DNA from: a virus
Reading direction: 5' to 3' (one strand)
DNA length: 41,785 nt
Virus record (IMG/VR): IMGVR_UViG_3300046714_000179
Coordinates: 1-41,785 of that record
The position numbers and the translations under genes are program-made. The notes below the pieces were generated by a model that was not told the origin of the DNA, searched no databases, and saw nothing but the letters and a program-made list of their open reading frames with translations. Shown in pieces: positions 1-41,785 of the stretch (positions are counted from its first letter, which is position 1; the number at the start of each line of letters is the position of its first letter).

Positions 1-142
1 AGGGGTGGGTGTGGTGGGGCAGAGAGTTGGGCGGAGCGTCATAAAACATGACCATCTTCTCGCGGATCGGCAGCAGAGACTGGAGCCGCTCCATACCCGC
101 TGCGAACTTCTTGTCCGTACCCACACTCACAATCGTCCTCAC
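1..142 (-). CDS. partial protein, possibly a sugar-transferase, N-terminus only
   Basis: A reading frame starts with GTG at 142, overlapping the stop of the previous gene (GTGA), with GGAGG six bases ahead, and stays open to the left edge. Only 47 residues are visible. They begin MRTIVSVGTDKKF and continue with a basic helix and MVMFYDAPP. The opening beta-strand and the position at the end of a glycosyltransferase run suggest another nucleotide-sugar enzyme, but no catalytic motif is in view. Identity is inferred from context. Confidence 0.55.
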   Translation of the reverse strand, partial: MRTIVSVGTDKKFAAGMERLQSLLPIREKMVMFYDAPPNSLPHHTHP

Positions 143-807
143 CGATTTCCTCCAGCAAATCCGTTGGCTCGTCTTTCACCTAGAACTCTCATCCCCAGCT
201 CACGATTGGCATCCGAGTCCTGTCTCCTATAGACCTCATCGTGAGGCACATTGGTCCCGATCCAATGCTGGTGTTGGAAGGTCAGGTGGCGGGCATCGAC
301 AACGACACCGTCGCGGCGTGCCATCTCAGAGAAGTCGCAGTCGGCATAGTAGCCCACGTATTGAGGGCAGAAGAAGTTGCCGATCTGTTCATAGTAAGGC
401 CGCGTGATGATCGAGTGCAGCATACACCGCATCCACTCATCGTCGGCTGGACTGGTCCCACTCTTGACCTCAACAGCATACGGTTGGTCGAGCGATGGGA
501 TAGCGGCGAGGAGTGCCGTGTCCCAGTGAGGCGGGGGGAACATGTCATCGGCGGCAGTGATAAGGACCTGGCCAGTGGACACCAGTCCTGCGGCATTCCA
601 CGCATCGACAGCGCATGGTCTATCGGCGTTTATGACAAGCTTGATGCCGCCTGAGTCTGAAAGCTCGCTGATACCATCATCCACACCGAGGATGTACTCG
701 ACACGGCTCCAGTCATCACAATTGTCCCGCCAACATTCATAGGCTTTGCGCCAGCCATCTGGCAGCCGTGCGGTCGCATGACACAGAGAAAAGGTGGGCC
801 TACTCAT
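139..807 (-). CDS. glycosyltransferase-like protein (GT-A fold)
   Basis: A 222-residue protein. The ATG at 807 is preferred over an upstream in-frame start because it overlaps the previous stop by eight bases (ATGAGTAG), as elsewhere in this operon. The sequence opens with MSRPTFSLCHATARLP, has a VEYILGVDDG strand near residue 40, and a TAADDMFPPPHWD segment near residue 85 that resembles the DXD metal/nucleotide-sugar site of GT-A enzymes. It is shorter than a typical GT2 enzyme. It probably transfers a sugar in the cytoplasm, but donor and acceptor (host surface glycan, phage DNA or virion) cannot be read from sequence. One exact copy of the 11-mer TTCTAGGTGAA lies inside it at 175-185. Confidence 0.6.
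   Translation of the reverse strand: MSRPTFSLCHATARLPDGWRKAYECWRDNCDDWSRVEYILGVDDGISELSDSGGIKLVINADRPCAVDAWNAAGLVSTGQVLITAADDMFPPPHWDTALLAAIPSLDQPYAVEVKSGTSPADDEWMRCMLHSIITRPYYEQIGNFFCPQYVGYYADCDFSEMARRDGVVVDARHLTFQHQHWIGTNVPHDEVYRRQDSDANRELGMRVLGERRANGFAGGNR
175..185 (-). repeat. operator-like 11-mer TTCTAGGTGAA inside a gene
   Basis: Exact copy on the minus strand within the glycosyltransferase-like gene 139-807. No promoter is evident around it; it may be a roadblock-type site or chance. Confidence 0.6.
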
Positions 808-1501
808 AGACCAGTCCAGGGATTCTAGGGAAGTGTTCTGCTCCGATGGCAGGCTTGCCCTCACTATTGGTCAGGCCGCAGTTGTGGATGACAGGCGTAT
901 GGATATATCCGACGTGCCCATGATCCGCCTTGATCTTCTGACAGATGGCAAAGTCCTCCGACTGACACACGCCTTTAGCGTGCTGGTCATAGGGTCCGTA
1001 TTGGTCCCATGTAGACCACTTCATCAGGTGTGAATAGCCAGCGACCGCGTCCGTCAGATCCACCCCCTCGCCTTCATGCAAGGCCGTAGTCAGCGCCCCG
1101 TCACGCAGCCCATGGAATGGATGCCGGTACCCACCTAAGATACAGACGTTCAAACTGTGTACAAAGTCCAGACGGTCGGTCATGATGTCGAGCCAGCGTG
1201 GGGTGAAGGCGATATCGTTGTCACTATGATAGAGATAATCCCCGCGCCCAAAAAACCTCTCGCTCGCCCATACGCCCACATTGCGTAGAAATCCTACGAT
1301 GGATACCGAGTGAAGAAATGTGACGATCTCAATATTCCCATAGCCCTCATAGCGCCGGAGGATCTGCGTGGTCTCAGGCCAGGAGCCATCATCGACGACC
1401 GTTAGATTGAACGCACTCTTGTCCGTGTGCATGTAGAGAGTGCGGAGAGTTTGTTCGGTGAGTCGCGGGCGGTCTTTGACCAATAAAATGATGTTGTTCA
1501 T
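800..1501 (-). CDS. family 2-like glycosyltransferase
   Basis: A 233-residue GT-A type enzyme. The N-terminus MNNIILLVKDRP leads to a VVDDGS element near residue 35, the classical GT2 nucleotide-binding strand. YHSDNDIAF near residue 91 supplies the DXD-type metal site. The C-terminal CGLTNSEGK region has no assigned role. The ATG overlaps the previous stop as ATGA, so translation is probably coupled to the upstream glycosyltransferase. Likely role: adding a hexose to a glycan or to a modified base. The substrate is unknown. Confidence 0.75.
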   Translation of the reverse strand: MNNIILLVKDRPRLTEQTLRTLYMHTDKSAFNLTVVDDGSWPETTQILRRYEGYGNIEIVTFLHSVSIVGFLRNVGVWASERFFGRGDYLYHSDNDIAFTPRWLDIMTDRLDFVHSLNVCILGGYRHPFHGLRDGALTTALHEGEGVDLTDAVAGYSHLMKWSTWDQYGPYDQHAKGVCQSEDFAICQKIKADHGHVGYIHTPVIHNCGLTNSEGKPAIGAEHFPRIPGLVYE

Positions 1502-2196
1502 GGCTTCACCTGGAAAGGCAGCACGCCTCTATATGTCTCATAGATCCACCGATGCGGCAGGCGATGATCCTCCTCCATCGAATGACCTTGCAACCACTTG
1601 GCCTCTCGATAGGTCGGCTTGGTCGATGATCCGCCGCCATGATGAGAGACTGAGACCCCGACCATCCGTATCTCCTTACCATCCTTCGCCGCCTCGCACG
1701 CGAGCCATGTATCGAGGCAATGGTGGGTCAGATGGGAGACGGGCCAGCCGCCGCGCGCCATCAACCAGTCACGCCGCACCGCCATAAAGAACGCATCCAA
1801 GACTGCGACCCTACATGACCGCGTCTCCTGCTCGCCGTGCGTCTGCCAGTCTGTCTGGTTGCTGCGATAGCCGTAGCGGGCCAGATCGTTGAGGCGATAA
1901 GGCTTTTTGTAGAGATCCGGGTGGCCCAATGCCAATGCCCCGCCCAGGCCGACTGCGACTACGCCAGGAGTAAACTCAGCCATCACTCTCTCCAGCCAGT
2001 CGGCATCGTGGATAGTTACGTCATCGTGTACCAGGATCAAACATTCTGAGTCAGAATCTTCGAGCAGATGTTGATAGGATTGGCAGGGAGTGAAGGCGTT
2101 GTCCCTGTTGTCAAACACCCGTACTATCAGTTCAGATGGACCTGAGTGGATTAAACCTACGCCGCCACAGGCCACGGACATTACTTCGTGGGTCAT
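1498..2196 (-). CDS. family 2-like glycosyltransferase
   Basis: A 232-residue protein of the GT-A type. It has CLILVHDDVTIHDADWLERV near residues 52-71, the strand-HDD-metal site arrangement of GT2 enzymes, and a DAFFMAVRRD segment followed by a conserved-looking HHCLDTWLACEA helix. The start ATG overlaps the stop of the GT4-type gene upstream (ATGA). A copy of the palindrome TTCTGASTCAGAAT lies inside it at 2044-2057, where it encodes SDSE. The acceptor is unknown. Confidence 0.7.
   Translation of the reverse strand: MTHEVMSVACGGVGLIHSGPSELIVRVFDNRDNAFTPCQSYQHLLEDSDSECLILVHDDVTIHDADWLERVMAEFTPGVVAVGLGGALALGHPDLYKKPYRLNDLARYGYRSNQTDWQTHGEQETRSCRVAVLDAFFMAVRRDWLMARGGWPVSHLTHHCLDTWLACEAAKDGKEIRMVGVSVSHHGGGSSTKPTYREAKWLQGHSMEEDHRLPHRWIYETYRGVLPFQVKP
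2044..2057. repeat. palindrome TTCTGASTCAGAAT, copy 1
   Basis: TTCTGAGTCAGAAT inside the glycosyltransferase gene 1498-2196. Central base G on the plus strand. Confidence 0.9.
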
Positions 2197-3374
2197 GCCA
2201 GCCCCTCTCTAAACCACCGCATCCACACATGCTTGAGCTTGTCCCATCCCAGATGCTCCACTCTCCCCCGCATCTTCTCCCCCACCCCCTGCCAGTCCTC
2301 TCTGTGGGCCTCGATCTGCGCCTTGGCCCGCGATGCAAACCCATAGCCACTCAACACCGCGCGCCGCACATCATGCACAGTGTCCACTCGATAGGCCACT
2401 GGAGGCACCTTGCAATTGTCCTCGACCAGCTCCTGCCCCGCTGCATAATCCGTCACCACGCAAGGCGTCCCACATGCCATGCTCTCCGCGATGGGGAAAC
2501 CAAATCCCTCACCCGCTGAGGGCAATATCGTGCAGTCGCAGGCGCTATATCGCAGGGCCAGTTGTGCGTCATCCATCTCCGTCGTGACTTCCAGACAGTC
2601 AGCCACACCATAATCTGTCGCCAGCGCATAGAGATTGTAGTATCGAATCATCGTGTCTGTGTGGACCCAGAAACGAAACTTGTTGCCCAAGTCCGCGCGC
2701 AATATCGCCGCTGCCTCGAACGCCACCGGCCAGTCTTTGCGCGATTGGTTGGCCATATTACATCCGACCACGATGTTATCTGGATTGGCCCCCAATGCCC
2801 TCTGATCTTCCCTCGCATAGATGCGAAATTTATCCATCCATATCCCGTGCGGTATCCAGTCCACGGGCCGCGTCCTCCGCACGACCCCCGCCCCCCACTC
2901 ACTCGCCGCCAGCAGCCGGTCATACCCGGCCGCTGCCTGCACCATACCCACCGGCAGCCCCATCTCATCCGGGCCGGTGCTATCGACCGGCACATAGCCC
3001 CACTTGTAGAAATTTCGACCTGAGCCTAGGAATCTGCCCAGGTCGGGGGGGAGAGAGCGGGTCTCACTGAGCCACAACATCCGGCTCAGGTCCCACAAGG
3101 ACATGACGATCCCCGCATCCTCCCCTGCAAAGTCGGTCCAACATTCGGCCAGATAGTTGCTCCCCCATTGGCCATCTTGTGGGAAGGAGTAGGAGGTCCA
3201 GGGGAACTGCCGCCGCCCGACGCCTCCCATCCCCATATAGGCCACGCGCCATTCAGGCTGTGTGCATAAGAGGCTAGCTAGATCGCGTCCCACCCTTCCG
3301 AGTCCTGTAGTTTTATCTGGGCTGTCGGAAATAAGAAGTATAGGGTTAGAGAACTGCTTGAATTTTAATTTCAC
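2193..3374 (-). CDS. family 4-like glycosyltransferase (GT-B fold)
   Basis: A 393-residue GT-B enzyme. The N-terminal half has a DKTTGLGRVGRDL loop, typical of the acceptor domain. The C-terminal half carries LPSAGEGFGFPIAESMACG, the E-x7-E motif of retaining GT4 enzymes (near residues 285-305), followed by TPCVVTDYAAGQELV. The start is GTG at 3374, overlapping the HNH gene's stop (GTGA). It heads a run of three or more further glycosyltransferase-like genes, which together could build or modify a short glycan. Whether the target is host LPS/capsule or phage DNA is open. Confidence 0.85.
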   Translation of the reverse strand: MKLKFKQFSNPILLISDSPDKTTGLGRVGRDLASLLCTQPEWRVAYMGMGGVGRRQFPWTSYSFPQDGQWGSNYLAECWTDFAGEDAGIVMSLWDLSRMLWLSETRSLPPDLGRFLGSGRNFYKWGYVPVDSTGPDEMGLPVGMVQAAAGYDRLLAASEWGAGVVRRTRPVDWIPHGIWMDKFRIYAREDQRALGANPDNIVVGCNMANQSRKDWPVAFEAAAILRADLGNKFRFWVHTDTMIRYYNLYALATDYGVADCLEVTTEMDDAQLALRYSACDCTILPSAGEGFGFPIAESMACGTPCVVTDYAAGQELVEDNCKVPPVAYRVDTVHDVRRAVLSGYGFASRAKAQIEAHREDWQGVGEKMRGRVEHLGWDKLKHVWMRWFREGLA

Positions 3375-3886
3375 GCGGTGATTCTCCGCCGCTTAGTGAA
3401 CGGCCTAGGCGCACGCCGGTTTGCCCTTTGCTGCTTTGCTGTAGCCCAACGGCAGTTCTCAGGGCTATAATTACCGTCGTTGTCTACGCGGTCTATCGAG
3501 AGTTTGGGGCTTGGCTTCGGGCCAATGTCCCGCATAAAGTTCTGGAAACTATCGCGCCATTGTGGGCATACCGATATGCCACGCGCACCGTAGTACTCAT
3601 AGTGTGGGTTGTTGGGGTTGTAGCAACGTGCCAGCATACCAGACCAGGAGTTGTATTCTGCTGTTCCGTACAAACCGTGCTTGAAATTTCGGTTTGCCGT
3701 AATCTCGGAGTTTAAACAACCGCACGAATTGGAAACACCTTTTAGCAAACTCCCTTTGGAAATGGCCTTGGAGTTTCCGCAAGAGCAAACGCATTCCCAG
3801 TAAGACTGGTGATTTCGATACTCAACAAAACCGATCACCAACAGCCTTCCGAATGTCCTTCCAGCTAGTTCTATTTTGGCTGACAT
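3371..3886 (-). CDS. HNH endonuclease, zinc-ribbon/AP2-associated phage type
   Basis: A 171-residue protein with the layout of a common phage HNH family: N-terminal GRLLVIGF strand, Cys pairs in CVCSCGN and SCGCLN (zinc ribbon, residues 30-60), a YNSWSGMLARCYN segment, and C-terminal SIDRVDNDGNYSPENCRWA, the DNA-binding/nuclease core of this family. It may be a homing endonuclease or a nicking enzyme. It sits between a DUF3008-like gene and the glycosyltransferase run, overlapping the latter by four bases. Free-standing nucleases like this often spread independently of neighbouring genes. Confidence 0.85.
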   Translation of the reverse strand: MSAKIELAGRTFGRLLVIGFVEYRNHQSYWECVCSCGNSKAISKGSLLKGVSNSCGCLNSEITANRNFKHGLYGTAEYNSWSGMLARCYNPNNPHYEYYGARGISVCPQWRDSFQNFMRDIGPKPSPKLSIDRVDNDGNYSPENCRWATAKQQRANRRAPRPFTKRRRITA

Positions 3887-3888
3887 GT

Positions 3889-4065
3889 TTATTTCTTCTT
3901 GGCCATGGATACCTTCCTCGGCAATCCCTTCTCCTTGGTTGATGCAAACTCATGTAACTGGCCTTTAGACATTTTGAGCAGGCCCTTGTTCTTCCCACTC
4001 AGCTTGTCTGGATGGTGCTCCGCGATGGCCATCGCCACTCGTTGATTCTCACTCACAGCAGGCAT
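3889..4065 (-). CDS. DUF3008-like small basic protein
   Basis: A 58-residue lysine-rich protein. The ATG at 4065 is chosen over a start 36 bases upstream because AAGGAGA lies eight bases ahead of it. The sequence MPAVSENQRVAMAIA, then LSKGQLHEFAST-like spacing ending in KGLPRKV, matches the pattern of the small phage family DUF3008, whose function is unknown. The tail VSMAKKK suggests nucleic-acid contact. It is the first gene after a promoter with an operator-like 11-mer (4248-4288) and a leader of about 185 bases. Confidence 0.65.
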   Translation of the reverse strand: MPAVSENQRVAMAIAEHHPDKLSGKNKGLLKMSKGQLHEFASTKEKGLPRKVSMAKKK

Positions 4066-4247
4066 GGAAGGTTCTCCTTGCCAAAGATTATAGTGCCTCA
4101 CTGGTATTACGTCGCCGTCCAGATCCGTGAACTTCCGCTGGTTTAGGACGCCCCGGTATCCCGGAGACTTTTACATGGGGTACCACCAAACCTATTCCAG
4201 AGCCGGTTTTCTTAACCACGGGTTGAAAAACAACTTGGCACTCAAGT

Positions 4248-4288
4248 TTCACCTATAAAGTGTAAGACAGGAAGGTGTGAGGTGTCAA
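4248..4288 (-). promoter_or_regulatory. sigma70-like promoter with operator-like 11-mer (P1)
   Basis: On the minus strand: TTGACA (4288-4283), 18 bases, TACACT (4264-4259), followed at once by TTATAGGTGAA (4258-4248), one mismatch from the repeated 11-mer TTCTAGGTGAA. It would drive the DUF3008-like, HNH and glycosyltransferase genes. The 11-mer would cover the transcription start, which suits repression. Confidence 0.65.
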
Positions 4289-4295
4289 CAAAAAT

Positions 4296-4538
4296 CTAGC
4301 GAATCTTTTGGATCAATGGGCAGCCGCGCGCTACGAGCTTGTGCTCGACCACTAGATCCTTCGATTGCGCGTCCCGATTGTAGGCAATGCGCTGCACAAA
4401 GGCCACTGACTTCTTCGTCTCCTCGGCCACTCTCGACAGGACGCCGTGATTCTTCTTGATCCAATTCTGGATACGTTGTTCGGCAGTCGAGAGAGCGCGC
4501 TGCTTGCGCGACGGGGAGGACGTGGCAGTAGCACTCAT
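4296..4538 (-). CDS. small putative helix-turn-helix protein
   Basis: An 80-residue basic protein. After a Ser/Thr-rich start it has QRIQNWIKKNHGVLSRVAEE then KKSVAFVQRIAYNRDAQSKD, a helix-turn-helix-like pattern (residues 20-60). No Shine-Dalgarno precedes the ATG. Instead TTGACA-17-TAAACT ends six bases before it, so the message is probably leaderless. A small DNA-binding protein with its own promoter, between replication genes and the HNH/glycosyltransferase operon, could be a regulator. This is inferred, not shown. Confidence 0.6.
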   Translation of the reverse strand: MSATATSSPSRKQRALSTAEQRIQNWIKKNHGVLSRVAEETKKSVAFVQRIAYNRDAQSKDLVVEHKLVARGCPLIQKIR

Positions 4539-4544
4539 AGGGAC

Positions 4545-4573
4545 AGTTTATAGGTTAAGCGGTGGGCTGTCAA
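4545..4573 (-). promoter_or_regulatory. leaderless promoter of the 80-residue HTH-like gene
   Basis: TTGACA (4573-4568), 17-base spacer, TAAACT (4550-4545), then six bases (GTCCCT) and ATG at 4538. The expected start of transcription falls at or next to the start codon, and there is no AGGAG-like element. This is the clearest of the leaderless-type starts. Confidence 0.75.
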
Positions 4574-4938
4574 TCCTCCGCACCAATCGACGGCAGCTCA
4601 CACACCCAATACCCCTCGCCTTCTTTGAAACTCATTTCGATCTGTGCCGGGGAGACACCGTTTTCCACCAATAGCTCCCTATCGAGAGATCGGCGGCCAG
4701 CTCGATAGCCCACCACGCAACAGAGATCGCCTACGCGCGTCCCAATGGTTCCATCGTCAGCCACTAACCCGTGCTGTTGCACCAGATCAACGATCTCTGT
4801 CTTGATCTCTTTGAGCCGCTTCTCCACTCCTTTCAGCGAATGCGCTTCTCTGAGCAGAGTGTCTAGTTTATGCCTCACACCCCTAGAGGCCGCGCTGGTC
4901 TCCGGCAGATTGAGCAATTGGTCATCGGATCGTTTCAC
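4570..4938 (-). CDS. hypothetical phage protein with coiled coil
   Basis: A 122-residue protein starting with GTG, overlapping the polymerase stop (GTGA). Residues 24-55 form a charged helix (KLDTLLREAHSLKGVEKRLK), then a conserved-looking C-terminal part, RSLDRELLVENGVSPAQIEM, close to segments seen in phage proteins next to recombination genes. Its position directly behind the DNA polymerase suggests a replication accessory role. I do not recognise a named family. Confidence 0.7.
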   Translation of the reverse strand: MKRSDDQLLNLPETSAASRGVRHKLDTLLREAHSLKGVEKRLKEIKTEIVDLVQQHGLVADDGTIGTRVGDLCCVVGYRAGRRSLDRELLVENGVSPAQIEMSFKEGEGYWVCELPSIGAED

Positions 4939-6407
4939 GATTTAGTCCACCTTTCTAGAATTTTACCGTCACTCCTGATTGGCACGCGGCACAACTCCCG
5001 GCCGGTCGAGCGGCAAAAAAGCACATTGTCCATCACTTCACCTAGAACTGCCTGTACTGTCTCCGCGTCATCCTCCGGCACCTCGACCAATAGCTCATCG
5101 TGGATGCTTAGGATTGGCGCGGCGTCGATGCCATATTCGGTCAAAAGGTCAAACCTCTCTTGCGCCTCTCCCATCGCCAAACGCATCAAATCGGCAGCAA
5201 ATCCCTGTATTCCATGGTTGCATCCACGCCGCACACCGGCCGATTGGACGTAAGAGTGGTAGGAGCTTACCTCGGGCATACGTAGCACTCGACCGCACGC
5301 TGTCCAAACAATCTTCCAGCGCCGCATCTTGGATTCTTCATCTTGCAAATAAACACGGACGCCTTCATAGAGTGCATACCAGTCGTCGATCAGTTTCTTG
5401 CAACCAGCCTCCGACAACCATGCCGGAAAAGCGATCTTGAGACGCGAAAACGAATCGCACAATTGCTCATACAAACCGACCTCAGTTGTCCCATAGACAA
5501 TAGAGAAGTTCGCCGTCTTGGCACTAATCCTACGCGTGACCGCGTCCGTACTCCCCTCAGACCCGCCGAACAATCCCTCGGCCGTTTTCTCATGCACATC
5601 GCCGTCCGCCACATAGACCGCGACTAAGACCGGATCGCCGGATCTGTCAGCCAGCAGCCGCAGCTCGATCTGGCTCCAATCCCTCTGGACGATCTTATGT
5701 CCTATCGAGGCAATAAACCCGGCGCGGATCTCCTTGCCCAAGTCCCCTTTTATGGGGATATTTTGCAGATTCGGCCCCTTGGAAGAGAATCTGGCAGGAG
5801 TGCGCGTTGTTAGGATCTGAGTATGTACACGCCATTCGTCACTCCAGTGGTGCCTTCCACATACCGGACAATCATGTCCCTTTGGGTGGAATCTAGCCCG
5901 TCGTACCATGGCCCGCGCATAGGTGGATTCGAGCTTGGAGTTTTCCCTGTATTCGAGGATTAGCGGGACGACTGGGTGACTCCTTTTGAGCTGCTCAAGG
6001 GTCTTTTTCCCTGTCGATAGCCGGTCGCCGCCTTTGGTCTTTTTGACTTTGACCCCTGCCGTTCCATCGAGTCGCAGAGTTGTATACAGTAATTCAGCGA
6101 CCTTTGCGCTTGACTCAACGTTAAAGCCAAACCCCTCATCAGATGGTTCATCTTCATCAGATCCATCATCGCCACTTACCTCCAAAAATCTGTCCAGCGC
6201 CTCGGCCGGTATCTCGTTCAAGATATCGGCGCGCAAATCGGCCATCCGCGCGGTCAGTCGCCGCGATAGATCGGAAAAGTGCTGCGGGTCAATGCGGAAG
6301 CCGTTCCTTTGCATCTTGCGAAGCATCGGGATAGGGAGGAGATCCAACCGTCTGACGTTCTCTGGATCTGGGCGATCCGGTAGTTGGATTCCGCCGTAGA
6401 GTGGCAT
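4935..6407 (-). CDS. family A DNA polymerase, polymerase domain only
   Basis: 490 residues, the Klenow-type polymerase without the exonuclease, which is in the next gene upstream. Motif A is RDWSQIELR (Asp 243; Trp where Tyr/Phe is usual). Motif B is RRISAKTANFSIVYG (292-306, with the O-helix Arg, Lys, Phe and Tyr). Motif C is SIHDELLVEV (HDE 436-438). All catalytic residues are present. A CPVCGRHH segment (180-187) between thumb and palm looks like a small zinc knuckle. GAGGAAA five to six bases before the ATG shows independent initiation, 61 bases after the exonuclease gene. It replicates phage DNA, presumably with the exonuclease protein and the VirE-type and Fe-S helicases. Confidence 0.95.
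   Translation of the reverse strand: MPLYGGIQLPDRPDPENVRRLDLLPIPMLRKMQRNGFRIDPQHFSDLSRRLTARMADLRADILNEIPAEALDRFLEVSGDDGSDEDEPSDEGFGFNVESSAKVAELLYTTLRLDGTAGVKVKKTKGGDRLSTGKKTLEQLKRSHPVVPLILEYRENSKLESTYARAMVRRARFHPKGHDCPVCGRHHWSDEWRVHTQILTTRTPARFSSKGPNLQNIPIKGDLGKEIRAGFIASIGHKIVQRDWSQIELRLLADRSGDPVLVAVYVADGDVHEKTAEGLFGGSEGSTDAVTRRISAKTANFSIVYGTTEVGLYEQLCDSFSRLKIAFPAWLSEAGCKKLIDDWYALYEGVRVYLQDEESKMRRWKIVWTACGRVLRMPEVSSYHSYVQSAGVRRGCNHGIQGFAADLMRLAMGEAQERFDLLTEYGIDAAPILSIHDELLVEVPEDDAETVQAVLGEVMDNVLFCRSTGRELCRVPIRSDGKILERWTKS
5037..5047 (-). repeat. operator-like 11-mer TTCTAGGTGAA inside the polymerase gene
   Basis: Exact copy on the minus strand near the 3' end of the polymerase gene. No promoter is evident around it. 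Confidence 0.6.
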
Positions 6408-6468
6408 CTTTTCCTCTCGATTTCCCGCAATAGTTGCGCCAAACTAACGCCTTGGACCAAGCCAATTC

Positions 6469-7833
6469 TCACGCCGCTACCCTCCATTCTTCCTGCACAA
6501 TCCTCCTCCGCTCGCCCTCCAGCCAGTGCGCCAGCCGGAGCGTCCAATCGGCGTCCCCACACGCATATTGGACTTGCTGCTCCAGCGGCGCGTGGACGAT
6601 AGATCGGCGAGGCATCCGCCCAACCGCTCGCTCGACCTCGTCCAGCCACGGCCTGCCTATCAGCCGAGGCTTCTCTATGCCTTTGTCATTCTTGGGCAGT
6701 TCCCAGGGATCGTAGTCGGAGTCCAAGCGGACCATGACGCGGCGCAGAACGGCCTCTGCTTCGTGCGGCTTTTGGGTCACGCGGACTTTCGTCTTGAGCT
6801 GCTCGCGGATCTCAGTCCGCATTTCGCCACTCACATGCCCTAGAGCCTCCGCCATCCACGACTCCAGGACCGCTTTTGAGTGTGGCGTTACGACCTCATC
6901 ATAGGAAGTCATCCGATAGCCAAACACTCTATAGACTGCGGCCTTTAGCCCTTGGGGGAGGTTTCCGAGGTGAAATAGTTCTTGCATCGTATCTCGACAA
7001 CTAGAAACTCTAATCCCAAGGTCTTCAAGGATCTGGAGGTCGAAAGTTGCATTATGCAGGATGACCTCTCTGTCTCGTAATACCGCCGCGAATTCGGAGA
7101 GGCAACCGCGATCTTCGGCCAGGACCATATAGGCCCTTCCTGGCGTACAGCTAAACTGTACTGAGTAGGGTCGCCCTTCGTCGGTCTCCGTATCCACCGA
7201 AACAGGACCTGATAACGGTTCGGCATGGCGGTACGAGCTGATGAGTTTATAAACTGCGAGTTTTTTCGGTTCATTCGGTACTCCCCATCGATGCCTCATC
7301 CACATACCCAACCTCTCCCAGTCCTCCAGGAGCGGCGTCATCAAGCGCGTCAAATGCAGCCCAGCGGCCGGATGATACATCGGCACAACGGCGCATTTAT
7401 GCCCATAAATCTCGGCGGCGCGCGGAAATCCATGCTCCAACTCCAGATCGATCCCTGGAACTAGCGAACATGCTGTCGCCCCGCACAAGACCACGATCTC
7501 CGGCCGGACGGTCAATATCTCTTCTCTTAGATGGTTGGGAGTGCAGACTGCGAGGAGGGAGTCGGCTGGACGCACGTCTACGCCGTTGCGCTCGCATCTG
7601 CACTGCACCATGTTGGTGACAAAGACATCGTTGCGGTCCAACCCTGCGAGGCGCAAATATGTCTCATCGAGTTCTTGCCCAGCTTTTCCGCAAAATGGCA
7701 CGCCTGTCTTGGCCTCATTCCACCCCGGCCCCTCGCCGATCACACAGACCTTGGCATCGATAGGTCCATCGGGCAAGACTTGCCTTTGCCCATGACTACA
7801 GGAGGTGCAGCGGCTATAGGTCCACTGGCTCAC
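6469..7833 (-). CDS. uracil-DNA glycosylase / 3'-5' exonuclease fusion
   Basis: 454 residues, two domains. Residues 1-175 are a family 4-type uracil-DNA glycosylase: GEGPGWNEA (33-41), Cys 9, 12, 80 and 97 spaced like the 4Fe-4S ligands of that family, and MYHPAAGLH (152-160). Residues 205-445 are a DnaQ-like proofreading exonuclease: VDTET (Asp 214, Glu 216), HNATFDLQIL (Asp 265) and YACGDAD (Tyr 423, Asp 427). SPO1-type phage polymerases carry a glycosylase-like domain ahead of exonuclease and polymerase. Here the polymerase is separate. GTG start overlaps the previous stop (GTGA). It likely removes or senses uracil and proofreads for the polymerase encoded next. Confidence 0.85.
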   Translation of the reverse strand: MSQWTYSRCTSCSHGQRQVLPDGPIDAKVCVIGEGPGWNEAKTGVPFCGKAGQELDETYLRLAGLDRNDVFVTNMVQCRCERNGVDVRPADSLLAVCTPNHLREEILTVRPEIVVLCGATACSLVPGIDLELEHGFPRAAEIYGHKCAVVPMYHPAAGLHLTRLMTPLLEDWERLGMWMRHRWGVPNEPKKLAVYKLISSYRHAEPLSGPVSVDTETDEGRPYSVQFSCTPGRAYMVLAEDRGCLSEFAAVLRDREVILHNATFDLQILEDLGIRVSSCRDTMQELFHLGNLPQGLKAAVYRVFGYRMTSYDEVVTPHSKAVLESWMAEALGHVSGEMRTEIREQLKTKVRVTQKPHEAEAVLRRVMVRLDSDYDPWELPKNDKGIEKPRLIGRPWLDEVERAVGRMPRRSIVHAPLEQQVQYACGDADWTLRLAHWLEGERRRIVQEEWRVAA

Positions 7834-8015
7834 TCGACTGTCCCATCCTGCAACACTATCTCGTCCGATCTATAGATCCGCCAGCGCGTGCCCTTGGGCT
7901 GCCCCGCATCCAGGATGAGCTTGAGGAAATCCTCCGCCATCTTCTGCGTGGCGCAAATCGCCTGTTGCGCCCGGTCCTTGCCCGGTATCTCGACCCAAAC
8001 CCTATACCTCAGCAC
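7830..8015 (-). CDS. hypothetical small protein
   Basis: 61 residues, starting with GTG at 8015 (GGAGG six bases ahead) inside the end of the ERCC4-type nuclease gene, and ending in a GTGA overlap with the glycosylase-exonuclease gene. The pattern is strand-helix-strand: YRVWVEIPGKD, AICATQKMAEDFLKLILD, WRIYRSDEIVLQ. No named family recognised. Coupling on both sides supports real translation. Confidence 0.7.
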   Translation of the reverse strand: MLRYRVWVEIPGKDRAQQAICATQKMAEDFLKLILDAGQPKGTRWRIYRSDEIVLQDGTVE

Positions 8016-8751
8016 TGATCGCCTCCACTATGTTTTGCGCCGTCTTGCGCCCCACCCTCTGCCCGTGGATCGCCGCCCATCGATCTATGTCCGCATTGGC
8101 CATGTCTCTTGGGCTCGAAAAATTCTTCGCAATCTCTATCGCTCTGTCATCCACACCAGGCAGCGCCACGACCCACTTTTCCAGCAACGTTGCTTCGTGG
8201 CGGAATAGCTTCGGCCTATTCCCCTTTTGCTTGATCGTAGGCCCTGGCGCATAGATGACGCGGGTTGAGGTGTGGGATTCATAAGGCTTTTGCCACCACA
8301 AATAGAGGTCAGCGATGGCCGCACAAGTCTCCTCTTCATCGGCCGTCCGGCGCAACCTCAGCCCGGTCAATTCTTCGAGAGAACAGAGGAAGCGATCCAC
8401 CTCGGCATATCTGTGGCCGCCGCGACTGGCCCGCCAATCCCGCTGCAATATCTCGACCATGCCGGTGCCTCGGCCGCGCCGCCAAATCCCCTCGACGACC
8501 AAATAGCAAACGTCATAGGTGTCGATCATCCGTCCTAGCTGTTGCCCTGCCAAGCGCCTGTCCCGCATCGAGTTCAATAGATCCTGGATGCTCTTGCGCT
8601 CGATCCCCAGGGAGAGCACCGCGCCATCCGGACCATAACCGGTGAATTGGAAATCCGAGTCCATCTTGCCACCCAATTCCGCGTCCACACCCAGACCCCT
8701 GAGAGTTTGTAATTGCTCGCGGCTACCGATACGTTCATCTACCAAAATCAA
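8002..8751 (-). CDS. ERCC4-type nuclease with C-terminal helix-hairpin-helix
   Basis: 249 residues from TTG at 8751. That start overlaps the upstream stop as TTGA with GGAG eight bases ahead, and removes an unlikely 28-residue extension. The ERCC4 (XPF/MUS81) nuclease core is ILVDERIGSREQ (first Asp/Glu), then GIERKSIQDLLNSMRDRRL, the V/IERK-x3-DL signature. The C-terminus (VVALPGVDDRAIEIAKNF, then VGRKTAQNIVEA) looks like a helix-hairpin-helix DNA-binding pair. Expected role: cutting branched or flapped DNA in phage replication or recombination. Confidence 0.85.
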   Translation of the reverse strand: MILVDERIGSREQLQTLRGLGVDAELGGKMDSDFQFTGYGPDGAVLSLGIERKSIQDLLNSMRDRRLAGQQLGRMIDTYDVCYLVVEGIWRRGRGTGMVEILQRDWRASRGGHRYAEVDRFLCSLEELTGLRLRRTADEEETCAAIADLYLWWQKPYESHTSTRVIYAPGPTIKQKGNRPKLFRHEATLLEKWVVALPGVDDRAIEIAKNFSSPRDMANADIDRWAAIHGQRVGRKTAQNIVEAISAEV

Positions 8752-8963
8752 GCCTCGCGCTCCATCTCGGCCAGCATATCCCGCGCTGCCAATATCACCA
8801 TCCCGGCATTGACCCTCATCCCCGGTCCAAACCATCGCCTGTGATGCGCCACCCGCACATAGGCCCGCAACACCACCACCTTGCCGTCCCGCCTCAACCC
8901 CCGCAAATACGCCAGCTCATCTTCGGTCGTCCAAACGGCCTCTTGATAGGGCGGCGGGGGCAT
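8748..8963 (-). CDS. hypothetical small basic protein
   Basis: 71 residues from ATG at 8963, with GGAG seven bases ahead; a longer open frame upstream overlaps another gene and is rejected. Sequence features: MPPPPYQEAVWTTEDELAYL, a basic middle (LRAYVRVAHHRRWFGPGM) and an acidic C-terminal helix. No family recognised. It ends in a TTGA overlap with the nuclease gene. Confidence 0.65.
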   Translation of the reverse strand: MPPPPYQEAVWTTEDELAYLRGLRRDGKVVVLRAYVRVAHHRRWFGPGMRVNAGMVILAARDMLAEMEREA

Positions 8964-8976
8964 GGGAGTCTCCGCG

Positions 8977-9192
8977 TCACATGATCGGCGTGCCGGGGTC
9001 ATAGGCTTCAGAGGGGAGATCGCTGGGATCGGGCTCATCAAGATAGATACAGCGCTCGACAGTGATATCGCCAATCTGGCCTCCGCTCCGCAGCTCCAAT
9101 TCAGCCGCTGCTCTAGCCTCCTCCGCACTATTTGCCTCATACTCCCCGCCGATCTCTATCGTGGCCCGCAGGACGATGTCATATTTCTTCAC
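8977..9192 (-). CDS. hypothetical small acidic protein
   Basis: 71 residues from GTG at 9192 (AGGTGG eight bases ahead), overlapping the stop of a 28-residue membrane peptide. It reads MKKYDIVLRATIEIGGEYEA, then an Ala/Glu helix (EEARAAAELELRSG) and an acidic tail. The strand-helix pattern resembles small phage proteins with a DpnD-like or ASCH-type beginning, but I cannot assign it. Confidence 0.65.
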   Translation of the reverse strand: MKKYDIVLRATIEIGGEYEANSAEEARAAAELELRSGGQIGDITVERCIYLDEPDPSDLPSEAYDPGTPIM

Positions 9193-9275
9193 AGGACTAA
9201 CCACCTTTCGATTGCCAACCACAACGCCACAATGACCGCAAACACGACCAAGCAACCACGCACAATTCTCCACAT
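9189..9275 (-). CDS. 28-residue single-span membrane peptide
   Basis: A very short gene: ATG at 9275, GGAGG nine bases ahead, ending in TGA that overlaps the next gene's GTG (GTGA). The product begins MWRIVRGCLVVFAVIVALW and ends AIERWLVL: two positive residues, one hydrophobic helix, a short tail. Good ribosome binding site and exact overlaps argue that it is translated. Function unknown; an N-in membrane peptide inside a replication operon is unexpected. Confidence 0.55.
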   Translation of the reverse strand: MWRIVRGCLVVFAVIVALWLAIERWLVL

Positions 9276-9279
9276 CTCT

Positions 9280-10098
9280 CTATTCCTCCGGCCGCAACTG
9301 GGCCATCAAATTCCCATAGGTGATATTTTCGCCGCTCAAAACTCCGTTGACCCCAGCGAGGCCGACATTGTCTTGAGATTCATAGATATCGAGAGAGAAA
9401 CGGTCAACGTGGGTCTCGTCTCCTTTGATCTTCATCTTCTGATCGAAGTTGAGACGCACGAGGGTAGTGGTGCTATAGCCAACATGCGGCGGCCCATCCG
9501 GCTTAGTAAACCCGGCCCGATCCTCGCCCTTATACGCATCCTTCTCCCAGAATGTGACCAAGAGTGTCTTGTGCGATAGAGCGTCCATCAGATCGGTCCA
9601 GTCCTGCTTCGGCGGACCCCAGACTCTGCTCTTGCCCACGCCTTGCTTGCGGCCAAAATGAGAGAACGATATCCAATCCCAAATCTGCGTCCCGGTCTCG
9701 AAGATAATCGGATTGATCGCGGGGTCTTTGGCCAGCTCTCCAGCCGCATCGACCACTCGGCGAAACACGTCCGTATATATCTTTTGGACCTTGGTATTGT
9801 CGGATTCGCTCTCGCGGTCTAATTTGGCAATCTCAAGAGCTTTATCTTGGGCGATGAAGTCGTCGCGCTGGATGAAAGGCAGGTCGAGGCCAAGCTCACC
9901 GCATACCTCTCGGACGGTCTTTCGAGTCTTGCGGTCGCACACCAGCCAGCCGGGGACTTGCCCTCTCTCGGCAGCATACTCTCCGGCAGTGGCACAGAAT
10001 CTCGTCTTGCCAGTCCCCTCTGCGCCAAACACGCCGATGGCTGGAGCCTCACGGCCGGAGAAGTCTCGCACAAACCCAACCGGAGTCTTATTCGCCAC
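9280..10098 (-). CDS. P-loop ATPase, AAA_24/Sak4-like recombination protein
   Basis: 272 residues from GTG at 10098, chosen because AAGGA lies nine bases ahead; longer ATG starts lack one. Walker A is GAEGTGKTRF near residues 24-33, after an APAIGVFG strand. A probable Walker B is INPIIFETGTQIWDW, with KTLLVTFWEKD as sensor strand. This is the RecA-like single-domain ATPase common in phage recombination modules (Sak4-type annealing helpers). Between PD-(D/E)XK and ERCC4 nucleases it probably assists strand annealing or replication-fork recombination. Confidence 0.75.
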   Translation of the reverse strand: MANKTPVGFVRDFSGREAPAIGVFGAEGTGKTRFCATAGEYAAERGQVPGWLVCDRKTRKTVREVCGELGLDLPFIQRDDFIAQDKALEIAKLDRESESDNTKVQKIYTDVFRRVVDAAGELAKDPAINPIIFETGTQIWDWISFSHFGRKQGVGKSRVWGPPKQDWTDLMDALSHKTLLVTFWEKDAYKGEDRAGFTKPDGPPHVGYSTTTLVRLNFDQKMKIKGDETHVDRFSLDIYESQDNVGLAGVNGVLSGENITYGNLMAQLRPEE

Positions 10099-10261
10099 TG
10101 ATCTCGATCCTTCCATTGAGCGGGACAATGTAATAGAGACCGTCCGCGTCCTTCAATATGGTATTTGTGCAATGCAGCGGAGAACGCACTACATGTGCCG
10201 GACCATATGGGCGACCATCTTCCCAGAAGTGACGCAGGACCACATTATGCCCCGCCCTCAC
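10088..10261 (-). CDS. hypothetical small protein
   Basis: 57 residues from GTG at 10261, overlapping the nuclease gene's stop (GTGA) with GAGG five bases ahead. It is rich in beta-type residues: NVVLRHFWEDGRPYGPAHVV, then a LYYIVPLNGRIEISGE end. The next gene starts inside its last codons. No family recognised. Confidence 0.65.
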   Translation of the reverse strand: MRAGHNVVLRHFWEDGRPYGPAHVVRSPLHCTNTILKDADGLYYIVPLNGRIEISGE

Positions 10262-10854
10262 TCCGCCCTCACTCCCTTTGCCGCTCTCAGCACTACTGCC
10301 CACCATGTCTCGATCTCCTTTTCGCTAAACTCGACCAAGCTACTCGTCGCCTTCGGTTGATAGGGTCTGGAATAGTCTCCACAGACCCATAAAATGTCAT
10401 ATCGGACTCGACTCAGGCCAGCCATCGCGCAATACGCCAGCCCCTGCTTCAAATAGAGCCAACACCCAGCCACACTCTGGACCTTTTTTGTGGTCCTCTT
10501 GCATTCCCATATTTCCAGCGGATCGTTGGTTATGAGGCCGTCGTGGGTGCCGAATATCCCATCCCGCTCCAACTCCCCGGGCTGCCACAGTAATTCTGAG
10601 TCAGAATAGTGGCTGGCGCGGAACTCCTCCCACCCCACCCCCAGGGCCATCATCAGCGGATAGGTATCTTCGGACATTCGCTCGAACGGACTGTCGATGT
10701 CATCATCGATCTTACCCGCCGCCACTGCGAGCGCCTTGTTGATGGCTTGGACATGGACCCCAGGATTGCGCTCTCTCTCTTCAATCATCCTCGGCGACCG
10801 ATTGGCCATCAGTTGTGGAGTGATGACAATCGGCTTTTCATAAATTATTTTCAA
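10258..10854 (-). CDS. PD-(D/E)XK nuclease (Cas4/YqaJ-like exonuclease)
   Basis: 198 residues. The core is DGIFGTHDGLITNDPLEIWE then CKRT: Asp 105 and Glu 117-x-Lys 119 form the PD-(D/E)XK site. A downstream helix WLYLKQGLAYCAMAG matches the Q-x-x-x-Y helix of Cas4/RecB-type nucleases. The apparent start is TTG at 10854 with a weak ribosome site; an internal ATG at 10809 is an alternative. Beside the ATPase and putative ssDNA-binding protein it likely resects dsDNA ends for recombination. A copy of TTCTGASTCAGAAT lies inside at 10594-10607. Confidence 0.8.
   Translation of the reverse strand: MKIIYEKPIVITPQLMANRSPRMIEERERNPGVHVQAINKALAVAAGKIDDDIDSPFERMSEDTYPLMMALGVGWEEFRASHYSDSELLWQPGELERDGIFGTHDGLITNDPLEIWECKRTTKKVQSVAGCWLYLKQGLAYCAMAGLSRVRYDILWVCGDYSRPYQPKATSSLVEFSEKEIETWWAVVLRAAKGVRAE
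10594..10607. repeat. palindrome TTCTGASTCAGAAT, copy 2
   Basis: TTCTGAGTCAGAAT inside the PD-(D/E)XK nuclease gene, encoding SDSE on the minus strand. Confidence 0.9.
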
Positions 10855-10924
10855 GGTTTATGCCCCGATTCTTGCGTGGCTCGGGGCCAGCCACCGGAAC
10901 CATCGGCCTAGGCCGTGTGCAAGA

Positions 10925-11842
10925 CTACTCCAAATCGGGGAACGTCGTCACCCCTTCGTCGTACACAGCGCCGATCTCACTGAGCGCCTCGGTCAGCCAC
11001 TCGTCGTTCTTGACGAGCTTCTGACACTCGGCCAGCTGCTTCGGATTCTGTTTGCTCTTGGCGTATTCATTGGTGAAAAACCCAACGAGCGCGGCCTTGG
11101 TCTTGACCTTGTTCTTCTCCCCGGCTTTGAGCTTGGCGACGAGGGCCAGGACATTCTTGGCGATCTCATCGGGATCGGTGGCCTTGGGCGCTGCCGCCGT
11201 GCCGTTGCTGTCCGCGCTATCGGCTGACTTGCTCTTCTTGCCTCCGCTCGACAGATAGTTTGGATTGAGCCACTTCGACACCACTTTATACGTGATGTCC
11301 ACATTCTCCCCGGTCTGTGCATCTTTGAACGGCTTCGTATTCAGCCGCAGCGCATACTTCTCATTGGCCTCTTTGGGCGTGATGGTATCCAGCCGGAACT
11401 TCAGCCCCACTAAATCCGGCGCATAGCACCGATCCAGCGTGGGCTTGGGAAAGCCTGCCTTCGCCAGCGTCTCCATGAACACCAGCGCCCCGGAAGACTT
11501 ATTGAAACTCTCTTCGCCCGAACAATAGATCGAATTGCCTTCCGTGTCCGCGCTGTCGCCCAGGTCACCCGGATCGGCATCTTCCGGCCCTGTGGCCTCG
11601 CCTGGATGAAACGCCTCCAGCGACTTCTGGCCGAAGGACAGCATGATCTCGACCGGATCAGCGCCTCGCACCGCATCGCCATCTTTGTCTAAAACTGCCG
11701 TCTCCAGGACCATGTATAGCTGGTTGGGCCGGTAGTCGGTCTTGACGGCCGCGAACTTCGCAGCACTCACTTCATAATTCCCGGCTTCTACGCCGCCGCC
11801 ACCTTGCTTGGCGCGATCCGGGTTAAGGCTTGGTTTTGCCAT
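10925..11842 (-). CDS. putative ssDNA-binding or recombination protein
   Basis: 305 residues. The N-terminal domain (about 1-190) is beta-rich and begins MAKPSLNPDRAKQGG, with NYEVSAAKFAAVKTDYRPNQ and a conserved-looking LVGLKFRLD segment. A Lys/Ser/Ala linker (SSGGKKSKSADSADS) joins a helical C-terminal domain ending in an acidic tail. This shape, a beta domain with acidic tail next to nuclease and ATPase genes, fits phage single-strand DNA-binding proteins, but I see no diagnostic motif. It has its own promoter (11938-11966). Confidence 0.55.
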   Translation of the reverse strand: MAKPSLNPDRAKQGGGGVEAGNYEVSAAKFAAVKTDYRPNQLYMVLETAVLDKDGDAVRGADPVEIMLSFGQKSLEAFHPGEATGPEDADPGDLGDSADTEGNSIYCSGEESFNKSSGALVFMETLAKAGFPKPTLDRCYAPDLVGLKFRLDTITPKEANEKYALRLNTKPFKDAQTGENVDITYKVVSKWLNPNYLSSGGKKSKSADSADSNGTAAAPKATDPDEIAKNVLALVAKLKAGEKNKVKTKAALVGFFTNEYAKSKQNPKQLAECQKLVKNDEWLTEALSEIGAVYDEGVTTFPDLE

Positions 11843-11937
11843 TGAAATCTCCTACTGCTCCTTTGATTGAATGTTTATTTGTCCGGGGGGAGCATCGAGA
11901 CTCTCCAGGGACCAACGCATCATAGCACCGATGTTTG

Positions 11938-11966
11938 AGTGTAGATAGTTTCTAGGTGAAATGCAA
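11938..11966 (-). promoter_or_regulatory. sigma70-like promoter with operator in spacer (P2)
   Basis: On the minus strand TTGCAT (11966-11961), a 17-base spacer that begins with TTCACCTAGAA (11960-11950), and TACACT (11943-11938). The spacer 11-mer is an exact copy of the repeated TTCTAGGTGAA in reverse orientation. Transcription would begin about 90 bases before the candidate ssDNA-binding gene. Confidence 0.7.
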
Positions 11967-11974
11967 GAACTATT

Positions 11975-13534
11975 TTAGGTTATCTTTGGCAACGCGGGAG
12001 GCAGTGTCTCTTCCTTGCGAATCCGATACCATTTCGGCATGTGTTCGGCGGCGCGGTTCTTAAACCACGTCAGTGAATCGTCGATGATGATGGTCTCGCC
12101 TCGATCTGTCGCACTCCTGACCACCCTGCCACACGCCTGCACCAGCTCCTGCGCGGCCAGATAATCCGCATAGCCCCTGTCTCGCTCGACCCTGGCCTGC
12201 ATGACTTTCGACCTAGTATCGGGGAGGGGGAGTTTGGCTATGATCTGATACTCCGCATGAGTACCGGCGAAGTCCCATCCCGTAGAGAAAGATGGCGACA
12301 CCAGGACCGAATTAGAATGCTTGCTCTTGACATGCTGCTCGAAGGCTTGCCGCGCCGTTTGAGTATCAGGATCGGCGGCTCCATTCAAGATGATTGGATA
12401 GCTGAGAGCCAGAGTGGAGGATGCAATCTCTTTAGCGCGCGCGTAAGACACAGTGTGGATCAACCCACGCCGGTCATCGCGTTTCTCCACGATCTCTCCA
12501 ATCCGGCACATCCACCGCTCTCTATCCTCGTTGCTCATTCGATGATTCAGCCGGACTGTCGGCACCCATATCACTGGCCCATTCGCCGCTGGAAACTGCC
12601 TGCCCCACTCGCGGAAGTCACAGTCAGCCCGCGCAATGCCCAACAAATTCAATGTCTTGGGCCTGAGAGTGGCCGACATCAAGATCACCCTGGGCACCCA
12701 GCGAAACAGTTTCTCCCTATATTTCCCAGGCCAAATACACTCAAACCTCCACACCCGGCCCTCGTCGTGGCCATCCTCCCGACTACACACCCAGTTGTCA
12801 TCTAGTTTGGCCAATCGCTCGCTGCGATCAACGAAACTCTCAGCTTTCCTGAGATCGCGCGCTAGTCTGTCTCGCGCCCCGCCCGACCTGGGAGGCGTGG
12901 TGAGTTTGAGGGTGGCATAGCGAGATCGGGCTCCACTCCAAATCCTATCTGCCCTCTCGACCCACCCATCTAGGTCTTCACCAGGCGGAGGAGCCATCCT
13001 GATCCCCGCATCTCGACACTCGCGCTCAGAGATAGTGAAGTCTAGCGCTCTACTGAGCCATTGGTCGGCCAGCCCAGCTTCATCGCAGATCAGCGTGTCC
13101 GGTGGCCGCATCCCCTGGCCCTTCTCATGGCACGCCAGATAATAAGCGTAGGATGTGACCACGATCTCAGCCTCGTTCTGTCGTTTGAACGCGCCCAGAT
13201 AGGGACATCCCACTTTGTCCCCGCAGCCCATGCGGCCGCCATCTTCACATGTCCCGCTTTCCCAACAAGGGAAGTTGCTCCGGCCACGAATATCCACAAT
13301 GTCTGGATAGGCGGCGTACTGATCCTGTAGCCCTAGAGTTCCGGTCAGGATGATCGTCCTACCGCCCAATAGTTTGGCAATGGCATAGGCAATGCCACTC
13401 TTGCCCACCCCCGGAGGCGCACCGATCCCAACGAACCTCTTCTCGGTCGTCAGACAGTGCTCAATAGCTTCTTCCTGCGCTGGCCTAAACTCTTCAAACC
13501 ACTCAGGAAAGCCTAACTCTTGGGGGGACCACAC
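11975..13534 (-). CDS. superfamily 2 helicase, XPD/DinG-like with Fe-S cysteines
   Basis: 519 residues, GTG start. Motif I GAPPGVGKSG is near residue 40. Between it and motif II lie Cys residues in FPCWESGTCEDGG, MGCGDKVGC and PYLGAF, the position of the 4Fe-4S domain of XPD and DinG. Motif II is CDEAG where DEAH is usual. C-terminal half: VILMSATL (III), SFSTGWDF, and ELVQACGRVVRS (VI, near 475). It unwinds DNA 5' to 3' in characterised relatives. It follows the ParB-like gene by eight bases and probably supports replication or recombination-dependent repair. Confidence 0.88.
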   Translation of the reverse strand: MWSPQELGFPEWFEEFRPAQEEAIEHCLTTEKRFVGIGAPPGVGKSGIAYAIAKLLGGRTIILTGTLGLQDQYAAYPDIVDIRGRSNFPCWESGTCEDGGRMGCGDKVGCPYLGAFKRQNEAEIVVTSYAYYLACHEKGQGMRPPDTLICDEAGLADQWLSRALDFTISERECRDAGIRMAPPPGEDLDGWVERADRIWSGARSRYATLKLTTPPRSGGARDRLARDLRKAESFVDRSERLAKLDDNWVCSREDGHDEGRVWRFECIWPGKYREKLFRWVPRVILMSATLRPKTLNLLGIARADCDFREWGRQFPAANGPVIWVPTVRLNHRMSNEDRERWMCRIGEIVEKRDDRRGLIHTVSYARAKEIASSTLALSYPIILNGAADPDTQTARQAFEQHVKSKHSNSVLVSPSFSTGWDFAGTHAEYQIIAKLPLPDTRSKVMQARVERDRGYADYLAAQELVQACGRVVRSATDRGETIIIDDSLTWFKNRAAEHMPKWYRIRKEETLPPALPKIT

Positions 13535-13542
13535 GTCCTAGT

Positions 13543-14544
13543 CTATTTCTTTTTCTTGGCCGACACCTTGGCCGGTTTGGCCTTCGGAGCAGGGGATTTC
13601 TTCGCTGTGTCCGCCAGGGCATCGAACTTCTCGCGCAATGTACGATCGGTCCCCTCGCCGCCCATCCACTTCACCATATATTCGGCAAAAGCAACGGCCT
13701 TCGGACCATAGGCAGCGGGGCTAATTAGCTCGAAGAAGGCCACGATCTCACTCTTGGGCCGAGGACTCGGACTCACCCCTGTCTCCCGCTTGGCCTGCTC
13801 CACATGCTTCGCCTTGACCTTGGGGATATTCGGCTTGTGTTTCCCTGTCTTGAACTCCGGCACTTTGGGATTCGGATTGTGCGCGCGCTTGGCTTTGGCC
13901 TTCTTCTCCGCCGCGTCATCGTCCTCTTTGGCGATCTCCTTGGCCCTCACACTCACCGACTCCAGATGCTCCGGCTTGACGGCCATCAGTTTGAGAGCCG
14001 CGTCGGCAGAACTGACCTCGCCACTCTCAATCATCACCTTCACCGGCCCCTCGACCGCGAGGATCTTCTTGAACTCGGAGACCCTGGACTCGCCAATGCC
14101 TAGATATTCCGCGATCTTTTTGCCTGCTCCTTTGCCCTTCCACCCTTGGCGATCCCCAACTTCCTGGATAATATGGCCCATATCGAGGATCGAGTTCTGC
14201 GTCCGATGCAGATTTGCCACGACCGCTTTCTTGAACAAGTCATCGTTTGGATCGACGACCGAACACCATACCGTCCGCACCTGGTCCGGCATGTCCTCGT
14301 TGAGTTTGGCGATGGCTTCGACTCTGCATCCGCCATCCACATACTCATACGTGGTCACCCCATCATCCTCCAGCTTGATGATGAGCACCGGGTATTCCTG
14401 TCCATTCGAGACAATGCTGGCCGCCATCTGCGCCACACGCAGCGCGCGATCTTCCGGCTTCTCGGCCGGTCGGGCCTTTTCATTGGCTTCATTCGCCGTC
14501 AACTGCTCGGGGGCAAGATAGAGGTTTTGATTTTTCTGTTCCAT
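13543..14544 (-). CDS. ParB-like N-terminal domain protein with HTH
   Basis: 333 residues from ATG at 14544; a GTG at 14679 gives a 45-residue extension that cannot be excluded. The ParB/Srx-type domain covers about 25-130 (EYPVLIIKLEDDG, then VDGGCRVEAIAKLNED, equivalent to the GERR box, and NLHRTQNSILDMG). A helix-turn-helix follows (GKKIAEYLGIGESRVSEFKK). The tail is Lys/Pro/Ala-rich and ends KVSAKKKK. No ParA is seen in the window. It may be a regulator, nuclease or DNA-partition protein; the dispersed palindrome described in the findings is a possible target. First gene behind an operator-bearing promoter. Confidence 0.8.
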   Translation of the reverse strand: MEQKNQNLYLAPEQLTANEANEKARPAEKPEDRALRVAQMAASIVSNGQEYPVLIIKLEDDGVTTYEYVDGGCRVEAIAKLNEDMPDQVRTVWCSVVDPNDDLFKKAVVANLHRTQNSILDMGHIIQEVGDRQGWKGKGAGKKIAEYLGIGESRVSEFKKILAVEGPVKVMIESGEVSSADAALKLMAVKPEHLESVSVRAKEIAKEDDDAAEKKAKAKRAHNPNPKVPEFKTGKHKPNIPKVKAKHVEQAKRETGVSPSPRPKSEIVAFFELISPAAYGPKAVAFAEYMVKWMGGEGTDRTLREKFDALADTAKKSPAPKAKPAKVSAKKKK

Positions 14545-14894
14545 GGGTAGAAGGTCTCCGTGTTTAAGCAGCCATCCTAAGAATTTGTGTGTGGAACGTG
14601 ACTTGGTTGCAACCTTTTGTCTCCTTCGTCCTAAACAGTCCGGTTGCAAATCTAACGGGTCGTAAATCTCGTATACCACACGCTCCTAGATTTTGACTAT
14701 AAGCCCTTCTAGGTGAAAGTGTCAACAGAAAAGTGACCTTGACCTACCCTCACCAATCTGCAATCCTCTCTGAGTACAATAAACATGTGGCTGGTCGCTC
14801 CAGTCGCAGAGTTGGGGCTTGGTGAGGGTAGTAATCTTTCTCCCACCACCCCCCAGGCCCAACTCACCTGACGGTTAGGGAGAAAGAAGGAGCA
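14545..14894 (+). other. divergent control region with inverted repeats, possible origin
   Basis: 350 bases without a clear gene between leftward ParB-like and rightward VirE-like genes. It holds promoter P3 and an exact 13-base inverted repeat (CTACCCTCACCAA at 14744-14756, TTGGTGAGGGTAG at 14819-14831). A second pair, GAGTTGGGGCT (14809-14819) and AGGCCCAACTC (14855-14865), forms an imperfect hairpin with GGTGAGGG pairing to CTCCCACC inside. A TACAAT hexamer lies at 14775-14780 without a good -35. Placement beside the helicase gene makes a replication origin or a structured 5' leader plausible. This is inference. Confidence 0.5.
14696..14725 (-). promoter_or_regulatory. sigma70-like promoter with operator in spacer (P3)
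   Basis: Minus strand: consensus TTGACA (14725-14720), 18 bases, TATAGT (14701-14696). The spacer contains TTCACCTAGAA (14717-14707), an exact copy of the repeated 11-mer. AGGAG follows further downstream. It drives the ParB-like gene and helicase, and probably the whole leftward replication block. Confidence 0.75.
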
Positions 14895-16112
14895 ATGGCT
14901 TCTGCGATAAGCATTAAAACTGCGGACTGGCGCGAACGGCTCAAAGAATACGGCAAACCACCCCGGCCCAAACCCAACTTAGACAATTGCCTCGTCGCCC
15001 TCGAACACTGCCCGTCCTGGAGCGATGTCCTGGTCTATAATGAGTTTGCCCACGAAATATCTATTGCGTGCCCTCCGCCCTGGGGGGGACAAGGGAATCG
15101 CCCCTGGTCAGACAACGACGACCGCCTAGCCACGCGCTGGTTCCAGCAACAGGACATACAGATCAATGTATCAACCGCAATAGATGCCATCAAAACCCGT
15201 TCCCACGCCTGCACCATCAACCCGCTCCTCGATTTCCTCAACAACCTCGAATGGGATCGCACCATGCGTGTGGATACCTGGCTCCGCGACTACATGGGCG
15301 TAATCTTTAACGACTATTCCTGTGCAGTTGGGCGCAAGTGGCTCATCTCCGCTGTCGCTCGCGCGTTCCAACCTGGCTGCAAGGCCGACCACTGTCTCAT
15401 CCTCGAAGGCGAGCAAGGCATCGGTAAATCCACCGCGTTGCGTGAGCTGGCCGGTCCTGAATTATTCACAGATTACGTGTCCGAAAACCTTGGCAGCAAA
15501 GAGGCTTCCATCCTGTGCATGGGCACGTGGATTGTCGAGTTTTCCGAACTGGAGGCCCTCATCGGCAAACACGCCAAGATGGAGACAATCAAAGCCTTCA
15601 TCTCGCGCACCGAGGATCGCTACCGTCCTCACTATGCCCGTCACCCGATCCGCGTGGACCGCCAGTGTATCTTCGCCGCGACCACCAATAAAGAAATCTA
15701 TCTCTTGGACGATAGCGGCAATCGCCGTTTTTGGCCTGTTAAGTGTAAACAGATAGATACCTGGGGCATCTCACGTGACCGCGAGCAGATATGGGCCGAA
15801 GCGGTCTATCTCTATCTCGATGGGCAGAAATGGCACCTCGACGCGCGCGAGGAGGAACTAGCCCGCCGTGAGCAGGCCAATCGTTACGACTATGATCCTT
15901 GGCAGGATGACATCGAACGCTGGATCGCAGGCAAGCTCGATGTCGCGGTAGGTGAGATCCTCGAATCCGCACTCCATAAGGACAACCAGACCTGGGTTCG
16001 CGCCGATCAGATGCGTGTAGCCAAGTGCCTTGCCCATATCGGATGGAAGCAATACCGTGTTGGACACGGTGGAGCACGCCGGTACAGGCCACCCCAAACC
16101 ACCCCCAAATAG
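14895..16112 (+). CDS. VirE-family phage replicative helicase
   Basis: 405 residues with AGGAG before the ATG. The VirE-type P-loop domain shows Walker A LEGEQGIGKST (170-180), Walker B WIVEFSELEAL (212-222), and AATTNKEIYLLDD then SGNRRFWPV (261-282), the signature of this superfamily 3-like helicase. The N-terminal 120 residues contain TINPLLDFLNNLEWD but no primase site, so the protein is a helicase without an attached primase. Likely role: loading or unwinding at the phage origin. It is transcribed away from the ParB/helicase block. Confidence 0.88.
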   Translation: MASAISIKTADWRERLKEYGKPPRPKPNLDNCLVALEHCPSWSDVLVYNEFAHEISIACPPPWGGQGNRPWSDNDDRLATRWFQQQDIQINVSTAIDAIKTRSHACTINPLLDFLNNLEWDRTMRVDTWLRDYMGVIFNDYSCAVGRKWLISAVARAFQPGCKADHCLILEGEQGIGKSTALRELAGPELFTDYVSENLGSKEASILCMGTWIVEFSELEALIGKHAKMETIKAFISRTEDRYRPHYARHPIRVDRQCIFAATTNKEIYLLDDSGNRRFWPVKCKQIDTWGISRDREQIWAEAVYLYLDGQKWHLDAREEELARREQANRYDYDPWQDDIERWIAGKLDVAVGEILESALHKDNQTWVRADQMRVAKCLAHIGWKQYRVGHGGARRYRPPQTTPK

Positions 16113-16301
16113 TGCTGACAACCACATCTGGTTACGAGGTTGGCAGCAGCTGACGACGCTGACAAACTTCTGACAACCTCGCGCCATCGTAAGTTGTTGC
16201 AACCATATACTGCTGACACTGCTGACAACCTTTTCTTATAAAAAGAAATAACAGATACCAATATAGGCGAACGTATAGCGTATATACGTTCTATAGAAAG
16301 T
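16113..16301 (+). repeat. CTGACAAC repeats and inverted repeat: candidate attP or origin
   Basis: The gap between the converging VirE and integrase genes. CTGACAAC-type octamers occur at 16115, 16150 (variant CTGACGAC), 16159 (CTGACAAA), 16170, 16213 (CTGACACT) and 16222, several 9-11 bases apart, with an inverted copy GTTGTCAG at 16315 inside the integrase end. An inverted repeat, GAACGTATA (16269-16277), five bases, TATACGTTC (16283-16291), lies beside the integrase stop. Arm-type sites plus a core of this form are expected at a tyrosine-integrase attP; iterons are the alternative. TTTCTT and AAGAAA around 16231-16247 could form a weak terminator. Confidence 0.5.
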
Positions 16302-16610
16302 TTACGAGTACCCCGTTGTCAGCAGTGGGGTTTTTGGCGGTTCTGACTCAGAATTTGGATCGAACAGATCATTTGCCGCCAGTCCTGGCCTTAGCTCCAT
16401 ACTCCCGCCCAGATAAGCCTCCGTCGTCTTCACACTCGCATGGCCCAATAGAAACTGCACCTGCTCTATCGATGCCCCGGCCGCGCGAGACAGCTTGGCA
16501 CAGGTCCGCCTTAGATCGTGCGGGGCAACTAGCCCAAGATCAGCCCTCTTAGCGGCCGATTGGACGATGTTGAATGCGGACTGTGGGGTGAGAGAGAACA
16601 CTCTGCTCAT
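16302..16610 (-). CDS. int: tyrosine integrase, C-terminal catalytic half
   Basis: 102 residues that align only with the last part of a tyrosine recombinase. HDLRRT gives His 31 and Arg 34, LGHAS gives His 57, and TTEAYLG gives the nucleophile Tyr 66. The Arg I and Lys residues are absent; they are in the separate gene two positions upstream. ATG at 16610 overlaps the stop of the intervening membrane-protein gene (ATGA). The C-terminal tail carries the palindrome TTCTGASTCAGAAT at 16341-16354. Activity would require association with the N-terminal half. Confidence 0.85.
   Translation of the reverse strand: MSRVFSLTPQSAFNIVQSAAKRADLGLVAPHDLRRTCAKLSRAAGASIEQVQFLLGHASVKTTEAYLGGSMELRPGLAANDLFDPNSESEPPKTPLLTTGYS
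16341..16354. repeat. palindrome TTCTGASTCAGAAT, copy 3
   Basis: TTCTGACTCAGAAT in the C-terminal tail of the second integrase half, encoding SESE, 15 bases from the inverted CTGACAAC copy. Confidence 0.9.
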
Positions 16611-16897
16611 TTGCACCACACTCTGAACTCGTGCTGCGTCTTGTTCGGTAGTTGGTCTGATCCCAGCACCGCATTCCCATCAGGATAATAGAGCCAGCAT
16701 GTGAAACTCATCGCGCCCATATGGACTAGCTGCACCTGCTCTAGACTCGTAGGGGTCAATAGCTCGCGCGAGCCAGCGACCGCGTGATCTGCGTATGGCC
16801 CAGGCGGTAGTTCTGATGATCGTTCTGCAAGCCACACAATCGCCACCACCCCGGCAATTATTGCCCCGGTTGCGAGTCCGCGCGTTACGTTGCTCAT
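16607..16897 (-). CDS. membrane-anchored protein between the integrase halves
   Basis: 96 residues. The N-terminus MSNVTRG is followed by one hydrophobic span (ATGAIIAGVVAIVWLAE, 9-25), then about 70 residues that would face the periplasm, with Cys 67 and Cys 95 able to form a disulfide. Its ATG overlaps the stop of the N-terminal integrase gene and its stop overlaps the ATG of the C-terminal half, both as ATGA within the same heptamer ATGAGCA. I do not recognise the family. A superinfection-exclusion or envelope role is possible but unproven. Why it separates an integrase is a main question of this window. Confidence 0.7.
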   Translation of the reverse strand: MSNVTRGLATGAIIAGVVAIVWLAERSSELPPGPYADHAVAGSRELLTPTSLEQVQLVHMGAMSFTCWLYYPDGNAVLGSDQLPNKTQHEFRVWCK

Positions 16898-17523
16898 GTT
16901 CCGCATTCCATTCTCCATTCCTCCACATATCCTCTGACCCACTCAGGCATCGGAATAGTCCTCCGCCGCTCGCCCTTGCCCACCAGCTCCACAACGACCC
17001 TTCCCCCTCTCTCGACTATGTCTGTCCATTCGAGCGCACAAACCTCCGCCCGCCGCAATCCACATCCGACCATCAAGGCAACCAGCGCCGCGTTGCGTAT
17101 GCCGTTGTCCCCCTCAGCCGCCGCGCGTAATAGCGCCCTCACTTCCGCCAGGTCGAGCCAGCGCCCTGTCTTTCGCCCTCGCACTGGCTGGCCCTTGATG
17201 CGCTCAATAGCCCAGACATCCCGATCCGCGATCAGCCCCCTATCTCCTGCTTCTCGCGCGAGCAACCGTATGGCCGCTAGAGCGATGTTTCGCGTGACTG
17301 CTCCCGCGCCCTGTTGACGGAGCCATACGAGCCACCCCTGGACGCCCTCGCGCGTGAGCGGACGCCCACTCTTGAGGAATCGGGCTACCTCGCGGCCATA
17401 ATTGCGTCTACTCGATGGGCTATTAAGACTCAGGACTGCCATTCCTGCCAATTGCACGAGGCTGGGCGCGTCCAAAGGCTCTAACCGTCCCTCAGGCGAC
17501 CCTAGGACTGCGAGGGCGCTCAA
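16894..17523 (-). CDS. int: tyrosine integrase, N-terminal half (core-binding domain, Arg I, Lys)
   Basis: 209 residues. Residues 20-110 are the SAM-like core-binding domain (SRRNYGREVARFLKSG). The first part of the catalytic domain follows: GCGLRRAEVCALEW (Arg I near 157) and VELVGKGERRRTIPMP (Lys 183 in the beta-hairpin). The protein stops after WVRGYVEEWRMECGT, exactly where other integrases continue through a loop to the HxLR segment. TTG at 17523 overlaps the previous stop (TTGA) with GAGG five bases ahead. Codon pattern and coupling give no sign of decay. Confidence 0.82.
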   Translation of the reverse strand: MSALAVLGSPEGRLEPLDAPSLVQLAGMAVLSLNSPSSRRNYGREVARFLKSGRPLTREGVQGWLVWLRQQGAGAVTRNIALAAIRLLAREAGDRGLIADRDVWAIERIKGQPVRGRKTGRWLDLAEVRALLRAAAEGDNGIRNAALVALMVGCGLRRAEVCALEWTDIVERGGRVVVELVGKGERRRTIPMPEWVRGYVEEWRMECGT

Positions 17524-17702
17524 GCTGCCCTCGGTTCAAACTCAATTAGCCCGCGAGCTTCCGCGCAAGGCCCGCAGTAGTACCAGAATCCGCCGCCCAC
17601 ATAGTGGCAGACAAAGGCACGCGAGCTGCATTCCATACAACGAACGCGCTCCCGATCCTGCTCTGCGACGAAATGGCCCTCGGCCTTCAATTGCGGAGTC
17701 AT
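17520..17702 (-). CDS. small zinc-ribbon protein
   Basis: 60 residues with CMEC and CGPC pairs (residues 22-45, around VCHYVGGGFWYY), the pattern of a treble-clef or ribbon zinc site, and a short acidic tail. ATG overlaps the stop of the Ala/Trp-repeat gene (ATGA), and its own stop overlaps the integrase start (TTGA). It may be a DNA-binding cofactor or directionality factor of the integrase, judged by position only. Confidence 0.7.
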   Translation of the reverse strand: MTPQLKAEGHFVAEQDRERVRCMECSSRAFVCHYVGGGFWYYCGPCAEARGLIEFEPRAA

Positions 17703-18523
17703 AGAGAAACAGGCACCTCTGCCTCCTCCAATAGTTCGATCAATTTGTCGGCCATGCGAGTGTAGGATGCCGCCCTATTCGCCGCCCCCGCCGCCTCCGC
17801 CGCCGCCCACGCCGCCTCCGCCGCCTCCGCCGCCGCCCACGCCGCCTCCGCCGCCGCCCACGCCGCCTCCGCCCACGCCGCCTCCGCCGCCGCCCACGCC
17901 GCCTCCGCCGCCCTCGCCGCCGCCCACGCCTCCGCCGCCGCCCACGCCGCCCTCGCCGCCCACGCCGCCCACGCCGCCGCCCTCGCCGCCGCCCTCGCCG
18001 CCCACGCCGCCCTCGCCGCCGCCCTCGACTCCGCCGACGCCCTCGCCTCCGCCGACGCCCTCGCCGCGCGTTCCCACTCTTCCCTAGTCACCACTCCGCC
18101 GTCGATCAAACGCTGATACAGGCCAGCGACCGCGCGAACACTCTTCTCAACACTCGCCCTCCCGTCAGCGAATCTCACCACGCCGTCTTTCTCATCCACT
18201 AGCAGCCAGACCATGAACCTGGCAGTTACTAGACCGAGATCCGCCCCTGGCTTGATTGCTTTCAAGAATCGGGCGGGCCAATCCATCGCTAGACCGTTCG
18301 GCAGATTCTCGAATATGCCATCCTCCAGATAGGCGATAGCAGCCGGTATCCCCAGCTCGCGCTCATAGCTCAGATGGTCCGATCCATGTATGGTGCATCC
18401 GATTCCACAACCACGGCCATTCTCCCAATAGACCCCCTTTACGATCTCGTCATTTTTCTGGTGCATCCGCACACGGCGAACATACTTGCTTTTGATTCGC
18501 CTGTCCCCATGAAACGCAATCAT
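17699..18523 (-). CDS. conserved phage/prophage protein with Ala-Trp-Glu repeats
   Basis: 274 residues from ATG at 18523 (ATGA overlap with the HNH gene). The N-terminal domain (1-150) begins MIAFHGDRRIKSKYVRRV and has GCGIGCTIHGSDHLSYEREL and AIAYLEDGIFENLPNG, a layout I know from uncharacterised prophage proteins. Residues 155-250 are an irregular repeat of AAWAAAEA/AARAAW units, predicted helical, and the end is MADKLIELLEEAEVP. Function unknown. The helix may be a coiled or packing spacer. The repeat is also the most biased DNA in the window. Confidence 0.7.
   Translation of the reverse strand: MIAFHGDRRIKSKYVRRVRMHQKNDEIVKGVYWENGRGCGIGCTIHGSDHLSYERELGIPAAIAYLEDGIFENLPNGLAMDWPARFLKAIKPGADLGLVTARFMVWLLVDEKDGVVRFADGRASVEKSVRAVAGLYQRLIDGGVVTREEWERAARASAEARASAESRAAARAAWAARAAARAAAWAAWAARAAWAAAEAWAAARAAEAAWAAAEAAWAEAAWAAAEAAWAAAEAAEAAWAAAEAAGAANRAASYTRMADKLIELLEEAEVPVSL
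17770..18070 (-). repeat. triplet-biased tandem repeat tract inside a coding region
   Basis: About 300 bases built from GCC, TCC and CAC triplets on the plus strand, so the coding (minus) strand is a run of GG doublets separated by one or two bases. It encodes the Ala/Trp/Glu helix. Such tracts expand and contract by slippage, and the G-rich strand could form G-quadruplexes. The plus-strand and other-frame open frames over it are shadows. Confidence 0.85.
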
Positions 18524-19011
18524 TTTTTCCACAATTCTCCTCGGCACACTCTAGCTACCAGCGTTCTGCTGATGCTGTGTTGTTGCGCCAAGAACGAGTA
18601 CGCGAGTCCCATGCTGTGACCTTCCCGTATCTCGTCTGCAATGGCTTGGTTAATCTTCGCAGCTGGATTTTCCGTGCCTGCGTATGTTCTACGATTGAGT
18701 GCATTGCCCCGATCTCCAACTAAGTTCAAGTTGTCTATGCGGTTATCGTGCTTTACACGATTCTTGTGATCCGGCATCAGTCCAGGTTCTATCGGCCCAT
18801 TCACATAAACCCAAATCAACTGATGCAACTTAATTTGCGCGCGTTCGCCTTTGTAGTGGAGCGAGCACACCACATACCCCTTGTTATTCTTTATGCCTAG
18901 TGGTTTGTGCGGTTCGCGCCGGAGCGAGTAGGCTAAACCATTCTCGGCATCCACGCGGACCAGCTTGTCCGTGATTACGCCCATAAGTACACGCTGAGTT
19001 ACCGTTGACAT
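18520..19011 (-). CDS. HNH homing-type endonuclease (HNH_3 with C-terminal HTH)
   Basis: 163 residues. Residues 40-110 are an HNH_3 domain: GYVVCSLHYKG, KLHQLIWVYVNG, MPDHKNRVKHDNRIDNL and LNLVGDRGNALNR, with the His/Asp-His-Asn residues of the family. The C-terminal 45 residues (AADE-like KINQAIADEIREGHSMG, then SISRTLVARVCRGELW) form a helix-turn-helix typical of intron or free-standing homing nucleases. The start is preceded by TGGTACACT and six bases, with no ribosome site. It heads the operon that ends with the integrase halves. Confidence 0.85.
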   Translation of the reverse strand: MSTVTQRVLMGVITDKLVRVDAENGLAYSLRREPHKPLGIKNNKGYVVCSLHYKGERAQIKLHQLIWVYVNGPIEPGLMPDHKNRVKHDNRIDNLNLVGDRGNALNRRTYAGTENPAAKINQAIADEIREGHSMGLAYSFLAQQHSISRTLVARVCRGELWKK

Positions 19012-19017
19012 ACATAG

Positions 19018-19026
19018 AGTGTACCA
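19018..19026 (-). promoter_or_regulatory. extended -10 promoter, leaderless, of the HNH gene
   Basis: TGG-TACACT (19026-19018) with six bases (CTATGT) before the ATG at 19011. TGn before the hexamer makes an extended -10. A degenerate relative of the 11-mer operator, core ACCTAGA, lies just upstream (19037-19027). Confidence 0.55.
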
Positions 19027-19029
19027 TCT

Positions 19030-19194
19030 CTAGGTTGTACCGTCGTTAGGGTGCACAATACAGCGGCCATCCTCCCCTGCATATTCACAACACGCCCTCG
19101 GGCCGCGCGAGACAACATCCTCGCCTGAGATCAATAGTTCGTCCGCTAGTTTGTCGGCTAGATTGTCCAATTGTTCGCTCGATAGTCCGGGCAT
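19030..19194 (-). CDS. 54-residue small protein
   Basis: ATG at 19194 follows the previous stop directly (TAAATG), with GGAGG eight bases ahead. The product is MPGLSSEQLDNLADKLADEL followed by an RACCEYAG, GRCIVHPND segment with three Cys and one His, a possible small metal site. The stop lies inside the promoter of the HNH gene. No family recognised. Confidence 0.6.
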   Translation of the reverse strand: MPGLSSEQLDNLADKLADELLISGEDVVSRGPRACCEYAGEDGRCIVHPNDGTT

Positions 19195-19467
19195 TTATCC
19201 GCCCTCCCGAGATGTCGAATTGAATCGCGTTTTCGCGTCCCGCGCTGCGTCCCATATTCTTTCGGCTCGCGCGTTGTACCTTTGGGCGGCCGTCATGGTG
19301 CGATAGCCGGGATACTTGGGCACGTCGGCATAAGGCCCGTGTACCCTGCCAGAATCGTTTGGACAGTGTGTGTTATTCCCACGGTCGTGCCATTCTCCCT
19401 TGCGATACGGGCTAAAGCCTTCGATGTCTTGGCCACAATGGCGGCATGTTGTTTGTCTGGACTGCAT
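19195..19467 (-). CDS. small zinc-binding phage protein
   Basis: 90 residues. The N-terminus has CRHCGQDIEGFSPYRKGEWH and GNNTHCPND: two Cys pairs/His forming a probable zinc ribbon, a pattern seen in many uncharacterised phage and actinobacterial proteins. The C-terminal half is helical and basic. GGGAGA lies eight bases before the ATG. Function unknown. Confidence 0.7.
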   Translation of the reverse strand: MQSRQTTCRHCGQDIEGFSPYRKGEWHDRGNNTHCPNDSGRVHGPYADVPKYPGYRTMTAAQRYNARAERIWDAARDAKTRFNSTSREGG

Positions 19468-19593
19468 TTAGGTTCTCCCTTTCATTCGTTTGACCGCTTC
19501 GCCTGCCTCTCGCACAATCAATCGCACGATATAGAGAGCGGTTGCGCCGCAGACTATATAGGCGATGGGTTCAGAGGGCCATAGATCGCTCAT
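19468..19593 (-). CDS. 41-residue single-span membrane protein
   Basis: ATG at 19593 overlaps the stop of the preceding 55-residue gene (ATGA), and TAA abuts the next gene's ATG. Product: MSDLWPSEP, a hydrophobic helix IAYIVCGATALYIVRLIV, and a basic tail ending KRMKGRT, which predicts an N-out, C-in single-pass protein. Function unknown. Confidence 0.6.
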   Translation of the reverse strand: MSDLWPSEPIAYIVCGATALYIVRLIVREAGEAVKRMKGRT

Positions 19594-19757
19594 CGGTTCC
19601 ACCCTTCCGACAAAACACCCAATGGAATTTGCATACTAACAACATCCCCATATAGGAAATAAAAGGTCTCTGTAGCTACATCAAGCAAGCCGCTTGTGCC
19701 GTGATACTTGTGCAAAGGCTGCAAAGTTGACGGCTGATTTATCCACACTCGTTTCAT
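19590..19757 (-). CDS. 55-residue hypothetical protein
   Basis: ATG at 19757, GGGGGA upstream, stop overlapping the next ATG. Product begins MKRVWINQPSTLQPLHKYHG and continues with beta-type residues (ETFYFLYGDVVSMQI). It resembles small phage proteins with a strand-rich fold, but no family is assigned. Confidence 0.6.
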   Translation of the reverse strand: MKRVWINQPSTLQPLHKYHGTSGLLDVATETFYFLYGDVVSMQIPLGVLSEGWNR

Positions 19758-19759
19758 TG

Positions 19760-19999
19760 CTACTTATCCCCCTGAATCGCCCGTAATACCCTGATCGCCG
19801 TCTCAATCGGCAGACTCCGCAGTTCGATTTGCACGGAATCCTCGCCCGTGAGTCTTACTGATCCATAGCCCTTGTCATAGTCCCAACCATTCGGGCCTTT
19901 GGTCCCTATTCGCGCCGCTTCCACTTGAGCCTTATAGCTGGACTCTGCACGTACTTCAGTTTGCTTGCCGTTATAGAATGCGATGTATCCGTTTGCCAT
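19760..19999 (-). CDS. small conserved phage protein
   Basis: 79 residues, AGGAG about eight bases before the ATG. MANGYIAFYNGKQTEVRAES, then SYKAQVEAARIG and a C-terminal helix ETAIRVLRAIQ. This strand-helix pattern with the FYNGK turn is frequent in short phage proteins of unknown function. First gene of a run of small coupled genes. Confidence 0.7.
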   Translation of the reverse strand: MANGYIAFYNGKQTEVRAESSYKAQVEAARIGTKGPNGWDYDKGYGSVRLTGEDSVQIELRSLPIETAIRVLRAIQGDK

Positions 20000-20086
20000 A
20001 TATTACGCTCCTAAAGTTGAGTGTTGTGGCCTAGAAGGTGTCACGCGCTTGGCGTTTCCTTCACATGGCTATCGGCCACTGACTTA

Positions 20087-20114
20087 TGCTAATACTTCTT
20101 TATTACTATTAGCA
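20087..20114. repeat. 8-base inverted repeat (hairpin or operator)
   Basis: TGCTAATA (20087-20094), 12 bases, TATTAGCA (20107-20114), exact arms, in the gap between the GIY-YIG gene and the 79-residue gene. There is no T-run after either arm, so a simple terminator is unlikely. A protein binding site is the alternative. Confidence 0.5.
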
Positions 20115-20130
20115 AGGACAATCTGCATTC

Positions 20131-20472
20131 TTAATCTATTTTAATGTAATCCGATATCTGGCGGATCTCTTCGTCGGTGATTGTGGTCTTACAGCGGTTA
20201 AGCCACATCCCACCTACTATCAGCTTGTTAGCTGTAGGCCGATACTTGCGTATCAGTTCGTTCTCGAACTCGTATCGTTCCGATTCGTCCTCTATTCTCA
20301 AATACTTAACCAGTATTCTGTCTCTGTCAATGCCGTTCAGTAGTTTAGCGCTGTGAGTTCTAATTCGGTCATCCAAGCTGGAAGTCTGGCCGATGTAGAT
20401 GAGTTCCCTGTCCACGTAAAGGCAATAGACGCAACTAATTGGACGAGGTTTGTAAGTTGTCCATTTTGCCAT
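20131..20472 (-). CDS. GIY-YIG nuclease
   Basis: 113 residues. VYCLYVDRELIYIGQTSSLDDR near residues 15-36 gives the GIY-YIG strands (here CLY/YIG) and the catalytic Arg, followed by an EFENELIRKYRP helix with the catalytic Glu. It is a single-domain homing or repair-type nuclease. The start lies 38 bases inside the preceding zinc-ribbon gene. Confidence 0.85.
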   Translation of the reverse strand: MAKWTTYKPRPISCVYCLYVDRELIYIGQTSSLDDRIRTHSAKLLNGIDRDRILVKYLRIEDESERYEFENELIRKYRPTANKLIVGGMWLNRCKTTITDEEIRQISDYIKID

Positions 20473-20602
20473 TGTGGTGTTTCCTCAGTAATCTATCCCA
20501 GTTCCTACGCTTGCATTCCGGGCAGCATTTTGGCCTGTGTGGTAGTCGCTTAGTCCAACTGTAGCCACAGTGGACACACTTGCAAATATTGGCTTTGGTC
20601 AT
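20435..20602 (-). CDS. 55-residue zinc-ribbon protein
   Basis: MTKANICKCVHCGYSWTKRL and KCCPECKRRNW: five or six Cys in C-x-C-x2-C and C-C-x2-C groups form a zinc ribbon, followed by a basic helix. No ribosome site is seen; TAGTAT lies six bases before the ATG (20614-20609), so it may be leaderless. Such ribbons often precede or are part of nuclease operons. Confidence 0.65.
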   Translation of the reverse strand: MTKANICKCVHCGYSWTKRLPHRPKCCPECKRRNWDRLLRKHHNGKMDNLQTSSN

Positions 20603-20781
20603 GTCTACATACTACTACGATTATTAGGATAGGAGCAATAGCGCCACGAGGATCAGATGATATCTGGATGGCGTTAGCCATCCTAAGTCTCATCGATCCG
20701 AGCATATACAGGCATAAACAGTGCTCGACTGTCACCCCTATTGTGGACAAATAACCACACTGTGTCTTATATGTTGTGTCT
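20603..20781. other. divergent gap with perfect hairpin
   Basis: 179 bases between leftward and rightward zinc-ribbon genes. GGATGGC-GTTA-GCCATCC (20666-20683) is a perfect 7-base stem with a 4-base loop, without a T-run. No clear gene is seen. Divergent promoters are expected here but no strong pair stands out. Confidence 0.45.
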
Positions 20782-20976
20782 ATGGGGACACAGCGTTCTG
20801 AGCCGGATAGTGACTGGAGATGCCCACACTGTAAGGCATGGCATAGGGCTAGGACGACCAGCTGCAAGGCCTGCGGACGCCCACGCCCCATCTCATATTG
20901 GACGCGCAAGCGACTGCGCGAGTACACGGCCGAGTGTCGCGCGTCGAATGCGCTGCGTCGCTATGACTTGCGCTAA
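20782..20976 (+). CDS. small zinc-ribbon protein
   Basis: 64 residues from ATG at 20782. WRCPHCKAWHR and CKACGRPRP form a four-Cys zinc ribbon, followed by a basic C-terminal helix (WTRKRLREYTAECRASNALR). A longer overlapping frame is a shadow. No ribosome site is evident. Likely nucleic-acid binding; function unknown. Confidence 0.6.
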   Translation: MGTQRSEPDSDWRCPHCKAWHRARTTSCKACGRPRPISYWTRKRLREYTAECRASNALRRYDLR

Positions 20977-21111
20977 TTCCCCCTAGCAATAGATAGGGCC
21001 ATTTTGCCCCATATTATTGGGCCAATTCATTGTTTGAAGGGCCTCCCCGCCATCGCCTATTGCGGCGTCTGACCGTTCGCGCCGGAATCCAGTTTTTGAA
21101 AACAATTATTG

Positions 21112-21139
21112 TTGAATAATTTTTATTGAATGCTATACT
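21112..21139 (+). promoter_or_regulatory. leaderless promoter of the 92-residue gene
   Basis: TTGAAT (21112-21117), 16 bases, TGC-TATACT (21131-21139; extended -10), then six bases GGTCTC and ATG at 21146. The surrounding AT-rich DNA contrasts with the genes. No Shine-Dalgarno is present. Confidence 0.7.
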
Positions 21140-21145
21140 GGTCTC

Positions 21146-21424
21146 ATGAAACGTGGGCCGAAAGTCGTTTATTGCTACGTGTGCCAAAGGATGGGGCCGT
21201 GCAGCCGCGCGTCTAAATGTAATCGCCTCGATAAGAAGTCCAGGGCTGCGGCTTACCAAGTCGGATACTCAAAGAAGAATAGAGATCGGGCGCGTAAGTA
21301 TGCGGCAGATTATTACCGCAAGCGCCATCCAGAGGCACGCACGGCGGCTCAGTATTTGGCGGATCAGAAGTCTAGTAAGGCGGCGCGAGTTGGCCGTAAA
21401 CGATCTGACCTGGAGGCAGATTGA
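21146..21424 (+). CDS. basic Cys-containing protein, possible N-terminal part of the HNH gene
   Basis: 92 residues, strongly basic. An N-terminal CYVCQRMGPCSRASKC cluster is followed by tandem basic segments (KKNRDRARKYAADYYRKRHP) of the kind found ahead of HNH domains in phage nucleases. The stop TGA at 21424 is followed, in the +1 frame, by the HNH frame. Either these are two genes or one gene carries a frameshift. It starts from a leaderless-type promoter. Confidence 0.6.
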   Translation: MKRGPKVVYCYVCQRMGPCSRASKCNRLDKKSRAAAYQVGYSKKNRDRARKYAADYYRKRHPEARTAAQYLADQKSSKAARVGRKRSDLEAD

Positions 21425-21440
21425 CGATCTCCGCAGAGTT

Positions 21441-22049
21441 TTGTTTAAAAGTTTATTGACCTTGTGGGTGGCCGCCGAGAGGGCAGAAATCTGTGATGAG
21501 CGTGCGAAACGACGCACGATTGGTAAGGAGTACGCGGATCGCTGTATGCAGATACACCGCGCCAAGTTGGCCCGCAATGCTGCCCGCGCTGCTGGTGTCA
21601 TGAGTACCGCCGATGCAGAGCGCGTATTGGAACGGTTCAACGGTCCTGGAGGCGCTGCCAGATACAATGACCCAGTAGTAGCGAGGGAGATGCGGCGTTT
21701 GTACAGCAAAGCCTATGCAGTGGTGTGGACGCGTAGCCCCAAGGGTAGGGCCGCACAGCGCGTTCGGGATAGCCTGCGGCGAGTCAATCCACGGAGCGCC
21801 AGACCCGGCGATACAAGCGGTTTTTACCTGGATATGCTTCTGTCCGATGTATCGGCCTGTTTCTATTGTGCCAAGGAACTCCGGCCGGACGAACGATTTG
21901 GCGATCATTTTGTCCCGCTGGCCAAGGGCGGGACGCATTCTGGCGACAACTTGGTCATCGCCTGCGGACCGTGCAACCAGGACAAGCGGGACCGGATGCC
22001 GGACGAGTTCATCGCCTCTCGCTACATTCTGACTCAGAATCTCGAATAA
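21441..22049 (+). CDS. HNH endonuclease, start uncertain
   Basis: About 200 residues. The C-terminal 80 show an HNH nuclease: CFYCAKEL, DHFVPLAKGGTHSGDNLVIA, CGPCNQDKRDRMP, with two CxxC pairs and the His/Asn metal residues. The N-terminal half is basic and helical. No start codon after 21424 has a convincing ribosome site; TTG at 21441 is given as a placeholder. Reading might instead continue from the upstream frame. The final codons contain the palindrome TTCTGASTCAGAAT (22027-22040), reading LTQN. Confidence 0.75.
   Translation: MFKSLLTLWVAAERAEICDERAKRRTIGKEYADRCMQIHRAKLARNAARAAGVMSTADAERVLERFNGPGGAARYNDPVVAREMRRLYSKAYAVVWTRSPKGRAAQRVRDSLRRVNPRSARPGDTSGFYLDMLLSDVSACFYCAKELRPDERFGDHFVPLAKGGTHSGDNLVIACGPCNQDKRDRMPDEFIASRYILTQNLE
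22027..22040. repeat. palindrome TTCTGASTCAGAAT, copy 4
   Basis: TTCTGACTCAGAAT at the end of the HNH gene, encoding LTQN, a different frame from the other copies. Confidence 0.9.
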
Positions 22050-22054
22050 TTCCC

Positions 22055-22095
22055 TTGACCGCGCGATGTTGCCTGGTGTAGACTTTCTAGGTGAA
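22055..22095 (+). promoter_or_regulatory. sigma70-like promoter with operator-like 11-mer (P4)
   Basis: TTGACC (22055-22060), 18 bases, TAGACT (22079-22084), followed at once by TTCTAGGTGAA (22085-22095), an exact copy of the repeated 11-mer. Its last bases merge into the AAGGAG ribosome site of the next gene. It would drive the accessory operon 22106-25684. Confidence 0.7.
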
Positions 22096-22105
22096 GGAGC
22101 GCACT

Positions 22106-22204
22106 ATGACCCTTGCAATCATTGGCGCGATTAGCATTCTAGTTGTCTTGGCATTCGCTCGATTGATCGGTGGTTCGGCCGGGACGGAGCGGTGGCCCGA
22201 ATGA
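22106..22204 (+). CDS. 32-residue membrane peptide
   Basis: ATG at 22106, AAGGAG seven bases ahead, stop overlapping the next ATG (ATGA). The product MTLAIIGAISILVVLAFARL plus a short polar tail is a single membrane span. It is the first gene after promoter P4. Function unknown. Confidence 0.6.
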   Translation: MTLAIIGAISILVVLAFARLIGGSAGTERWPE

Positions 22205-22509
22205 CCGACCGGCAGATTGACCGGCAGAACGATCTACAGACCGAAGGCCCTGTATTTCGGGTAGGCGAGCCAGATGAAGAACAAGATCGCGCCCTGTATC
22301 GTGGTGTTGTATTTATGGGTTATGTTCGCTTGATTGGTGGCCATGGTCTTGATGAGCTAATCGCCCTTCTGAACGCCCCGCGAGTTGTGCGGGCGCCTCT
22401 CGATAAACTAGTAGAACTGGTTCTGGAATTACAGCATCACGTCATCACCAGGGATCAGTTTGCGGCCAAGCTCCGTGAGATCGTGCCGGGACTGGAGGTT
22501 GAGGGATAG
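22201..22509 (+). CDS. hypothetical protein
   Basis: 102 residues from ATG at 22201 (ATGA overlap). The first 30 residues are polar (MTDRQIDRQNDLQTEG), the rest helical with LDELIALLNAPRVV and KLVELVLELQHHV. No family recognised. Confidence 0.6.
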   Translation: MTDRQIDRQNDLQTEGPVFRVGEPDEEQDRALYRGVVFMGYVRLIGGHGLDELIALLNAPRVVRAPLDKLVELVLELQHHVITRDQFAAKLREIVPGLEVEG

Positions 22510-22555
22510 ATGAAGCGGAGGAACCCATGCGACTCCTAGACGTGGAGGTTTTGAA

Positions 22556-22756
22556 GTGAAGAATCCAAAGAAGTTGGCAGAAAACAGAATGACCAAGCAA
22601 GAGTTCATAGCCTACTTAGGACTTGTTGCTATCCAACCAGAATTGAAGCGACTACATGCCTGTTACGTCACTAAAACTAGTTTGGACACACCAGGGCCTA
22701 AAGCGCTTCGCAAAATTGCAAAAGTTTTAGGATTAGTCGGATTGATCCATCTATGA
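22556..22756 (+). CDS. hypothetical small protein, possible HTH
   Basis: 66 residues from GTG at 22556, GGAGG nine bases ahead, overlapping the stop of a 10-codon mini-ORF (22527-22559, itself behind a GGAGG) as GTGA. Basic N-terminus MKNPKKLAENRMTKQEF, then TPGPKALRKIAKVLGLVG, which could be the end of a Cro-like helix-turn-helix. The mini-ORF may be a leader peptide coupling translation. Confidence 0.55.
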   Translation: MKNPKKLAENRMTKQEFIAYLGLVAIQPELKRLHACYVTKTSLDTPGPKALRKIAKVLGLVGLIHL

Positions 22757-22806
22757 AACCCCTAACCCTTCTGCTGGCTGTCGGGATGGTGTGGGGGCAG
22801 GAATGA
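22753..22806 (+). CDS. 17-residue hydrophobic peptide
   Basis: ATG overlaps the previous stop (CTATGA) and TGA overlaps the next ATG (GAATGA). The product is MKPLTLLLAVGMVWGQE, which looks like a free signal peptide or small membrane peptide. Exact overlaps on both sides suggest it is translated, perhaps only to couple its neighbours. Confidence 0.4.
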   Translation: MKPLTLLLAVGMVWGQE

Positions 22807-23192
22807 GAATTGTAGATCCGGGGCACCAGTACGCATTGTCCAGACTGGACGATGACGGTGAGGAACTACTGACATTTGTAAAACGTGAAGGCTCTAGCTA
22901 CCCAGGGAATGTTGGCGCTCACGCTGGAACCAATCTTCAGGAAGTTTTGCGTGCGTGTATTGACCGCGTGAAGTATCTTGAGGGCCAGATACCTCATATG
23001 TCCAATCAGTTGGTATTGGCGCATCTTAGAAACGCTATCCAGTGGTTAGAGACTCGCGCCGCACAACGCCATAACCGAGATCGGCCACAATTCACGACGG
23101 AAGTAGAAACTATGCCGACTTGCGAATCTTGCGGACATATTGAGTGTGGCATTCACCCAGTACGGGTAGCTCAAGACTTGGAGGGGAAATGA
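22803..23192 (+). CDS. Tad1/Acb2-like candidate cyclic-nucleotide sponge
   Basis: 129 residues from ATG at 22803. MRIVDPGHQYALSRLD, then TFVKREGSSYPGNVG, GTNLQEVLRACIDRVKYLEG and LRNAIQWLETRAAQRHNR (residues 40-95). The pattern of an F-x-K strand, a TN-x-Q/E-V-L-x-x-x-IDR helix, and LR-x-AI-x-x-LE-x-RA helix recalls the hairpin domain shared by the anti-Thoeris Tad1 and anti-CBASS Acb2 proteins, which bind immune signalling nucleotides. The C-terminal extension has CESCGHIEC and ends IHPVRVAQD. Assignment is from memory of the family pattern, not a search. Confidence 0.5.
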   Translation: MRIVDPGHQYALSRLDDDGEELLTFVKREGSSYPGNVGAHAGTNLQEVLRACIDRVKYLEGQIPHMSNQLVLAHLRNAIQWLETRAAQRHNRDRPQFTTEVETMPTCESCGHIECGIHPVRVAQDLEGK

Positions 23193-23404
23193 CGGACTTT
23201 CTCAATAACTGTGCGATCCGGCAACGAACCGCAGACGGAGTTTCAGTTGGACGCTGTTGGCACTGGCTTACAGACGGTCGCTGTCCGTTGCATGGAGATG
23301 TGCGTGTGGCGATGAGTCGCTACAAACTGCACGGGGAATTGACAGATGAGCGCGAGATCCACCCAGTACGGCAGGCACAGGATCAGGATCAGGAGGGACG
23401 CTAG
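23189..23404 (+). CDS. small Cys/His-rich protein
   Basis: 71 residues from ATG at 23189 (ATGA overlap, GGAGGGG ahead). NNCAIRQRTADG, then GRCWHWLTDGRCPLHGDV: Cys/His residues that may bind zinc. The C-terminus IHPVRQAQDQDQ repeats the ending of the preceding protein (IHPVRVAQD), suggesting a duplicated short tail. Function unknown. Confidence 0.65.
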   Translation: MTDFLNNCAIRQRTADGVSVGRCWHWLTDGRCPLHGDVRVAMSRYKLHGELTDEREIHPVRQAQDQDQEGR

Positions 23405-23725
23405 ATGGACGATCAATTGCCAGACTTGGTGAAAGCCGGATATTCCGATGACTTTACTGACCGTCTTATAAATTACAACAGGACAACGAAGCCGTTTGGA
23501 GATTTGAGGGCCACGCGGACCCATTTTGGAACGCACCGTTACTGGAACACCAAGGGGGTTTACGAAGAAACAACGATTCACTCCAAGCCTCATGGCTGCG
23601 TTATCAGTTTTAACGCGCACTACGTTCTTCTAAATTGGGTACCGATGCCGTCCGATAAAGAACTGGGCGCAGTTATCGCGCTATACCAAGACGTTCAGCA
23701 GATGCAAAAGGAAATGACGTGGTGA
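23405..23725 (+). CDS. hypothetical protein
   Basis: 106 residues, starting directly after the previous stop (TAGATG), with GGAGG upstream. Polar with several aromatics; THFGTHRYWNTKGVYEE and FNAHYVLLNWVPMPSDKEL suggest a beta core followed by a helix. No family recognised. Confidence 0.6.
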   Translation: MDDQLPDLVKAGYSDDFTDRLINYNRTTKPFGDLRATRTHFGTHRYWNTKGVYEETTIHSKPHGCVISFNAHYVLLNWVPMPSDKELGAVIALYQDVQQMQKEMTW

Positions 23726-24036
23726 CCGATCCCAACCCCACTCCCCCGCGCCGCGCCCTGACGCCAGAACGCCCTGATGGCTGGTATTGGGTCAGAGTGA
23801 GGCGTCAGGTTATGTGGGAGCCGTGCGAGTGGAATAATCGCGGCGGTGGTTCGTGGTGTGTCGGTCATACACTTCAAGACGATTCGATATTAGCCGATCT
23901 CGGCCCTCGCATTCCCCCGCCAGAACGCATGAAGGAGATGGCGGATCGGCTGGAGGATGTAGTAGAAGGCCCACACAACTTCAGGACATATCACATATTG
24001 AAGATCGCAAAGGAGCTACGTGATGCCGCAGGGTAA
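23722..24036 (+). CDS. small phage protein with GWYWVR motif
   Basis: 104 residues from GTG at 23722 (GTGA overlap). After a Pro-rich start, PDGWYWVRVRRQVMWEPCEW and LGPRIPPPERM form a short beta domain common in small phage proteins of unknown role. A C-terminal helix follows. Its end is overlapped by the next gene. Confidence 0.6.
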   Translation: MTDPNPTPPRRALTPERPDGWYWVRVRRQVMWEPCEWNNRGGGSWCVGHTLQDDSILADLGPRIPPPERMKEMADRLEDVVEGPHNFRTYHILKIAKELRDAAG

Positions 24037-24370
24037 CTTTTTGCTGAACGAGAAACTTAGATTGGACGGAAAATTGGCGGACTTAGACCAAAATTTGGCT
24101 ACCAAATCCCCGGAGCACTTTAAGAAACTTCGCTGCTCCGATTCGGTTCAGACGTTCACGGAATGCGCCTCCAAGACGGGGATCGCAGTATCACTGATTG
24201 AAGGAATAATTGCCACTTCGAGGGTACTTTGGATGATGGATTTGTCATCTCCCGAAATTCAAGAAGCACTGAAGGATCTAAAGGACACCTATGAACTCCA
24301 AACCATCATGACCCTGGAGACGGAATCTCCACAAGGCCGCATGAACGATGAGGAATGGCGGAAACGATGA
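24023..24370 (+). CDS. hypothetical protein
   Basis: 115 residues from ATG at 24023, with AAGGAG eight bases ahead; a GTG three bases earlier is possible. Starts 14 bases inside the previous gene. Mostly helical (NEKLRLDGKLADLDQNLA), with a TECASKTGIAVSLIEGIIA segment. No family recognised. Confidence 0.55.
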   Translation: MPQGNFLLNEKLRLDGKLADLDQNLATKSPEHFKKLRCSDSVQTFTECASKTGIAVSLIEGIIATSRVLWMMDLSSPEIQEALKDLKDTYELQTIMTLETESPQGRMNDEEWRKR

Positions 24371-24432
24371 CAGTTAACTCGGACGCAATGCCGCAGGAGA
24401 ATAGCCGCAATCCTAAGTTGGACCCGAGGTGA
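24367..24432 (+). CDS. 21-residue peptide
   Basis: ATG overlaps the previous stop (ATGA) and TGA overlaps the next GTG (GTGA). Product MTVNSDAMPQENSRNPKLDP with one more residue. Polar, no domain. It may exist to couple translation of its neighbours. Confidence 0.35.
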   Translation: MTVNSDAMPQENSRNPKLDPR

Positions 24433-24749
24433 CCGTGCAGAATAAACGTCCCGAGGTTGAGAAGCTGATGGAGTTGTCGGAGGGTACAGCCTATTGGGCA
24501 CCAGAGGCAATGATCGTAGCCATCCGCACCGCGATCCCCGAACTCTGCCAGTACATCCTGCAACTGGAACGGGAGATCCTTACCACTTTCGCACCATTTG
24601 TCGCTGTCGTAAGTTCACGAGTCAATATACTATCGGCAGGAGATGACCAGTTCGCACCCCAACTAAAAAAAGCAAAAGACTGTATCAAGGAAGCAAAGGA
24701 TCGGGTCAGGCAACTGGAATCCGCACTACAGAAAAAGGAGACAGAATGA
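24429..24749 (+). CDS. hypothetical protein with C-terminal coiled coil
   Basis: 106 residues from GTG at 24429 (GTGA overlap). N-terminal half helical (EVEKLMELSEGTAYWAPEAM), C-terminal KKAKDCIKEAKDRVRQLES is a charged coiled coil. The stop overlaps the next ATG behind AAGGAG. No family recognised. Confidence 0.6.
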   Translation: MTVQNKRPEVEKLMELSEGTAYWAPEAMIVAIRTAIPELCQYILQLEREILTTFAPFVAVVSSRVNILSAGDDQFAPQLKKAKDCIKEAKDRVRQLESALQKKETE

Positions 24750-25000
24750 AGTTTAGAAAGAAGCCGGTCGTAATTGAGGCAGTTGAGTTTACGGGGGAAA
24801 ACCATGCCGCGTGCATCCAGCTTTGCCCCTCGGCGTTCGAACCATCCGACAAGCAAACCCTTGGGCACCCGCTAGTGATTCCCACGCGGGAGGGGAACCA
24901 TCTATGTTCGCCGGGAGACTTCATCATCAAAGGAGTGAAGGGCGAGTTCTATCCGTGCAAACCAGACATTTTCACCATGACTTACGATCCGGCAGAATAA
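24746..25000 (+). CDS. conserved phage protein with PGDxIIKGVKGEFYPCKPDIF motif
   Basis: 84 residues. MKFRKKPVVIEAVEFTGEN at the start and SPGDFIIKGVKGEFYPCKPD near the end are hallmarks of a very common but uncharacterised small phage family. It probably folds as a compact beta domain. AAGGAGACAG precedes the ATG, which overlaps the previous stop. Confidence 0.75.
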   Translation: MKFRKKPVVIEAVEFTGENHAACIQLCPSAFEPSDKQTLGHPLVIPTREGNHLCSPGDFIIKGVKGEFYPCKPDIFTMTYDPAE

Positions 25001-25029
25001 ACGGCACTACAGAAAAAGGAGAGTGAGGC

Positions 25030-25173
25030 GTGAAACTTCCAACCTGGATTTTTAATGGCTACATGGTTACCGATAGATTCGCTATCGGTTGCATCGTCAT
25101 CGGTGTCCTCTTTATCATGCTTCCCGGCTTTTTAGCAATCCTGCTGGAGAAAGGGCATTGGTACAGCCGATGA
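25030..25173 (+). CDS. 47-residue membrane protein
   Basis: GTG at 25030, GAGG upstream. MKLPTWIFNGYMVTDRF is followed by a long hydrophobic stretch (IGCIVIGVLFIMLPGF, continuing LAILL) and EKGHWYSR. One long or two short spans. Its stop overlaps the ATG of a 12-codon mini-ORF (25170-25208), which in turn overlaps the next gene. Function unknown. Confidence 0.6.
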   Translation: MKLPTWIFNGYMVTDRFAIGCIVIGVLFIMLPGFLAILLEKGHWYSR

Positions 25174-25204
25174 CTAACCCCGAGCGAGACACCCTGGAGG
25201 GAAT

Positions 25205-25684
25205 ATGAGCCACTGCCAAGAATGCGCCGATTTGATTGCTGAACGGAAGTTGCTCTACGGAATGTTGGAGGACCGAGAGGCGAAAGAGAAGGCCCTAGAG
25301 CAGCGCGTGGCGGATCTGGAGCGGTTGTACAAAAGCTGCGGCGATGGCCTGGAAGCGGCCTGTAAACAACTATCCCTAGCCGTCGATCACGAACAAGAAT
25401 TAGAACATCAGCTTGCCGCGCTCACCAGAGAAGCAGAAGGGCTGCGGCGGGATCGGGATAGCTTACGATATCCGCTGAGTGCCCTTATGGGCGCGATCAA
25501 CGAGGGATTGCTTGTACGTGACATCAGCCGCGACCACGAACCAGGATGGGCGATGCGGCAACTACCCCTGGTGATGATGCTGAATGGAGCGCAAAAGGCG
25601 TTAGACGCCGCGCTGGACCCGCAGACGACTACCGCAAGCCCTACAAATCCGCCCAGCTCACCCGCGCCCAATCGATCCAGCTGA
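25205..25684 (+). CDS. coiled-coil hypothetical protein
   Basis: 159 residues. Starts MSHCQECADLIAERKLLYGM, then a long heptad-rich helix (about 20-85; KEKALEQRVADLERL), a globular part, and a Ser/Pro/Thr tail. Two Cys near the start may bind metal. It is the last gene of the rightward accessory operon and its end overlaps the malectin-like gene on the other strand by 44 bases. Confidence 0.65.
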   Translation: MSHCQECADLIAERKLLYGMLEDREAKEKALEQRVADLERLYKSCGDGLEAACKQLSLAVDHEQELEHQLAALTREAEGLRRDRDSLRYPLSALMGAINEGLLVRDISRDHEPGWAMRQLPLVMMLNGAQKALDAALDPQTTTASPTNPPSSPAPNRSS

Positions 25685-26042
25685 CGACCGCATTGCCGGT
25701 CGATCCAACGAACGACATATATAGCGACGGATTGGCCGCGTCAACGGTCGCCATGAAGGTCAGCGTGAGCGGCGTCTTGAGGCCGATAGACCGATAGATG
25801 TCTACCCTGGCCGGTCGGCCGTTGACCGTGACAGTGAAGACGCGCTGGCTGTTGCGCGTGGCGTTGGGTTCCAGCAGACCGATGCGGACAACATAGAGGC
25901 CGCCAGTTGTCTCGACACTATAGGAGAACGACGGGCCAAACCGCAGACTCTGATACTCAACGGGGAGTAGGGCGAGCGACGGATCGTTTGTTGCTCCCCA
26001 AAGTGCGCCGCCGCTAAACCCATCACTCCCCGCTAAGACCAT
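25641..26042 (-). CDS. malectin-like carbohydrate-binding protein
   Basis: 133 residues with a malectin-type pattern: GGLYVVRIGLLEPN, then RVFTVTVNGRPARVDIYRSI, LTLTFMATVDAANPSLYMSF and VVSWIDWARV. These are the strands of the malectin beta-sandwich that bind carbohydrate in relatives. No signal peptide. Last gene of the leftward lysis/fibre block, so it may be a small virion appendage or receptor-binding module. Confidence 0.65.
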   Translation of the reverse strand: MVLAGSDGFSGGALWGATNDPSLALLPVEYQSLRFGPSFSYSVETTGGLYVVRIGLLEPNATRNSQRVFTVTVNGRPARVDIYRSIGLKTPLTLTFMATVDAANPSLYMSFVGSTGNAVVSWIDWARVSWADL

Positions 26043-26051
26043 CGACCACTC

Positions 26052-26327
26052 TTACGGTTCGGTCGGAGGAGGGGCTGGGATAGAGTCCGGCACACTGTCC
26101 GCAATAGACTTCGTTCGCGCGGCCATGGCATTGGCATTCGTGACGATGGCGTCGAGCGCGGCCTGGTCTTCCGGTGTCAGAGTGCTGCTGCCGCTGCCGA
26201 TCTGCGTCTTGAGATCCGCGATCTGTTGGGCTAATGTCGTTTCATCGGCCTGTATGTTGTCCAGACCGGCGTTGACCTGTCCGAATGCCTCATCGACCGC
26301 TGTCTTGAAATCGCTTATTGCGCTCAT
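26052..26327 (-). CDS. coiled-coil phage protein
   Basis: 91 residues from ATG at 26327, which has GGAG eight bases ahead; an in-frame ATG at 26411 gives a longer form without one. MSAISDFKTAVDEAFGQVNA, then IQADETTLAQQIADLKTQI: a continuous amphipathic helix, then a Pro-rich tail. Such short helical proteins are frequent beside lysis genes and tail fibres. Function unknown. Confidence 0.65.
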   Translation of the reverse strand: MSAISDFKTAVDEAFGQVNAGLDNIQADETTLAQQIADLKTQIGSGSSTLTPEDQAALDAIVTNANAMAARTKSIADSVPDSIPAPPPTEP

Positions 26328-26418
26328 AATCTCGTCTCCTTGGTTGGTTATATTGTGCAGTGTTTTGACATCCACATGCAAGTGCAGATTGTCGATATGA
26401 ATGAGGGGCATCGATGTG

Positions 26419-26610
26419 TCAGTAGATGCGCGGCACTGTCGGCCCATAGAGGCCAATACCCAGCGCCTGTAACAGAATCAGCACGCAGATGATGACGGCC
26501 GCGATGACGATGACAGATTTGATCGGCGGCGGCATTGGTATATAGGTCGTGACAACCCATGCGATCAGGCCGATGACCGCCATCCAGACAATGAGAGTGA
26601 TGATGGGCAT
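26419..26610 (-). CDS. Thivi_2564-like small membrane protein, holin candidate
   Basis: 63 residues, GGAGG five bases before the ATG. MPIITLIVWMAVIGLIAWVV, TYIPMPPPIKSVI and VIAAVIICVLILLQALGIG: two spans joined by a YIPM-P-IK loop, the pattern of the Thivi_2564 family of small membrane proteins. In this lysis cluster it may be a holin or holin partner. Confidence 0.65.
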   Translation of the reverse strand: MPIITLIVWMAVIGLIAWVVTTYIPMPPPIKSVIVIAAVIICVLILLQALGIGLYGPTVPRIY

Positions 26611-26620
26611 AAGAGCCTCC

Positions 26621-26914
26621 CTATTTGACCCCCGGTACTACGATTGGAGCCGCGACTGCAGCTTTCGTTTCGCCATTCACTGCCACCGTTGCCGCCGCCA
26701 CTCCCTCCCCAGGCTTGGGAGACGAACCACCTACCGATAGGCCGAAATAGTAAGAGAACACGCTCGCGGCCAGATAGATGAAGTTATCCTGAGTGATCTT
26801 GCCTGCGAACAGGCCGATGCAGAGGGTGGTAGCAATCATCAGGAAAACGAGCTTCGACGCGCTCGAAAAGATGTTGGTCAGGATGGCCGTGATACTGGTG
26901 GCAACGCTGTTCAT
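26621..26914 (-). CDS. membrane protein, holin candidate
   Basis: 97 residues, AGGAG six bases before the ATG. Two hydrophobic spans (LVFLMIATTLCIGLFAG, then IYLAASVFSYYFGLSVGG) after an amphipathic start, and an Ala/Val-rich C-terminal tail. Size and topology fit a class II-type holin beside the endolysin gene, but no family is recognised. Confidence 0.6.
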   Translation of the reverse strand: MNSVATSITAILTNIFSSASKLVFLMIATTLCIGLFAGKITQDNFIYLAASVFSYYFGLSVGGSSPKPGEGVAAATVAVNGETKAAVAAPIVVPGVK

Positions 26915-26923
26915 GGGCTTCTC

Positions 26924-27169
26924 CTACTTCTTCTCGCGCTTCTCTTCCATTCTCCCGACGCGGTCTTCCATCTGTGATACGCGGATACGGAGCACCGGAA
27001 CGTCATTCAGCGATGACAACGACACCCTTATATCTCCCAGGGCCGCCTCGATGTTACCCATGCGGTTGTACGTCGCACCGGCCCAGAAAATTACACCTAC
27101 CAGGAATGTACCGCCAAACGCGAGTTTTATATTCACTGGAATGTCCTTGAATTGTATTTCTTCTTGCAT
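26924..27169 (-). CDS. single-span protein with coiled coil (lysis accessory)
   Basis: 81 residues from ATG at 27169 with GGAGG six bases ahead; a longer frame lacks one. MQEEIQFKDIPVNIKLAFGG, a span (TFLVGVIFWAGATY), then a charged helix LRIRVSQMEDRVGRMEEKRE. This resembles XhlA-type or other small holin-associated proteins, though with the order span then coil. Confidence 0.6.
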   Translation of the reverse strand: MQEEIQFKDIPVNIKLAFGGTFLVGVIFWAGATYNRMGNIEAALGDIRVSLSSLNDVPVLRIRVSQMEDRVGRMEEKREKK

Positions 27170-27226
27170 TATTGCCTCCACTAGAACGGAGGCTGCTCCC
27201 GCCAATGTGTTTCCGTCCATCCACGT

Positions 27227-27631
27227 TCATAGCTTATAGAATCTAAAGGGACCTATTTGTACAGTTAGTTTAGATGGTTGTGCCCAGGATGGCAACTTCC
27301 CCGGCTCGCAGGATTCGTAGTTAGTTGCGCCCATCGTCGGATCGGCTATTAGAGGCGTATCGACAACGTTGCAACACTCGGTCCACGCAGCCCAGTCCGC
27401 AGCATTCTTTGGGTTGGGCATCTGGGTGGCATTGGGGTCGCCCGAGTTGAAGCTCGAAAATTGCAGCGGCTGGAGGATGACGCCAGTGAGCGTGTTGGGC
27501 CACCGCTTGTCGGCAACTCGATTGCGTATCACGGCCAATATTGCCGCCTTGGCCGCCGCCGATTGTCCTCTTGCCTCGCGCCACAAACACAGCGCGGCCA
27601 ATACATTCTCATAGCTATTTGACGTTGTCAC
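27227..27631 (-). CDS. endolysin, SleB-type cell-wall hydrolase
   Basis: 134 residues, GTG start (GTGA overlap). AALCLWREARGQSAAAKAAI near residues 11-30 has the catalytic Glu of SleB/Hydrolase_2 enzymes, followed by VIRNRVADKRWPNTLTGVIL and QFSSFNSGDPNAT. These muramidase-like (lytic transglycosylase) enzymes cleave peptidoglycan glycan strands. No signal peptide, so release probably depends on a holin encoded nearby. Expected to lyse the host at the end of infection. Confidence 0.85.
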   Translation of the reverse strand: MTTSNSYENVLAALCLWREARGQSAAAKAAILAVIRNRVADKRWPNTLTGVILQPLQFSSFNSGDPNATQMPNPKNAADWAAWTECCNVVDTPLIADPTMGATNYESCEPGKLPSWAQPSKLTVQIGPFRFYKL

Positions 27632-28017
27632 TGTTTCGGCACCGGATGGATGCTGTCTTTGAACGCGATCATCTTGCGCACAGCCTCCGCCTGCGAGTTG
27701 ATCGCCGCGACCTGGGCATCGACCGCCTGCCCGAGTAAGGATTCGTCATATGAGATGTCCTTTCCATCGAGCGCCAGGATGGCTCGCGTCAGTTCCAGAT
27801 CCGCCTTGACCTGATTGATGACTGACTCCCGCTTTACTCCGCCGCCGTCTTTGATATCTTGATGCAGCTCCTCCGCCTTGAACGCCGCATCGGTCGTCTT
27901 ATTGATAAGCCCCGCGACTGCCGCGCCAGCCGCTGGTCCGCCGACCAGGGTGGCGGCTACCGGTGCCACATTGAGCGACACTTGGCCGATCTTTTTGAGT
28001 ACAGAGAGGAAGCTCAT
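27628..28017 (-). CDS. hypothetical protein of the lysis region
   Basis: 129 residues. N-terminus MSFLSVLKKIGQVSLNVAPV followed by a Gly/Ala/Val stretch (ATLVGGPAAGAAVAGLI) that could associate with membrane, then acidic/basic helices. Overlaps the neighbours by four bases on both sides. No family recognised. Confidence 0.65.
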   Translation of the reverse strand: MSFLSVLKKIGQVSLNVAPVAATLVGGPAAGAAVAGLINKTTDAAFKAEELHQDIKDGGGVKRESVINQVKADLELTRAILALDGKDISYDESLLGQAVDAQVAAINSQAEAVRKMIAFKDSIHPVPKQ

Positions 28018-28316
28018 GCGTGGACGCTTTCATACCACGCCGCGAACTCCTCCGTTGGATTATCTGGCATGGGCCGCGTCAGCAGCTGCCCGTAGAACAC
28101 GGCGTACTCTATTGTCGCTGCCGTGATCTGCATATAGGTATCCCTGCTCGCAGAATCAGGCCAGTTGATCCCGTATGCCTTGGCCTCTTCGAGCAGGTTG
28201 TCCATGAACTGTTTCGGCGCAATGGGCACTGCGTAGCCCCATTGATACAGCGCGGTCGCCTGCGTCAGTGCCTGATCGATCAGATTCTTAAACGGATTTG
28301 GCGTTGTCCCTGCCAT
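28014..28316 (-). CDS. hypothetical protein of the lysis/fibre region
   Basis: 100 residues from ATG at 28316, GGAGG five bases ahead. Helical with several aromatics: ATALYQWGYAVPIAPKQF, YMQITAATIEYAVFYG. Such proteins are found near phage lysis genes, but no family is recognised. A copy of the palindrome TTCTGASTCAGAAT (28331-28344) lies just upstream, between this gene and the 1064-residue fibre gene. Confidence 0.65.
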   Translation of the reverse strand: MAGTTPNPFKNLIDQALTQATALYQWGYAVPIAPKQFMDNLLEEAKAYGINWPDSASRDTYMQITAATIEYAVFYGQLLTRPMPDNPTEEFAAWYESVHA

Positions 28317-28330
28317 CTTTCCCTCCATCC

Positions 28331-28344
28331 TTCTGACTCAGAAT
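28331..28344. repeat. palindrome TTCTGASTCAGAAT, copy 5
   Basis: TTCTGACTCAGAAT in the gap between 28316 and 28350, the only intergenic copy. Confidence 0.9.
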
Positions 28345-28349
28345 CTTTG

Positions 28350-31300
28350 TTACCGCCCCACTACCCCACTCCGCCCGCCCTGAATCCCGCGCATCCCCTC
28401 GTTTGAATTGCTAACCGTAATGGTATACGTTCCAGTGGTGATTCCGCTATCGGTCATTCCGGTCTTGCAGCCAATCGCCCTGAGTGTTGTCGTGACTGTC
28501 ACACTCACTGGCGAACTATAGAGGGTACTTGCGCACGTCGGACTCGACCCATCTGCCGTATAGTGGATGGCCGCGCCAGACGTAGAAGTGGTCATCGTCA
28601 CCGACTGCGGCGATCCAAAACTCCCCGCAGCTGGACTGAAGTCCACATTAGAGACAGTCCCGCCTGCAATCGCCCCATTGAGAATATATGACGATTCAAC
28701 CGCCACTCCAGATTCCGTGGCAACTTGTGTCCCGCCGCTATCCAGATAGGAGACTAGGAAATAGGCCGTGTGCATCGGCAGGACGGGGAGAGTGATGGTG
28801 CATGCGACCACACACGCCAGCGGAGAATAGGAGTCTGTCGTCGCGTAGGAGAAGGGGGTTGCATCCGTCACTGTCCCCAACACCGCGACACACGCTTCTC
28901 TTCTTGTCGTGCAATAGTATTGCCCCTGCGTCCCCTCCTCTGTGTAGCCAAAATAAACCTTGGCCGCTGTCACGCCCAACCCAATTGGCGCTGTGAGCGC
29001 GAGCGGCGCGCGGACAAATGTCGTCCTGTTCACTCCATCGCTTGCCGTAATGGGCGGTATTTTGAATAGGCAAAAACCTGCGTAACCGGAGTCGGCAGTG
29101 CAGCCCTCCATGAACCACGATCCGTCGTGGAGCATTTTGACATTCGATGTGGAGCTTCCCCTGGGCGGGGCCAGCGACTTGGTTAGCATCCTAACCGATG
29201 TGCCGGTCGTGTTGTCGATCCATTGCAGCTGCGGACTGCCAAATCCCATCGTTGGCATATTTCCGATGCAAATATCGAGCGGTCCTGGGTCGCCACAATA
29301 GGGCGTCGTCAGGGTGGGGACGTTGAAATAGATATCGCCAGGCACCGCTCCGGCAAAGCATTCATTCGCCGCGTTGGCCACACAGTATTTATAGTTTCCA
29401 CTTGAATCGCTGGGAAGCGTCACGCCTGGGCCGCTGATGTCGAGCAGGCTGTGCGTGCCGTTGATGGCATAGTGGGTCAATTGCTTCAGAAAATACCCCG
29501 TCACGTTATCCCCGTTATAGTGATACTGCCACAGCGTCCCGGTCTTGAACGTCACCGCCGTTGGATTTGGCTGGGTGACGCTATTCCCGCCCACAAACGG
29601 AAGGACATCAATCCCCCATGGCGAATTGTCAGTTGGCCCAGCTGGATGTTTATGGAACTGTTCCCCTCCCGCCAGGGCTAACCCTCCGGCAAATGTATAA
29701 GACTCTGCCACGCTGCCCGTGTAATTGTTCATGCCCCAGGTGGCCGTGTTGGTTGGATCGCCATTGCGAAAGGCGTATGTATCTGCGCGCACATTACCCC
29801 TGAGCAGCGGGTGTGTGCCGAAGTTGGGACCATAGTTGGCGGAGCCATCTGGAGAGCTGAGAAATTTCCACCACATGTATGGCAGAAACTCTGGATTGGT
29901 CTCCGTGCCTGCATTGCATCTGGTGCGTATGACATCCCCATTGGCGTGTGTCTGCGAGGTCCCATTGACTCCACGCTTTACTGTCCAATGAGTCGCGTCT
30001 GTTTTGACCGTGATCTCCATGTATTCAGTGGTATTTCCGTTGCTGAAAGATATGAAATCACCGACCGCGACGTGCATGATATAGTGCGGCACCGGGACGG
30101 ACACTGGATCGCCCGTGACATAGGCTGGCGGCACCGTCCCCCATCCGGCATCATATACACTCGTCACCTGGATAGCTGTCGTCGTCCCCGGAGACTGCGC
30201 CGTCATGTTGGTCAGTAGCGTGACCTCCCACGGACCATCCCCCGCAGTATTGGGCCAATTGGATGCGTTGCCTTTCGGTGTTTGCATCGCGTGACTGAGC
30301 AGATTGATATTGCCCGTATATTCGTATGTGTGATCTGTACACCATCTCGACGCCGGATTCTCCCACATCTTGAACATGGCGACGACAGCCCCAGTTCCGC
30401 CACTCCCGAGCGGCAGCTTATTGCCTAGATTGTAGGCTCCAAACCAGGCAAATGTGTCCTGCGGCCCCACGCGGCAAGAGACCATTAGATAGCCATTTTG
30501 ATAGCCATCCCCAGAGCAGCTCCATGCCAATTCTGGAGCATAGGCTTGCAGCGCGGCATAGAGAGTGTTTGGATAAGGCGTCAATATAGAGACAGTGAAT
30601 GACGCTGGTGGCGGTGCTCCAGCCCCGACGTTCCCAATAGTTACGGGGGCATCGTTGCCGGTCAGTGTGAGCTTGGCTAGAGATAGGCCGCCCGTTGTGC
30701 CGTCTATGCCGGGGCAGTAGTAGACGTTTGGATCTGTCTCGTCCCACCGCGCCGATACTCCGCCTTGGCAATCGGTCACCCCGCTCTGCCACCCGTACCC
30801 CTGGCCGAAAAAATATAATGTACCCTCGAAGACTGTCGTACCATCCGGCTTGATTCCATAAAGCGATGGCGCGAAGTTGTTGGGGCTTTGTCCAGGAATC
30901 GCACAGTGGTAGTAGCCATTGGCACTCAGCACGTTGTTACAGAAGACATCGAATCCAGCCGAGGTATTGCCCAGTACATAGCCTCCCGATGTGACATCGT
31001 TGGCAATACTCAAGGGCTGAAACAGCAACCCGGTTCGTTGGTCGATGATCCGCTGTGATCGATCATTGTTGGCAATGGATGGATAGACGATGGTGTCCGG
31101 TGCCGAGAGTTGGAACTCGTCGGCCCACGTATTGCCGAACGGAGTGTTGGCCGTAGTGAAGGTTCCTGTTCCTGTGTCCGCCCCACTATTACACGACACG
31201 CGATAGTAGTGAGTGGTATGGGTTTGCAGACCGCGCGACCGATTGGCTGCCGTGAGCGCTGTCTCGATGAGCCGCTTCCCCACCGGGAAGACGTGGTTAC

Positions 31301-31544
31301 TCCCTGACGTAATCGCTTCCGGCCGACTGCTCAGATTAGAGTTGGAAAATAGCGCCGGGTTGACATCGTTGACCAGCGGGCTATAGGTGGCACTCTCGCT
31401 GACCTCAACCGTACATGCTGTGTCGCTGTTGCTCCAGGCCAGGGTCGCCTGCGTATTGGTCGTCCCGACGATAGAGACAGTGATCGTGGCCGCCGACGCC
31501 ACCCCAACAAACATCCCTGCCAGCAGGGCAATCCTAGAGAACAT
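28350..31544 (-). CDS. large fibre-like protein with signal peptide and CHB_HEX domain
   Basis: 1064 residues. The N-terminus MFSRIALLAGMFVGVASAA is a Sec signal peptide with an ASA cleavage site. A fibronectin-III-like part follows (TISVSIVGTT-type strands, LAWSNSDTACTVEV). The middle has many aromatic-Gly segments and Cys pairs. Near the end, SFGSPQSVTMTTSTSGAAIH, YTADGSSPT and TTLRAIGCKTGMTDSG match the chitobiase/hexosaminidase C-terminal beta-sandwich. It is probably an extracellular adhesin or tail-fibre-like receptor protein. Its ATG overlaps the end of the previous gene by eleven bases. Confidence 0.7.
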   Translation of the reverse strand: MFSRIALLAGMFVGVASAATITVSIVGTTNTQATLAWSNSDTACTVEVSESATYSPLVNDVNPALFSNSNLSSRPEAITSGSNHVFPVGKRLIETALTAANRSRGLQTHTTHYYRVSCNSGADTGTGTFTTANTPFGNTWADEFQLSAPDTIVYPSIANNDRSQRIIDQRTGLLFQPLSIANDVTSGGYVLGNTSAGFDVFCNNVLSANGYYHCAIPGQSPNNFAPSLYGIKPDGTTVFEGTLYFFGQGYGWQSGVTDCQGGVSARWDETDPNVYYCPGIDGTTGGLSLAKLTLTGNDAPVTIGNVGAGAPPPASFTVSILTPYPNTLYAALQAYAPELAWSCSGDGYQNGYLMVSCRVGPQDTFAWFGAYNLGNKLPLGSGGTGAVVAMFKMWENPASRWCTDHTYEYTGNINLLSHAMQTPKGNASNWPNTAGDGPWEVTLLTNMTAQSPGTTTAIQVTSVYDAGWGTVPPAYVTGDPVSVPVPHYIMHVAVGDFISFSNGNTTEYMEITVKTDATHWTVKRGVNGTSQTHANGDVIRTRCNAGTETNPEFLPYMWWKFLSSPDGSANYGPNFGTHPLLRGNVRADTYAFRNGDPTNTATWGMNNYTGSVAESYTFAGGLALAGGEQFHKHPAGPTDNSPWGIDVLPFVGGNSVTQPNPTAVTFKTGTLWQYHYNGDNVTGYFLKQLTHYAINGTHSLLDISGPGVTLPSDSSGNYKYCVANAANECFAGAVPGDIYFNVPTLTTPYCGDPGPLDICIGNMPTMGFGSPQLQWIDNTTGTSVRMLTKSLAPPRGSSTSNVKMLHDGSWFMEGCTADSGYAGFCLFKIPPITASDGVNRTTFVRAPLALTAPIGLGVTAAKVYFGYTEEGTQGQYYCTTRREACVAVLGTVTDATPFSYATTDSYSPLACVVACTITLPVLPMHTAYFLVSYLDSGGTQVATESGVAVESSYILNGAIAGGTVSNVDFSPAAGSFGSPQSVTMTTSTSGAAIHYTADGSSPTCASTLYSSPVSVTVTTTLRAIGCKTGMTDSGITTGTYTITVSNSNEGMRGIQGGRSGVVGR

Positions 31545-32646
31545 TCTCGGTCCCCACCGCGTAGAAGGTACTTGGACTGCTCTGATTGTTGTACTCTGTC
31601 GAGATCCAATCTGCCGTCCGCACCGAGGTTGCTATCCGAGCCTCGTCTGTATTGGCATTGATCCCCAAATAGTGACTCCCGCCGCCCCCCGTGCTGATCG
31701 TCCCGGTGTCCCAGGTCTGCGTGTCTTCCAGATTCCCATCTGTATAGAGTTTGACCACCGCGCTAGAGCTGACCCGCGTGATAACCCCATAATGCCAATT
31801 CCCATCAATGACACTCGTTGTCCCTACATTACAGAGGACGGAACCTCCCAGCGGCGTTCGCTCATAGCTAACGAACTTTCCATTGGGCGACCCTGCGCAC
31901 TGCGATGCGAAGTCCCCGATTAGCGCAGCAAACAGCGGCGTCCCATTCTGCGAATAGAGCAGTTGGAGGTCATTCACCGTGCCCTTGAACCATACCGACA
32001 GCGTAAAATCCCCCACGTTCCATATATCGACAGACTCAGGCAGCGTGAGGTTGGTCGTGATCGCCGCAGCGCCGTCGATTTTCCCAGCGACCGCAGTATT
32101 GGCCCCCACGGTCCCATTGTTTCCATTCGACGTAGAGTCGAGCGCGGTCAAACTGGTGCCATTCGGCAGATGCCACACGCCGCTGAAACCATTGCTCCAC
32201 ACCCCTGCCGACGAGCATTGGTTAGTTGATATCGTTGTATTGCCGTATCCGATATAAAAGACGGTGTCGGAGCCAGTGGCCACGGTCGGCAACTTGACCC
32301 AGGCAGCGAAAGCTCCCGTCGCCCCATCCCAAAACTCGACCTCGCAGGAGGATATTTGGGTGACGCATGTAGACGAGGTGCAGAAGATGATGTCGAATCC
32401 GCTGGCATTGTGGACCTTTCCGCCATTGGCTTCCGTCTTCAAATAGGTATAGGTGCCAGAGACTAGCACTGGAAAGTCGGTCTGGTCGGTGTTAGGGACC
32501 AGGGTGTGGTCTATGGTGATCGACCGCGAATACCCGCTCCCGCCACCTCCGCCCGATGATCCGCTGGCGATGATGACGCCAAGCATTTGCCCATGGGCTG
32601 GTGCCAGCAGCAATAGCGGGATGATGAGTCTGCGTAGGATCGTCAT
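31534..32646 (-). CDS. fibre-like protein with signal peptide, DUF2341 and LamG domains
   Basis: 370 residues from ATG at 32646; the longer open frame upstream is a shadow of the 866-residue gene. Signal peptide MTILRRLIIPLLLLAPAHG, cleaved before Gln. A Gly-rich linker, then DUF2341-like strands (DFPVLVSGTYTYLKTEANGG, FDIIFC) and a LamG/concanavalin-like sandwich (FTLSVWFKG, GNWHYGVITR, VVKLYTDGNLED). These bind glycans in relatives. Likely an extracellular or virion receptor-binding protein. Confidence 0.72.
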   Translation of the reverse strand: MTILRRLIIPLLLLAPAHGQMLGVIIASGSSGGGGGSGYSRSITIDHTLVPNTDQTDFPVLVSGTYTYLKTEANGGKVHNASGFDIIFCTSSTCVTQISSCEVEFWDGATGAFAAWVKLPTVATGSDTVFYIGYGNTTISTNQCSSAGVWSNGFSGVWHLPNGTSLTALDSTSNGNNGTVGANTAVAGKIDGAAAITTNLTLPESVDIWNVGDFTLSVWFKGTVNDLQLLYSQNGTPLFAALIGDFASQCAGSPNGKFVSYERTPLGGSVLCNVGTTSVIDGNWHYGVITRVSSSAVVKLYTDGNLEDTQTWDTGTISTGGGGSHYLGINANTDEARIATSVRTADWISTEYNNQSSPSTFYAVGTENVL

Positions 32647-32647
32647 G

Positions 32648-35248
32648 TTAGTTGGCCGTCCATGTTCCGTTGAAAGCATAGATATCGTAGTGGGTGGAGT
32701 CCTTGCCCACCAAACACATCTTGTCCCCCGCCGCGCCGCCCGAGACCAGCGTCCCAGTCCCCGCCGTACCGTAGGCAGTGAAAGCCGTATTCTCATACAT
32801 CGCGCTAGACCCGATAGCGGCGAAGGTGATGACGGTCGAGATGTTGTTGGCATTGCGGACGCAGAACTGGAGCCCCGCTGATGGCACCGGGAGAGTGATG
32901 GTGCAAGTCCCTGTACACTCGAATATCTGTCCGCCCGATAGAGAGAACGTCTTGGTGGTCCCGGTTGAGAAATCCACAGCAGGCATACTCGATGTCGGGA
33001 CTGTGCCTGCATAGGGGACGCCGCAGACATAGTTGTTCGCTGTCACCGTATCGGCCTCGCAGCTGATCTCTTGATATTGCTGTAGCGTGAGATTGGCGCT
33101 CAGGCCGTTGATCGTGTTGCCATTCCGTCCGACTGTCAGATTAGACGAGTTGAGATTCTTGATCCCCACAATATAGGGCATCGTGGGCACTGTGGCGACA
33201 AGCGTAGCCGTCAGCGATGAGCCATCGAACGTGAAGACTTTGCCGCCATCGGTAGACAGCAGAGTGTAGTTGCCGGTCTTGGGTACTACAGTGCCTCCTC
33301 CACTCCCCCCGGCCCCGCTCTGCTGGGTCCAGGTGTTGGTGGATTGGCATTCGTAGATATTCTGCCCTGCTGTTGCATCTGACTTAAAATAGAGATCGCC
33401 AACTGTACAGGTGGCTGGCAGCGAGGTCCCCGTCTTCAGTGGCCCAGTCGATGTCTTGGCCGTAAAGTCGATCACACTGGGCAGCTGTGCTGTGGTCGCC
33501 TGCCCGCTGAGATTGGAGAATGCGGGCTGGGATTTGCTTATCACTCCCGCTGCCGATATAGCGGTCAGAAAATTGTTCGACGCGCCCACATCCGGCACAA
33601 CCGCATTACTCACCGTGGCCGAGTTATTTGCCTTGCAACTCCACACATGGTTGGTCGAATCCATCCAGCAGAGAAACGTCGTCGCGGGCGGAGTCCCTGG
33701 CGCGGCACTCTCAGAGCCAGCAAACTGCGGATCATTGCTCACGCACCCAGTCCCTGTGACCGTCGTCCCATCAGCCGAAACCTCATAAAACTGTTCTGTA
33801 TATTTGCCGGCCGTGAGGGAGATAACCGACTGGCATGTATTCGATGCCGATGCCCCATGGGTCAGCGTCCTCCCCCCTGTTCCATCCTGTAGCCATACAA
33901 TGGAGAACTTGGCCCCGGCTGATAGGTTAGAGAAAGTGACCGATGTGACGTTGGTAATCATCGCAGTAGGCTCAAACCTCACGGGAGATTTGAGCGACTG
34001 ATCGGCCAAGGAGAATGTCGGGGCTGCGCCTGTACCCCCGATCCCCGTAGTTGCCGTCGCCACCGACCCATTGAATACCGAACTCGAAGTCGTTGTACTG
34101 GCCGAAACATTGCCACTCGCGTCGGTCGTTAGCGTCCCCGCCCCATAGGCCGATAATTTGATCGTCCCATCGGGATTGGTTCTCACTCTCTCGACCTGTG
34201 CTGTCCCGCCGTTCGGCGTCGTCGCTATCGTGGCATAGGTGCCATGGGCAGAGTCGGTCCAGGTCTGGGAGGCGAACAGATTGTAGCTGGCTCTGGCTGT
34301 CGAGTAGGCCGTGGCCCCGTAGCCAAATGCTTGCAGTGATGCGATGAGGTCATTGGTCACCAGTGCCGTCCTGGCCGAGTTTGTCCCGTTCGCCCGTCTG
34401 CCCTGATAAGCCGTCGCCGCGCCGAACACGTCTGCCATTTGCAGATTTGCCGTCCCGTCGATCTGCCCAGTCTGGAGCATGGTCCCCGTGGGGGGCAGTG
34501 GCAGGGAGCCTGAGTTGGCGCTGATGGTGGCCGACGTCAGGATGAACGGTGTGGTGAGCGTGGGGCTATTGGCGAAGACGAGGGGGCCAGTGCCCGTCTT
34601 GGTGAGCATGGTGGCAAAGAGATTCGCACTTGTAGGATTGGCGAGGAATGTGGCCATCGCGGCTGCGAATCCCGTGATCCCGGTCGCCAGCGGTAGACCC
34701 GTGATGTTGGTTGCCACGCCGCTGATCGGAGTTCCTAGGGCAGGGCCGACCAGGATGACGCCGCTAGGGATGGTGATCTGGCAGGAGCCGACTGTCGTGA
34801 TCGTGCATGTCCCAGATACCGCGATCTTGTTTGCTGTGCCGGAGATGATGACGCTCGACACACCCCCACCACCACCTCCACCCCCGCCCAGTGCCACCCA
34901 TGAAGTCGCATTGGATCTACACAGCGCAGCAGTAGACCCTCCACCGACAGTACAGTCTGACGCTGTTAGGCCGTCTGTGACGATGAATACCAAACCGTTG
35001 CTCGTTGCAGCAGCGGGCAAAGTGGCGACCGTCCTTTCGGGTGGTCGCATCAACGCAGCCGCGAAATTCTGCAAAAACGCCTGATACACATTTGCCCGGT
35101 TGATCCCTGCTTTATATGTATCCAGATATACAAAGTTATTGTTCAACTTGGCGGGCGCGCTGGAGATGTTGTCGCCGGGGTTGATGGTCTGGATCTGGGC
35201 TGATGAGATAGCCGCGAGGGCGAACAAACACAATAGGAGTCTCTTCAT
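32648..35248 (-). CDS. tail-fibre-like protein with signal peptide
   Basis: 866 residues. Signal peptide MKRLLLCLFALAAISSAQ. Mature start QTINPGDNISSAPAKLNNNF, a pattern of phage tail-fibre N-termini. Long Ser/Thr/Gly/Ala strands follow (GTPISGVATNITGLPLATGI, TGTGPLVFANSPTLTTPF), typical of fibre repeats, with a nine-Gly linker near residue 120. C-terminal segments YVCGVPYAGT and FSLSGGQIFECTGTCTI are beta-rich. First gene of the leftward fibre/lysis block. Whether the signal peptide is used for export is unknown. Confidence 0.72.
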   Translation of the reverse strand: MKRLLLCLFALAAISSAQIQTINPGDNISSAPAKLNNNFVYLDTYKAGINRANVYQAFLQNFAAALMRPPERTVATLPAAATSNGLVFIVTDGLTASDCTVGGGSTAALCRSNATSWVALGGGGGGGGGVSSVIISGTANKIAVSGTCTITTVGSCQITIPSGVILVGPALGTPISGVATNITGLPLATGITGFAAAMATFLANPTSANLFATMLTKTGTGPLVFANSPTLTTPFILTSATISANSGSLPLPPTGTMLQTGQIDGTANLQMADVFGAATAYQGRRANGTNSARTALVTNDLIASLQAFGYGATAYSTARASYNLFASQTWTDSAHGTYATIATTPNGGTAQVERVRTNPDGTIKLSAYGAGTLTTDASGNVSASTTTSSSVFNGSVATATTGIGGTGAAPTFSLADQSLKSPVRFEPTAMITNVTSVTFSNLSAGAKFSIVWLQDGTGGRTLTHGASASNTCQSVISLTAGKYTEQFYEVSADGTTVTGTGCVSNDPQFAGSESAAPGTPPATTFLCWMDSTNHVWSCKANNSATVSNAVVPDVGASNNFLTAISAAGVISKSQPAFSNLSGQATTAQLPSVIDFTAKTSTGPLKTGTSLPATCTVGDLYFKSDATAGQNIYECQSTNTWTQQSGAGGSGGGTVVPKTGNYTLLSTDGGKVFTFDGSSLTATLVATVPTMPYIVGIKNLNSSNLTVGRNGNTINGLSANLTLQQYQEISCEADTVTANNYVCGVPYAGTVPTSSMPAVDFSTGTTKTFSLSGGQIFECTGTCTITLPVPSAGLQFCVRNANNISTVITFAAIGSSAMYENTAFTAYGTAGTGTLVSGGAAGDKMCLVGKDSTHYDIYAFNGTWTAN

Positions 35249-35266
35249 GGGCGTCAGATCCTTTGG

Positions 35267-35275
35267 TGGTATGAT
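35267..35275 (+). promoter_or_regulatory. extended -10 promoter, leaderless, of the small-terminase-like gene
   Basis: TGG-TATGAT (35267-35275), then eight bases and GTG at 35284, with no ribosome site. GTATGATAC (35269-35277) reads almost the same on the other strand, so it may also serve the divergent fibre gene. Confidence 0.5.
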
Positions 35276-35283
35276 ACGCCAAG

Positions 35284-36006
35284 GTGAAGAAAAAACCCAA
35301 GCTCCTGATGGATGAGGGGAGGGGGAGTGTGAGGGGATTGGTCCCCACTTCGTCCTTTGGCATCAAGGACACCACGTACAACGAGTACATGGCAGGGTTT
35401 GATCCCAGGCAGGAAGGGGCCAAAGGCGCGGCTCTCAGAGTCGCCCTCGCACAAGCCACCGATATACGCTTCAGAGAATATCTTGAGCGGACGATGGACC
35501 CCCGTTGCAAGCACATGTCCCTCGCCGCGCTGGCCAAAGAACGCGACATCCCACTCCATGAGATGGCCGAGTTTTGGCAAAAGGCCCAGCATCAGCGTGC
35601 CCTCGCCATAGCCCAGAACGGCATCGTGGAAGTGATGGATGACATCGTCTACGATGCTCGATCTAAAGATGAACCGTGTGGCCGGTGTGACGGCTTCGGC
35701 GTAGTTTATGTCGAGGAGGGCATGGAGAAGTTTGTCGATGGCGTTGAGAAGGTCAATCCCCGCGATCCGGCCTCCCGATCTATCCGCGCCTGTCCCATGT
35801 GCAAGGGCAACGGCAAGGTCAAAAAGAGTGGCGACACCGATGCCCGCAAAATGCTGCTCGAAACGACCGGCCATACGGGCAAGCGTTCTGGCGGCGCGGT
35901 CCAGATCGTGCAGCACTTTGGCGGCGCGGGCATGGAGAGCGCCGTCGATAAACTGTCCAAAGTCTCATTCGACGTAGACTTTGAAGAAATCCCTGCCGGG
36001 GAGTAG
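35284..36006 (+). CDS. probable terminase small subunit with zinc-binding segment
   Basis: 240 residues from GTG. The helical N-terminal half has a MSLAALAKERDIPLHEMAEF helix-turn-helix-like part (near 78-97). Then CGRCDGFGVV and CPMCKGNGKV, a DnaJ-type CxxCxGxG pair forming a zinc site. Then DARKMLLETTGHTGKR, like the C-terminal segment of phage small terminases. Its place directly ahead of the packaging genes supports this role: recognising phage DNA for the large subunit. The zinc segment is unusual for small terminases. Confidence 0.5.
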   Translation: MKKKPKLLMDEGRGSVRGLVPTSSFGIKDTTYNEYMAGFDPRQEGAKGAALRVALAQATDIRFREYLERTMDPRCKHMSLAALAKERDIPLHEMAEFWQKAQHQRALAIAQNGIVEVMDDIVYDARSKDEPCGRCDGFGVVYVEEGMEKFVDGVEKVNPRDPASRSIRACPMCKGNGKVKKSGDTDARKMLLETTGHTGKRSGGAVQIVQHFGGAGMESAVDKLSKVSFDVDFEEIPAGE

Positions 36007-36009
36007 ACT
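35982..36009 (+). promoter_or_regulatory. leaderless-type promoter upstream of 36016
   Basis: TTGAAG (35982-35987), 16 bases, TAGACT (36004-36009), six bases CTATTC, ATG at 36016. GGGGAG lies 12 bases before the ATG, so ribosome-site initiation cannot be fully excluded. Confidence 0.5.
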
Positions 36010-36015
36010 CTATTC

Positions 36016-36363
36016 ATGGCACAGACCCCTGGATATATCGCGGTTCAACTGACGCTCACAGCCTCTACAGCAACCAATCTCTACACGGCGGTCGCCGCCG
36101 CGATCACCCCCGCCGCAGTCCCCACCAGCTGCCGCGAACTTTTTATCCAGAACACGGGCGGCAATACAGGGGTCACGCTGATCGGCGACTCGAATGTTGC
36201 CACGACTCGTATGGGTGTCGAGCTGGCTGTCGGTAGCGCCACCCTTCCGGCAGGCTCCCGCGTCTATGGAAATACAGGCGGCGCGGCCCAGGTCCCGTTG
36301 AAATCATTCTGGTTATTCAATGCCGGGTCCAGCCAGAAGGTCAATGTGGAGATTTTAGGTTAA
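36016..36363 (+). CDS. beta-rich hypothetical virion protein
   Basis: 115 residues, rich in Thr/Ala/Val/Gly with strands such as YIAVQLTLTAST, LFIQNTGGNTGVTLIGD and LKSFWLFNAGSSQKVNVEI. It looks like a small beta-sandwich, as in decoration or fibre-tip proteins. No family assigned. Confidence 0.65.
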   Translation: MAQTPGYIAVQLTLTASTATNLYTAVAAAITPAAVPTSCRELFIQNTGGNTGVTLIGDSNVATTRMGVELAVGSATLPAGSRVYGNTGGAAQVPLKSFWLFNAGSSQKVNVEILG

Positions 36364-36366
36364 ACT
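36361..36366 (+). promoter_or_regulatory. leaderless-type -10 upstream of 36373
   Basis: TAAACT (36361-36366), six bases GTTTGT, GTG at 36373. No convincing -35 and no ribosome site. The hexamer overlaps the stop of the previous gene. Confidence 0.4.
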
Positions 36367-36372
36367 GTTTGT

Positions 36373-36600
36373 GTGCTGCGGACTCTCTTAGCCATCTTTC
36401 GCCCTCTCACTACCATCGCCCGCGAACTCCACATCTTGCGCGAACTCTATGAGGCCGATTTAGCCACGCGGCAAATCTATCGATTGACCGAAAAGCCAGC
36501 CAAGGATGACACCTCAGTCTCTTATGCTGGCATGAGGGATGAGCGGCCCCAGTTTAAGAAGTGGTTTGATGCTGCCGAGGAAGACGATGTACAGCAGTAG
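36373..36600 (+). CDS. hypothetical small protein
   Basis: 75 residues from GTG. Helical N-terminus (LRTLLAIFRPLTTIARELHI) that might touch membrane, then polar residues and an acidic end. The terminase ATPase gene starts inside its last codons. No family recognised. Confidence 0.55.
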   Translation: MLRTLLAIFRPLTTIARELHILRELYEADLATRQIYRLTEKPAKDDTSVSYAGMRDERPQFKKWFDAAEEDDVQQ

Positions 36601-37867
36601 CATCATCGACCGCCGCCTTCATGCTGCCAAGAAAGCTGGGATGGCATTCCGCCGCCTGCCTCGCACGACCTCCATCGAGATCGCGGCCAAACTAGAGCGC
36701 TTGCGCTTCGATGCCCAGAACCGCCTCTTGCCCGATGGCCAGCTCTCTCGTCCGATCAACAAAGCGGAGCAAGAGTTCATAGAGAGTGAGAGGCTGATCT
36801 GCCGCTGCGACTTTGAATACTATTTCACGCGCTATCACAAAGTAGAACTCGACCCAGGTGTCTCGGATCAAGACGGTATCGTTGAGACGGTGAATGGCAT
36901 CGATGCAAAAATAGCTGCCCCCATCCTCGCAGAATCCCAACTCCGCTATATCAAGCTGTTCGGCCGCCGTGAGGAAGAATGCCAGGAGGAGCGGCGCAAG
37001 TACAAATTCACCGAGGGCATCCTCGCCTATGTGCATAAGTGTCGGCAAGTCATGGCGACCGCCACAGTCAGGGGGATGTCGCTACATCGTATGGTCTTCT
37101 GGCCGGGGACGCGCGCCTTCGCCGCATCGCTCGATGACGACCGCATAGGGGAGTTGTTCAAGCGTGACCACCTCTCATTAGACCGGCTGCCCTTTTGGAT
37201 GAAGCCCCGGATCTATCCAGACGTGAAGGATAAGGAGCTTGGTTTTGAAGACCCGATATCCAGTCGCATCTCTTACCAGGCGGAGAATGCACAGCAGGGC
37301 ATTGGTACCGGATCTCAGGTCGATGTCTCGCATCTCACCGAGGTCGCTCTCTGGAAATACCCTGGCCGCATCCGCTACTCGTTCATTCCTGCTATGCCCA
37401 AGGCATCGACCACGCTCCACATCCAGGAGTCAACAGCAGACGGCAAGGGGAATTATTGGCACGAAGTGACTGAAGCCGCGCGTCACAAGCGCCGGGGCTT
37501 CGAGTCTTGGATCTATGCTTTCATTCCCTGGTACTTGAATAAGCGCAAATATAGGTCGAATCCTCCAGACGACTGGCGCCCGGAAGACCACACATTGCGC
37601 CATGCGGAGCTGGTCGCACGCACATCGCCCGAGTTTACGGACGGTATAGCGATCATCCTAGGGAGGGAGCAGTTGTTCTGGTGGGAGAGTACGCGCGCGA
37701 TGCACGCCAGAAATGGCGAACTCGCCACATTCCTCACTAACTTCCCCGCGACCCCGGAGCAGTCTTTTCAGTCACCCAACATGGGTGCTCTGCCGGTCGA
37801 ACTATTGGAAGAGATGGAGACCGAGATCGCTCTCGGTCATCCGTACGATGTGGAGGTCGCAGCTTAG
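36587..37867 (+). CDS. terL: large terminase, ATPase part
   Basis: 426 residues from ATG at 36587 (GAGGAA ahead). It shows the ATPase half of a large terminase: a HKCRQVMATATVRGMSLHRM segment in place of a classical Walker A (near 145-165), and SHLTEVALWKYPG as Walker B with catalytic Glu (near 245-258). Coupling segments STTLHIQESTADGKGNYWHE and LTNFPATPEQSFQSP follow, the latter typical just before the nuclease domain. The protein stops there; the nuclease is in the next gene. It powers DNA packaging into the prohead. Confidence 0.82.
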   Translation: MYSSSIIDRRLHAAKKAGMAFRRLPRTTSIEIAAKLERLRFDAQNRLLPDGQLSRPINKAEQEFIESERLICRCDFEYYFTRYHKVELDPGVSDQDGIVETVNGIDAKIAAPILAESQLRYIKLFGRREEECQEERRKYKFTEGILAYVHKCRQVMATATVRGMSLHRMVFWPGTRAFAASLDDDRIGELFKRDHLSLDRLPFWMKPRIYPDVKDKELGFEDPISSRISYQAENAQQGIGTGSQVDVSHLTEVALWKYPGRIRYSFIPAMPKASTTLHIQESTADGKGNYWHEVTEAARHKRRGFESWIYAFIPWYLNKRKYRSNPPDDWRPEDHTLRHAELVARTSPEFTDGIAIILGREQLFWWESTRAMHARNGELATFLTNFPATPEQSFQSPNMGALPVELLEEMETEIALGHPYDVEVAA

Positions 37868-38766
37868 TGCAAGAGGCATTCCACGTCGCTGGCTCCAATA
37901 TCATCTCATCTTCTGAGTCAGAATCTGACCTCCAGGATGATCCGCGCGGCGTTGTCTGGATGTATGCGGAGCCGAAGCCACACGCCAAATACGTCATGGG
38001 CTGCGACCCGACTGTTGGCGTCACCGGCTGGCAGCGCCATCTCCGTGTCGATGGCGATCACAAGACAGACAACTGCGCCATAGAGATTTTCGAGATCGAC
38101 GGCGAGAAGGTCAAACTAGTCGATGAACAGGGGAAGGCGATCATCGACCCCGTCACCAAGATCCCAAAATTCTACTATAGAGATGTTCAAGTGGCCGAGT
38201 ATGCAGCGCCCATAGATGCCGTCGAAGCAGCCCGCGTCTGCAACATCCTGGGCCGCGTCTATGCAGGCGAGGAGCAGGATCAGTGTCTCCTGATCTTCGA
38301 GTCTTATCCCGGCCCTGGGATGCTCACTCTCCAAGAGCTGCTCCGCCTGGGCTATGCCAATCTGTGGCACTGGGAATATTTTGCCGACTCTATTGCTGAA
38401 GAGACCAACCGGATTGGCTGGCGCTCGCATCACGAATCGCAGAAGGTTCTCTGGTATAGGGCGAGACGGCACCTGATGGAACATCGTGCCAAGATCCAGT
38501 CCAAATGGCTGCTCGAAGAATATTCAAATGCAGTCATCGATGTAGAAAAGATGCGCGCGCGCGCTGCCTATGGTTCCCACGACGACCGCATCCAAGCCGC
38601 TTCGATGGTCTTTTGGGCCGGTCATGGGTGGGCCTATGATGTCGAACGGACATCTGAAGAAGTGACGGCGAAGCCAGAGGTGGACTGGCAACAACAGGCT
38701 CCAGTCCTGGGCGAATACCGCTCCTACAAAGATGCCTGGTCCGACGTAGTTGATAGTTGGTATTGA
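37867..38766 (+). CDS. terL: large terminase, nuclease part
   Basis: 299 residues from GTG at 37867, sharing one base with the previous stop (TAGTG) and with GGAGG ten bases ahead. RNase H-like nuclease: HAKYVMGCDPTVGV (first Asp), HKTDNCAIEIFEID, CLLIFESYPGPG (Glu) and GSHDDRIQAASMVFW (last Asp). The first 45 residues include SSSESESD, where a palindrome copy TTCTGASTCAGAAT (37911-37924) lies. It likely cuts concatemers in a complex with the ATPase. In most phages both parts are one protein. Confidence 0.82.
   Translation: MQEAFHVAGSNIISSSESESDLQDDPRGVVWMYAEPKPHAKYVMGCDPTVGVTGWQRHLRVDGDHKTDNCAIEIFEIDGEKVKLVDEQGKAIIDPVTKIPKFYYRDVQVAEYAAPIDAVEAARVCNILGRVYAGEEQDQCLLIFESYPGPGMLTLQELLRLGYANLWHWEYFADSIAEETNRIGWRSHHESQKVLWYRARRHLMEHRAKIQSKWLLEEYSNAVIDVEKMRARAAYGSHDDRIQAASMVFWAGHGWAYDVERTSEEVTAKPEVDWQQQAPVLGEYRSYKDAWSDVVDSWY
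37911..37924. repeat. palindrome TTCTGASTCAGAAT, copy 6
   Basis: TTCTGAGTCAGAAT near the start of the terminase nuclease gene, encoding SESE. Confidence 0.9.
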
Positions 38767-38778
38767 TGAGGTTATACT
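38750..38778 (+). promoter_or_regulatory. leaderless promoter of the 81-residue gene
   Basis: TTGATA (38750-38755), 17 bases, TATACT (38773-38778), six bases TTGCCT, GTG at 38785. There is no ribosome site at a useful distance. The -35 lies in the terminase nuclease gene. Confidence 0.65.
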
Positions 38779-38784
38779 TTGCCT

Positions 38785-39030
38785 GTGGCCAATCTCCCGA
38801 TTAAGCCTCCTACTGGGGGGCAAACGCAGGCGGTATCAGCACCCGCTGCCCCCCACTATCTCTCTGACCCCTGCCAAGCCCAGATCGAGAAAGACGGCCA
38901 ACTAAAGGTCACTTTCTATCTCGACCCAGTGATCGCTAAGAGGTTAGAGGGACGCGCAGGCAAGCAGCCCCTGGGCGAGTATCTGTGGCAGAATGTTCTC
39001 CGCCGCGCAGTTGAGGGCCATGTCTTCTAG
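38785..39030 (+). CDS. hypothetical small protein
   Basis: 81 residues from GTG at 38785. A Pro/Gly-rich N-terminal tail (PIKPPTGGQTQAVSAPAA) and a C-terminal QLKVTFYLDPVIAKRLEGRA followed by EYLWQNVLRRAV, which resembles a ribbon-helix-helix (strand-helix-helix) DNA-binding fold. Function unknown. Confidence 0.6.
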   Translation: MANLPIKPPTGGQTQAVSAPAAPHYLSDPCQAQIEKDGQLKVTFYLDPVIAKRLEGRAGKQPLGEYLWQNVLRRAVEGHVF

Positions 39031-39412
39031 GATTTGTGATGAGTGCGGAAAAGCCTATTCCATCGGTGAGCACCCATGGTGCCCTCACGGACGACCAGCT
39101 GGCGGATTACTTATCTCAACGATACATTCTTCGGAGCGTGCAGTTATATATAGAAATCCAAGAACTGGCGAGATCCGCACCCCCGCTCGCAACGACCAAC
39201 CCGTCCCCGCAGTCTACGCCCGTCAAGGATATGTGAGGGAGGAGCTATCTACGGCGCAGTCGATACGCGACTTCGAGCGCACGACCGGCAAGCTCCACGA
39301 AGCCACCCACTACCACACAGGCAGCGGCAATGCCGAGAAGGATCTGGCCACAGAACCAGTCCACAAAAAGGACCCCGAGGTCACACGGCGCTTGGTCGAA
39401 GCCCTCCGCTAG
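39020..39412 (+). CDS. zinc-ribbon hypothetical protein
   Basis: 130 residues from ATG at 39020 (GAGGG just ahead). ICDECGKAYSIGEHPWCPHG has four Cys/His residues of a zinc ribbon (near 4-25). The rest is polar with YARQGYVREELSTAQSIRDF. Such ribbon proteins often sit between terminase and portal genes. Function unknown. Confidence 0.65.
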   Translation: MSSRICDECGKAYSIGEHPWCPHGRPAGGLLISTIHSSERAVIYRNPRTGEIRTPARNDQPVPAVYARQGYVREELSTAQSIRDFERTTGKLHEATHYHTGSGNAEKDLATEPVHKKDPEVTRRLVEALR

Positions 39413-39420
39413 TCTATAAT
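39392..39420 (+). promoter_or_regulatory. leaderless promoter of the portal gene
   Basis: TTGGTC (39392-39397), 17 bases, consensus TATAAT (39415-39420), seven bases CGCCTCA, GTG at 39428. No ribosome site is present. Confidence 0.7.
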
Positions 39421-39427
39421 CGCCTCA

Positions 39428-41398
39428 GTGCCCAGTGACTTCGATGATCTTCCTCCGCTAAAGGACGACGCGGCCAAGCCAGGGACTGTCGAATATGACA
39501 CCATAGCCTGGTGTGAATCGCGTCTCTTGCAGGGGCAGCGTTTTGTTGAATCTTCCGTAGGCTATGACAAGATCGACGACGCGCTAAATGCCATATTTAG
39601 CAATGAGCGAGAGACAGGCGCGTCCTATGTCCCCACTCCAAAGCCCTTGTCCAAGACCAAGACCAATCGCACGGCCAAGACTGCCGAAGACACTGTCGCC
39701 GGTCTGACCGACACGCGGGTCTTTTGGAACTATGCGACACGCAATCCTAAATACGAACAACAGGCCAAGATCAGCAACGATCAGGCCGAGGACTGGTACA
39801 CCTCTCGTCTGATCGATCTCCGCATCGCGGATGTCGTCCGCTATTACACCTTCGGTGGCACCGGCTACGCCCACCTCTTCTACTCGCGCCGCCTCAACGA
39901 CATGATGGTCGAGGCCGAGGACCCGCGCTCGATCTTCCCTATCGAGCCGATCTCCTATCACACGCTGCAAGACGCCCTGGGAGTCATCATCCGCAAGGCG
40001 CGCACGCCGAACTGGGTCAAGGCCGAATATAAGAAAGATGTAAAGGCGGACATCGGCGAGCCTGGGATCTTCGGCTGGTTCACACGTATCATCGGCGGCT
40101 CGTCGAAGAACAAACACTCCGGCCCATTGTCCCGGCGCGGCGGGTCGGCGGATGAAGCTATACCAGCGACTCCAACTGTCTTCGTCAACACGATGTATTT
40201 GAATGACACTCGGGTCAACAAGACATCGAAGACCGTCCTGATGGGCGAGTGGGAGGTCGGCGCGCAGGGGGAGGATGTACCCAAGACCAGTTGGTCCTAC
40301 AAAGTTGCCCCTAAGCAACCCCTCTATCCGTTCAAACGAATGATCGTTTGGGGCGGCGGCGCTCTCCTCTATGACGGCCCATCACCATACTGGCACGCAA
40401 AATATCCTCTCATCAAACTGACCCTCAACCCGTGGCCCAAGTCGTGGCTGGGTAAGGCTCCTCTGTGGGATGTCATGCCGCTCGACGCATCCCTCAACTC
40501 GCTCCTCCGCATCATCGACGACCACGCGGCCCAACTCGCGCAACCCAGCGCGACCGCTGACCGCAACGTCAGCAAGGCCGAGTTTGACAAGTTCAACTCG
40601 CGCGCTCCGGGGGCCAAGATCCGCACCAACATGGCCTCTGGCAAAGGCATCCAGATCATCCCCGTCCCCCCTCTCGACCAGTCTCTTTGGGAACATGTCA
40701 ACTGGATCAAGGAAGAGATCAAGGAAGTCTCGGGGACGGCCGATGTTTCTCAGATGGCCTCCCTCGCCCAGATACCCTCGGACGACACTATCGACACCAT
40801 CATGAAAGCCATGACCCCCGGCATGCGCTTGCGCTCGCGCATCCTAGAAGGCTTCATGAAAGAGTTTGCCGAGATGTATTTGTATTCCATTGCCCAGTTC
40901 GACACGCTCCCCAAGCGCATCGCCAAATTCGGCCCCGACGCCGTCACCAAGGAGGACATGGACTACGACCCCAACACCTTCATCCCGGACAATATCCCTG
41001 ACGGTGAACCTGGCGATGTGGCTTCGCTTGCGAACGCAGTTGGCATGGAGAATCCGCGTCCGCGATACGACCGCGCCAAGGCGATGTTTGAGTCGTTTAC
41101 CTTCAACTTCAAACCAGGATCGTTGCTCAATAGCGCGGCCACCCAAGACCGGATGGAGGACTTCCTCCTCTCGAAGATGGGCTATCTGGATTTCTTTACC
41201 TTGATGGAGAACCTGGGCAAGATGAATATCGTGCCGCCATCATTGAAGATCCCGGCGACTATTGTCGAGAGATTGCAGCTGCAAGCCGCTCTAGGAATCG
41301 GCATGGTGGCCAATGCCCAGGGAAGAAAAGCGACCAATGAAGCGCCGCCCAGCGTAGAGTCTCAACCTTCCGGCGATCCGACCATTCAAACGTCATGA
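39428..41398 (+). CDS. portal protein
   Basis: 656 residues from GTG. It has the size and layout of podovirus-like portals: an N-terminal region with FVESSVGYDKIDDALNAIFS, RYYTFGGTGYAHLFYSRR, then YPLIKLTLNPWPKSWLGKAP, long helices (NSLLRIIDDHAAQLAQPSAT, WEHVNWIKEEIKEVSGTADV), and the TIMKAMTPGMRLRSRILEGF segment. It follows the terminase genes. It forms the dodecameric entry ring of the head. The C-terminus is a Pro/Ser/Glu tail. Confidence 0.82.
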   Translation: MPSDFDDLPPLKDDAAKPGTVEYDTIAWCESRLLQGQRFVESSVGYDKIDDALNAIFSNERETGASYVPTPKPLSKTKTNRTAKTAEDTVAGLTDTRVFWNYATRNPKYEQQAKISNDQAEDWYTSRLIDLRIADVVRYYTFGGTGYAHLFYSRRLNDMMVEAEDPRSIFPIEPISYHTLQDALGVIIRKARTPNWVKAEYKKDVKADIGEPGIFGWFTRIIGGSSKNKHSGPLSRRGGSADEAIPATPTVFVNTMYLNDTRVNKTSKTVLMGEWEVGAQGEDVPKTSWSYKVAPKQPLYPFKRMIVWGGGALLYDGPSPYWHAKYPLIKLTLNPWPKSWLGKAPLWDVMPLDASLNSLLRIIDDHAAQLAQPSATADRNVSKAEFDKFNSRAPGAKIRTNMASGKGIQIIPVPPLDQSLWEHVNWIKEEIKEVSGTADVSQMASLAQIPSDDTIDTIMKAMTPGMRLRSRILEGFMKEFAEMYLYSIAQFDTLPKRIAKFGPDAVTKEDMDYDPNTFIPDNIPDGEPGDVASLANAVGMENPRPRYDRAKAMFESFTFNFKPGSLLNSAATQDRMEDFLLSKMGYLDFFTLMENLGKMNIVPPSLKIPATIVERLQLQAALGIGMVANAQGRKATNEAPPSVESQPSGDPTIQTS

Positions 41399-41785
41399 CA
41401 GATGCTCTGTTATTCCTCATCGTCGTCGAGTTAGGTCTCATCCTGTACTTGGTTTGGATGCGGCAGCCAGTAGCTTCTCCCCCTCCCCTCCCCCCGGAGC
41501 CGGAGAAGTTTGCTGTAGACAACATTCCCTATACGTCAGCCTCCGGTCTTTCCCGCGTCATGCGTGTCCAGGGCATGTCGATCCCCGCACGCTTCAAAGA
41601 ATCCTACGACTCTCTGACCAATCAAGAGAAAGGCGAGTATGATGCCCTCGCCGTTCTCCTAGCCACAGCCCAGTGGACCCCCTGCGAGTTTGTCCGCGAC
41701 TATACTCCCGCGTGGCAATCCGCGCAGGAAACCCTGGGCGTGGGCCTCACACTCTCCGATGGAACATTTGTAGTGGGAAGGAGTC
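41395..41785 (+). CDS. membrane-anchored protein, cut by the right edge
   Basis: 130 residues are visible from ATG at 41395 (ATGA overlap with the portal stop). MTDALLFLIVVELGLILYLV is a membrane span, followed by a Pro/Glu linker (SPPPLPPEPEK) and a polar domain with SLTNQEKGEYDALAVLLATA. No family recognised. The membrane start directly after a portal is unusual. Confidence 0.7.
   Translation, partial: MTDALLFLIVVELGLILYLVWMRQPVASPPPLPPEPEKFAVDNIPYTSASGLSRVMRVQGMSIPARFKESYDSLTNQEKGEYDALAVLLATAQWTPCEFVRDYTPAWQSAQETLGVGLTLSDGTFVVGRS

Follow-up and report, generated by a model that had tools for sequence, protein, structure and literature searches.

Tail fibres of phages are taught as products of the cytoplasm. 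The tailspikes of phage P22 attach to heads in vitro, and T5 Llp is a phage exclusion protein that crosses the membrane during infection. The mosaic adhesive trimer (MAT) fibres of Bdellovibrio bacteriovorus possess a conserved beta-rich domain of about 130 residues after the signal peptide (SP) and a trimeric beta-prism tip; they are displayed on the cell surface, and one of them was shown to bind glycans (PMC10769870). Phages of the Acidobacteriota genus Tunturiibacter have been described in a paper that mentions neither SPs nor virion proteomics (PMC11924767).

The DNA that we analyzed, called the window here, is a linear IMG/VR virus contig of 41,785 bases (record IMGVR_UViG_3300046714_000179). 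It encodes a podovirus-type portal, a terminase, DNA polymerase A, a VapE-like helicase and a split integrase. The window is a partial genome: three sister contigs with portals of 66-75% identity span 61-63 kb, and about 20 kb of the typical sister genome is absent from the window contig. The terminase large subunit (36539-38766, plus strand) is divided into two adjoining ORFs in the window, as it is in the sisters, and is a single 737-aa ORF in L067. The tyrosine integrase (16302-17523, minus strand) is split such that positions 2-86 and 91-166 of PF00589 lie in different frames. The break, which is overlapped by a hydrophobic ORF of 111 aa (16607-16942), may be a frameshift, an insertion or an assembly error.

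The three genes under study, P3, P2 and P1, are listed in Table 1 together with their neighbors. They are tightly packed head to tail on the minus strand: the ATG of P2 lies 1 base past the stop of P3, and the ATG of P1 overlaps the stop of P2 by 11 nt. From P1 the run continues, nearly gap-free, through two small ORFs to an endolysin gene, and the small ORFs and the endolysin gene overlap. The 240-aa ORF on the other side of the cassette also shows a weak match to the DnaJ zinc finger.

Table 1. Coordinates of the SP-bearing cassette and related features in the window
Feature	Coordinates	Strand	Remarks
P3, 866 aa, SP-bearing fibre-like protein, mosaic of tail-fibre segments, 17 Cys	32648..35248	-	
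P3 predicted signal peptide MKRLLLCLFALAAISSA^QIQ	35198..35248	-	score 6.12; without lipobox or Tat motif
P2, 370 aa, SP-bearing DUF2341/LamG-like protein, 6 Cys	31534..32646	-	PF10102 E 1.2e-4, just below cutoff
P2 predicted signal peptide MTILRRLIIPLLLLAPAHG^QML	32590..32646	-	score 6.04
P1, 1064 aa, SP-bearing, C-terminal CHB_HEX_C_1/Fn3_assoc domain, 22 Cys	28350..31544	-	PF13290 E 8.7e-19
P1 predicted signal peptide MFSRIALLAGMFVGVASA^ATI	31491..31544	-	score 5.50
104-aa ORF, directly downstream of P1, same gene run	28014..28328	-	21-nt gap to P1
129-aa ORF, overlapping both neighbors	27628..28017	-	
Endolysin (Hydrolase_2), end of the P3-P2-P1 gene run	27227..27631	-	PF07486 E 8.8e-14; PHROG endolysin
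240-aa ORF, marker adjoining the SP cassette in 4/4 sisters	35284..36006	+	weak Q-like antiterminator match
Portal protein, query for finding relatives	39428..41398	+	PF23899, PHROG 156

The N-termini of P1-P3 each have a positive n-region, a hydrophobic h-region and small residues at -3 and -1. We scored them with a heuristic that was calibrated on 22 known SPs of E. coli, 20 of which score at least 5.17, and the scores of all three proteins fell within the E. coli range. When residues 2-35 were shuffled, the observed score was matched in only 0.1% of the trials for P3, 0.16% for P2 and 1.9% for P1. In the control phages T7, P22, N4, ep3, PfAn1 and ctYwJ313, none of the 85 genes of at least 300 codons reached a score of 5, whereas 16 of 116 large genes of the window, its sisters, Tunturi_1 and Tunturi_4 did so (Fisher p = 1e-4), and 15 of these 16 sit in tail or fibre cassettes. 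Judged from these sequences, the predicted SPs of P1-P3 are convincing as SPs of the Sec/SPase I type, and Sec export of the proteins is a well-supported prediction. For the events after export, that is, cleavage, oxidation with formation of disulphides and attachment to the virion, we infer that they probably occur.

We looked for a lipobox and for a twin-arginine (Tat) motif in the N-termini of P1-P3 and found neither, and Tat export and lipoproteins were therefore rejected. A superinfection-exclusion lipoprotein of the T5 Llp type was also rejected because of the missing lipobox and because proteins of 370-1064 aa are not small.

Four sister contigs, of which the portals are 66-78% identical to that of the window, carry three or four SP-bearing cassette genes at the equivalent locus, adjoining the 240-aa ORF and upstream of the terminase-portal region. 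In the closest sister, G001 (portal 78%), a minus-strand triplet is again present; its products are 728, 524 and 1044 aa long, and it faces the 240-aa ORF. BLASTP of P1-P3 against the sister cassette genes gave no similarity. SPs are nevertheless found in all four sister cassettes: at these loci the SP is retained and the gene sequences change.

By portal, the closest phages in GenBank are Tunturi_1 and Tunturi_2, podoviruses of Tunturiibacter. In Tunturi_1, gp12, gp13, gp14 (tail spike), gp16 and gp17 bear SPs, and the depositors annotated the SP genes of Tunturi_1/2 as tail spike, tail fibre and virion structural proteins. The gp17 SPs of the two phages differ by three substitutions, all of which preserve the hydrophobic character. 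In Tunturi_4, an unrelated siphovirus, gp113 and gp114 bear SPs, as does gp111 if its start is moved upstream. Gp111, annotated as 'tail fiber' (L013:40077-43172), has a TTG codon with a good ribosome-binding site 119 codons upstream, and its annotated start probably misses the SP. Tunturi_4 gp114 and Tunturi_1 gp17 show 49% identity over 650 aa; thus, genes of this kind move between phages that are unrelated but infect the same host genus. No SP was found on the tail fibres of Tunturi_3 and of the examined part of Tunturi_5, which means that export is not required for an Acidobacteriota host.

With regard to the relationships of P1-P3 themselves, P3 is the only one that has sequence segments common to known phage fibres. 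Its residues 154-251 match fibre-like proteins of the podoviruses PfAn1 and ctYwJ313, and its residues 786-864 match the C-terminus of an SP/head-binding fibre in L091 (45%). P2 matches SP-bearing genes in L058-L060 that adjoin a head-binding fibre; it also has relatives lacking an SP, in L124 (38% identical) and in L125, where the start is lost at the contig end. The C-terminus of P1 has its relatives among the SP-bearing genes of L088 and in Tunturi_1 gp17. A search of viral contigs gave no close relatives of P3 and P1, and Pfam and PHROGs gave no name to P3 or to the SP-bearing head-binding domain described below. An AlphaFold2 (AF2) model of P2 had a pLDDT of 50 and was set aside.

An earlier note on this DNA had described the three as consecutive fibre-like proteins with Sec SPs, and had proposed SP prediction and a comparison of N-termini among relatives as checks. 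The genes are real and packed, the n-, h- and c-regions are discernible, our heuristic accepts P1, P2 and P3 and rejects none of them, and SPs recur in the sisters, in Tunturi_1/2/4 and in viral contigs. The term 'fibre-like' suits P3 by its segments; it fits less well to P2, which is DUF2341/LamG-like, and to P1, which ends in CHB_HEX_C_1. The sequence 'NPGDNISSAPAKLNNNF', which the note gave as an example of repeats, proved to be a single, unrepeated motif at the mature N-terminus of P3.

The central finding of this study is a virion anchor located behind an export signal. In Tunturi_1 gp12 and in the sisters L002 and L005, a domain of about 100 aa comes immediately after the SP; it matches the first 80 or so residues of the tailspikes of Escherichia, Serratia and Enterobacter phages with about 40-48% identity over about 70 aa. 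These enterobacterial tailspikes start with the head-binding domain at residue 1, without an SP. A profile of the head-binding domain finds the cyanophage tail-machine tailspikes of Pam1 (7eeq) and Pan3 (9vyg) in the PDB, and when an AF2 model of the domain (pLDDT 89.6) was compared, 7eeq and 9vyg came first (probability 1.00, TM about 0.5, E about 0.005-0.01). Relatives of the domain occur in 80 viral contigs and in one Terriglobia MAG. After removal of duplicates, the SP stands directly before the head-binding domain in 54 of 76 copies. Among 45 contigs, genes adjoining the anchor gene bear an SP in 20 of 68 cases, and genes further away in 17 of 242. An HMM of the domain family gave no match to P1-P3, and P1-P3 were not filed as head-binding tailspikes.

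Prophage copies were sought in 396 Acidobacteriota genomes, which gave one strong head-binding match (the known Terriglobia MAG) and one borderline match; the same sample gave two clear portal matches. In the MAG (L118:4845-6491), the SP/head-binding gene is alone, without recognized phage structural genes nearby. L111 carries consecutive SP-like fibre genes (4893-9997), one of them with a head-binding domain and without a Cys pair; this is possibly an independent case.

The copies of the domain also differ in their cysteines. A Cys pair, with one residue just past the SP and the other at the first core strand, is present in 48 of the 54 copies with an SP and in 1 of the 22 without, although the second Cys was a requirement in one of the two patterns with which the copies had been gathered. 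The single exception, L050, has a hydrophobic N-terminus, and its SP was probably missed by the heuristic. The copies of L085 and L048, which are nested among the others and lack the SP, also lack the Cys pair. An independent-pairs test of SP and Cys pair on the tree was not significant, with only these two contrasts and a poorly resolved tree of 59 columns, and both characters are confounded with host lineage. P2 has 6 Cys and its SP-bearing relatives have 4-5, while the SP-less L124 and L125 have 2 and 0. In the 45 contigs, mature SP proteins have a median of 1.74% Cys, compared with 0.70% in same-strand neighbors (p = 6.5e-11 when kinship is ignored). The enterobacterial tailspikes without an SP also have 1.5-2% Cys. 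We therefore rejected the Cys percentage alone as proof of oxidation, and the placement of the pair outweighs the Cys content as evidence.

How do such proteins reach the virion? On balance we lean slightly toward the reading that P1-P3 are receptor-binding or host-surface-binding fibres of a temperate Acidobacteriota podovirus, which are exported late through Sec, fold in the periplasm and dock on virions at lysis. That is, P1-P3 would be made late, beside the lysis genes; late lytic expression is favored by the nearly gap-free run into the endolysin. They would then be exported as substrates of SPase I and fold in the periplasm, probably forming disulphides there, apart from the virions, whose maturation takes place in the cytoplasm. 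Upon lysis by the endolysin, the virions would encounter the periplasmic pool of fibres, and the fibres would dock onto the tail. Docking after lysis is plausible from the in-vitro attachment of P22 tailspikes. The earlier note had offered three possibilities, and joining to virions outside the cytoplasm is the best supported of them, given the SP and tailspike head-binding domain in many relatives. Secretion during lysogeny is weakened by the nearly gap-free run with the endolysin gene, although a split integrase is present and makes a role in lysogens conceivable. Display on the host surface is still a live rival.

The main rival to export followed by docking is that P1-P3 are secreted and are not virion parts, acting as surface adhesins, decoys or matrix-degrading proteins that might prevent superinfection, cover debris or remove the exopolysaccharide surrounding the cell as it lyses. 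This explanation, which we consider unlikely but of real weight, would account for the CHB_HEX_C_1 domain of P1 and the DUF2341/LamG-like nature of P2, both of which are typical of secreted glycan-binding proteins, for the beta-propeller-like SP proteins in L002 and L007, and for the absence of the head-binding domain from P1-P3 themselves. The phage also has an integrase, and there is a precedent in XepA of the B. subtilis prophage PBSX, which is exported and not in particles (PMC6834076). However, numerous SP-bearing proteins encoded in the same cassettes have a virion head-binding domain at their start, which would be needless in a purely secreted protein, and the depositors' annotations of the Tunturi_1/2 genes name virion parts.

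The remaining explanations concern the N-termini. Short hydrophobic N-terminal segments can anchor proteins, and scores of our heuristic do not prove cleavage; the segments might thus be uncleaved membrane anchors or hydrophobic docking segments, with assembly at the inner face of the membrane or retention of the segment on the virion. We regard this as improbable in view of the small residues at -3 and -1 and the sharp border to a conserved mature start. The +1 residue is Gln in 23 of 49 cases, and Gln is also the commonest +1 residue in a small sample of Acidobacteriota genes (4 of 18 host SPs); moreover, the SP-less copies of L085 and L048 begin at about the mature border. It is quite improbable, in our judgment, that the SPs are relics of captured host genes, with the proteins mostly cytoplasmic or the SP having no phage role. 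The domains of P1 and P2 do look host-derived, but a relic would decay, and the SPs occur in successive cassettes of strongly diverged phages, also before phage-type head-binding domains, and the gp17 substitutions noted above all keep hydrophobicity. As the SP calls are heuristic and the start codons come from mechanical ORF calls, wrong starts or chance hydrophobic N-termini might also be suspected. Such an artefact is hardly probable: no in-frame alternative start lies upstream of P1 or P3, P2 starts directly past the stop of P3, and the pattern, absent from the control genes, is found in dozens of phages.

We are about evenly divided on the wider proposal of a tailed-phage group with a two-compartment particle, of which heads and tails are cytoplasmic and the fibres are exported through Sec, oxidized in the periplasm and joined only at lysis. 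Assembly of this kind would be a previously undescribed route of morphogenesis for tailed phages; in the open-access literature we found no description of SPs on tailed-phage virion fibres. Confirmation by virion proteomics, if obtained, would make it a categorically new morphogenesis. If the fibres are exported, virion assembly is completed outside the cytoplasm, co-infecting phages could share or swap fibres at lysis, and disulphide-stabilized fibres become possible. Export would also affect the annotation of phage receptor-binding proteins, where genes such as that of Tunturi_4 gp111 may be mis-started, and the expression of these proteins for study in the Acidobacteriota, a phylum that is abundant in soil. 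Since phage-host pairs are available in culture, the question is directly testable.

Finally, we compare the locus with the known systems. Tunturi_1/2/4 (PMC11924767) are like the window in that they are Acidobacteriota phages and have SP-bearing tail proteins in runs, but the portals of Tunturi_1/2 share only about 23% identity with that of the window. The head-binding tailspikes of Pam1 (7eeq), Pan3 (9vyg), Escherichia phages ep3 and Alux-21 and Serratia phage MTx share a homologous domain with the SP-bearing relatives. The enterobacterial ones differ from these relatives in lacking both the SP and a Cys pair at corresponding positions, and all of them differ from P1-P3, which have no head-binding domain. 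XepA of PBSX and Sec-type endolysins such as that of fOg44 (PMC6834076) are encoded by phages and pass through the membrane in the course of infection, as is predicted for P1-P3. Unlike P1-P3, XepA, the fOg44-type endolysins and T5 Llp are lysis or exclusion proteins, without a multi-gene fibre cassette. The MAT fibres of B. bacteriovorus (PMC10769870) are like the P1-P3 group in being phage-fibre-like proteins behind an SP, a likeness by description only; they are encoded by bacterial genes for predation and are not virion parts. In the open-access literature, the nearest known systems are the Bdellovibrio MAT fibres and, on the phage side, exported lysis proteins like XepA.
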